From Ascidia mentula (Eukaryota; Chordata; Ascidiacea; Phlebobranchia; Ascidiidae), in the NCBI GenBank assembly GCA_947561715.1, contig OX387205.1, positions 625,001 to 689,000 on the forward strand: a stretch of 64,000 nt of DNA, in the 5' to 3' direction. The first letter of the stretch is position 1, and every line of letters starts with the position of its first letter. The position numbers and the translations under genes are program-made. This document shows positions 1 through 64,000 of this stretch, piece by piece. Below the pieces are notes generated by a model. The model saw only the letters and a list, made by a program, of their open reading frames with translations. It did no database searches and was not told the DNA's origin.

Positions 1-3000
1 ATGGCGAAGAACGCATGTGGTGAAAAGTCTGCGCAAATCAAGGTTATGGTCCTTGACAAGCCTGGACCACCACAAGGACCGATCAAGTTCTCCCGAATCA
101 CGGAGCAGCGCATCACGTGCTCGTGGGAAGCACCACAGCAAGATGGAGGAGCCAAGATCACCCACTACGTGCTTTCAAAACGGGAAACATCGCGTCTTTC
201 TTGGTCGATTGTGACTGAAGCTGAGGAGCTTCCAACGCACACAGTGCAACGTCTTATCAAAGGAAATGAATATCAGTTCCGAGTTCAGGCTGTCAATAAG
301 TTTGGTGTTGGCGAACCTCTTGATTCTGAGCCGGTTGTTGCGAAGAACAACTTCACTGAACCGAGCGCTCCCAGCATTCCAGAAGTAAGCAACGTGTGCA
401 AAGACAGTTGCACTGTGATGTGGAAGAGACCTGAAAGCGACGGTGGTGCCGACATCGATTCTTACGTACTGGAAAGGCGAGAACGCAAGAGCTCCCGTTG
501 GATCAAGTGCAACAAAAAACCGATTCGGGATCTTCGGTTCAAAGTAACCAACGTTACTGAAGGAAATGAATATGAATTCCGCGTTGCGGCTGAAAATGCT
601 GCTGGTTTGGGAGCTTACAGTCCTCTGTCGTTGCCAACTATTATGAAGGATCCAATTGATGTTCCAGGACCCCCAAGCAGTCCGAAAGTCCGTGACACCA
701 CAAAGTCATCAATACTTTTGTCTTGGGGTCGCCCAGCTTATGATGGAGGCAGCGCTGTGATTGGATACTTGCTTGAGATGAAGATCGGTGAAGAGGAACA
801 GATCGAGCAACAAGATGAGGAATCAACTCCTGACGACGATGAAGGATGGACAGTTGTTCAAACCAACATCCTCCACACCAAATACGAGGTTGAGAAACTG
901 AGCAACGACACCGCCTACAGATTCCGCGTTTCAGCGATCAACAAAGGAGGCGTCGGCCAAGCAGCAGAGGTTTCCGGAGCAGTTAAACCTATCGATAAGC
1001 TGGATCCACCAGATTACGAGCTCGAACCTTTGTTAAGAAAGACCCTTGTCGTGAAGGCTGGTACCACCATCAATGTCAACATACCAGTCAAAGGAAGGCC
1101 TACTCCAAGCGTGAAGTGGACCAAAAAGAATATGAACGTTACCACAAATCCACGAGTCCACGTCGACAATGTTGATGGAAAGACTATTATGGTGATACAG
1201 GACTGCAACCGCGACGACACAGGAAAATACGAACTTTCCCTCGAAAATCCAAGTGGTGTTGCCAACACTTTTATCAGCGTACGAGTTCTTGATACTCCCG
1301 GAGCTCCTGGTGCCATTAAAGTCAAGAAGGTAACTCAGCAATACGCGATCATCACATGGGACGCCCCTGTTGTTGATGGAGGGTCTGAAGTGTTCAACTA
1401 CATTGTTGACAAACGCGAGACCACACACCGCGCTTGGTCGTCTGTTACTCGGGAATGCAACAAACTTTCTTGCAAGATCGAAGGTCTGAACAAAGGAAGC
1501 AGTTACTTCTTCCGTGTGATGGCTGAGAACGAACGAGGTGTGGGCGTTCCCGTCGAATCCGAGTCCGTCACAGCCACAGAGGTTCCTTCTCCAATAAACG
1601 ATCTACGAATTGAAGACATGTCCAACACATCGGTTTCACTCGTGTGGGGAAAACCTGATGCTGATGGTGGAACTCCCATCTCTTCTTACCACGTCGGATA
1701 TTTGATCAAAGGTGCCGAAGAATGGGCCCACATTAAGACGCGACACACCAAAGCTACTGTGGAGGATCTGAAGAAGGATAGCAAATATGAATTCCGAGTG
1801 GCCGCTGAAAACGAAGCTGGGCTCGGTGAATGGAGCCCAATTGGTCCGCTATTTGTTCGTGAACATCTTATTCCTCCCGAAGCTGATTTTAGCTCGATCC
1901 CTGGACGAACCATCAACATGAGAGAGGGAGGCAACTTGAGACTCGATATTCCATTCTACGGAAAACCAAGTCCTTCTGTGAAATGGAGTAAAGATCGCAT
2001 TCCGATGAAGCAGAGCGATCACATTGCCTTCGAGCGATCAAAGGACGTCGCCATGTTGGTGATGAAGAACGTGAAGAAGTCTGACGCTGGTCAGTACTTC
2101 CTGCATCTCGAAAGTGCCGGTGGACGCAAGGACAATTCCTTTACTCTCAATGTATACGGCAATCCCGGTAAGATCAAGGGTCTTATTGAGTTCCCAGAGA
2201 TCAGTGCTGAGAGCATCGTACTGAAGTGGTCTCCACCCGAAGATAACGGAGGTTCCGAAATAACGAACTACATCATTGAGAAGAAGGAAACAACCAGTGA
2301 TGTTTGGTCGTCTGTGAACGCCAACTGCAGCAGGACCACTGTAAAAGCAAACAAACTTCATCCAAATACTGAGTACGTTTTCCGCGTGGCCGCTGAGAAC
2401 AAATACGGCATGGGTGAATTTTCTGAATCCATGGAGGTTGTTGCAAAATATCCTTTCCGCGCCCCAACCGCTCCCGGGCAACCAGAGGTGGTTGAGATGA
2501 CCGCGGACTCCATGAACATCATGTGGAAGGAATGTCATTCCGACGGTGGATCTGAGATTCTTGGATATCACATCGAACGCAAGGAGCGCAACGCAATCCT
2601 GTGGACCAAGCTCAACCAATCTGCGGTGAGAAACCGTGAATACAAAGCTACGGGACTAACAGAAGGTCTAGAATATCAATTCCGGGTTTACGCTGAAAAT
2701 CAAGCCGGACTCAGCCCCGCAAGCGAAGCAAGTAAACCAGAGCGTGCACACAATGTGGTCAGCCCACCATCCTGTCCTGACTGGACGGATATCACTCGTG
2801 ATACAGTTACTCTAACTTGGCAACCTCCCAAATCGGATGGTGGCAGCAAGATCATCGGCTACAACATCGAAAAACGTTCAGGAGAAGACGGCAGATGGCT
2901 CAAGTGCAATTACACCAACGTGCAAGAGTGCGAATTTACTGCTACTGCTTTGAACATGGGAGAGAAATATCAGTTCCGTGTGATTGCCCGCAACGCTACT

Positions 3001-3051
3001 GGTACCGTGAGCAAGCCTTCAATTCCAAGCGCTGAGATTGTGTGCAGAGAT
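1..3051 (+). other. TTN: Titin A-band super-repeat, copy 1 (11 domains, first Ig cut by window edge)
   Basis: Domain order is (Ig)-Fn-Fn-Fn-Ig-Fn-Fn-Ig-Fn-Fn-Fn. Fn3 domains show the usual P-x-P start, a W near residue 20, the PxxDGG turn and Y-x-FRV near the end. Ig domains show the GRPTPxVxW strand and a DxGxYxLxLEN strand. As a circular permutation this equals the 11-domain C-zone super-repeat of vertebrate titin, which matches the 43-nm thick filament period. Confidence 0.85.
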
Positions 3052-6000
3052 GACTTCCAGCCACCCAACATTCAACTGGATGCGGATCTTTACGATGGAG
3101 TAAACATACGAGCTGGAGGAACTCTCAGACTGAAGGCAATTATCACTGGCAAGCCGGCTCCTCGTATTACTTGGTCACAGAACAACCGGGACCTGGTTCC
3201 TAATGCGCAAGTTGATATCACAAACCAGAAGAACACCAGCCAAGTTACGATCAAGGACACAACACGTCTTAACACCGGCACCTACGTTATCTCCGCAAGA
3301 AATCCTTGCGCTACAAAAACCATGGATATCAAGGTGGTTGTATATGACAAACCGGGACCTCCAGAGGGACCGATCAAGTTTACGTCGTTGACACAAGACA
3401 AGGTAACACTCTGGTGGGGAACTCCCAAAGAAACAGGAGGTGCTTTGATAGACAACTACGTCATCGAGAAGCGAGAGACAACAAGACTCAACTGGGCGCT
3501 TGTCACAGCAAGCTGCGGATCCAATAACTTCACCGTTAACCGCTTGATCAAAAACCACGAATACCAGTTCAGGGTTTCAGCACAGAACAAGTATGGAGTA
3601 GGAACACCTCTGCTTTCAGATGCTGTCGTGGCAAAGGTTTCCTACACAGTTCCATCACCACCAGGCCAGCCTCAGTATTCCAGTTCCAGCGTTGATTCCA
3701 TCACGGTTGCCTTTACAAGACCCGTGAGCGACGGTGGCAACGAAATCATCGGATATAACGTTGAACGACGCGAGAAGAAGAGCATGAGATGGGTGAGAGC
3801 CAACAAGAAACCAGTCACCGAGCTGAGATGCAAAGCTACTGGACTTGCGGAAGGCGGCGAGTATGAGTTCAGAGTGATGGCCGAGAACGCAGCTGGGTCA
3901 AGCAAGCCCAGCGAAACGTCATCACTTATAGTATGTCGGGAGCCGATCAGCCCACCTGCCGCCCCGGGCATTGCCCGTGTCACTGACACCACACGAAGCA
4001 CAGTCGCCCTTACTTGGACCCCTCCCACATACGACGGAGGAAGTCATGTGACTGGCTACGTGGTCGAGGCCAAGAAGTTCGTTGTGGACGAACAAGAGGC
4101 TGAAGAAAACCAATGGATTAGAATGAACCCGGATATGATTCGCTCATGCGAGTACGTCGTCCCCAACCTTGAACCTGGGGCAGAATACAACCTCCGTGTC
4201 CGCGCAATGAACGCAGGAGGACTCGGCGAACCAACAACCGTGTCAGGAAAGGTTATGGCCACTGACAAACTTGAGGCTCCTGATTTCCAAATTGATGCCG
4301 ATTTCAAGTCACACTACGTTGTAAGAGCTGGTGCAGCTCTACGTCTGTTTGTTCTCTACCACGGAAGACCGACACCTAATGTTATGTGGTCGAAGCCAGA
4401 TGTTGAACTGCAAGACCGGGCTGAGATCCAGACGACCGGTTACAGCAGTTTGCTTCTGATCAACTCCACCACACGGGATGATTCGGGCAAATACACTCTT
4501 ACTTTGGAGAACAGCACTGGTGAGAAGAAACTACACATGACAGTGAAGGTTTTGGACACCCCTGGACCTGTTGGACCGATCAAATGCAAGGAAGTCACCA
4601 GAAACAGCGTCACCCTCGGCTGGGAATCTCCACTTATCGATGGAGGAGCAATGGTGAAGAACTACGTTGTCGAGAAGAGGGAAGTGTCAAGACGAAGCTG
4701 GCAAACAGTTGCCACCAAGTGCTCCAGAACCTCGTTCAAGGTTACCAAGCTGCAGGAAGGAACAACTTATCTGTTCAGGATTTTGCCGGAGAACGAGTAC
4801 GGAATCGGCGAGCCACGGGAAACTGAGACTCCGATCACCGTCACTGAAGTTCCTGGAATACCTGAGCGTGTTGACATTGCTGAGGTAAGAAAATTGATGA
4901 TGAAGCTAAATTTGTCGTCACTTTATGAGGTTCTGTCATTGCCATATATAAATATACAACGTCTGTTTTTTAGGTAACAAAACACACTGTGAGTTTGTCG
5001 TGGAGAAAACCAGAATATGACGGAGGAAGCAGGATCAGTTCTTACATCATCGAGGTTTCCGAAAAGGCCTCGAACAAGTTTTCTGAATGTGCAAGGGTGA
5101 AAGGCAGCGTGTTCAAACACACAGTGGCAAACTTGCACGAAGGAAACGAATACGAATTCCGAGTTCGAGCCAAGAACGAAGCTGGCGTTGGTGAAGCAAG
5201 AGATGCCTTCTCGTCCGTCATAACCAAAGACGAACAAAGTAAGTTAAATATATTGAACTGAATCCTTCCGTAGACTGTCTGTCAATAATCTGACTTGTTT
5301 TGAGACAGAATAAAACAATTACACTTTTATTTTCTTTATAGTTCTTCCCGAAGCAGACCTAAAGTCAATTTACCACAAGACCGTAACAGTAAAGGCCGGG
5401 GCTCCAATAGTTGTCGATCTTCCCATTGTTGGAAAACCAAAACCAACTGTGACTTGGAAGGTTGCTGGACGTCAAATGAAAGGTAAGAAAGCGAAGGAAA
5501 CCTTTGTCAACAACATAGACTTAAGTCGAAATTGTTTAACTTGTACAGAGGGTGGACGCGTATCTATGACAACAAAAGATGATTCAACTTTGTTGACCAT
5601 CAAGAACGCACAGAAATCTGACGCCGGCGAATACATTGTTGGCTTGGAGAATTCTGTGGGAGAGAAGAGTTACAAACTCAACGTGGTTGTGCTCGGTAAG
5701 ATTTAAATCCATACACTGAATGTAACACGAATCTCACAATAAAAAGAACAGCCCAAGTTATCTCAAAGAATCTCAAATTTCGCTCATTTTAGATATATTA
5801 TATTTTGTTTCTTCAAACAAGTAACCGCAATTCTTCCAACAGACATGCCTGGAGCACCAACAGGTCCAATAAACTTCAGCGAAGTAACGGCCGACAGTAT
5901 CACAATTGCTTGGTCTCCACCAGAGGACACGGGTGGAAGCGAAATCACCAACTATGCTGTGGATTATCGGGAGTTTGGAAGGGCGACTTGGTCCAATGTT

Positions 6001-9000
6001 ACATCTTGCACCACAAGGACATTCATCAAGGTACGGATCTTAATACATTTCATCAGTGGCTTCAGGCAAAATATATGAACGATGACGTCAGATTAAGCAA
6101 TGCCGCTTGCCAATTAAATCATTTGATAACATTAACTCTCAGGTTGGAAAACTTCAACGTCACACCGAGTATCAGTTCCGGGTGATGGCTGAGAGCAAGT
6201 ATGGAATCGGCGAGCCTTTGGTATCCGATATATGCCGAGCTGACTACCAATACAGTAAGCAACATACTTTGGAAGTAAAAGCCTTAGAGGCGGCAATCAT
6301 TAAATCTATCCTTGTGTTTTCAGCCGCTCCCAGGCAACCGGGAACTCCGGGAATTACCGCCGTGTCACGTGATGCGGTATCAATCAGCTGGAACGAGCCA
6401 ACTCACGATGGGGGAAGTCCCATAACCGGTTACTACATTGAGAAGAAGGAACGAAACTCGATTTTGTGGCAGAAGGACTACGACAAACCGACGCCCAATA
6501 AATCGTACACTTGCAAAGGTAAGAGTTTGGTTATTGTGATGGCAAAAAAACGGGAACCAAGGTTTAAACATTCTTGACCTCATTAAACCACAAGTCGGAT
6601 GTTTTTAACAACCTATTTTAACTCATAGGACTCCTCGAGGGGTTGGTGTATCAGTTCCGTGTCGTTGCTGAAAACGAAGCTGGTCTGAGCAAACCTGGTG
6701 AAGCGAGTCGTCCAGTTGAAGTGATCAGCGCTGTTGGACCCCCTTCCGACCTCGTTCTTGACGATATCTCCCGTCATTCTGTCGTATTACGATGGAAGAA
6801 ACCGCTAGCTGATGGAGGAAGCAATATCGCTTATTACTTCATCGAGAGACGACACGTTCCGGATGGAAGATGGCTCAAGTGTAATTTCACTAACGTCACA
6901 GAGTGCGTGTTCGAAGTTACCGGACTGACTCCAAACGATTCGTACGAGTTCCGCGTCACTGCCCGCAATGCTATCGGTACAGTTGGGCAACCATCTGATG
7001 TACTCGGTCCGGTCGTGTGCAAACCCAAGTACAAGCCACCGACCATCGACATGGACAGCAAATTCATGTCAGACGTGGTTCAAATACGCGCCGGCAACAC
7101 TTTGCGTTTGGAAGCTGAAATATCAGGAAAGCCCGAACCCAATGTATTCTGGTCCAAGAGTGAAACCGACTTAGAAGACACTGATCACATGACCATTGTG
7201 ACATCACCAACTTCTACTGCTCTCATCGTAAAGGATGTGACTCGTGATGACAGTGCAAGATATGCTCTGTTGCTACGCAACGAATGCGGAGAAAAGAGAG
7301 CCACCATTAATGTGAAGGTTCTTGACAAGCCAGGGCAGCCCAAGGGACCAGTCGTGTTCAGTCGCGTTAGTGCTGAAAAATGCAACTTGTCGTGGGAGAG
7401 ACCGATGGAAGACGGAGGTGCTGACATTACTCACTACCTGATTGAAAAGAGGGAAACCTCAAGGATAAGTTGGATTTCGGTTCATGATAATCTCGAACAG
7501 ACTTCCTGCACCGTACCCAACCTCATACCAAGCAACGAGTACATCTTCCGAGTGTCGGCAGTCAACAAATATGGACAAGGAGCTCCTCTGGAAAGCGAAC
7601 CATTGGTTGCAAAGAACCAGTTTGTGGCACCTGAAGCACCAGGACAGCCAGAAATTGCCGCAACCACCAAGGATTCAGTAACTATAACGTGGACGAGACC
7701 AAGCAGCGATGGAGGCTCAAGCATCAAGAATTATGTGATCGAGAAACGGGAGAAGCAGGGACAGAGATGGATTCGTTGCAACAAACAACAAGAAATCACC
7801 GACCTTCGGTTCAAAGCAACAGGACTTCGTCACAAGGCCAAGTTTGAGTTCAGGGTGGCTGCAGAAAATGCTGCTGGCGTTGGTGCATTCAGTGAGCCGA
7901 GTTCTTATGGATGTGTTCAAGATCCAGTCTTCCCTCCTGCTTCACCCAGCAAGTTGAGAGTAACAGATTCCACTCGAAGCAGCGTCAGTCTTACTTGGAA
8001 CGCCCCTCTCTACGACGGGGGAAGCTCTGTCGATGGTTACGTTGTTGAATGCACAGAATCAGTGGAAGACAACGAAGACAACTGGATGAAGATGCACAAG
8101 TCCAACCACATCCAGAACACTGAATACACAGTGACCGGACTTCGCCAAGGACGCAACTACAAGTTCAGGGTGTTTGCTGTCAACGTGAATGGAGTTAGCG
8201 AGGAAGCGGCTGAGCTCAAGGAGTCCGTAACGGCAAAGGACATAATAGAAGAACCCGAACTTGAGCTGGACGACACTTTCCGCAAAACTGTCAGCGTACA
8301 CGCCGGCAAACCACTCCGCTTGTACGTCTTCGTCAAGGGACGACCGGCACCAGCCGTTACTTGGTCGAAAACACCTTACGGAGAGGATTTGACCGCCAAA
8401 GCATTCATCGAGACACACGAAGCCGCCAGTCGTTTGGAGATCGAGAAAACAGATCGTTACGACGCCGGAAAATACACAATCGCTCTTGAGAATCAATGCG
8501 GCAAGAAAGAAGCTACGATCAACGTGAGAGTGTACGATACACCCGGAAAGCCTGGACCAATCACAATTCGTGAAGTGACCAGAAGTTCAATCTCATTCGG
8601 ATGGGAAGCTCCAGAGATCGACGGTGGAAGCGCAATTCGTAACTATGTTGTCGAGAAGCGCGAAGCAACCAGGCGCACTTGGAACACAGTAACCACCAAA
8701 TGCTCCAAGATGAGCTACAAGATCCCAGACCTGGTGGAAGGCGTGAGCTACTTCTTCAGAGTCCTTGCTGAAAACGAATACGGAATAGGCGAGGCAAGAG
8801 AAACAGAAAGTGCCATTAAAATATCCGAGCAACCGTCGCCACCAGCGTCTGTGGAAGCTACTGATGTTACGGCCAGTTCTGTGAGCTTAGCTTGGCAACG
8901 CCCTGAACAGGACGGCGGCTCTCGCATCGAAGGTTACGTTGTTGAGATCATGGAGAAGGGAACTGATAAATGGTTGAAGGTCGGCAACACTCGGGACCAG

Positions 9001-12000
9001 AACTTCACTGTGAAGGGTCTCAAGGACGGCTTGGATTACTACTTTAGAATAAAGGCCAAAAATGAGAGTGGACTTGGGGAAGCACGTGAAATGCTCTCCT
9101 CTGTGACAGTCAAAGAACAACTTGCTGCTCCTGAAGTTGACATGACAAGCTTGCCTCAGAAGACACTCAACGTCAAAGCCGGGGCACCGATCATTCTCAA
9201 GTTGCCAATTAAGGGACGCCCAACACCAACTGTAGCCTGGACCAAAGATGAGAAAAACATCAAGGAAGATCTCCACAGAACTACAATCACCACTACAGAC
9301 TCTCTCGCCTCACTAGAAATCCGCGAATCGACCGTGGATGATCGTGGCGACTACCGCTTGACACTGAACAACTCATCAGGATCTTGCACCCAACTGATAC
9401 GCGTTGTCATCCTCGACGTGCCCCTGGCACCTCAAGGTCCTGCTGAAGTATCAGACATCGCCGCTACATCAGTTGTTCTTCACTGGAAACCTCCAGTCTA
9501 CGATGGTGGTGCAACCCTCAGCAACTACGTGGTGGAGAAGCGTGAGAGCCACAGACCAAACTGGGTCACTGTGAGTTCAACCGTCACCCGAACCACAATC
9601 AAGATCACCCGCCTCAATGAAGACACCGAATACATGTTCCGCGTCATGGCTCAAAATCGCTTAGGCGTTGGAAAGGCGTTGACTTCCGAGGAAGTTGTCG
9701 TGAAAAGTCAATACGGACTTCCGGGAGCTCCTGGAACACCGCAGATCACTTCATGCAGCAAAGACAGCATGACGGTGATTTGGATGGAACCGGTTAACGA
9801 CGGAGGAGCCGAGATCACAGGTTACATTGTGGAGAGAAAGGAACCAAAATCTTCCCGATGGATTCGAGCTACAAGGACCCCGGTGACTCAAACACGATTT
9901 GTCAGCTCTGGATTGATCGAAGGTGTGGAATATGTGCACAGAATTATTGCCATCAATGCCAAGGGCGAGGGCAAGCCAAGTAAAGAAACCGAACCTGCAA
10001 CTTGTCAGGAACCGGTCGTGGTTCCCGGACCACCAAGAAACCCACGAGTTGTTGATGTGACCAAGGCCACCTTGTCAGTATCCTGGGATAAACCAGAGTT
10101 CGAGGGAGGTTCAAAACTTCTTGGTTACTTTATCGAGATGCGCAAGGACGACACCTGGTGGGAGAAGTGCAACACTACACCCATTCGCATCACCGAATAC
10201 ACTTTGAAGGGTCTCCCAGAAGGCGGCGAGTATTATCTCCGTGTCTTGGCTCTTAACGCCGGAGGAACAAGTCAAGCTGCTGAGATTGAGAAACCCGTTG
10301 TCATTCGGGACATGAGCGGACCTCCAGAAGTGTTGGACACCTTTGTCGATCACGTGGTTGCACGCACTGGTGGCGTCGTACGTTTGTTGGTTCCGTTCAA
10401 ATGCCGCCCATCGCCACACGTTGAATGGAAGAAGATCAGCGGCACTGAAGCCGACCTGAGCATTCGAGCCATGACCGCCCTGCAACAAGAATCAGCAGAG
10501 CTGGTCATGAAGGGAGTTGATCGACGTGATGCTGGAGAATACAAAGCTTTGCTTACCAACAAACTCGGCGAGAAGGAAGTGATCATTCGTGTTCAAGTAA
10601 TCGGTAAACCCGATGCCCCAGAAGGACCTTTGCAGTTTGGTGACATCGAGGCAACCTCGGTTAAACTGGTATGGAAGGCTGTACTTGACAACGGAGGTAG
10701 CGAAGTTACCAACTACGTTGTCGAAAGGCGCGAAGTCAGTAAAACCGCTTGGTTCACCGTCGATTCTAAGGTCAGAGCAACCCACTGTGTGGTGAAGGGT
10801 CTGACGGAGGGTCGTGAATATTACTTCAAAGTTTACGCCGAAAATGCCTTTGGTCTTGGCGAACCCATTCAAAACCCCGAGCCTGTGGTTCCAGTCAATC
10901 CGCTCTACCCACCGCAGCCTCCACAGATTGTTGAACTCAACGAAATTCGCAAAGATCGCATCTTCCTATCTTGGCCCAGAACCCGCGACGACGGAGGATC
11001 CCGCGTCACAGGTTACTTTGTCGAAAGACGAGAAGCCGGATCCGAGAGGTGGGTGAGAGTGAACAAGATCCTCACCAAAAACCTCTCCTTCATGGTGCAA
11101 GGATTAGTGGAAGACGCTGATTATCAATTCCGCGTTGTGGCCCTCAATGATGTTGGAGAAGGCGAACCATCCGAACCGACAGAGATTGTCACGTGCAAAG
11201 ATCCATTTGACAAACCATCACCACCTGAAGATATCGAAGTTCATCACGTCACCAAGGATTCCATTACTTTGGCCTGGAGCAAACCTGAGCTTGACGGAGG
11301 AAAAGGAATTCAGGGTTACATCATCGAACACAGGGAGTTCGGCATGACTCTGTGGAAGCAGAGCCACGAAGACATGATCCGGGATCGCATCTACCAAATA
11401 GGAGGACTTGATCAGGGAGCAGAATATGAGTTCCGACTTTATTCTGTAAACGAGCAAGGAAGATCTCGTCCTAGACCTATGGAGACTCCCATTGCCACCA
11501 AGAAAGCAGCAGGGGAGAAACCAGAAGTTTTGAAACCTCTGGATTCCACAACGGCAATCCGCGATACAACTGGAACACTGACTTGCCAAGTGTCTGGACG
11601 ACCTCTACCAGACATCTCGTGGATCCGTTTCGGTAAGGAACTGCAAAGCGGGAGGAAATACAAAATGTCCTCCGATGGTCAGAGCCATTCCCTTCACATC
11701 CAACACATCACAGATGAGGATGAGGGAGGTTACCACATGGTTGCTAAGAACAACGTCGGATCCGTGGACGTAGAGGGAAATTTGGTTGTAGAAGGCGTTC
11801 CTCTTCTTGACGACAGCAACATGCGATTCAAGAGCAAAGTAACATCGAAACACGGGCAGACTTTGCGCATCCACGTTCCCTACAACGGACGCCCGATCGC
11901 CCAAGCAATCTGGACCAAGGAAGGACGTCGATTTGAGAAGAGCGAGAGACATGAGATCGAGACAACAGATAACTACACTCACTTGCTGGTGAAATCTTCG

Positions 12001-15000
12001 GACAGAAACAAAGACGCTGGAAAGTACATGGTCAAGCTCTCCAACGCTCATGGACACAACACTTACCCGATTGAAGTAGAAATACAAGACGTGCCTTCCA
12101 AGGTTCAGGACATTCAAGTGTCGAATGTCACTTTGAACAGCATGGTTTTGACATGGAAGGAGCCTGCTGATGATGGCGGCGCCCCTGTGTCCAATTACAT
12201 CATCGAAAAGCGCGATATTGAAGACGACGATTCGAAGTGGACCTTGGTGACGTCAAACACCGCAACTACGTCATACAAAGCAGGACGACTTGTTGAGAAA
12301 CACGCATACTACTTCCGTATCACAGCTGAAAACTGCTTCGGAGTGTCAGTACCTCAGGAAACCGATGCACCAGTTGCTGCCAAACCACCCCATGACGTTC
12401 CACAGAAACCAAGTCAGCCTGTAGCCACCGGTGTGTCCAAGGAAGGATGCATGCTTAACTGGAAGCAACCAAAGACCGACGGAGGAAGCCGAATTTCCAA
12501 CTACATCGTACAGAGACGAGATAACCGCCGACCTCGATGGATGAGGATCAACAGCGAGACCCTCACCCAGTCCGTGTACCAGGTGTCCGGTCTCGTGGAG
12601 GGAATCACGTACGAATTCCGAGTCATTGCTGAAAACTCAGCCGGATCATCAGAACCGTCTGACGTATCAGAGCCTGTTGTGCCAAAAGACGACATCCGCG
12701 TCACTAAACCCAAGTTCGTCGAGAATCTTCGCGACTTGGTTGTGAAACCGAACCAGAATGCCACTTTTAGCTGCAAGATATCTGGACAGCCAAAACCAAT
12801 TGTGAAGTGGTACAAGGGTGGTCGGGAAATATCTGGTTCTTCCAAGTACCAGATGCACGAAGGCAAGGGCAACCATTACTCTCTGGTTATATCCGATGTT
12901 ACCGCAGCTGACGAGCTTCCTTACACCGTAAGAGCCACCAATCATGGTGGATCAATCTCGGCAACAGTACAACTGGATGTACAACTACCAGCTAAGGTCA
13001 ACCTTCCCAAGTACATGTTATCTGAAGCCACCGTGTGCAAGGTACATGAGGTCGTCAGCATTAAGGTCCCGATTCAAGGTAAACCAACCCCTGACGTGAC
13101 GTGGACTAAGGCTGGAAAGGTTGTGAGTCAAACCGCCCACCGTCAATTCATCACAACACCCTCTTTCACATCTATGACGATAACGAATGCCGATCGTCGC
13201 GATTCCGGATTCTACAACATCACGGTCAAGAATCGCTTCGGAACGAACCAAGCAACCGTTGAACTTCTTGTAGGGGATGTCCCATCTCGACCCGAAGCAG
13301 TAAAGGTTTCTGGCGTCACACGTGACTCAGTCGACTTAACGTGGAAGGAACCTTCCGATGACGGCGGCAAGCCAGTGTTGAAATACACCATAGAGAAATG
13401 CACAGCATCGAGTGATAGATGGATGAAGGTTTCGTCTTCTAGCACTTGTCACTACACTGTGTGCAATCTTTCAGGAAAAACAAGCTATCAGTTCCGCGTT
13501 TGTGCTGATAATGAGTACGGGCAAAGCAAGCCATCGCAACCCTGCGACCCGATTACAACGAAAGAAGATCGCATGATGGCTGGAAATTATGACGACATGG
13601 TCGACGCTACTGAAAAGTTTGTACCCGGGCTCGCTGAGATTTATAAATCCAACGTCCTGGAGAAGTACCAGATAATGGAAGAATTGGGAAGAGGAACCTT
13701 TGGTGTTGTACACAGAGCAAGAGAAATCCTTACCGGAAAAACCTATGCTGTGAAGATCTGCCGGTTCGCCGATGAAGTGGACAAGGCTCCGGTGCTGCGT
13801 GAAGCTGAAATCATGAGGAATCTTCAACATCCACGAATCCTCCAGCTTCACGAAGTGTTTGACGTGAAAGGAGAAACATCTTTGGTTGTTCAGTTTGTGT
13901 CTGGCGGAGATTTGCTTGAAAGAGTAACTGGTCTTGGTTTTGATCTCACCGAGAACATGTGCGTGTACCTTATCAAGCAGATTTGTGAGGCGTTAGCTTG
14001 CGTCCACTCAAAGAACATCGCCCACTTGGACATAAAGCCAGAGAACATCCTCTTCGTGACACGGAAGAGTAAGAAGATCAAACTCATCGACTTTGGCGTT
14101 TCGCGTCAACTTAAAACTGGAGAAGGTAAGAATTCCAACTTCACAACTCTTCTTTGTTCAATTTGGTTTGAATAACGAAGCCATAACGTTCTACATCGAT
14201 ACAAACCTTCGTCTGACAACAGTAATTGTTTACAGGTCTTAGAATTGCCTATGGAACGCCAGAGTTCTGCGCACCAGAAGTGGTTCAGAATGACACGGTT
14301 GGTTGCTCCACCGACATGTGGTCGCTCGGTGTCCTCACATATATTTTGCTCACTGGAATTTCTCCATTCCACGGAGAAAACGACAGCGAGACGCTTAAGA
14401 ATGTGGCTGAGGCAGAGTGGACCTTCGATCGTGAAGAATTCGCACTGATTTCAGACGATGCACTGGACTTTATTGACAGGTTAGTTAATGTCTTAAATAT
14501 ATGTTGTTTTCTAAATTTTAATAGCGTGATTTTAATTGCTTACAACTAATTGACATCAGTTCAAATCTTCTAATTTCTGGTTTTGTTCAGACTTTTGGTC
14601 AAAGAAAAGAAGGAGAGAATGACGTCAGATGATGCTCTTCAACATCCATGGTTGCGAACCTTGCATCCGGAAGTTGATGAAGATCTGATTGAAAGAAGAT
14701 CAGTCATCATTCAGACGACTGAACATCGCAAGTTTTATCAAACCATCAAGAAGCAAGATCTTTCCACTGTTATCATTTCTCTCGGCCGTTATGCATCTGG
14801 AGGCGCCATGCGGTCGCTCAAGGGCAAATCGGTGGCCAAGGTCAAGATCGAGCCGGTTGATATGACACCTCATCTCATGCCGATGCACCACGTGTTTGTA
14901 AAGGAAGGCGATGACGCGAAGATCACGTGCCGCATCCAGGATGCTGATCACACTGAAACCGTTACTTGGTAAGTTTTTCTTTGTGAGATAAAATTTATTC

Positions 15001-18000
15001 TCATTGACGTAACGCATTACGTATGTAGTTGCTCGGTGTGTAACTATTGTGTTGTTAACCCTCCAGGTACAAGGACAACTTGAAGTTGGACGATGAAGAT
15101 AAATACGAGTTCTCTTACGACCAACACACTTGCGCTGCTTCGCTTTACGTGAAGGGAGTAGTGAAATCGGATGATGGAAGCTACAAATGCCGAGTGGAGA
15201 ACGCCTTCGGAGTCAACACACAGACGTGCGAAGTTTGTGTGGAACTGAAAACAAGGTAATAACTCTTTAAATCTGGAATCAGCGTTGACTCGTGGCGTTG
15301 AGAATTAGATTACTCCGTACTACCGCCAATATGTCGACAATTAAAGTTATTGTGAATTCAGGGAATGGACGCGCACTCGTCGAAGCATCTACGTCAACAA
15401 ACACAAGAAGAGAGGAAAGAGAAGCGGAGGAGACATCTCAAGGATCATGAAATGTCCTCCTGAATTCACTCTTCCTCTCTACAACAGGAGTGTGTACGTT
15501 GGCGATGCTGCAATCTTCACCATCACCGGTAAGCATCTCTTCCATGTCTTGTTATCACCACAAGCTGGACAGCTCACAACATAACGTTGTTTATTTTCCA
15601 CACAGTGACCGTCCACCCGACCCCGGAGATTAATTGGTTCCATAACGGACAGAAGGTGAAAGCGACGGAGGAATCAAACTACATGGTCACCAAGGAGAAA
15701 GGACTTTACACTCTTCAGATCAAGAACTGTCAGACTGACGACAACGGTGACGTCATAGTGACGGCGAAGAACGCTTACGGGGAGGACGAGTGCAAAGCGA
15801 CTCTCACCGTTCAACGTAAGCACCAGAAAAAACTTGAGATAACATAGTTGAAAGCCTGATAATCTTTAAACAACATAAGGTGTCATTGTTCTGCATTCAA
15901 ACTTGATTATTTGGTTGTGCAGCTAAACCGGTAAAAGAGGATTTGAGCGTCCGGCCGATGTTCCGGAGATTGCTCGCTAACCAGGAAGTCGAAGAAGGCG
16001 ACAATGCAAGATTTGACATCCGCATCACCGGATTCCCGAAACCCGATGTAGAATGGTAAGCAACATATTTATACCTAAGCAACATGTATCCATTTACATG
16101 TTGAAAATGGGTGTAACATAAAGCAAAGTTGAGACTATTTAACCTTTGTCACCTAATTAGAATCACGCACTGACAGTTTCTTTTAAATCAACAGGGAAAA
16201 GGATGGCAAGCCGATTCACTCCGATCACCACCACGATATCGAATGGGAAGACAAACATTCGTGTTATCTTCTCATCCGGGATACCTTCCAACAGGACAGC
16301 GGTCAGTACAAGGTCACCGCCAAGAACTCAGCTGGAACTGCCAGTTGCCAGGCGACCCTGCAAGTGCAACCTCTGGCGTACAGAAAACGCAAGAAGTAAG
16401 TTTTAGTTGTAGTTACTTGTACGGCATAGAACTTTACTTAATTTGGAAAGGAAATTAATCATATAAGTACTTGATTGACCTTCTAACATATTTGTTTTGT
16501 GTAGGCCGCAACAAGATGCCGATCTGTTCGCTCGTGAGAAGGCTTACAAGATGGCGGATCGACTCTCCATGCTCCAGGGTGATGCAGTTGATGTAAGGAT
16601 GAACGCTTCTGCGAAGGAAGCTCTCCTCACTGCTTCCACTCAAAGCTCTTTCTTCCGCCAACCAATGACCGACGATGAGGAAAAGCAGGAAAAAGAGGAA
16701 AGAAAACAAGCGAAGAAGCGGGATCTTAACCTCCGGATGCCGTACTCTGTCCCGGAACCAATCCAGCGATCCAAGAAAGTCCTCAAGGAAGACATGGCTC
16801 TGAAGAGTTTCGTCCCTCTGAGCGACTTCAAGTGGTACAAGAAGGTCCAACAATCCAATGAGGTTTACGAACCAACTGACATCGGTCGTGATGAGCGACG
16901 AAGCCGAAGACTGAAGCGACAATTTGTTCCTGATGTTGCGTACATTGTTCCCGACAAACGATATGGATCTACTTCCAAGTAAGTATCGTAAACATTCCTT
17001 TATTTTTGAAGTCGATATCACAAATGACTGGATAAGTTTGTAACCAAACTTCTTTTTAAAGGCGGGATATGCAAATGCGAACCATCGATGACGTACTTGG
17101 TGATGATTACATGACACAGAAGAGAGACGAAAGTCCAGCATATGAAGAACAGGAGATCACCTTCCAAAGAAGAGGACGCACTCCTCCTCGTAGACGCATG
17201 AGCCCAAGACCATTCAAACAACCAAAGTGGCAGCAGTTCTACAAGCCGATGAACGATGACGACCAGGTAACTTGAACTCCCGTGTATGAATGTAATAAGA
17301 TGCTGTATAATATTCTTGCTTGTTCGGCGTATCGCGTTAAAGATAGGAAGTTAATGTTGAACATCTTTAGGTTCTGCGACCGGTTGCTGATTACCTGGAG
17401 GATGCGTCCGCCAAGGAATACATTCAGGAGATGCAGACGAGAGGCATTGAAGAGCACTCTAGCGGGTTGACAAGTTACGCTGATCTCCTTCGACAACAAC
17501 GGGAGTCCAGTTATGCGATGGGAGAAGTGGAAGAAAAATATGAGTACCAACCTGTTAAAGTTCCCAAGAAGATCGACGCATCCCCATCATTCCTCTCACT
17601 CCGGGAGCGACATGATCAAGCTCTTGCATCCAAGAAGTATTCAACGTAAGTAGAGAATTTAAACTCAAAACAAACCTCCTTTCAATTGATTTAATCTCAA
17701 TCTTCTCCTCATTTCAGAACGGAAGAAACTTATATGAAACCTGAATCTGACGACGATATTCTGCGTCCTATCTCGTTGGATGCTTGGAAGTACGAACAAG
17801 TAAAGCGTGACCAAGCTTCCACCTCCAAAGCGGTCGCTAGCCGACGCCCGAGATCACTATCATCGTCTTCCTCCGAAAGCGAAGGAGAGAAAGAGTACAG
17901 GAAGAAGAGACAAGAGCGGGAGAGACGTCGTCAGGAGGATTACTCCGTAGAGAGGGAGGAGCATGAGAGCAGAGAGTCATCCAAACGCCGGGAATCTCGC

Positions 18001-21000
18001 AGGAAAATTGTTGAGGAAGATCCAGATTACATGAGAAAGTTGAGAAGAAGAAGGTAGGTTGAAACTGTTTCCACAAACTGTAACTTTCGATTCTGTTGAA
18101 AGATTAAAACTTACTATGAATGCACGTGATTTCCACTTACCAATATTCTCCCTTCAGGTCGTTTGAATACGAAGAACTGATGCGACCAATTTCGGAAGTT
18201 GCGCTCCAGAAGCGAAGAAGAAGACCTGTTTCTTCATCTTCCTCGGATAGCACCAGCAGTGATGATGAGGAATATCGAAGACAGCAGAGACAACTGCGCA
18301 AATCTCGAAGATCTCGGTAAGAATTAATTCAATTGGAACGACTTGTTTGCAAACCTCCACGGGCTCCTGGTTAACCATTGTTTCTGAACGCAGTCGTCGT
18401 TACGATGAGTACGAAGAGGATTTGTCTTCCGGGATCGAGTTCACCAGCTCCAAACTCAAACACGAGTCGAGTTACGGAGGAGTTTCGAAAAGCGCCGCCG
18501 ACTACGTTCCCACTTTCCAGTTGCGCATGAGATCACACGTCGTTCCTGAGGGAATGAGCACCAAACTGAGTGCGTACGTGCGCGGTAGACCAGAACCGAA
18601 GATCACGTGGTACCGAAACGGCACCGAACTGTCGCAAGGTGGCAGCAAATACTACATCAGCAACATCGGAGGTAAACATTTTACTTGAAAGACATACATT
18701 TTTATGCCCTAATATATCACCTGTTCATTGATTTAATTTGTGACGTATGACTTACAGGTGTGACGTCACTGGAGATAGTGCGTTGTCACGAGGGAGACAG
18801 TGGAACTTACAGATGCTCAGCTCGGAATTCCATGGGTGAAGTATCGGATTACGCAACACTTGAAGTAACAGGATCCGAGTTCGAGTCGAGCGCATCCAAG
18901 CGTGGAGTCGATCATTTCCACATGACTATGGATAGAGTTGATGCAAGAACAGCTCTTTCCAGGTAAAACTTGTGTAAAAAGAATAGAGCAAATAGTGTAA
19001 AACAGTTTATTTACCGTATAGCTTTCTGTGTTTTATTTGCAAATTCGAATTTGCAGAAACTGAGGATGCCAGTTCAGGCGAAATCGATTTTTTACTAATA
19101 TATCAGCTGACTCAATTCGAAACTTCTGCTAGTTTCATTGAATTCTTAGTGTAAAACAGTTTGCAGTAATTTCCCCGTATGTTTTTCTATGAGCAGTGTT
19201 ATGTTTCGAATATTCTGATTAGTTTGTTTGTAACCAACGTAATTACTTTGCAGATCACAAATCGACACAACCACGGAGCGTGATTTCTATTCGCGGGCAT
19301 CTGTGCAGTCTGAAGGTCAAGCACTTTCACGAACCTCAACTTACAGTGAATATGGAACGGAAAGTCGCATGGGAACAACTACACCATCATCAGTATCCGG
19401 TTCTCCATACTTCGTCATACAACCTAAGAGCCAGTATGCGATGGAAGGAGACAATGCGATCTTCACTGCACAGTGCGATGGAAAACCATCACCTAAAGGT
19501 TCGTCAACATTTATTTTAAAGATTTTCAACTTTGCACGTGAACATCGAATCGTTTGTAGTTTTTGCCAAATAGACATTTTACACCATGTAAGTTACTAAG
19601 AAATCAGACCGTTTGTTCAAAGTAAATGATTTTCCTTAATTAACTTTGTATTTCACTCGACAGTTTTGTGGTATTTGAACGACCGTCAATTGCGCGAAAA
19701 CGACAAATACACACTTGGAGCATCACGAGGCAAGCGAACGCTCGAAGTGAGAAACTGTTCCGTGGCCGACATCGGACAATACAGATGTGTCGCTGAATCC
19801 AGCAAAGGATCCGCGGTGTCCGACTTCACACTGGATGTGACGCCTCGCAGGCGCCCTCTATCGACGGCTGCGTCAGCGTATGAACGTACCGCTCCTCCGA
19901 TGAAGCTCGGCCGACAAGCGAGAGGACCCGTCGTGGTTGGTCAACTCCACGTTGAACTTCGTCTCGACGGAACTGTCCACCTCGAGTGCAGCCTCTCAAA
20001 GTCTGATGACGTCACTCGCGTCACATGGCGCAAAGACGGAGTTCCAGTTCGGTGAGTTTGACGTCACAATTATGTCAAGATATTGTGAAACTGTGCTTAG
20101 TAGTGAAACTAGATGTCTTAATTTAAAGGTTTAATTCGAGTTACTTTGGTTCATCTTGCATAAGTTATAAAATGTATGACGTAATTTCTGCAGAACATCA
20201 AGCGAGAGGATCAGAGAGACCAACTTCGGTTGCTCCTACGCTCTAATCATCCACGAGCTTCGAGAAGAAGATTCTGGATCGTATGAGTGCGAATTTACCG
20301 GAATCAACGGAGTCACTTCTACTACAACCTGCACCATGTCACGCGAATCTTGCGCTAGCATGCGGAAAAAGGTTTCCAAGCTTGCAGGCGCAAGTGGGCG
20401 TTCCAGCGCATCGCCCATGAGTGGGTTGATGCAGCACATGGAACAATCAATGCAGCAAACATCAAAAATCACATCATTCTCATCGGATAGCCGAGGCTCG
20501 TCTGTGACATCAGGAAGAGGTAAATACATTTTTGTCAGACGATCGTTTGTTCAGCTTGGAATATTCGCTAATGTATTTCTTGTACGTTTTCAGCACCGCC
20601 GACGAAAATCGAAGCTCTTCCTGGATCGGTTTCTGTCACTTCAGGAAAAGTTCTTACTCTGACCACTGCTCTATCTGGTCAAGGACCATGCGTAGCCGTT
20701 TGGTTCCACAACGGAATGACTTTAAGGTAGGAATAATTAACTTATACCTGAAAACAGATAAACAGATAATACTAATGATAAAATCCTGCCCCTCTGTCAA
20801 CCTGATGTGATTCTAACGTGGGCTGAGAACATTTATTAAAACCTGTTTTTATTCTCGCAGTGACGGTGACGACAGCGGAAGAATCCGACTTGAAAGCACG
20901 GATTCCTCAACAACTCTTACAATTCTCGGTGCCAAATCATCAGATGCCGGAAAATACAGACTTGAAGTTGCAAGTCCTAAAGGCTCAGACTCCGCCACTA

Positions 21001-21020
21001 CAATTGTAACAGTGGCTTAA
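1..21020 (+). CDS. TTN: Titin (connectin), C-terminal 6,044 residues; 5' part lies outside the window
   Basis: Giant sarcomeric scaffold and kinase of the thick filament and M-band. Twenty-seven exons are visible: 1-4884, 4974-5238, 5342-5482, 5549-5695, 5843-6030, 6143-6254, 6324-6518, 6629-14125, 14236-14479, 14591-14968, 15067-15255, 15362-15528, 15606-15815, 15923-16055, 16195-16395, 16505-16978, 17062-17266, 17371-17645, 17718-18053, 18158-18316, 18394-18671, 18758-18962, 19254-19498, 19664-20051, 20194-20519, 20594-20726, 20861-21020. All junctions keep frame and the sum is divisible by three. Thirty Fn3 and thirteen complete Ig domains precede one protein kinase, followed by seven Ig domains. 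Titin rather than twitchin or projectin is shown by the domain order next to the kinase, the SGGAMRSLKGKSVAKVK stretch after it, and the last Ig domain, which begins PPTKIEALPG like human M10. The window opens inside an Ig domain, so I-band and PEVK parts are upstream. Orthology is very likely; exon edges are by eye. Confidence 0.96.
3052..7029 (+). other. TTN: Titin A-band super-repeat, copy 2 (11 domains, split by seven short introns)
   Basis: The same Ig-FFF-Ig-FF-Ig-FFF order. This copy alone is interrupted by introns, clustered between 4885 and 6628, mostly 50-150 bp long. The flanking exons are huge (4.9 and 7.5 kb), so intron loss or gain has been very uneven along the gene. Confidence 0.85.
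7030..10311 (+). other. TTN: Titin A-band super-repeat, copy 3 (11 domains in one exon)
   Basis: Ig-FFF-Ig-FF-Ig-FFF again, coded without any intron. It spans 3,282 nt or 1,094 residues, about 99 residues per domain. After it the pattern breaks into the kinase-proximal arrangement. Confidence 0.85.
10312..13590 (+). other. TTN: Titin kinase-proximal block (Ig-FFF-Ig-Ig-FF-Ig-Ig-Fn)
   Basis: After the last super-repeat the order becomes Ig-Fn-Fn-Fn-Ig-Ig-Fn-Fn-Ig-Ig-Fn and then the kinase. As I recall, this is the P-zone order of vertebrate titin, whose last three domains (Ig-Ig-Fn) are A168-A170, the MuRF1-binding segment. The sequence shows the order; binding of a MuRF homologue is inference. 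Confidence 0.8.
13660..14655 (+). other. TTN: Titin kinase domain, with canonical catalytic motifs
   Basis: A serine/threonine kinase fold of the MLCK/twitchin/titin group spread over three exons (to 14125, 14236-14479, from 14591). Visible are the glycine loop GRGTFGVV, the lysine strand YAVKI, the helix-C stretch LREAEIM, the catalytic loop HLDIKPEN, DFG in LIDFGVS, GTPEFCAPEVV, and HPWL at the end. Human titin kinase has EFG in place of DFG and a tyrosine in the P+1 region; here DFG is intact and the P+1 tyrosine is replaced by Phe-Cys. The tail after HPWL corresponds to the inhibitory and calmodulin-binding region. Activity is predicted, not shown. Confidence 0.92.
14850..21020 (+). other. 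TTN: Titin M-band region: seven Ig domains and a charged, Ser-rich linker
   Basis: Ig domains lie near 14868-15255, 15430-15815, 15930-16390, 18505-18870, 19410-19840, 19920-20330 and 20594-21017. Between the third and fourth is a linker of about 550 residues (16505-18500), rich in Lys, Arg and Glu with two poly-Ser patches near 17860 and 18230, in a position like the phosphorylated M-insertion of vertebrate titin. Vertebrates have ten M-band Ig domains, so three appear absent or merged here. The last domain resembles M10, which binds obscurin family proteins in vertebrates. Confidence 0.85.
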
Positions 21021-21945
21021 GACCGTGGAATCACCGGACTTGACTTATCTTGTAAATATGTGTGTATATTTTGTTTGTGTTTACCTCGGGCAGAGCAGCA
21101 ACACGAAAACTTTTTAATATAATATTTTCAGCAACTTATTGTTGCTTTGCCCAAGCGAATATGTACAGTGGAATGTATTTATTGAAGTTTGTTCAACCCC
21201 GGCAAAAGACGTCATACGTGATGACGTTGTATGTCGTGGGATTGTACTGATGTTGGATTTGATTCACCAAATGTGCCTACCTGCTAATCACTGCTTGACG
21301 AAATGTCGTCAAAACTTGTATATATTTTGATGTGAACCTGACTGTGAAGCCATAAGACCCTAATAAGGGCATTTCAGCCTTATAAAGGCTTTCATTATCT
21401 TCTTGTGAAAATGCAAAATTGTGGCAAAAGTATTGAATAGCACAATGAACATCGATAAATTCGTGCTCAAACGTTACTTGTCATTTGACAAGGTCATGTG
21501 AACCCAGTGCCACAAAATTCTTTCTTGATTGTTCAACAACTGTTATGCAATGGCACTTACGATTTCTATTTTGTGACTTTGACTACGGATTTACGTGAAA
21601 TTTTCATCACGACTCATGTCTTTTCTCACCCCTGCTGTGAATTTACCGAGTTCTGTTTGCCAATAACTCGACCCCTGATTCTTCCGTTTATCGTGAGATG
21701 TCCGCATGGTGGTGCCCCTGTCACATGATGTTTGTTCTATGACGTCATCATCCTCGCAAGTTATGTCGTCAACTTGTAACTAAATACACTTGATGACAGG
21801 ATAGCGCCACCAATTTGTTTTTCGTTTAGATGTTTTGCATGCCCATCACGTTTCACTTCACAATATCTGAACAAAATTTCTTGCACAATGTATAAATTTA
21901 TTGGGATTCGGCTACATAAATAAACTTTTCTGATCTGCCTTGTTT
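21021..21945 (+). other. Titin 3' UTR with poly(A) signal
   Basis: Non-coding sequence follows the TAA at 21018-21020. The best poly(A) signal is AATAAA at 21919-21924, giving a 3' UTR of about 900 nt. No other gene is seen in it. Confidence 0.6.
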
Positions 21946-22922
21946 TGTTTGCTTGTGATGAGGTGACTACTAAGGCATAGTCTGTATATTTAGACCATTG
22001 AAAAGGCAGTGTAAAATGTTAGCTGTTCGGTTTAGACAAGATGCTGAATATATTTAGACTACAAAAGTTGAATATTACAAAATCTAGTTGAGTGTAAGTC
22101 GGACACGCGTATGAAAATATTACTCAAGCAAATACTCCTTCAACTTGAAGAAAAAACTTGCGCATGTAAATAGTGTTTATATTGCCATAGAATTGAAAAG
22201 ATAATTACTAACCAATAGAAACATAATGCAGTGAATCATTGTGAGTTTAAGAATTCTGGCGGGAATCTTTGATGGTGTTTATTGTTTACATTAAAATTAT
22301 GTTTTGGAAATCTAATGCACTTTCATTGTATTTAGCTTACGATTAAAGTATGCCACGTACCTAAATTAATATTGGTTACGATTTTTTCATTTCAAATTGT
22401 AACGTATATGTTAAAAAGGCACGTTTTGTGCTTGCAACTTGTGACAGTTGTTTTGTTTGGTTTATCGTAGACTTAACCGTGGTCGTGGACATTACTTTAG
22501 TTTTAATTCTGTAGCACTAAGAGCTAAAGACCAAGCCCATTCTTCCTAATTATTCAATAATCTCAGTCTTTACTGTGGTCAATGTAGATAGCAATTTAGG
22601 CCTGTAACTGTACAATATATATTTACTAACTAAATGCCTTTTACCAGACACAAGACAGTCAGAGTCAGTGAACACCTTTTTTCCTATAATTATATTGGGT
22701 CTGGTACCAAATGCACCACTGTGATTTCAAAATCCAGACAACACTGTTTTAGCAAAAATAAAACATGTGCTACTGTGAAACAAAAAACATTTTGCACCAG
22801 AAACTTATTTTAAATTGGGTTATATGCCTGGCTGCATCAGCAACAAACTAGTTTTAAATTGTATTTTCTGTACAGAGTCTTTAGGGCATTATAAAATAAA
22901 ACCTATTACAAGTTACAAAAAT
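21946..22922. other. Intergenic, titin to NDC80; nothing recognised
   Basis: AT-rich sequence with no open frame I would support. It must hold the NDC80 promoter, since titin and NDC80 are in tandem, but I see no clear core element. Confidence 0.5.
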
Positions 22923-25900
22923 ATGAGCAAGCAAAGAAAAACATCCTTCAACCAAATTTCGAGGGAATCAATCCCCAGTACATCGGGAAGTGCGATGAAA
23001 ATACCTGTAAGAGCAACACCACTGATGAGGCCATCAACAGGAAAAATGTCACTATCTGCTGGTGAGGAAACTTTCTTGTTTGCATTAACAATTTGAATAT
23101 GTATCAGCATAGGCAAATCCAGTGTGTGGGGCCAAGGGGTCCGGACCATCCCCTGGAACATTGTTATGAAACAATTGTTTATGTGATATTTCGCGCTGAT
23201 AAGGGCATTCAAATTTTTTAATGTTTGACCTGAAGTAACCTTGATTTACAGCAGAAAATCAGGGAAATCCCCTAAAATTTACAATCCACGCCTTTAAAAA
23301 ATCCCAAATGTGCTTATGTGTATCAATATTGCACAATTGAAGTTTAAAGTAATTCTCAAGTTTAACATCTGTTTGTTTTCAGCAAAAGGTTCACGTGGAT
23401 CAATGCACATGGGTCAGAGTGATCACCATATTGTCAAAGATATCAGACCAATTTCAGACAAAGCATTCATGAAAAAGTCTATCTTTGCTCTTGTCCATGT
23501 AAGCAGGAAAATACATACTAGAATAATGTTGTGTGGCATTCGATGCTGGTCTAAAACATTTGTAGTTGAAAGTTTTTAAAAATCATTTAAAATAGTTTTG
23601 TGATAAGCATATAACCAGGCACATTCGATGGGCTTCTTTTAAATAAACCTTTCCTCGCTGCAAAATAGTTTATTCATATATTTTATTCAGCTTTAGATAT
23701 GTTGTGATCGACATGGTGTTACTAGTGATGGCAAAGTTATTGCTGTAACGTTTTAAATTTATTAACCATGTCTATGTTTTTCTACAATATAAAGTAGCCT
23801 TTTTGTTCTCAGAATGTTGAATAAATTGGTTAATAATGTGTTGTGACAATAAATATGTGAAAAATGTCACCGTCAAATTTTTGTTTTCAGTTTTTGGAGG
23901 AATTAGGTTACCCCAATCCTGTGTACCCGAAAATGATGAACCCTCCAACCAACAGGGATTATCAGAGGATCTTTGAGTACTTGGTCAGTCACATACTCGG
24001 TTCCTATAACATTGTTGGAAAACCTGACGAAGAAATGCTCAGAGTTGCCAGAGACTTGGGGTAAGTGTGGTTTAACTACAATGCACTGGGTATTGTTGAT
24101 GCCGACCTGTGTTCCAGATATCCGTTTACCATTTCCAAGAGTGCACTTAACAATGTGGGAACAATGAGTGCTTGGCCGCATGCACTTGGATTATTGTCGT
24201 GGATTATGGAACTTGTTAAAGTAAGATTGATAAATGGTAATTAAAGCTTCTAAGATTTATTTGCTTACATTAATGTTGCAGTATGTTTGCCTTCCGGAAA
24301 CAACTCAGCCTTTTTCTGACGATCCAAGAAAGCAAGTAAGAGTTTGTTCTTATTTTGAAATTAAAGGTGTGATAATTCTTTACTCGCTTATCTGTAATGA
24401 TGGTTCTTTGTTGGAAATGTTACAATTTTCACAGGGATTAATTTGTTACTATGTGAGCTACGTACAGATGGCCACTGTTTTGACCTATGAGGTCTCATCA
24501 GTGCAGCTTGGTGTGACAAGATTGTCTATACTCCATGCTGTACTGATTTAGGTCGAAACAGTGGCCATCTGTCTGCAGCTCACAGAATTAATATTATCGG
24601 CTCCATGCTTATGTATATGATCAATTTGTTACTTTTGTGTTTTAAGAGCCACTACCAGGTGACATTTTTTGATGTTGATATCTATGTTTCAGATGAAGTT
24701 AGGTTTTTTTTACAAATCTTACAGTCTGTTTATGAGGGGGGATGATGGCCAACCACTTAAAGGCTTAATTAAAGAAATGAAACAGCAGCTAAGTAAGTTA
24801 AAGATTTTATGTATGAAGAAGTGAGTGAGCAATTTGTGTGCTGATTTTTTGAGAAAAGTATATTTCGGCTCTGTTTTATATTACTCCAAATAAAAGCATA
24901 TATTGCGCAAAGCAGATCATACAACAAATGCAGTGGACACAATATATTTCATGTAAATAGTAATAAATATTTGTAGCTCAACTTGATGAAACAGCGTCAT
25001 CCGAAGTCAAGGATTTGGTGCATTCTAATACAAGATTGTCGGAAGAATATCAGATGAAAATTAATGAAAAGGTAATATTTGGATATGTTTTTATGATGCC
25101 TTTCATAGCGAGGCAAAACAAACCATCAATCTTGTAACAGTTTATCTATTCATTTACCAAAACAGTGTGCAGAATGGTTTCCCAGTTTACATTCTATGTG
25201 TATTGTGTATGATATTTATATGCAACACATGTAAATGTTGTAGTTTTCAGTATCATTATTTTTCACATGTATTCTCGTAGGAAAGCAATGAACATGTCAT
25301 GGATGAGATTGTTACACAGAAGAACAACACAGAGAAAATGCTCACTTACTTTTCAGATATTGATAAATATTTGGGACAACTGAAGGTATTTGCTCAAAAC
25401 TTCTTGCTTTTCATTAGATTGATAAAAAATAGAGACACAGAATGTGGTAAATTATGTGTCTAAGTTGGCCGAGGAAATGTTTTTGTATATTGTTCTTGTT
25501 AAGTTCTGTAAACATTCTGTTACTGAAGCAGCCATGTATAATAACATTGTATAGCAGCTCCCCTGGCGTACTTTTAGGTTGTATAAAGTTAAGGAGTTAA
25601 TTTAAAATCTCTTTAGGATAAAACGATTGGGATTAAAATGAAGACAGACGAAAATCGGGAATTGGTGGCAAAGTTGAAAGAAGACATTTCCAAAACAAAG
25701 ACGACCATATCTTTGCAAGTCGGTTACCGACTGTAGTTTATAAATATGATTTTCAGATTAAATTAAGAAACTTGAACATGATTAGAGATGTTGTATTTTA
25801 ATCTTGGTTGGTTTTAAAAAATTTACAAAAGTGGTCCATAATGGTAAAATTATAAACTGCAAAAAAAAATATAAAAATTATAAACTATACCTTGTAAAAT

Positions 25901-28900
25901 TTACATTATGTCACATGCCAAAATATAATGGTGGCATTCTGGACATCATTCCCAATAATTTGTATTTTTATGAAGAAATACATTAAACTTATCTTTGCTG
26001 TGTGAAGTCGTTGTCAGCTTCTGAAGCTGAAAGACTCCTATTTGAAATTGAAGAACTACGGAAAAGTATTCAAGTTAACAAAGAAAGATTGCAAGCCACT
26101 AAGGAAGAGCAGTGGGACAAAGAAATTAAATTTGGAAAGATTGTTAATGAAGTCAGTTATTCTGAACTTTCATGTAAAAATAATAAGTACACAAGGTACA
26201 CTATTATATTGCCCACTTTTTATGATGGTATTTTTGTACAAATCAATAAAGTTGTATTGTAATAAAGTTGTTTGTTGCAATTAAATTAAAAAAATTAAAA
26301 CACAGCCCTTTGTAATGCAATGCCCTTTGCACTGTGATGAGGCCCATCTATTTTGCTCTTACATTTTTTGTACCTTTTATGATGTATTTCAGTTTGAAAA
26401 TATGACAATTTCAAACACAATTTCTTCATATTTTTAGATGGATTCATTCGTTCACACTCACAATTGTGAGATTAAGAAACTTCATGAAAAGTTGCCTCAA
26501 GTTGCTTCCAGCTCTTTGATGGAGAGTTTGGAAAAACCTAGTGAGGAAGACTGCCACCTAGAGACAGGACATAATGGCGTCGAAGTTAATAATACAAGAC
26601 TTCTAACCAAAATATTGGTAACAAATGTTATTTTTCTGTAGTTATTAGACAATTTTTTAATGTAGAATCATCACAATTTATTCAAACCAGTTTTAGTAAA
26701 AGTTTTTGACTAAACACCCAAGAATTTTAGTTTGTTTGCTGATGTCCAGAAACTTGTTGGAAATGTAAACATTAAGATATAAGTTTTTGTGAACATTTTA
26801 AGTAATAAAGACTTTACCAAACGTCAAGCATTGATAAACTGTGACTATATTTTGTCAGCCTTATCTTACCGCCATCAACAAGGAATTTGTGGAAATCCAG
26901 GGATCCCAGAAGAATGAATTAAATACACAGAAGAAAAGAATTTTACAGGTTTAATTTTTTTTATCAAATCCGCAAATTTTTCGGTTGTAACATGATATTA
27001 AATGTGGACAGTTACTAACCCAAAAATGTTTTTGGAGTCCTCTTCATATAGTAAATATATTTAGGAGTAAAAACAACCCTTGAATAATATGAATGACCTC
27101 AATTTAAAAGTTACAATTTAAAATAAAAGTAAATGTTTGGTGAAACAATCACGTTTTTTTACCACAAAGTGATCTTATTCTTGTAATTTGTCTTATCCAA
27201 CTTTTCCTTCAGGACAAGGAAATGTTGGATGATTTGGAAACACAAAGGGAAACATTTAAACTAAACTTAAACAAAATATCTGCTGATGTTGAAACAACGC
27301 AAAGCGTAAGAATGAATACTTGTTGTTGTTAAACCTATGTATCCTCTATATTAAAGTGGAAATTTATTCAATCTTTTAGATGGGGATGAGGTTTGTTGAT
27401 ATTTCTAACAAAAAAACTATATTAATCCTTTGGTTGTTATTCAATTGTCGGCATAATACATAGTTTATATTGCCAGTAGAGCTTTGAAATATAAATTGTG
27501 TTTAATTGTGCCAGAAGAACAGATTAGTTGAAATACAATATGCCTAAAATATTATGCAGCAACATAATATTTGCATAACTTCAATTGAATTATCTGTGAC
27601 AAAGAGGACTTTTGTGCATTAGGAGATTAGCAAACAAGAAGGGGATTTGAAGAAGAATCTAGAGGAGAAACAAATTCATCTCGAACATCTTCGCATGGAA
27701 AGAATGAGCACCGCTGACCGTGAGACAATAAAGAAAAAGCAAAAGGAGTATGAACGCTTTGTAATTCTTTGTGATGATTTATTTCCAACACTTATATTAG
27801 GCAATGTGGAGCCAATAATATGAATTTGTGTATAAGCTGCAGACAGATGGCCACTGTTTCGACCTAAAAGGTCTCATCAGTGCAGCTGGTATGACTATCA
27901 GACGACTTTGCTGACCAAACGGCCAAGCAAAGACTTCCACTTTGTGGTGACTATACAGTCACTGTCATCCGTTGGGCACCACCTAGTTTGGCCGTTTGGT
28001 CAGCAAAGTCGTCTGATAGTCATACCAGCTGCACTGATGAGACCTTTTAGGTAGAAACAGTGGCCATCTGTCTGCAGCTTATACACAAACTTATATTAGG
28101 ATTACTCTCAGCTGCAAACAGATGGCCACTGTTTCGACCTACAAGGTCTGCAACTCACAAAAATTGTATTGTTGGCTCCACTTTGCTTATACTAATGTTC
28201 GAGTTTTTATAACCTTCCACAGTTCCAATGATTGGGTGGAATGTATTTACCCCATGTTTGTGAATGCATCAACCCCAGTGTTGTCGCCTAAGTTTTTATT
28301 TGTACATTCATTTCATCAATTTAAATTCCACCGCAGCAATTTTTTCAAATATATTTTTTCTGTAAAATAGTAAAAGCCTGTGGTTAAATTAGTTGTACTT
28401 TTACAAATGTGTTTGCATGAGAAAAATATGTTAAAAATGTTCTGCTACGTTTTTAGGTTCGAGTCGTTTAAAAACTCAGCAATGAAAAAGGAAGCAGATT
28501 ATGAAAAGTGCCTCGTCTTGATGGCTCAGCGTTATTTAAAGTTGCAAGAAGACTTGAAGCAGATGGTTGGAAAGTTCGATGAAACTGTGGCGGATATGGA
28601 CAAAGTAAGCAGTGTTTTACAACAAAAAAACAATCTTGCTACTGCACAGGCTTTCCAGCTACTCTATTAAACATACACTCTGGCATTGCATCCGTATCTG
28701 AATCTCTTTTACTGAACAAGTGTAAGAACCTTCCATGCTTTCCAACTATTGGGCTAAGTTCTTTCAAGGAGTGCGTAGCATGATACCTCACAATTAGATC
28801 AGTTGTAATCCACAGTTTATGTGAACGCGCTGTTATAGTTGAGTTGTTGACATTAAATCCCAGTAGGATCGTGTTCACCTGCTTTTTGTTTTCAGGAATT

Positions 28901-29000
28901 AGTGAGTAAAAGAGAAGCTTTGCGAGCGAAAATGGAAGAAATTGATCCAGAAATCGCAAACCTGGAAGAATTTGTGGCTCAGATTCAGAATTCTGCTTGA
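22923..29000 (+). CDS. NDC80: NDC80/HEC1 outer-kinetochore protein
   Basis: Subunit of the Ndc80 complex (with NUF2, SPC24 and SPC25) that couples kinetochores to spindle microtubules. Sixteen exons give 622 aa (human 642): 22923-23061, 23383-23498, 23891-24060, 24118-24220, 24282-24335, 24693-24792, 24977-25071, 25281-25385, 25617-25718, 26008-26151, 26438-26617, 26859-26948, 27213-27305, 27623-27747, 28457-28604, 28896-29000. The basic N-terminal tail is Ser/Thr-rich (MSKQRKTSFNQISRES), as expected for Aurora B control. The calponin-homology head follows, with RPISDKAFMKK, FLEELGY and the diagnostic RDLGYPFTISKSAL-x-WPH stretch. The remaining two thirds is coiled coil. The ATG at 22923 is the first that gives the conserved tail. 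Two donors begin GTC (25719, 26152). Introns carry foldback elements at 24452 and 27824. Confidence 0.94.
24452..24593. repeat. Foldback (MITE-like) element in an NDC80 intron, copy 1
   Basis: Arms of about 34 bp in inverted orientation, sharing CAGATGGCCACTGTTT, enclose about 70 bp. The outer end reads GTGAGCT and its complement. The arms match those of the larger element at 27824-28089. The arms differ at several positions, so this copy is older or more degraded. Confidence 0.7.
27824..28089. repeat. Large near-perfect foldback (MITE-like) element in an NDC80 intron, copy 2
   Basis: Arms of about 100 bp are inverted copies of each other with about one mismatch, around a loop of about 66 bp. 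The arms start TTTGTGTATAAGCTGCAG and include CAGATGGCCACTGTTTC. No transposase is present. Such close arm identity implies recent insertion or continuing arm homogenisation. The transcribed intron would fold into a long double-stranded hairpin. Confidence 0.8.
28111..28162. repeat. Solo arm of the same foldback family
   Basis: A single arm (AGCTGCAAACAGATGGCCAC and onward) lies some 20 bp past the large foldback, without a partner arm. It may be a truncated third copy or a remnant of nested insertion. Confidence 0.6.
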
Positions 29001-29675
29001 TCAACTTTCGTTACCTGCAGACTACTTTGCATGGTTGAGGGTGTACAGAACTACGTGGACCGAACAAACATGGTTTTCATATCTATTTTTATGTTGATAA
29101 AAAATAAAATGCTGATTTCAAAAGTGGGTCTGCTCTATCATCGACCAAAATAATGTTTCTCGTTTATTTCATTGGCTACAGTAGAAGTAAGTACAAGTAT
29201 GGCACAAAAATGATGAATTGATAAAAAAAAAACAGGGTCTAAAAGGTCACGCACCATTTTTGTTTGCAAGAAGTGCTCCATTGATTACAGGGTCAATTTT
29301 GTACAGAACTAGGATGCAAGTAAAAATGTACAGATTCCATACCTGTGAAAAGGACACTCGCATATAAAAAGTACAGATAACATGACAATAAAAAAGCTTG
29401 CAAGCACCACAAAAGAATTCAGAAAAACTCCCTTACATTCTACAAATGTGCAAAATCTTGGAAAGTCCCATATTTGATTAAAAGTCATTTTCTGTGTTGA
29501 TGTTTTGATGACACTTTACTGCATTGTTTAAAACTTTTTTGACAAATTATATTATCCACAATTTTGTGGCATTGCATATGGGTACTGGACATTCAGGTCA
29601 CAAGCTCTTCAATAGTTGCCATTGGATTTTAATGTTCTTTTAAGCTTCTTGTAAGCACCAAATGGCGGTTACAAT
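29001..29675. other. 3' UTRs of two convergent genes
   Basis: NDC80 (+) has AATAAA at 29103-29108. The Gla-RTK (-) has a candidate AATAAA on the minus strand at about 29163-29168. The two mRNA ends would therefore lie within about 100 bp of each other. Nothing else is seen. Confidence 0.5.
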
Positions 29676-35064
<5,389 letters not shown>

Positions 35065-35375
35065 GTTGAAAGTTTGACGTTTTCACCAAAACATGTATCT
35101 CAGTGTGCATCAGGTAGACATTTTTTATCAAAAGGACCTAAAACACTACAAATACCTGTAACAGTGGAAACTAAAAATAGGCTACATTTTAAATTTAATC
35201 AAATTTATATATTTTATAATATAAGGTGAATACTATTCACATCATAGAAGCAAATTGAAAGCTATTCCTGAACTTTGAATTGAAAAACAAACACAAACAA
35301 TTCTTCAACAACCTTTCGCAACAAATGCAAAGAAACAATAAAAGTTAAAAAACACCCACACAAAAAGCGCAACTT

Positions 35376-35459
35376 TTATCCGTACCACTGCAGTACTTTT
35401 ATTTGTTCATCGAAACATCGAAGCCAGTTTACGAATGCCGACTTCTTATCAAAGGCCAT
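35376..35459 (-). CDS. Unassigned short ATG-initiated frame upstream of the Gla-RTK
   Basis: A 27-codon frame starting MAFDKKSAFVNWLRCFD lies where a first exon of the Gla-RTK could sit, but it is not a signal peptide and does not join in frame to anything I can see. A hydrophobic, Phe-rich stretch lies just downstream on the same strand (about 35302-35365) in another frame without its own ATG. Either may be chance. I do not assign a function. Confidence 0.15.
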   Translation of the reverse strand: MAFDKKSAFVNWLRCFDEQIKVLQWYG

Positions 35460-35518
35460 TTTGTTTTTAAATAACTTTATTTAATTTTGCAAATTAAACT
35501 TTACGTGAAAAAATAATC

Positions 35519-35942
35519 CCGAATTTGAGCGGTGGACGCAGAATCGTTCTTGCCCTACCATAGGGCGCAACCCTTCGTTAGATGAAGAAACGCGCGTAAA
35601 AAGCGGATGCGTTCCGCTGCTATGGGAAGTTGTCGCTGTCATGAAAACAGCGACGCAGCAAGAATTTGATGATAATAGCAAATATTCAGGCCAATACGAC
35701 GAAAGCCCTTGGCCTAGTTGTCCACGTACGGTCATCGAAAATGCAATTATTTCCCTTAAAAAGCAGTCAGGCAAGCTTGGAGTAATCCAATTGTTGACGC
35801 AAACCGCTCATGCCCGCGCCCATAATGTTATGGGCAATGGAAAAAATGTTTAGTGGTGATGCAAATACGTTGGAATGTAGCAATTATTTCCCTTGGAATT
35901 ACGCGACTCCTCACACTGGATGTGTTTGGAGTCGCGTTTTTT
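35519..35942 (+). repeat. Aberrant module 0 of the hairpin-ended repeat family
   Basis: Its start (to about 35580, including TCTTGCCCTA) matches the leader of the modules that follow. Its end is a GCGACTCC/GGAGTCGC hairpin at 35906-35939 followed by a T run, like the others. The interior is different: I see none of the rRNA-like blocks, and it has a 70-codon open frame instead. Confidence 0.6.
35641..35853 (+). CDS. Hypothetical 70-aa frame inside module 0
   Basis: ATG to TAG, 70 residues, starting MKTATQQEFDDNSKYSGQYD and containing SLKKQSGKLGVIQLL. No family recognised, no membrane segment. It occupies the interior of a repeat-like module, so it may be a captured exon or a chance frame. 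The GC content is above that of the surrounding introns. Confidence 0.25.
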   Translation: MKTATQQEFDDNSKYSGQYDESPWPSCPRTVIENAIISLKKQSGKLGVIQLLTQTAHARAHNVMGNGKNV

Positions 35943-36119
35943 TCATAAAATAAAAATCATAGGTTGTCTGTTGCCGAGGGTTGATCGATTCTAATGTTGT
36001 CAACGACCATGCAAAGATTTGTCAAGAGCAGGCGGTAGTCGAAGAGTCAGTCTTGCCCTACTATGAGAGACAACCTTCGTGTGAAGGCGTGGGCTCGGTG
36101 AATGGTTTCGAGTGGCGAT

Positions 36120-36466
36120 AATGGTGCGGATAGGTTGGAATTTTGACTGGGGCGGTGCGGCCACGAGGTGGCAGAGTATATGAAAGTAGCAAATATGTAG
36201 TAAGAGAACAAATGCCTCGTTTGGTGCAACATGCGTCAAAAGCTGTAAAAATGTATGCGAGTTGAAAAACAAATCACAGGGATAACTTGTTTTTATGTTA
36301 GCGTGGAGGTAATTATAAAACCTGATCTTGTTGATTAGGAATGCGGTAAGCGTTGTCTTATACTGAACGTGAGCTGGGTTTTGATGCGGGCAGAAAAATG
36401 CGAGTAAGAATGTAGCGTTTCGAAATTAGTGGTTGTCACGCGGATATGTGTGAGTGGGTTCTAGAA
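36120..36466 (+). rRNA. LSU rRNA domain-V-like segment, copy 1 (divergent; function unknown)
   Basis: Blocks that match conserved eukaryotic LSU core sequence, in the LSU order: TTTTGACTGGGGCGGT (36141-36156), a GAACAAATGCCTCGT stretch with CAAAAGCT after it, CACAGGGATAACTTG (36275-36289), CGGTAAGCGTTG (36344-36355), GAACGTGAGCTGGGTTTT (36365-36382). Distances between blocks are shorter than in 28S and the sequence between is diverged. The match is from memory of LSU sequences. Confidence 0.5.
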
Positions 36467-36492
36467 TTGAAATGTGTCAGTTAAGTTTATAA

Positions 36493-36535
36493 GCGACTCT
36501 GGACACTATGTTTGGTGTCTTGAGTCGCTTTTTTT
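36493..36535 (+). terminator. Hairpin plus T run ending module 1
   Basis: GCGACTC pairs with GAGTCGC, with an inner GACAC/GTGTC helix, followed by seven T. It resembles the 3' end of a Pol III transcript. In other copies the inner helix changes but still pairs. Confidence 0.5.
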
Positions 36536-36694
36536 CCTAAAAATTTTTTATGGTAGAAAAATAAAATTTGTTGAAAAGGCGTTTGTGTGAACGCAGAGTC
36601 GACAAAATTGCCGTTTTTCGACCATTCATGGTAAATTTTTCCCATTGTGTACACACAGAGTTGGTCGAATTCCGACAAAAAAAGAAAAAAAACG

Positions 36695-36840
36695 CGCGAA
36701 AACACAAAATCGAGCACATTTGATCGATCGGATGCCCACATTTCGGTTCGAAAGACGAATCTGAGATCCATCTTTCGTGTCGAGTTTTTGGCATCCGATC
36801 GACCAAAAGTGTTGATTTTGCGCCTTCGAGCGACAAGTTT
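36695..36840. repeat. Foldback in the unit 1 spacer
   Basis: An imperfect palindrome centred near 36765, with core arms GATCGATCGGATGCC and GGCATCCGATCGACC extending outward through AAAATCGAGCAC-type sequence, plus an inner CGAAAGA/TCTTTCG pair. Equivalent foldbacks lie near 38255-38415 and 39945-40105 in units 2 and 3. Confidence 0.65.
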
Positions 36841-37639
36841 TAATTTTTTTACAATGGAATTGCTGTTGCAATGCCGCAACCCTTGCATTGCTTGTCAGTC
36901 GTTCCGACCACAGGAGCAGACCGACTTATCGAAACTTGGCTTCCTCCACCAAGTGTTCGGACGGTAGGTTCGCATCCGCGTCACCCGCGACTTTGCCACA
37001 CCACTCACTATGCAACATCTCAACCAAAGCCAGGCAAAATTACATGAAAGTTTGTAACTCTTACGGTCGGCGTACAGTTGCCCCTCCACATAGGGCAGAT
37101 ATCGACTCTGTGTGTACGTTTGGTTCAGAACGCTCTAGGCAACCTTCAGACGCAAAAAAACAATGATGGCCATCATCATAGTTGTGCAATATCGACTCTG
37201 TTCGCACGTTTTGCTTCAAGTCCATGGGCGCTGCTGGCTGTCTGGAAATATCAAATTTCCCGCAATCAATCTTTACCAATAGTTTGTACGTTGTCTTTCT
37301 GTTCGATCGACAAGATCGAAACTGATCAGAATTCACTTTCTGCAAATGCAGATCAAACACCATCCGCGCATTCTCTCAATGTAGTTTAATATCGACTCTG
37401 TTCACACCGCTCGGTCCAGGTTTAAAACTTCGGCATCAGCAAATTTTCACAGAACGATGCACACTAGTATCGACCCCCTCCACAACGCGACGACTTGCCC
37501 CTTACACTAGTACAATATCGACTCTCTGTCCAACGCCACTCTACAAGAGCAGGTGGTGGTCGAAGAGTCGATCTTGCCCTACTATGAGAGACAAACTTCG
37601 CGTGAAGGCGCGGGCTCAGTGAATGGTTTCGAGTGACGA

Positions 37640-37990
37640 GAATGGTGCGGATAGGTTGGAATTTTGACTGGGGCGGTGCGTGCCACGTGGTGGCAGAGCA
37701 TATGAAAGTAGCAAATATGTAGTAAGAGAACAAATGCCTCGTTTGGTGCAGCATGCGTCAAAAGCTGCAAAAATGTATGCGAGTTGAAAAACAAATCACA
37801 GGGATAACTTGTTTTTATGTTAGCGCAGAGGGAATTATAAAACATGTTGTTGATTAGGAATACGGTAAGCGTTGTCTTGGTAGTACTGAACGTGAGCTGG
37901 GTTTTGGTGCGGGCAGAAAAATGCGAGTAAGAATGCAATGTTTCCAAATTAGTGGTTGTCACGCGGATATGTGTAAGTGGGTTCTAGAAA
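37640..37990 (+). rRNA. LSU rRNA domain-V-like segment, copy 2
   Basis: The same ordered blocks: TTTTGACTGGGGCGGT at 37662-37677, CACAGGGATAACTTG at 37797-37811, CGGTAAGCGTTG at 37863-37874, GAACGTGAGCTGGGTTTT at 37888-37905. The module ends in the hairpin at 38048-38083 and a T run. Confidence 0.5.
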
Positions 37991-38047
37991 CAAGGTAGCG
38001 GTGGTGCAAGAGGTTATTATCGAAATGTGTGTCAGTTAAGTTTATAA

Positions 38048-38090
38048 GCGACTCTGGACGCCATGTTTGGTGTCTTGAGTCGCTTTTTTT
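38048..38090 (+). terminator. Hairpin plus T run ending module 2
   Basis: Outer GCGACTC/GAGTCGC helix, inner GACGCC/GGTGTC helix that needs one G-U pair, then seven T. Compare copy 1, where the inner strand is GACACT. Confidence 0.5.
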
Positions 38091-39335
38091 CCTAAAAATT
38101 TTTTATGGTAGAAAAATAAAATTTGTTGAAAAGGCGTTTGTGTGAACGCAGAGTCGACAAAATTGCCGTTTTTCGACCATTTTTGGTAAATTTTTCCCAT
38201 TGTGTACACACAGAGTTGATCGAATTTCGACAAAAAAAGAAAAAAACGCGCGAAAACACAAAATCGAGCACATTGGTCGATCGGATGCCCACATTTCGGT
38301 TCGAATGAAGAATCTGAGGCTGATAATTCAGCTTGAGATCCATCTTTCGAGTCGAGTTTTTCGCATCCGATCGACCAAAAGTGCTGATTTTGCGCCTTCG
38401 AGCGACAAGTTTTAATTTTTCACAATGGAATTGCTGATGCGATGCCGCAACCCTTCCATTGCTTGCCAGTCGTTCCGACCACAGGAGCAGACCAACAACC
38501 GACTGATCGAAACTTGGCTTCCTCCACCAAGTGTTCGGACGGTAGGTTCGCATCCGCGTCACCCGCGACTTTGCCACACCACTCATTATGCATCATCACA
38601 TCCTATAAAATCGACTTGCTTGCTTCGCCGCGCGAAAACAAACACCACTACCACACAACACATAGTAGTGCGATATCGAATCTGCGTACACCGCTCGGTT
38701 TGCACCAACCACGCAAAACACGGCCAGGCAAAATTACATGAAAGTTTGTAACTCACACGGTCGGCGTACAGTTGCCCCTCCACATAGTGCAGATATCGAC
38801 TCTGTGTGTACGTTTGGTTCAGAACCCTCTGGGCAACCTTCAGACGCAAAAAAACAATGATGGCCATCAAACATAGCAGTGCAATATCGACTCTGTTCGC
38901 ACGTTTTGCTTCAAGTCCATGAGCGCTGCTGGCTGTCTGGAAATATCAAATTTCTCGCAATCAATCTTTACCAATAGTCTGTACGTTGGCTTTCTGTTCG
39001 ATCGACAAGATCGAAACTGATCAGAATTCACTTTCTGCAAATGCAGATCAAACACCATCCGCGCATTCTCTCAATGTAGTTTAATATCGACTCTGTTCAC
39101 ACCGCTCGGTCCAGTTTTAAAACTTCGGCATCAGCAATTTTTCACAGAACGATACACACTAGTATCGACCCCCTCCACAACGCGACGACTTGCCCCTTAC
39201 ACTAGTACAATATCGACTCTCTGTCCAACGCCACTCTACAAGAGCAAGCGGTGGTCGAAGAGTCGATCTTGCCCTACTATGAGAGACAACCTTCGTGTGA
39301 AGGCGTGGGCTCAGTGAATGGTTTCGAGTGACGAG

Positions 39336-39683
39336 TATGGTGCGGATAGGTTGGAATTTTGACTGGGGCGGTGCGTGTCACGAGGTGGCAGAGTATATGA
39401 AAGTAGCAAATATGTAGTAAGAGAACAAATGCCTCGTTTGGTGCAGCATGCGTCAAAAGCTGTAAAAATGTATGCGAGTTGAAAAACAAACCACAGGGAT
39501 AACTTGTTTTTATGTTAGCGCAGAGGGAATTATAATACCTGATGTTGATAGGAATACGGTAAGCGTTATCTTGGTAATACTGAATGTGAGCTGGGTTTTG
39601 ATGCGGGCAGAAAAATGCGAGTAAGAATGCAATGTTTCCAAATTAGTGGTTGTCACGCGGATATGTGTAAGTGGGTTCTAGAA
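39336..39683 (+). rRNA. LSU rRNA domain-V-like segment, copy 3
   Basis: TTTTGACTGGGGCGGT at 39357-39372, an ACCACAGGGATAACTTG block ending at 39506, CGGTAAGCGTT at 39557-39567 and GAATGTGAGCTGGGTTTT at 39582-39599. The one change in the last block, C to T, is not seen in the other direct copies. Confidence 0.5.
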
Positions 39684-39741
39684 TCAAGGTAGCGGTGGTG
39701 CAAGAGGTTATTATCGAAATGTGTGTCAGTTAAGTTTATAA

Positions 39742-39784
39742 GCGACTCTGGACGCCATGTTTGGTGTCTTGAGTCGCTTTTTTT
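39742..39784 (+). terminator. Hairpin plus T run ending module 3
   Basis: Same hairpin as module 2 (inner GACGCC/GGTGTC), followed by a T run. Confidence 0.5.
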
Positions 39785-40852
39785 CCTAAAAATTTTTTAT
39801 GGTAGAAAAATAAAATTTGCTGAAAAGGCGGTTGTGTGAACGCAGAGTCGACAAAATTGCCGTTTTTCGACCATTTTTGGTAATTTTTTCCCATTGTGTA
39901 AACACAGAGTTGGTCGAATTTCGACAAAAAAAGAAAAAAACGCGCGAAAACACAAAATCGAGCACATTTGGTCGATCGGATGCCCACATTTCGGTTCGAA
40001 TAACGAATCTGAGGCTGATAATTCAGCTTGAGATCCATCTTTCGAGTCGAGTTTTTGGCATCCGATCGACCAAAAGTGCTGATTTTGCGCCTTCGAGCGA
40101 CAAGTTTTAATTTTTCACAATGGAATTGCTGTTGCATTGCTTGCTAGTCGTTCCGACCACAGCAGGAGACCAACAAGCGACTTATCGAACTTGGCTTCCT
40201 CCACCAAGTGTTCGGACGGTAGGTTCGCATCCGCGTCACCCACGACTTTGCCACACCACTCACTATGCAACATCTCATCCCATCAAATCGACTTGCTTGC
40301 TTCGCCGCGCACCACGACCATACCTCTTAAGGTAGTGCGATATCGAATCTACGTACACCGCTTGGTTTGCATATAACACCCAAACCCGGCCAGGCAAAAA
40401 TCAGTGTACAATTGCCCCTCCAGATAGGGCAGATATCGACTCTGTGTGTACGTTTGGTTTGGAACCTTGTTTTGGTGACGTCACACACATGATGAGAGCA
40501 ACCTCCAGATGCAAACCACGATGGCGGCCACTGCAGGCTGTCAGGAAATATCATCTTTCCTGCGAACAATCTTTGCTCAAGTTGTACGTTGGCTTTCCGT
40601 TCGATCGACAAGAACGAAACTGATCAGAATTCGCTTTCTGCAAATGCAGATCGAACACCATCCGCGCGTTCTCTCAATGTAGTTTAATATCGACTCTGTT
40701 CACACCGCTCGGTCCAGGTTTACAAAGTTTGAACTTCACTATCGAAAACTTTTCACAGAACGATAAACACTAATATCGACCCCTTTCCCAACGCGACGAC
40801 TTGCCCCTTACACTAGTACAATATCGACTCTCTGTCCACCGCCACTCTACGC

Positions 40853-41402
40853 AAGAGCAGGCGGTGGTCGAAGAGTCGATCTTGCCCTACTATGAGAGAC
40901 AACCTTCGCGTAAAGGCGTGGGCTCAGTGAATGGTTTCGAGTGGCGAGAATGGTGTGGATAGGTTGGAATTTTGACTGGGGCGGTGCGTGCCACGAGGTG
41001 GCAGATTATATGAAAGTAGCAAATATGTAGTAAGAGAACAAATGCCTCGTTTGGTGCAGCATGCGTCAAAAGCTGTTAAAATGTATGCAAGTGGAAAAAG
41101 TGGAAAAAGTAACCACAGGGATAACTTGCTTTTATGTTAGCGTGGAGGGAATTATAATATCTGATGTTGTTGATTAGGAATACGGTAAGCGTTGTCTTGG
41201 TAATGTTGAACGTGAGCTGGGTTTTATTATGGGCGGCAAAATGCGTGCAAGAATGTAGCGTTTCTATATTAAAGGTTGCCACGTGGATATTTTAAAGTGG
41301 GTTGTATTGAAAGACAGTGGTCGAATACCTGCTTGGATAGTTTCCTGTAGTCCCGATAAGCGACTCTCGGCACCATGTTTGGTGTCTTGAGTCGCTTTTT
41401 TT
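40853..41402 (+). repeat. Tandem repeat unit 4, module only (no spacer)
   Basis: Leader, rRNA-like segment (TTTTGACTGGGGCGGT 40970-40985, CACAGGGATAACTTG 41114-41128, CGGTAAGCGTTG 41183-41194, GAACGTGAGCTGGGTTTT 41208-41225) and hairpin 41360-41395 with T run. It then meets an inverted module, so the ~0.5-kb module, not the 1.6-kb unit, is the basic element. Confidence 0.8.
41360..41402 (+). terminator. Hairpin plus T run ending module 4
   Basis: Outer GCGACTC/GAGTCGC, inner GGCACC/GGTGTC with one G-U pair, then seven T. Confidence 0.5.
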
Positions 41403-41470
41403 CATCAATTTTTTTTGCCAAATGAAATTGGTCTGAAAACGTTTATTTCCGGAATTTTTAAGAAAAAAAA

Positions 41471-42000
41471 ACCGACTCTCGACACCAATGTTGGTGTCCA
41501 GAGTCGCATAGCTGACCCGAAACCTTTCAAGACAAAACTCAGGCTTCTTCTTCCTTCACCACGAATTTCTTACACTAGAAACAATTAACAGATAACAAAG
41601 TGTTCACCTTCAACTTTTGAAACGCAACATCCTTACTCGCATTTTTCTGCCCACATCAAAACCCAGCTCACGTTCAGTATTACCAAGACAACGCTTACCG
41701 TATTCCTAATCAACAACATATTTTATAATTTCCTCCGCGCTAACATAAAAACAAGTTATCCCTGTGGTTTGTTTTTCAACTCGCATACATTTTTACAGCT
41801 TTCGACGCATGCTGCACCAAACGAGGCATTTGTTCTCTTACTACATATTTGCTACTTTCGTATGCTCTGCCACCTCGTGGCACGCACCTATAAGCATCAT
41901 TTTCGCCACTCGAAACCATTTACTGAGCCCACGCCTTCACACGAAGGTTGTCTCTCATAGTAGGGCAAGATCGACTCTTTGACCACCGCCTGGCCTGTGT
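41471..42000 (-). repeat. Inverted module 5, tail-to-tail with module 4
   Basis: On the minus strand this runs from the leader near 42000 through the rRNA-like blocks (last block complement at 41658-41675, CACAGGGATAACTTG complement at 41752-41766) to its own hairpin at 41472-41506 and a run of T on that strand. The first rRNA-like block is missing in this copy. Modules 4 and 5 converge with about 70 bp between their T runs. Confidence 0.75.
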
Positions 42001-43010
42001 ACAGTGGGCGGTATACAAAGAGTCGATTCAGAATTATTGTTAGGGGCAAGTCGGCACGTTGCAAGGAGGTCGATAATAGTCCGCGAGTATCCCGAAACTA
42101 TCATTGGACAATTTCCACCCTTCTTGGTAGGAGCGAGTGGAGTGAACAGAGTCGATCCTGGGGTTTTGTGAGAGGACTGACGCACTAGCGGATGGGCGTA
42201 AACAGTGTGGGTCAGTTTCGGTCATGACTATTTGTTGGAAATCTGATGTAGACGATGTTGCTTTACAGCAACGTACACACAGAGTCGATATCATCCTCAC
42301 ACTAAGGGGCGCGTCTGTGTTATCGGTTCGAACCTGGTAGTGTTTTTTGCGTGGTTGGTGCAAACCGAGCGGTGTACGCAGATTCGATATCGCACTACTA
42401 TGAGTAGGGTGGTAGTGGTGTTTGTTTTCACGCAAGCAAGTTAATTTTCTGTGGTCGGATCGATATTGGCTGGAAAAACATCTCTCCGTATTTCCGCCTG
42501 TTGTGTGAACACAGAGTCGGTCGAATTCTGGGACAAAAAAAAACGAGCGCAAACACAAAATCCGAGCACTTTTGGTCGATTTTTCCCTCAGAATCGTCTC
42601 AAAGGATTTTTCATGCATTCAGTCCAAAAAAGTGCTAAATTTTGTGTTGTTCGCTTTTTTCTTACAATTCGCCCGACAACGGCCAAATTAGCTAAACTTT
42701 GCCCTCCAGGGAAAATCGTTCCGACCACAGGAGCAGACCAACAACCGACTTATCGAAACCGCCACCAAGTGTTCGGACGGTAGGTTCGCATCCGCGTCAC
42801 CCGCGACTTTGCCACACCACTCACTATGCAACATCTCATCCCATCAAATCGACTTGCTTGCTTCGCCGCGCGATAACAAACACCACTACCACCCTACACA
42901 TAGTAGTGCGATATCGATTCTGCGTACACCGCTCGGTTTGCACCAACCAAGCAAAACACAGCCAGGTTCGAGACGAAGACCTTCGTATGAGAATGGTATC
43001 GGCTGATCAA
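42001..43010. repeat. Rearranged spacer pieces of the tandem repeat
   Basis: A mosaic of spacer fragments: inverted pieces to about 42440 (boxes near 42020, 42150, 42280, 42385) and direct pieces to about 43010 (foldback-flanking sequence near 42500-42660, box near 42910). Beyond 43010 the similarity stops. Confidence 0.6.
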
Positions 43011-44130
43011 CGGGCGTTTCCATCGAGCGGTTTCTGGGCATGATGAACGTGTTCAACGGGCGTACAATGTTTTGGAGCCAAACTTACGCCACTTCTTTAA
43101 ACGGCCATCAACTCTCATGTTTCCGCTAAGCCAATTCTCTCTCACCTTCTACCCTCCCTGTGAATGTGTTAGCACCAGGGTTGTAGTGCAGTACCAACAC
43201 GCTTCTACAATTGGTTGAGTTTCGACCAGAAGATTCCTTGCGTGGAAACGACACACTAACAAATCTCTCCTCTTTTTGTTGTTTGTGTGTTGATTATTTG
43301 AAGTTATACGAACACATCGCATCGCATTATTCTTTAGTTTCAATCGGTTTTCCGCAATCACGTTTCATCAAATTCCCCTTTTGGTTTACATTTATTTTCT
43401 TGTTGATTGTTTGCCACGTAACGTAACGCCCCAGTGATTACGCTGCTCGTTGATTGGTTAATTGGTTTGTGGAGTAGGCGGCTAAAACGAGAATGACCAT
43501 TAGTTTTGTTGTGGACGTCATGCTGTATGTAGTGATTGGAGGAGGGCGTTGGACCGTTCAATAGGTTATTTAACACGAAGTCGGTGTTCTGGACAACAAC
43601 CATAACTGGGACACAATTAATTTCGTACTCGTTGAAATATAACCGAACTGAGTCATCTGCAGGAAGCAGTGTTAAAAACAGAACCTTAGCTTCTACGTAG
43701 ATCTCAATGTTAACCAGATATACATTTCGGAGTAATTGGATCCACATTTATTTATCTTTTTTTTAAATCATGTTGAGCTTTAAACATAGTCGCTTGGTCA
43801 CAACAAGTGGTAGTAGTCAGGGCGCAAGGCTATTTTTCACCATAGGCAAGGTTTGAATGCTTCGCTGTATTGCGCCCCATTTCACTTTTATAAGCCATGA
43901 TTAATTTAAAATTATGAAAATCTCTGCGATACATAACACAAATTCTTTCATGTCACTGTAGTTGATGAACTGTTGCCAACCGGTAATTAATGAGGCAAGT
44001 TCTGCGCTCTAGGCGACTTGCAATGACCAATGGGTCCACCGGTATTGGCGGTGTTGGTCACGACGAAACCTTTTTATATTCAATATAGTTCTGGATGGGA
44101 ACCAAGTGTTTTTCGGTTGTGTCGAGTGTT
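43011..44130. other. Intergenic; one hypothetical minus-strand frame at 43358-43747
   Basis: The minus strand has an open frame of about 130 codons at 43358-43747 whose first part reads like protein (ADDSVRLYFNEYEINCVPVM), but I recognise no family and see no partner exon. The stretch nearest 44130 is the 3' flank of cupin gene A and is similar to the 3' flank of gene B at 47440-47504. Confidence 0.25.
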
Positions 44131-45974
44131 TTAGGTTGGCGTCATATCAAGTATGACCTCCTTGTGTTGGGGGTAGAGTTTCAACAGTTGATCACGGGTC
44201 GAAAGTTCGAAATCGTCGTATTCGAATCCAGGACACACTGTGTTCGTCACCAGAGCGTAACCATTCGAAGAAGGATCTTTCAAACGAATCGCGTAAAAAC
44301 TTTCTACAATAAAACAAAGAAGATCAGGGTTTTGAGTTGGCATGAAGAATATGTAATGTATAACGGTTCCACAATTACATTGTGATTGTTAGTTTAGAGT
44401 TAAACTTGCATTGTTTTCTACAGGTGTTTACCGTTTGGTTTGTAACAAAACTTAACATGCCGAAAGCAGTACAACAATTAAGATGCAAATTCCTGAAAAC
44501 CTTTACAGGACACAGCGCAACTTTTGCCATAGTTGCCAAAGCTGAGAATTTATAAAATTTAAAATAAAAGTTATGCAACTTTTCAAACGCATCTGTATTC
44601 ATCATTAAAAGTTGTATTTGAAACTTCTACATTTCTGTTGCATTTAGAAATGTCTTAGCTTAGGCATTTATATTAAATTCCAGTATTTTTATCGTGTGCA
44701 TCACGAGACGAAGCAAATATTTTTTTCCTAATGAGGCTTGGTGTGTTTGGGTTGAAACATAATTCGTTCAATCGTTACAGACCTGCGGGTACTATGGTGC
44801 TGAACCTCAGCTTCTCATATTTTCCCAGGTGGTGTTTCTCCAACTCTCCCGTATGTTTGTTTATGATGAAAATTGTTACTGGACCTCCGTCCACCAGATT
44901 CCAAATCTCATCACTTTTCAGTCGGTGAAACTGCGCAGTTTCATTTGCCTTCGTGTAGAAAAAGTTGATATCAGGAAAACATTACAGAAAACAGAGCTTC
45001 TACTTTGCTTTGTGGTGAATATCTTATGGAGTGTTACTTTCAACTTTCAATATCAATCTAAGTGAGTTTGATGTCAGTCAAGGCGTACTAACGAGGTTTA
45101 CTTAATTTCTGGGGCGCAGTGGCGAAATTTATTCAAAACATTTTATGAAGATTTTAACCGACTTTAAATTTTTTAATACCTTCAACAAGAAATAGATGTG
45201 GGTCCCAAACGACCTGACAGCTTTGTCGCCGTAAACTTTAGGAAGACGGTCATAATATTTTTCATTCTTGTAAAACTCCCTGTAGCTTCCACCCTCCGGA
45301 TGCTGCGAGAGGTTCAACTCTCTGGTCCAATAATCCCCATCCTACAATAAAACAACAACTAAAACTTGAATTACAAGATTTCAGACATTGTGATTTTCCC
45401 CGTATGTAGTTTTCTACACTAGAAAACTGGCACTGTTGCGCGGGAGTGTTGCTGTGCGCAAGGTCTGGGACGACTAATTAAGCTTTAACAATAAGAAGAT
45501 TTTAACTTTGGCCTGATTTCAGTTGTCCCATTGGAAAACAGTTGCTGTTACGTGACGTTGACAGCTACATTAGTTCTTTCTGCAATCAAGGTCACAGCTG
45601 TTCACATTTGTTGACCTTTATTGGAACTCTGGACATCTATTAAGAGCAATGAATGCTGCACGGTTCTTAGCTTTCAATAAACTCAATTACTTATTTAAAA
45701 TAATTGAATTGTTGAAGCGACGATTTTACAAAATTTCATAAACAAAATCTGAAATAGATCGAGGATAAAAATTTTAAAATGCCTCCAGGCAAAAACCACT
45801 CACAATCCTGCTGTCGCAATCTCCATGTTTGGAACTCGGTTGCTTGCGCCTCATAAAATACAATATCACCAGTAATGTCATTAAAGCCAGAAACACCTCC
45901 ACTGTGTAATGGGATGTGGTCCCACAGTGGTAGACGAAAACACCAAGACTGAAACTAACCAATAAGTCCAACAT
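44131..45974 (-). CDS. Membrane-anchored Cupin_5 (DUF985) protein, gene A
   Basis: Four coding exons, 45804-45974, 45180-45341, 44783-44948 and 44131-44303, give 223 aa in frame. Residues 1-45 form hydrophobic membrane segments (MLDLLVSFSLGVFVYH; LALMTLLVILYF) followed by RRKQPSSK, an N-terminal anchor. The remainder is a small beta-barrel of the Cupin_5 family: LSQHPEGGSYREFY, HIYFLLK, FHRLKSDEIWNLVDG, STIVPAESFYA, and VCPGFEYDDFEL. The reaction of this family is unknown to me. A 5' UTR exon ending at 46047 with a 50-bp intron (GTAAGT donor; acceptor before 45995) is suggested by strong conservation with gene B. Gene B is a close duplicate with identical exon lengths. Confidence 0.85.
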
Positions 45975-47504
45975 ATTTCGCGAATTTCAATTTTCCTGTT
46001 AAAACAAAATGTAAGCACGCTATGATATTTGCTTTTCACAACTTACGTAACAGTAAGACAACGACAGGTCAGGCGGTGTTCTTTACAAATAGACTCTCTG
46101 GGTCAAAATCCAACTATAGGTTGTGCCCTGGCCTTTTTGCAAAGTCTAACATATTTTTCTCTTGAACAACCAAAAGTTTAGAAGTTTTGAACTATTTTTC
46201 TCAAAATCCTAAAGGTAAAAATTTTCTGTCTGTTAACATGTTTCTGACCCAAACAGAATAAAATCTTTATCCCAAGAAAGGATTTTTGCATTATTATCGA
46301 CCGTCACCTTAATTGCCCTAATAATCACACGAGATTTGTTCTCACAGAAAATGTATAACGCAATTATAAGAAGTATCAACTATTTAAAGTTTTGATTTTA
46401 CACCTTTACAGTTTCATTAGTTAAAGTAGCAATTCAATTACTTTGAACTGCCGTACCTACAGACCCAACTAAAAATATAATAATTACATTTGTAACTTAG
46501 TTTACTATGCGACTGGACGCGTATGTACGTTGAAACCTTATCAATAATTAAGCTACCAGTTAACTGAGGCCAACGGGCAACAATATTGACCAGACCCTGC
46601 CTCGATACCGCACACAGCAATATGCCTTCATCCCTCTACTTCCTGAGTAATATAACACGTCGACCGATATACGTTGTTCTGCGTCACGTCCAGAACTGAG
46701 ACCACGGAGTGGCCGAGAAATGTCAGCACTCCGGTCACGCATGAACGAAGAAGGAATCCCTGGACTTTGCATGTACACGGTTGTTATTGCAGGGATTTCA
46801 TGGTTACCCTGTGATGTTTTCAACAGTGGGGATAGATATATATTGTTCATATCTGCTCAATATTAGAAGGATTTCTACTTAAGGCTGTTCAGAGTAACTG
46901 TGCAGTATTTCGCCAAGTTATTTTATTACGTCATCACAACAATTCCGCTGTCGTGGCCAACAGTGTTTGCCATCCCCATCGCACGCAGGCATATTTTCAT
47001 TTTACTTATAAAATATAAATGCTACAGGGAATTTACATTCCTTTTGTTTGGGAGCTCAAATTCACAAAAATAGATTTTATGAAGGAATCAAAAACATGTT
47101 CGCTATACAACCAATACTTCCCTCGTGCAGGAGCACGGAGTCTGTGGAAGGCCAATGACCTGATGGCTAATAATTGCCCGAATGTCTCTCCCAACTTTCT
47201 GTCAAGTATTTGCAGGCAAATAGTGGGTGGTCAACTACCTATACCTGATATGCTATGTGAGGTCGAGGAATGTGGCGACTTCTGCGACGATGGCAAATAT
47301 TAGTGTTTGGCACACGAATAAAACTAGGAATGCATTTCAGAGTAATTGGGATCAGCATTTTTTCCCCGATGGTCATTGAATCGTTCCTACATCAATTGTG
47401 AACGTCCCAGAGCTCCCGCAAACTAATCCTGGCGATGAAGCTAGAGTTATCAACTCATATAGTTCTGGCTGGGAATCAAGTGTTTTTCGGTTGTGTCGAG
47501 TGTT
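45975..47504. other. Intergenic between cupin genes A and B
   Basis: 45975-46140 is the promoter-proximal leader of gene A and is nearly identical to 49011-49175 of gene B. 47320-47504 is the 3' flank of gene B and resembles that of gene A. The middle has no frame I would support. Confidence 0.5.
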
Positions 47505-49010
47505 TTAGGTTGGCGTCATATCAAGTATGACCTCCTTGTGTTGGGGGTAGAGTTTCAACAGTTGGTCACGTGTAGAAAGTTCGAAATCGTCGTATTCGAA
47601 TCCTGGACACACTGTGTTCGTCACCAGAGCGTAACCATTCGAAGAAGGATCTTTCAAACGAATCGCGTAAAAACTTTCTACAATAAAAGTAACAACATGT
47701 TTGGCAGCGTTATAAGATATAGCACACAAATATTGTGGCAGAATATCTTTTATGCACAAGATTTTCACGAAATATGTAACAGTGTGTTTGGTGATTCTTT
47801 GTAAAAGAGTTTTAGTCAGTGTTTCTGTTCAAATCAGACGAGCAAGGTTGAAGAAATGGCTTTGCCCAATTTCGATTTTAATCCACAGAAATGACACAAG
47901 AAAATGTGAAAAAAGGTGGTCGTTATCATTTGACGTTCAAGAACGATAAAAGATGTTTGCTTCATTCTGCTGCGCCATTTATCAATATATGTTACAATGC
48001 CATTGTTTCCTGTTGTTATTTGTTACAGACCTGCGGGTACTATGGTGCTGAACCTCAGCTTCTCATATTTTCCCAAGTGGTGTTTCTCCAACTGTCCCGT
48101 ATGTTTGTTTATGATGAAAATTGTTACTGGACCTCCGTCCACTAGATTCCAAATCTCATCACTTTTTAGTCGGTGAAACTGCGCAGTTTCATTTGCCTTC
48201 AAAAAAAAGTTCGTGTAAACTATTTATAAAAGGGAATTATGCTTCGTACGAGTTTACTGGCCACGCGATAATTTAAAGATGACGCGTAAAACTTAAAATG
48301 AGTAAAACTGAACAATACTCGAAATACTTTCAACATAAAAGCCAAAGCTCGAAATTTGCTATGCTTAAATGTCGGTTAGGCTTATGACTTTTTTCTTAAC
48401 GTAGATTCCACAATAAGTTCGTTTTTATTCGCAAAAAAAGTCACCATCGAAGTTTTCGCACCTTCAACAGGAAATAGATGTGAGTCCCAAACGATCTGAC
48501 GGCATGATCACCGTAAGTTGCGGGGAGATGATCAATATGTTTCATGTTCTTATAAAACTCCTTGTAACTCCCTCCCTCCGGATGATGCGAGAGATTCAAC
48601 TCCCTGATCCAATAATCCCCATCCTAAATTAAAATAACGACGAATATTTTAGAGTCAGCAATACACGGAAGTCAATGCTTGGAAATACAAAAATCTATTT
48701 GCGGTAGAAAAGCGTTGTATTTGTACGAAATCGTGGGACAATATGTCAGGAATCGGGTGTGATTCCCGGAATCAGTTACCACTTTGTATTTGTATGATTT
48801 TAACAAATTATGTCTAAACCACATAAATAAATTACTTACAATCTTTTTGTCGCTTTCCATTTGTTTGGAACTCGGTTGCTGACGTCTGATAAAATACAAT
48901 ATCACCAGCAATGTTAATAATGCCACAAACACCTCCACTGTGTAATGGGATGTGGTACCACAGTGGTAGACGAAAACACCAAGACTGAAACTAACCAATA
49001 AGTCCAACAT
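47505..49010 (-). CDS. Membrane-anchored Cupin_5 (DUF985) protein, gene B
   Basis: Four exons, 48840-49010, 48462-48623, 48031-48196 and 47505-47677, give 223 aa, the same exon lengths as gene A. The membrane anchor (MLDLLVSFSLGVFVYH) and the cupin motifs (LSHHPEGGSYKEFY, FHRLKSDEIWNLVDG, VCPGFEYDDFEL) are kept. Exon 4 codes for the same peptide as in gene A and exon 3 for nearly the same. Exon 2 differs at about one base in five, so identity is patchy, as after gene conversion. The leader and 5' UTR intron are also shared. Function is not known. Confidence 0.85.
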
Positions 49011-50871
49011 ATTTCGCGAATTTCAATTTTCCTGTTAAAACAAAATGTAAGCACGCTATGATATTTACTTTTCACAACTTACGTAACAGCAAGACAACGA
49101 CAGGTCAGGCGGTGTTGTTTACAAATAGACTCTCTGCGTCAAAATCCGACTATAGGTTGTGCCCTGGTGTTTATCAAGCTTCTGTCAGAAAAGATTTGCA
49201 TTTGCAAACTATTTTCAGCTTTATATTACTTGAGACCTAATCGTTCCGCAATGGTGTGACTTAGAAAGATCTTGTAAGCTAAATAGCCGGCAAGAATTCC
49301 ACTTTGTGGTGGCTATACAGCCGCCATTAACCATTGGTTACCAAACTAGGTGCAACCCGCCCAAAAAAAAACCTAAAAATAATTCACAGCTTTTTTCGTT
49401 CGATTGAATACCGTCTAAGCGTCTATCACATCTGCAAGCTAGCTGTATGAAATCCACGATTGCTTTTGTTTCTCAATGTATAAGTTGGCAAGAACCAAGA
49501 AACCACCATAAAGGAGCAATGGTTACCATACGCTATAAGCTGCTGTTCACCACAATAGGTTTGGTCACCACTTCACTTCCACAACAGCGCGCGTTTGGGC
49601 AAAGAAGGTGTCGCCTTACTTACACACACAGCAGAGCATGTGGTCGGTCACGTAACCGCTGGAGACTTGTTTGTCAAATGGTCACGCGTGAATGAAAGGG
49701 GAATACCCGAGAGATGAGTGTTGTTGTGACGTAGGCAGGAGAAATACTGGACGTAATATTAACGAACCAGAGACATTTTATTACGTGACAAGGAAAGTGG
49801 ACGCTGTATATATTGCACTACGTTTGCGAAGAAGCAAATTAAGTAGGTATATGGAATTACCCACCGTAAATGATTGTGATCAGGTTTCTTGTATGCCCAT
49901 TATCCAAAGAAACACACATTCTGCCCAAAACATATTGGACGAATTTTCTTAAAACAATACCAAGCTCATATGGTGAGTCTTTATAATGGTGAAATACTCC
50001 ATGTAATGGTCACAGGCACAAAACTATGGCGATATCATATCAAGGTTGTGCTTGCGAGGCAAAAATACGAGTCGCCTAGGATTGCGTAATACCAGATGCA
50101 TCATATCCACTGGCTTTATCTTCGGGACTAAACAGCCCCCTTTCGTTTAGAGCCCAGCGAATATCACGATACTCGTCCAGTGATTTTCACCCGTATTGGT
50201 AATGACTTGACATTGTAGTGAACACACATGTGTATTTTTAATATGTATTTTTTTTAATGTATGTTGCATCACGTGCATTACTACGTTTGTGCAAATTTTA
50301 TATCCTGGAGCGTTTACTCACGCATTCACGTAACACTGAACAATTATTTAAAACTTTCACGACAATGGCTCTAAAACAATTACCTCGCTTGCGACCCCGA
50401 TAAAAACGTGTCAGTGTCTCCGCCTTGTCTGGACGCATTTATAGCGCGCTGGCACATCATTACATACCCTAGAGGCATTTTTAACTTGAAGAAGTTTTTT
50501 GTTCGAAAGAAAGTTGCAAGCGGGTTTAAAAAGCGATGTAATGCATTGTCTAAAAACCAGTCATTCAGATCACACCACTCTAACAATTCAACTCGATGCC
50601 ATTCTAACTATTTCGATACCGAACTTGAATTGATAACTCAACTCTTGGATTTGCTGTTTTGATGTCTGTGAAGTTTTTGCCATCTCAATAAAAGATTGTT
50701 TATTCTGAAATGGTGTCAGATCTATACGGAGTTTTCTGAAATAGAACACGCATCTACAACATTTAAGACACACCTAGCGCATCTGTAGCATTGGAAGGTA
50801 GCGCCACAAATGTTGGGTAAATAATTTATTTCTGGATGATATTTTATCGAATAATACACAGGACAAGATTT
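49011..50871. other. Intergenic between cupin genes B and C
   Basis: 49011-49175 is the leader of gene B. 49287-49350 matches the loop of the foldback element at 27824-28089. A plus-strand frame ending at 50662, followed by AATAAA near 50686, could be a terminal exon (contains LKKFFVRKKVASGFKKR) but has no visible partner. The remainder shows nothing. Confidence 0.35.
49287..49350. repeat. Diverged copy of the foldback loop module
   Basis: Sequence around TTCCACTTTGTGGTGGCTATACAG matches the unpaired loop of the large NDC80-intron foldback (TTCCACTTTGTGGTGACTATACAG) and continues for about 60 bp, without the long arms. Loop and arms can therefore occur apart. Confidence 0.55.
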
Positions 50872-52381
50872 TTATTTTTCAGCTTCATTTTCTTCGCGGG
50901 TTAATTTCATGATGACGTCACGATGTTGCGGAAACTTTTCCAAAACTTCGCTTCTTGTTGGAACGAAAGCGTCCGCGGGTTCGAACCCCGGGCAAACCAT
51001 GACAGAAGCCAGAGAATAGGATCCTAACTTGGGCGTGGCAAGACAGCTCGCATGATAACAACCTGTATATATACAAGGGAAAGTTGGAAACGAATCTTTC
51101 GGTCACACAAAAGTCAAACAATAGTGATTTTTCACAACAACACGAAACTTTGAAAATTATTACAGGTAATTTTGTCCATTGCAAGAAACGAAGGATTTTG
51201 AATATCAACAAATTCAAGGCGCTTAACCCGCGAGGCTTAACAGAATTCGCCTGCACTATACCCAGGGTTTGTATATTGGCTCATTCCAAACAAAATTCCA
51301 CAAGAAAAACAACACACATCTGACTGGATGGTTACAAACCAGTGCTGGCAACTTACCAGCTGGCACAATCACTGTAAAGTCGCAACCATCTTTCCTTCCT
51401 AAAGTTCGAACTTTCAATTCCCCACTCTCAGGATCAATAATATATATCGACATCGGATCTCCATCAACAAAATTCCATATTTCCACCGAATTTAATTTAT
51501 GAAGTTGAGTAAAGGAAATATCCTGCAGAAAGAAACCATGTTACATCACAACTCACAACTTAATGTCTTAAAACCACAGTGCTTCTCAACCGTCGTTAAG
51601 CGTTATCTTCTTTGTCTGTAGCACTTGTTTATTACAAGAAAATAACCAAGGTCAGATAATGTAATTGTTCACAACACGATTCCAAATCTCCACTTGACTT
51701 CTTGAACTTGGAAGCAAATACCTGACTCAATATTTGTTATTTTCACAGTAAATGAGTTTTTGGTAAGAAATTCATATTTTTGAAATATCAAATTTTATGC
51801 TCAATAATATGTTCTTTTCATTGCATTTTTTCTGAGATTTCATAAAATCACCGGGCCGTGAAAATTTTTTGAAACTTTACCGGTCCGCGAGCGCCAAAAG
51901 GTTGAGATCCACTCGTTTAAAAGTTTACACCAACTTACAGATACGAGGTACGCAATTTGTGTGACAAATTTTCTCTCCGCATTATCGCCATATCTCTTCG
52001 GTAAATCCCCCGCCAAGTCATCAGATCGGAATGTTTCCTTGAAAAATCCACCCAGGGGATGTTTGTCGAGTCCCAGCTTCGACTTCCACGTTTCAGCATT
52101 CTGCAACGATCAGAATCCCTACGTCATGTTGGCGATTGCGAAGATAAAATACATTGATCAAATTAACTATATAGTTGGAGGGACTTCCCCCGATTGTGAA
52201 CCCATTTTTCACCAACCTTTTTCTTGTCGGAATTGTAAAACACGGAGGCGGTAGAGAGGCTGATGATGAGACTGTGCAGAATTACTTTCATAAACGGGAG
52301 CCCGATGTGTTCGCACACCTGGAAGGAAGCGACGAAGAGAATGGCAGCAACCAACCCACATTTCAACAAATCCATCATCAA
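50872..52381 (-). CDS. Membrane-anchored Cupin_5 (DUF985) protein, gene C (diverged paralogue)
   Basis: Four exons, 52217-52381, 51939-52100, 51357-51522 and 50872-51062, give 227 aa. Intron positions and the lengths of exons 2 and 3 (162 and 166 nt) equal those of genes A and B, so all three share an ancestor. The N-terminus is hydrophobic (MMMDLLKCGLVAAILFVASF; second segment near residue 35). Cupin motifs: LDKHPLGGFFKETFRS, LHKLNSVEIWNFVDG, FTVIVPAG, YHASCL and VMVCPGFEPADAF. The C-terminus is longer and acidic-basic (REENEAEK). Exon 4 is confirmed by the phase-1 junction and by matching motif order. Confidence 0.85.
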
Positions 52382-53113
52382 TACAATTACTGAAACCCTG
52401 ACCTAATCAGACCCTAAAACAAGCACTGTTACTATCGTAAAGTGCAAACAAGTTACTCTCATAACTGGAAACAATTGAACACAGAAACAAACACAGAATT
52501 ATTCGGAACTAGAATCAACCTAGCATAGAAATAACCAACTCAGTTTGTAACAAAATAAAAATAGGCAACTCATCCAGTGTCACATAAATACTACACGATC
52601 CTTAAACAAGACAATTCATTCAATAAGAATTACAAAATAACCCTAGTTTTCGCGTATCAACGTCTAGCGGAGTTGATTCACCCCCAGCACACATAATAAC
52701 ACTTACGTGCCAAACTAACTCAACACGTGACACCACGTTCCTCTGAATATCGCATGGTATCCGCACGCACAGCTGATATTGCAAAATTGAATCAGAAATA
52801 ACGTTATGCAATAATGACAGGATATGTTTGTGAATTTGAAGCGAAAAAAACAAACGGTTGTAAAATATGTGAAAAATTATTGATCAATGAAGCAAACTTG
52901 ATATTAAAATTGAGGTAAATTTAAGGTATGCAAACCCACATGAAGCACACATAATGCTTTTTGTGTAGAATGCAAAACTATTTTTCTTCGCAATCTACAT
53001 CTCGTTATCACAATTCACCACAAATCCAATCTTTGCTTCTGAAACAACATTTTCCACCAAACTTCCACCTCAATGTATGCCCGTCATTCCTCGACCAATC
53101 AGAGGTTTGCTTA
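52382..53113. other. Intergenic; 5' flank of cupin C and 3' flank of REV1
   Basis: No supported frame. REV1 (-) ends at 53114 and cupin C (-) begins at 52381, in tandem, so this holds the REV1 3' UTR and the cupin C promoter. Confidence 0.45.
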
Positions 53114-56100
53114 TCACGTGATCGGCACGACTAACAGTTTCGCGCCATCGTACAAATCCCCGACAACTTTCTGGACTTTTTCGACAATGTAATCGTAGGC
53201 GTCGGTCCATGACGTCATAACATCGTCATTGCGAGGCACTGACGTCACAATGCTTCGACGTAGGGTGCGGATGACGATACTTACACGTTCGAGGTCGCGA
53301 CTTTCAGATGTTAGACGTCGTAAATACCTGCGTGTTTACAAATACATTGAAAGATTAGCTGACACGTCAGTGAATTTGTGCTGACGGTAAGATATTAACT
53401 AACAATATATATATATATGTACAGTATCGTCTTTACCCATGGGGGTAAGCGTCAATATTACAAGCAAATGAGAACATATAAAGTCAACTTTATTTATCGT
53501 CTTTATATAACCAACAAAATACAGGGACTGACGTAATCATTTCATTGACGTCATCTTCCAAAGGAGGAGCGTCCGCACCTTGCGCCACCCAGCGACGAAC
53601 GGCGTCACGTGATGCTGGAGTGGTGGTGGCGCCACCAAGTGACGGAGGGGAGGGCGATCGTGGCGACGAAGGGTTCGATAGTTCTGCATGTATGGCAAAA
53701 ATTGTACGTGGAGTTTCTAATATTATTGATTTGCTTTCAACAAACAAGAAAGTTTAACGGAGCCAGGTTTTCACACAGCAATCAAACCTTCGAATTGAGC
53801 CTCCAGATTTCGCGTCACGTGATCATTTGTACCAGCGTCACTATTCGGTTGTGATTGTGACGACACAGTGAGATCAATCTTGTCGGGTTTCTCGTCTTTG
53901 CGACTTTTTCCAACGACTCGAAACATGTCAGTAATAAGTTTGTTCGGACTTGAACTTTCTGCGCCCGGATTCGAACCCTTCACCTTCAGGATTTTCTTCG
54001 CAGCCGCCGACGATCTCTTGCGCCCTCTGCCGCGTGAACTCGTTCGAACTCGCTTCAACGTCACAGATTTCTGTGACGTCACACTCCCATTTGGCTGCAA
54101 GTTTGTTGAAGATGTTGGAAGGATCTGCAAATAAGGTTGTGAGATGAAACTTCGTGATTAAAACGTGGACTAACTTACATGTGGTCGTTCGAGCGCCATC
54201 TTCTGGGCGTGTAAGTCTTGTTCTACCTCCCGCCTGATGTCCTCAGGGAGCGCATCAAGAAAACTAGTGCTAAACTCATTCTGCGGAATAAAAGCAAAGT
54301 GTTTTGTGTCAAATAAAGAGATAATTTGACGATAAATAACAGTTTCTTGTTTGGCAAATAAATTTTTTTTATTAATCTCCTTAAAAGGATAGGAAAATAT
54401 GCATTGGTATACAAACCGCTACTTCCTCAGTCTTGGAAACCGAATCAACCACAGTTTCAGAAGGCAAGGCAGCTTCTAGATGTGGTTCTGCATAAAAAAA
54501 ATCACTTTCTAGATGGAGACTATCTGTTCAAAGTGCAATGACCTATGTTTATTCTATTTTGCCATTCTTGCAATCATTTGTGATGCTCTGTTACGCATGT
54601 TACACACATTAAACTGCCTAAGACATGACCTCATAATTTATCCACTTACCTTTGATGGAAACATCTGCATGAATGTTATGTGAAGTTGATGCTTCACCTT
54701 GTGGAGATGGCACCCCTGAGATTGAAGGTCTATGTGATGAAGTATGGAAAAACGTTTGAAGCAAATTGAATATAAACTGTAACACTGAACAAGTTACAAC
54801 AAATTTACCCAAATGTTCGTTACCTCGTCTTCATAAATTTCCTTAGAGTTGACGACTCGGGTTTTGTGCTGGTTTCAGTTGATTTTAGCTGAGTCATTTG
54901 AATCCCAATCCCTCGAAGGTCAGATATATCGACCTTTTACAGAATATTTTTATATGTTAAACACTATGGCACATTGAATCTAACAGGAGCATGTTGCAGC
55001 TGTTACTTTGTACAGTTACATGAATGTGCAAATGTGACTACGTTTTTGCCAAAAGGTCAATTCTTCAAAATTATGCTTTGCTGGATGGCAAAAGCAGCAC
55101 AAAACAAACAACAAATTGGTTTCGTAAAACTTTTAACAACCATTCATTTTCAATAAAAAAAGTCATACAAATTCACCTTCAACGACGTCATAAGTGTGAT
55201 TGCCTCGCGGGCTATTACATCACAATCATCTGTATTTGAATCAATGTTTCGACTACGGGTCATCGTGTGACAGACACCGTGTCCTCCAAACTTTGCAGTT
55301 TCAAGCGGTGCATCTGACCTTCGAACCATGACCTTCAGTGTGACCTTCTTCCCAACCACATGAGCTTTATGGAGTCTGTCACTCACCTGAAGAAAATTTA
55401 CCAGTCAATACAATAGATAATTAAAGGTTTTAAATTTTTTTTAATGAATACACATTTAGATTACTTTAAAAGTCACTTTTTACCAAATACCTGATGACAT
55501 AAAATGACACTGTCTATTGCACAATACAACCAGATAGAGTTTTGAAATTTATTAATGAGAGATTTTCTACAAGTTGATTTAAAATCAAGTAATGGTGAAT
55601 ACTTACTTCTGAAGCAAGGTTTCTGAGGAAAGTCTGCACTTCCTCGACAGTATTAAGTCTTATCCCATAATTTACATCAGCAGATACAGATTTTCTTTCT
55701 TTCGACTGCACAACCTGCCATGAAAAAACATCAACATCACAAGATATGGTAAACACACATTTAACAGTTTATAGAAAACATGCCTAACTTCATTATTTTT
55801 TTTGAAAACCCGTCATGATTTCATCATCAGCATTGCAAAACATCCTTTAACATTTTTTGTTTATTTTACAAAAAAAAAACAACAAAGTAAAAAATATAAC
55901 CCTTCATGCAGAAGACTTGTTTATTACCTGTCTGCTATCAATTCCTCTACACAAGTCAAACAACTTCTGACCGGTTTTTACTCCAAACTCTTTCTTCAGT
56001 TGAACGACTGAAATTTTCTGCAAATCACCACAAGTTGCAGCACCAAGCTCAGCAAGACGAGCAGCTGAAATTGTAAACAGATTATTGGCATTGGAAACAA

Positions 56101-59069
56101 CTGTTATGCAGAACTGGACAGGTGACCTCCTACATTGCACTGTGTGCAATCACAATAGCTAAATATTGTAGCACAGAGGTTTTGAGTTTGTTCTAAACAG
56201 AATATTATAATAATACAAGTTTTGAATTCTGTTTGTATAAAATATGAATGTAGGTTTTTAGATTTCAATGTAAAAAAATCTACCATCATAAAAAAAATTT
56301 TAGTACAACTTATTTTTGTGAAAATTACTTTAAGTGAAATAAATCCAAATCCAACAAACACTAAAAAAGCTCACAGATACAAATTTCAATTTTAACAACT
56401 GAAATTGACTTACAAGTTGACCATCCCACACCAGGCAAATCCTTCACTGAATGTTCTTGAATGAATTCTTCAGCTATATTTGCTGTTACTTGATGTTGAC
56501 CGTTTGGTTTTCCAACCCTTGTAGCCATTCTAGCAAGAGCAATGTTTGGTCCAATTCCTGAAACAATTGATCAGATTTTAATTAGTTTTTGTAAGTCTCA
56601 ACCTGAAATAGTCATCCAGTCAAAATTCGTGTTATTTGAAAAACAAGATGCACTGTTGGTCTATTGTTAGCTTTACCATTACTTTTTATAAACCTTAGCT
56701 GCACTAGCATTATTTAGGGTCTTTTTGTCACTGTTCAAGTGTTGATATAAACAAAATACTCCACAATACAAAACCTCTGTTTAAAGTAACATGTACTTTT
56801 TTAATGGTTAGTAGAATATCAAAACATGCTACAGATTAGCACATAGTGCTAGTTGCAAAAAGGACCAATACTTTTAAAAACACCAACCTGCGGAAGCATT
56901 ACAACCTGTTTCCTTCTTTATTTTATCTCTAATATGCTCAGCTATAGTGCCAGGGTGAATCCCCGTTTGTGCAACCAACTGTGTGACATCAAGGAGAGCC
57001 TCGTCACAGCTCACCGCTTCCAGGGTGCGTGTGTACGAACACAAGATGGAGTAAAGTTTTCTTGATGCTTCTTTGTAAGCCTCGAAGTCGTATGGAATAC
57101 ATCTGCACAAAAAGTATAATTGCATTAAAAATTAAAAAAAAAGATCAAAGTATTTAAATTTTAAACTGTTATTTGATAATTCTGTGGTTAAGAGTAGCCA
57201 ACACATCGGCATACACAAGATCAGGGCAAAGATCCTTTGCTTTTCCATAAAACATTCCATTCTTGAGACCAGCAGATCTGGCCTCATAGTTGCACGAAGC
57301 TATTTCAGATAAAGAAGGCGCTGTGTCAGTGGATGGGGGATTATTATTTGTGGGTGTCTCCTTCCTGGAACTGCAATTGAACAAAATAGTTACTTTTTTA
57401 GTCATGGCATTATAAATTTTGTGTGGTAATGTACCACCCACATTTGTACGCAACAAAAAAATAATACTATGCTGCAAAATGTTTAAATCTGAGGTTAAAC
57501 AACTTCACAATAACACTTTGAATTAACCTTTCATCCAAGTTTTTGTTTCTTTTTAGCTTTTTATTGTAATAATTTCTTTCAAATTCCAAATCAACACCAG
57601 GTCTTTGTCTGACGGTGGATGAACTATTTGTAGAATGATGGGTTACCGCCACTGGTTGACCAATCAGATGTGGGCGAGAAAGAAGTCCGACAGACACAAA
57701 GAAGCAGTCCATGTCAACATGCATAATGCACCTTTCATTTCCTGCCACTGGAGAGTCAGTAACTGCAAAAGTCGTATAGGTTACATTGTAACCATATTCA
57801 AAGGTTGAGCTTGAAACCGTACAAATTCACCTTTTTTGTGGTGTAACTGTATCAGCTCATTTTGTCCAGTTAGTTCTGCAGGATTGCTTGTTAATGATCT
57901 AAAACCAATATATAGTTATGATCCAATTACATGGATTATATCCTTTAATATTGTGCAAAAGTAACTTTATTTGAAAGAAACTTTGAACAGGAAATACCTG
58001 ACAAAATCAGCCAGTTCAGTTTTCCAGGTAGAGAGAAAATGCAATCTTGAGTTGGCATAGAAATCTGCCAGGAAGTTGTTGTCTGTTGTCGCAGGTATTT
58101 TTCCACTTAAAGAAGTTGTAAATATTAGATAAACCCAGTTGGAAAGCTGGTAGGTTTACCTTGTGTTTGATGTGGTATTCTCAATGTCTGAATCTGTTGG
58201 ATGTTTCTCAACTAACAAACTTGTTGAACAACTCGCTTCATCAACAATTGCTTTTTCATCTAAAAATTATCATCCTAATTAATAAAATAACAAAGCAATA
58301 TTTTACCGAAGGCAAGATTTTGATCAACAAATCACTAGATTTTGAATAATAACATACTTGTTATTTTGTCAGAAAAACTTGATATTGTCCTTTGATTTTT
58401 TCCCACTCCATGTGCTGCCACAATGTATGGTTGTATTGGAAGCAACGAATTAGCTTTAATGCTGTCAACAATCCATTCTGGCTTAACAATCTTCTGGTTT
58501 GGTCTCAAATCTTTTGCTTTAGCTCGGGGCAAATTTGATGCAATTACATGAGTTGTCCCTGTGCTGTAAAAAAACAAATTGCTGATCAGCATAATTCATG
58601 TAAAGCTCTTTCAAACATTCTTTGAACTAATTTTGTCAAAAACAGTAAAAATACAAAATGTTTAATAAAATAACTGTTTTTCAGTTGAAGAAGAATGACA
58701 TTTCCTTCAACATTCTTTTAAAACTTAACTTTTACACTAGCTGAAATAAATTGAATAAATTGCATCAGTATATTATGAAACATACCATTTATTTGATGCC
58801 TACATTACATGGTAAAGCACATACCTTGAATAATAGGCATGAAATCGTCCACCATGTTGAGCCATGAGGGTTTTAAGTTGATCTGCTGTTGGAATGGTGT
58901 AGCCATTTACATGGATCGCAACATTTTCGAACAAGGAAGATAAACAGTCTTCTTTGTTTTTCTGATCCTCAAACTGCTGATCAAGTTTTTGAATCTTGGC
59001 ATTCATGTATCCTCCCATACTTGACCAGCCATCGTCTGATTGGACACGAAACTGACCTCTTCCACCCAT
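53114..59069 (-). CDS. REV1: REV1 translesion DNA polymerase / deoxycytidyl transferase
   Basis: Y-family polymerase that inserts dCMP opposite abasic sites and G and recruits other translesion polymerases. Nineteen exons sum to 2,997 nt, 998 aa (human 1,251): 58825-59069, 58358-58563, 58160-58259, 57998-58105, 57831-57898, 57528-57762, 57215-57370, 56888-57102, 56414-56557, 55928-56064, 55607-55714, 55177-55386, 54824-54933, 54650-54729, 54417-54487, 54179-54280, 53788-54124, 53533-53683, 53114-53327. In order: BRCT (GGYMNAKIQKL to IVKPEWIVDSIKA), the N-digit with the template-mimic Arg in NSRLHFLSTWK, the palm (HVDMDCFF; VSCDEALLD), KPNGQ, helix-hairpin-helix DLPGVG, little finger KERKSVSADVNYGIR, one ubiquitin-binding motif (FLDALPEDIRREVEQ), and the C-terminal partner-binding domain across the last two exons (VRRWVAQ; YLRRLTSESRDLERVSIVIR). 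The start is the first ATG before GGRGQF. Confidence 0.95.
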
Positions 59070-59449
59070 TTTTATACCAGTTGTCACTGCACCATATAAT
59101 AGGGCTACAGAACCAAGAGGATCCTAGTAGACTGAACTTTGAATGCAGATAGTTTGCATTAAGATCAACTACCAAACACTGCTAATTGCTTACAATGTCA
59201 CAAACACAAAATCATTTAAAATCTTGTTGTTTTGTTATGATTGACCACCCTCATTCTGGCAGAATTCTGGCAGAATAATTTTGCAAATTTGCCACATTTT
59301 GGAAGGTACAACAGGCATTTACTCAAAAATTGGTTTCTTTTGGATTAGAATCAAATTACAGAGATAAGCAAGCAGTTCAAACCTCAAAAAACATTTAAAC
59401 AAATTTTTTCGCAGCTGTATCAATCAAAAAAATCGCGAATTAAAAAAAT
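59070..59449. promoter_or_regulatory. REV1 upstream region, squeezed against the satellite array
   Basis: Only about 380 bp separate the REV1 start codon from the first recognisable satellite sequence. The core promoter must lie here or in the array. I see no TATA box I would trust. Confidence 0.35.
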
Positions 59450-61195
59450 CGCCTGGTTTTGCGATTCAGCATAATGGCGGCATGCAAAAAACTTCCCTAA
59501 TACAAAGAATTCTGCTCGGCGTTCTTGCAATAGGTGCCAATATTGACCAACATCACGAGAACGGAAATTTAATGCTCTACCACATGCAATTAACAAATTT
59601 GAAATTAAGGTGCCGGATGATCTTCAAATCGCCCATCGAAGACGACCCGCTTTTTTGCGAATCAGCAGCATAATGGCGTATTGTCGGCATGCGAAAAACT
59701 TCCCTATTAAAACAATTCTGCTCGGCGTTCTTGCAATAGGTGCCAATATTGACCAACATCACGAGAACGGAAATTTAATGCTCTACCACATGCAATTAAC
59801 AAATTTGAAATTAAGGTGCCGGATGACCTTCAAATCGCCCATCGAAGACGACCCGCTTTTTTGCGAATCAGCAGCATAATGGCGTATTGTCGGCATGCGA
59901 AAAACTTCCCTATTAAAACAATTCTGCTCGGCGTTCCTGCAATAGGTGCCAATATTGACCAACATCACGAGAACGGAAATTTAATGCTCTACCACATGCA
60001 ATTAACAAATTTGAAATTAAGGTGCCGGATGACCTTCAAATCGCCCATCGAAGACGACCCGCTTTTTTGCGAATCAGCAGCATAATGGCGTATTGTCGGC
60101 ATGCGAAAAACTTCCCTATTAAAACAATTCTGCTCGGCGTTCTTGCAATAGGTGCCAATATTGACCAACATCACGAGAACGGAAATTTAATGCTCTACCA
60201 CATGCAATTAACAAATTTGAAATTAAGGTGCCGGATGACCTTCAAATCGCCCATCGAAGACGACCCGCTTTTTTGCGAATCAGCAGCATAATGGCGTATT
60301 GTCGGCATGCGAAAAACTTCCCTATTAAAACAATTCTGCTCGGCGTTCTTGCAATAGGTGCCAATATTGACCAACATCACGAGAACGGAAATTTAATGCT
60401 CTACCACATGCAATTAACAAATTTGAAATTAAGGTGCCGGATGACCTTCAAATCGCCCATCGAAGACGACCCGCTTTTTTGCGAATCAGCAGCATAATGG
60501 CGTATTGTCGGCATGCGAAAAACTTCCCTATTAAAACAATTCTGCTCGGCGTTCTTGCAATAGGTGCCAATATTGACCAACATCACGAGAACGGAAATTT
60601 AATGCTCTACCACATGCAATTAACAAATTTGAAATTAAGGTGCCGGATGACCTTCAAATCGCCCATCGAAGACGACCCGCTTTTTTGCGAATCAGCAGCA
60701 TAATGGCGTATTGTCGGCATGCGAAAAACTTCCCTATTAAAACAATTCTGCTCGGCGTTCTTGCAATAGGTGCCAATATTGACCAACATCACGAGAACGG
60801 AAATTTAATGCTCTACCACATGCAATTAACAAATTTGAAATTAAGGTGCCGGATGACCTTCAAATCGCCCATCGAAGACGACCCGCTTTTTTGCGAATCA
60901 GCAGCATAATGGCGTATTGTCGGCATGCGAAAAACTTCCCTATTAAAACAATTCTGCTCGGCGTTCCTGCAATAGGTGCCAATATTGACCAACATCACGA
61001 GAACGGAAATTTAATGCTCTACCACATGCAATTAACAAATTTGAAATTAAGGTGCCGGATGACCTTCAAATCGCCCATCGAAGACGACCCGCTTTTTTGC
61101 GAATCAGCAGCATAATGGCGTATTGTCGGCATGCGAAAAACTTCCCTATTAAAACAATTCTGCTCGGCGTTCTTGCAATAGGTGCCAATATTGAC
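59450..61195 (+). repeat. 206-bp satellite array, left (about 8.4 units)
   Basis: Period 206 bp, measured from exact recurrence (for example 59610, 59816, 60022). Inner units are almost identical; the outermost (59450-59690) is diverged, as at an array edge. A variant GTTCCTGC in place of GTTCTTGC occurs at 59934 and 60964, exactly five units apart. The open frames in each unit recur only because the DNA does. Confidence 0.95.
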
Positions 61196-62337
61196 CAAAT
61201 TTGACCATATTGACCAATAAGCCTTCTAAATTTATAACTTTAGCAGTATGCAAGTACAACATGTGTTCAATCATGTACATTTGCACAAATCAGCAAACTT
61301 GGCAATAATACACAACTTTATTTGTAAAAAATTGTATTTGTTGACTTCCGGGGCCGGGCCACGTAGCAGCCTTCGACATGCTACAAAATATTGATTTGCG
61401 GACTGCAGTTTGTACACCCTTGGTGTAAACAAATACAAAACATTTTTGCTACATGTTTAGATGATGGGTTCCTTCTTACATTTCTTTTTCATGTGCTCTT
61501 TGGATAAAATGGCAACAAATTTTAGAGATATGTGACATATATAACGCTAAATACTATTTTTTCTAATACCCACAAACATATGTATTTACTGTTTATCCTG
61601 TGACATGTGTTGCATAATTGATTTCTGTGACAAAATACTGTAAAAAAAATATGCTCTATTTTCTGTGCAGGTCGTATTCAGTTCGAAAAAAAAGGAAAAG
61701 TTGAATTGTTATGGTTACTTTTGAGGAAAAAGAAAATTGAAAATGTAGTAAATTCCTGCAAATGTGTCATTGGTAGGGGAGTCAGGAGATAATAGGAGAG
61801 GGGTTAATAAAATTTTCATGTTAGGTACCACGAATCCATACGAGTTGATAAACCCTTCGGTATCTGAGATCAAATCCTAATAGAATGCAACAGTACAGTC
61901 AAACGATAACGCGTGAAATATGTCCACATCAAAGTCATTGCGTCATAAGGGACAAACAGAAAGAAAGGCAATCTTCGACCAAAACGAATTTCAAGGCCAG
62001 GACCAAACTTTATTTTAACAAAATAGGACTAAAGACCGCATGTCAGCAATTCTATTAAAATAGTTTTGCCCGCGGGGAATGCCCGTCTTGTACTCCTGCG
62101 TCATAGAGAGTCTCAGTTTCGTCACAAGGCAACCGGTGATGCATTGGGGTCAATTTTCTATTTAATGAGCAAGAAGTCACGTGGTGTAGCCAGGGCGATT
62201 TTCAGCGTGTTTGGTGCAGTTTTAGTGCAAATTTTTGCTCTTCTCAGTCAGTCAGACGTTTGGTGAAGGGTGCTGTGAAAAGTTTAGTTGAAAAACCATC
62301 AAAATGTTCAAGGGGATGAAGCACAAAATTGAATCTT
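61196..62337. other. Unique spacer between inverted satellite arrays
   Basis: About 1.1 kb of single-copy-looking, AT-rich sequence, with a golgin-like first exon at its right end. Nothing else recognised. It lies between arrays of opposite orientation. Confidence 0.6.
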
Positions 62338-62342
62338 TTATT
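62304..62342 (+). CDS. Possible golgin-like first coding exon, cut by satellite
   Basis: ATG in a good context (ATCAAAATG) begins MFKGMKHKIESFI, which resembles the short basic amphipathic start of GRIP golgins (human GOLGA4 MFKKLKQKI, GOLGA1 MFAKLKKKI, from memory). After 13 codons the sequence passes straight into satellite without a splice donor. Either the exon was truncated by the array, the assembly is wrong here, or the likeness is chance. Confidence 0.25.
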
Positions 62343-64000
62343 GGCACCTATTGCAAGAACGCCGAGCAGAATTGTTTTAATAGGGAAGTTTTTCGCATGC
62401 CGACAATACGCCATTATGCTGCTGATTCGCAAAAAAGCGGGTCGTCTTCGATGGGCGATTTGAAGGTCATCCGGCACCTTAATTTCAAATTTGTTAATTG
62501 CATGTGGTAGAGCATTAAATTTCCGTTCTCGTGATGTTGGTCAATATTGGCACCTATTGCAAGAACGCCGAGCAGAATTGTTTTAATAGGGAAGTTTTTC
62601 GCATGCCGACAATACGCCATTATGCTGCTGATTCGCAAAAAAGCGGGTCGTCTTCGATGGGCGATTTGAAGGTCATCCGGCACCTTAATTTCAAATTTGT
62701 TAATTGCATGTGGTAGAGCATTAAATTTCCGTTCTCGTGATGTTGGTCAATATTGGCACCTATTGCAAGAACGCCGAGCAGAATTGTTTTAATAGGGAAG
62801 TTTTTCGCATGCCGACAATACGCCATTATGCTGCTGATTCGCAAAAAAGCGGGTCGTCTTCGATGGGCGATTTGAAGGTCATCCGGCACCTTAATTTCAA
62901 ATTTGTTAATTGCATGTGGTAGAGCATTAAATTTCCGTTCTCGTGATGTTGGTCAATATTGGCACCTATTGCAAGAACGCCGAGCAGAATTGTTTTAATA
63001 GGGAAGTTTTTCGCATGCCGACAATACGCCATTATGCTGCTGATTCGCAAAAAAGCGGGTCGTCTTCGATGGGCGATTTGAAGGTCATCCGGCACCTTAA
63101 TTTCAAATTTGTTAATTGCATGTGGTAGAGCATTAAATTTCCGTTCTCGTGATGTTGGTCAATATTGGCACCTATTGCAGGAACGCCGAGCAGAATTGTT
63201 TTAATAGGGAAGTTTTTCGCATGCCGACAATACGCCATTATGCTGCTGATTCGCAAAAAAGCGGGTCGTCTTCGATGGGCGATTTGAAGGTCATCCGGCA
63301 CCTTAATTTCAAATTTGTTAATTGCATGTGGTAGAGCATTAAATTTCCGTTCTCGTGATGTTGGTCAATATTGGCACCTATTGCAAGAACGCCGAGCAGA
63401 ATTGTTTTAATAGGGAAGTTTTTCGCATGCCGACAATACGCCATTATGCTGCTGATTCGCAAAAAAGCGGGTCGTCTTCGATGGGCGATTTGAAGGTCAT
63501 CCGGCACCTTAATTTCAAATTTGTTAATTGCATGTGGTAGAGCATTAAATTTCCGTTCTCGTGATGTTGGTCAATATTGGCACCTATTGCAAGAACGCCG
63601 AGCAGAATTGTTTTAATAGGGAAGTTTTTCGCATGCCGACAATACGCCATTATGCTGCTGATTCGCAAAAAAGCGGGTCGTCTTCGATGGGCGATTTGAA
63701 GGTCATCCGGCACCTTAATTTCAAATTTGTTAATTGCATGTGGTAGAGCATTAAATTTCCGTTCTCGTGATGTTGGTCAATATTGGCACCTATTGCAAGA
63801 ACGCCGAGCAGAATTGTTTTAATAGGGAAGTTTTTCGCATGCCGACAATACGCCATTATGCTGCTGATTCGCAAAAAAGCGGGTCGTCTTCGATGGGCGA
63901 TTTGAAGGTCATCCGGCACCTTAATTTCAAATTTGTTAATTGCATGTGGTAGAGCATTAAATTTCCGTTCTCGTGATGTTGGTCAATATTGGCACCTATT
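62338..64000 (-). repeat. 206-bp satellite array, right, inverted (at least 8 units)
   Basis: The same 206-bp unit as the left array, on the opposite strand, running off the window. The five-unit variant appears once, at about 63178 (GCAGGAAC in place of GCAAGAAC). Counted outward from the spacer it is in unit 5, against units 2 and 7 on the left. Confidence 0.95.

Follow-up and report, generated by a model that had tools for sequence, protein, structure and literature searches.

The window (the whole 64-kb stretch of DNA analyzed here) contains, at positions 36023-41998, five ~0.53-kb modules, four direct and one inverted, which have in common a leader, blocks identical to 28S rRNA and a hairpin/T-run at the end. 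They belong to an array that, by sequence comparison, comprises at least four families of units, alike in leader and terminator style, and the set of tags (sense copies, 12-18 nt long, of conserved segments of 28S) differs from family to family. Our preferred, though tentative, explanation is that the modules are non-coding RNA genes and that selection may maintain their 28S tags as sites of binding, box C/D snoRNPs being the likeliest partner, which the RNAs would engage as mimics or decoys.

Organization of the array

Related units are found on a single contig (C73), at 0.19-1.88 Mb, the family extending far beyond positions 36023-41998; the units lie near one chromosome end, where all located copies reside. 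The analyzed set consists of 44 module copies cut out from four families (24 M, 15 F, 4 G and 1 W0), while a second W0 copy (L033, truncated, 206/215 nt identical) was found later and stands outside this set. The array is both tandem and inverted, and some copies are truncated or rearranged. The features of the window are given below, with the 28S domain numbers and names such as P-loop being those to which we take the blocks to correspond.

35520..35943, plus strand: W0 unit with leader box GCGGTGGACGCAGAATCGTTCTTGCCCTACCATAGG; 28S domain II tag at 35661-35688 (23/28 nt; exact part TAGCAAATATTCA at 35676-35688); terminator-like hairpin GCGACTCC..GGAGTCGC and T-run from 35903
36023..36545, plus strand: M module 1; tags P-loop 36141-36156, domain II 36185-36196, domain IV 36209-36220, CACAGGGATAACTTG 36275-36289, CGGTAAGCGTTG 36344-36355 and GAACGTGAGCTGGGTTTT 36365-36382; terminator-like hairpin and T7 at 36493-36537
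36694..36831: long hairpin, then T-run on the minus strand
37517..37572: palindromic double box in which AGAGTCGAT occurs twice, at 37517 (minus strand) and 37564 (plus strand)
37544..38100, plus strand: M module 2; leader word 37572, P-loop tag 37662, CACAGGGATAACTTG 37797, GAACGTGAGCTGGGTTTT 37888, hairpin 3' arm and T-run 38075
38248-38403 and 39942-40098: repeats of the minus-strand hairpin
39212/39259, 40823/40872 and 41970/42019: further double boxes of the same layout
39239..39794, plus strand: M module 3; leader word 39267, P-loop tag 39357, CACAGGGATAACTTG 39492, GAATGTGAGCTGGGTTTT 39582, hairpin 3' arm and T-run 39769
40852..41412, plus strand: M module 4; leader word 40880, P-loop tag 40970, CACAGGGATAACTTG 41114 (inside a stretch matching 28S at 25/27 nt), GAACGTGAGCTGGGTTTT 41208, hairpin 3' arm and T-run 41387
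41455..41998, minus strand: M module 5, inverted; P-loop tag removed by deletion; GAACGTGAGCTGGGTTTT 41658, CACAGGGATAACTTG 41752, leader word 41952
42547-42652: diverged repeat of the minus-strand hairpin

The blocks named in the original prediction are present where it had placed them, in the four direct modules and, without the first block, in the inverted one; its common leader, hairpin/T-run end and anatomy of separate units were likewise borne out. In each unit, a leader box (AGAGTCGAT..CTACTATGAGAG, close variants included) is followed by a body of ~0.4-0.55 kb and a hairpin/T-run end. With at most one mismatch, the leader box occurs 49 times, always on C73 (control, 0). Judging from the sequence, the box would drive transcription that stops at the T-run, the double boxes may represent divergent promoters, and the minus-strand hairpins with their T-runs would mark the ends of minus-strand units starting at the opposite box. 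The Rfam microRNA labels on these hairpins fall far below their own gathering scores. A search for known Rfam RNAs in the modules, one F locus and one G locus yielded nothing at or above the gathering score, the best sub-threshold matches being microRNA-like hairpins.

28S tags and their conservation

Exact sense runs of at least 12 nt in the 44 modules cover 137 positions of 28S in nine segments, as compared with 12 positions in one segment for the reversed and 24 positions in two segments for the antisense control, so these matches cannot be attributed to chance. When both strands of 228,502 bases, array plus flank, are counted, 28S words of at least 13 nt occur 113 times vs. 18 in the reversed control. 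The 28S reference is a composite of L060 (a eukaryotic contaminant in a bacterial assembly, not from the host genome) up to domain IV, followed by host copies L056 and L058; it does not contain the first ~330 LSU-model positions, and tags from these would therefore be missed. One of the nine segments, AAAAGTGGAAAA (ref 477), is of low complexity.

Sister families contain different 28S blocks in different orders. With leader and terminator excluded, the main word of at least 11 nt common to M and F is AAAGTAGCAAATAT from 28S domain II (11/24 M, 15/15 F), accompanied by three minor ones (ACGAAAATGTG, GTGCGTGTGTGTG and TTTTTTCCAAA, each in 1/24 M), and one domain II piece recurs in three families. 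The P-loop word TTTGACTGGGGCGGT is present in 20 of the 24 M modules and in none of the 20 others. The G tag is complete in one of four copies, and GTAAACGGCGGGA, which contains no 2'-O-methyl (Nm) site, is complete in a single F copy.

Blocks, leader and terminator are all conserved above the module body. In M, mean identity of the six blocks is 0.879 vs. 0.746 for the body (P=0.0002; P=0.0044 with one copy per cluster; P=0.005 among six divergent copies, where CACAGGGATAACTTG and CGGTAAGCGTTG, at 0.68 and 0.73, are close to the body mean of 0.669). No clear reduction in pairing was seen for the tags relative to background (0.29-0.65 vs. 0.377; alternate copies of M and F, all of G, and W0).

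This conservation bears on the possibility that 28S pieces were captured into a tandem repeat, amplified and are now decaying, the blocks owing their conservation to homogenization and chance. The tandem and inverted arrays at one chromosome end, with their truncated and rearranged copies, speak for such a satellite, as does the presence in the host of other 28S-derived repeats at no fewer than 30 places on contig C70. However, among the matches listed, 27 C70 places align continuously to 28S over ~260-300 nt at 77-81%, whereas the C73 modules lack such an alignment and have 28S-identical blocks amid unrelated sequence. Moreover, the variable position of GAACGTGAGCTGGGTTTWGA is T in 17/17 matches on C73 and A in 15/15 in the rest of the genome, so the C73 blocks are not recent rDNA copies. 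With leader and terminator conserved along with the blocks, we regard a decaying satellite as improbable, and amplified rDNA debris, one of the readings offered by the original prediction, becomes less likely, since certain blocks and not the whole are conserved.

Relation to the LSU rRNA core

The original prediction derived the modules from LSU rRNA as a compacted, colinear domain V core. Relatedness of the blocks to 28S stands, and so does the shortened block spacing (TTTTGACTGGGGCGGT to the end of GAACGTGAGCTGGGTTTT takes up 242 nt in module 1, 36141-36382, but ~346 nt at ref 2991-3336 of the composite 28S), while the compact colinear core does not. The 'CCTCGT' stretch is indeed present, as CAAATGCCTCGT preceded by AGTAGCAAATAT; the claimed LSU block order is broken, because in 28S these two words (ref 2647 and 1811) lie upstream of the P-loop word (ref 2991). 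Blocks from domains II and IV thus stand between domain V blocks in M. The Rfam LSU covariance search gave no match up to E=10 in 34000-44500, and none at the gathering score in the entire window, with the positive control L056 scoring 574 bits with the LSU model RF02543. None of the 44 modules contains GATGTCGG, a sarcin-ricin word or any of the A-loop words tried. A genome search with host 28S domains IV-V, in which 40 of 66 candidates were scored, returned at least 41 matches at E<=0.001, none of them on C73 among the matches listed. A compact LSU domain V was rejected on the missing covariance match, the absent A-loop and sarcin-ricin words and the interleaved domain II/IV blocks.

A looser version would have non-coding RNA genes from duplicated 28S now acting by an LSU-like fold (a P-loop/PTC mimic), e.g., binding ribosomal or assembly proteins, with snoRNA sites incidental, conserved rRNA often being methylated rRNA. 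The P-loop, GGGATAAC and GAACGTGAGCTGGG blocks of M follow domain V order and are conserved above the body, 28S similarity reaches 25/27 nt in one copy, and no 18S tags were found in the copies examined, all of which would suit such a fold. The lack of a covariance match and of A-loop words argues against it, as does family F, which has GAGGTGTCAGAAAA ahead of its domain II tag, so that trimming of a single colinear LSU does not account for both M and F. Two-sided change was seen in 0/73 predicted pairs, which neither supports nor refutes a module fold and is uninformative rather than contrary here. Overall, we consider a fold mimic doubtful.

That the array encodes an rRNA in scrambled fragments, of the kind known from some organelles, is hardly credible: the families do hold different LSU pieces in sense, but these are only 12-18 nt long, sarcin-ricin and A-loop words are missing, a single domain II piece is repeated in three families, and 28S exists elsewhere in the genome.

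Nm sites and snoRNA guides

A snoRNA-guided Nm site of yeast lies in seven of the eight tags, against an expectation of 3.2-3.4 for conserved runs (P=0.008 for 33 sites, 0.011 for 34, and 0.013 for runs of at least 15), in a post hoc test devised after the tags had been seen and using sites of yeast, which may not be those of the host. The tag positions correspond to yeast G805/A807, A1449/G1450, A2280/A2281, G2619, G2791/G2793, G2815 and A2946/C2948. AAAAGTGGAAAA, being outside the yeast stretch, was left out, and the yeast 25S letters used agreed at 33/33 site bases. F tags alone gave P=0.071. Guides of snoRNAs are ~10-21 nt long, and the methylated nucleotide is fixed by distance from the D box (PMC11542601, PMC5389607); in the tags, the stretch ahead of the methylated base is 7-8 nt long in three cases, which is more than a D-box guide needs.

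The list of yeast Nm sites and guides also includes Nm sites in 18S (PMC5344495). No sense 18S tag scoring at least 12 (human 18S) was found in 6/24 M, 8/15 F, 4/4 G and 1 W0; 18S-like words below this score were seen by eye in W0 and F. U24-like and snR48-like guide patterns gave 4 + 4 matches, three of the snR48 set being in 28S copies; in four of the remaining five, inspection revealed no clear U24/snR48 relative, Rfam match or clear C/D gene. In locus L070, a 12-nt guide of the U24 type is accompanied by a C-like box and CTGA, with no clear full gene and no Rfam match. The absence of 18S tags from the copies examined and the lack of a convincing host guide count against the snoRNA step, as do the mostly incomplete copies of the G tag and of GTAAACGGCGGGA. 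The modules do not resemble box C/D snoRNAs themselves, as their matches are sense, with the two antisense segments noted above (reverse-strand D boxes were judged by eye only), and no Rfam family reaches its gathering score anywhere in the window.

The tags could instead form a DNA decoy for rDNA-specific mobile elements, as copies of their target sites. CAAATGCCTCGT adjoins the R2 site, and host 28S copies L056 and L058 bear an insert in the CACAGGGATAAC tag. Nevertheless, no mobile element targeting the other tags is known to us, a target of 12-18 bp would be a short one for elements of this type, and conservation of leader and terminator would be left unexplained, making this very unlikely.

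Proposed role and comparison with known systems

Returning to the rRNA-mimic explanation, the array would be a multi-family set of small non-coding RNA genes, with each RNA running from CTACTATG to the T-run, about 0.4-0.55 kb. The tags would be kept since whatever recognizes 28S at those sites also recognizes the module RNA; box C/D snoRNPs are the most likely partner because C/D guides pair with just such stretches. The guides involved would be the counterparts of yeast snR39/39b/59, U24, snR13, snR75, snR67, snR48, snR38, snR71 and snR69; the RNAs may serve them as substrates or act as their decoys, and 28S 2'-O-methylation could be tuned in this way. In its most specific form, in which we place less confidence, this would be a chromosome-restricted natural rRNA-mimic array where each family has its own 28S methylation-site tags and titrates or recruits C/D snoRNPs, setting 28S 2'-O-methylation or acting as nucleolar hubs. 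By their sequences, the predicted RNAs look as if built to imitate rRNA to whatever binds rRNA.

If the tags are functional, they would define an RNA gene class with copies of rRNA sites rather than complements, in which several families reached different tag sets behind one leader/terminator style, and would offer a genetic handle on two questions: whether competition for snoRNPs regulates rRNA modification, and why every copy found lies at one chromosome end. No natural RNA family with copies of the rRNA sites of snoRNA guides was found in the literature searched.

Among known systems, domain V of eukaryotic LSU (RF02543) has in common with M words of 12-18 nt, exactly matching and in the same mutual order, from the P-loop, GGGATAAC and GAACGTGAGCTGGG regions; unlike it, the modules have no covariance match or A-loop/sarcin-ricin words, interleave domain II and IV words, and possess their own leader and terminator. 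The conserved box and T-run of the modules may correspond to the upstream element and T-run terminator of a Pol III type transcription unit. SINE28 elements are 28S-derived SINEs; these and the C70 repeats are also repeated sequences with 28S pieces, whereas the modules were found in a single contig region and combine several discontinuous pieces with a conserved leader and terminator. Box C/D snoRNA guides are similar in length and location of the rRNA-related stretches and opposite in sense, the modules copying the target that the guides complement. Target-mimic or sponge RNAs, such as microRNA decoys, are transcripts with copies of target sites, a property they share with the modules, in which, unlike in microRNA decoys, the sites are the rRNA sites of snoRNA guides.

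Results

The five modules of the original prediction (family M; ~0.53 kb each, window 36023–41998) are real. Each has a leader with CTACTATGAGAG and either AGAGTCGAT itself or a word close to it, then a body holding the named blocks (the first is missing from the inverted copy) and an end formed by a hairpin, GCGACTC..GAGTCGC, with GAGTCGG in the inverted copy, followed by a T-run. The direct modules recur with a period of 1.5–1.7 kb; since the spacers between them carry boxes facing the other way, as well as a long hairpin whose T-run is on the opposite strand, the repeat unit can be read as two divergent genes, the second being putative. These spacers are crowded with AGAGTCGA boxes on both strands (window 36595, 37101, 37191, 37391 and equivalents), often with a word resembling CTACTATG after the box, and 43 AGAGTCGAT words (at most one mismatch) occur within the window, some surely by chance. 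Another stretch of this genome (L036, 9386–9593) has three ~87-bp repeats head-to-tail; in each, the minus strand bears one box and one CTACTATG word.

Within the 196-Mb source assembly, a DNA search with one module yielded at least 35 matches, all on the contig of the window (C73, of which the window is 625001–689000), and the leader box (at most one mismatch) gave 49 matches, likewise only on C73, at 0.196–1.877 Mb (control, 0). Among these leader-box loci are additional families, alike in the style of leader and terminator but with different bodies; genome searches with F and G placed 19/19 and 26/26 matches, respectively, on C73. The analyzed sets comprise 24 leader-anchored M modules, two of them (1.407 and 1.409 Mb) with largely different bodies, and 15 of the 16 F units; all family copy counts are lower bounds.

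Sister families on C73, and other features of the window
C73 1.733–1.757 Mb: family F, 15 units, plus one at 1.479 Mb
C73 1.870–1.876 Mb: family G, 4 units
Window 35520–35943: family W0, with a truncated copy in L033 (another genomic stretch)
Window 5314–20662, + strand: open frames resembling, by eye, a muscle kinase gene of twitchin/titin type
Window 30565–33606, − strand: open frames, by eye like a MET-like receptor kinase
Window 59478–61198 and 62339–64000, opposite orientations: 206-bp tandem repeats, 8.3 and 8.1 copies, 99% matching

ATTCTATTTGAATAAGGT has 1830 exact matches in the genome, many of those listed lying in 720-bp tandem arrays, and ATTCTATTTGAATAAG is presumably the Ciona spliced leader. 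The Ciona SL RNA gene is reported to be multicopy (PMC6836712).

The modules may work by LSU-type folding, and the original prediction took the blocks to be in LSU order and named a colinear covariance-model hit as support. Rfam returned no LSU match in window 34000–44500, even at E=10, and across the entire window no family reached its gathering score, with a 28S stretch of this genome scoring 574 bits as positive control. The expected order is not kept either: the P-loop word of M lies ahead of the domain II and domain IV words, and F, unlike LSU, has a domain V word ahead of a domain II word. The relation to 28S takes the form of short exact sense words ("tags"), found with a composite 28S reference (a non-Ciona eukaryotic sequence, L060, up to domain IV, then L056 and L058 of this genome).

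Exact 28S sense words by family
M: TTTGACTGGGGCGGT, 20/24 copies; GAACGTGAGCTGGGTTT, 14/24; CAAATGCCTCGT, 14/24; CACAGGGATAACT, 12/24; AGTAGCAAATAT, 12/24
F: AGTAGCAAATAT, 15/15 copies; GAGGTGTCAGAAAA, 13/15
G: CCCGAAAGATG, 2/4 copies, 16 nt long in one
W0: TAGCAAATATTCA

Exact runs of 12 or more nt in 44 modules cover 137 28S positions in sense orientation; antisense runs cover 24, and runs in the reversed modules that served as control cover 12. On both strands of 228,502 bases of array and flank, 28S words of 13 or more nt occur 113 times vs. 18 in the reversed control, and such words of the 18S reference (human) 6 times. The M block CGGTAAGCGTTG (e.g., window 36344) differs from this genome's 28S (CACCAAGCGTTG, L058) but is identical to yeast 25S. 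The 28S copies in L056 (from 583) and L058 (to 365) have an insert between CACAGGGATAA and C with an apparent ATAA duplication, its 5' junction seen in L056 and its 3' junction in L058; on the L056 contig the next of the 28S words searched for lies ~3.6 kb farther on, and the insert end in L058 has a motif, GAAGACTCGTTCTTGAACTATAATAAGGG, by eye like the array leader.

Across 20 aligned M modules, identity is 0.93 in the leader, 0.91 in the terminator and 0.879 in the six blocks vs. a body mean of 0.746, a block value that random windows reach with P=0.0002; the excess holds among the six most divergent copies (P=0.005) and with one copy per cluster (P=0.0044). In those six copies (body mean 0.669), the P-loop word stands at 1.00 and GAACGTGAGCTGGGTTTT at 0.93, and CACAGGGATAACTTG (0.68) and CGGTAAGCGTTG (0.73) are not outstanding. 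Conservation of the two F tags (0.980 vs. 0.925 for the body) is suggestive only, because P=0.071. Outside leader and terminator, the words of 11 or more nt common to M and F are AAAGTAGCAAATAT, present in 28S, and three minor ones (ACGAAAATGTG, GTGCGTGTGTGTG, TTTTTTCCAAA), each in 1/24 M modules.

Discussion

We take the array to be real non-coding RNA genes, because a start/stop architecture is common to the families and certain body words are held; a literature search, with most subscription papers outside its reach, found no description of such genes. Alternatively, the array may be a plain rDNA-derived satellite. Another contig (C70) has a second 28S-derived repeat: a fragment from part of domain V at 27 places in 16.9–17.9 Mb, and at three more elsewhere on C70, among the matches listed. 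Those 27 align continuously over ~260–300 nt at 77–81% identity, unlike the modules on C73. In addition, the base following GAGCTGGGTTT is T in 17/17 matches on C73 and A in 15/15 matches elsewhere in the genome. Both observations argue against a satellite.

Within such RNA genes, the tags would most simply be bound by a partner that recognizes the corresponding places in 28S as well, because they are identical to 28S, of duplex length and different from family to family, and one of them, the U24 site, recurs in three families. Box C/D snoRNPs appear to fit best as candidate partner, although three results count against them: no 18S tags were found in the module copies compared with human 18S, no box C/D guide was identified in this genome with U24-like and snR48-like patterns, and predicted tag accessibility is unremarkable.

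Yeast 25S 2'-O-methylated (Nm) sites and their guides were taken from a published list (PMC5344495). When placed on the yeast 25S sequence, the first 33 sites tried all fell on the correct base (33/33). An Nm site lies inside 7/8 tag segments (union over all copies, within the yeast stretch), all except GTAAACGGCGGGA; random placement of segments on conserved runs would give 3.2–3.4 (P=0.008, 0.011 and 0.013, post hoc, since the idea arose after the tags were seen). The tags cover 14/33 Nm sites vs. 5.6% of all positions, or 10/26 vs. 12.2% within conserved runs only; this overlap is support rather than proof, because methylation clusters in conserved rRNA too. The first Nm site falls 7–8 nt into the tag in three tags and 2–4 nt from the tag 5' end in four, the latter as in a D-box-limited guide duplex.
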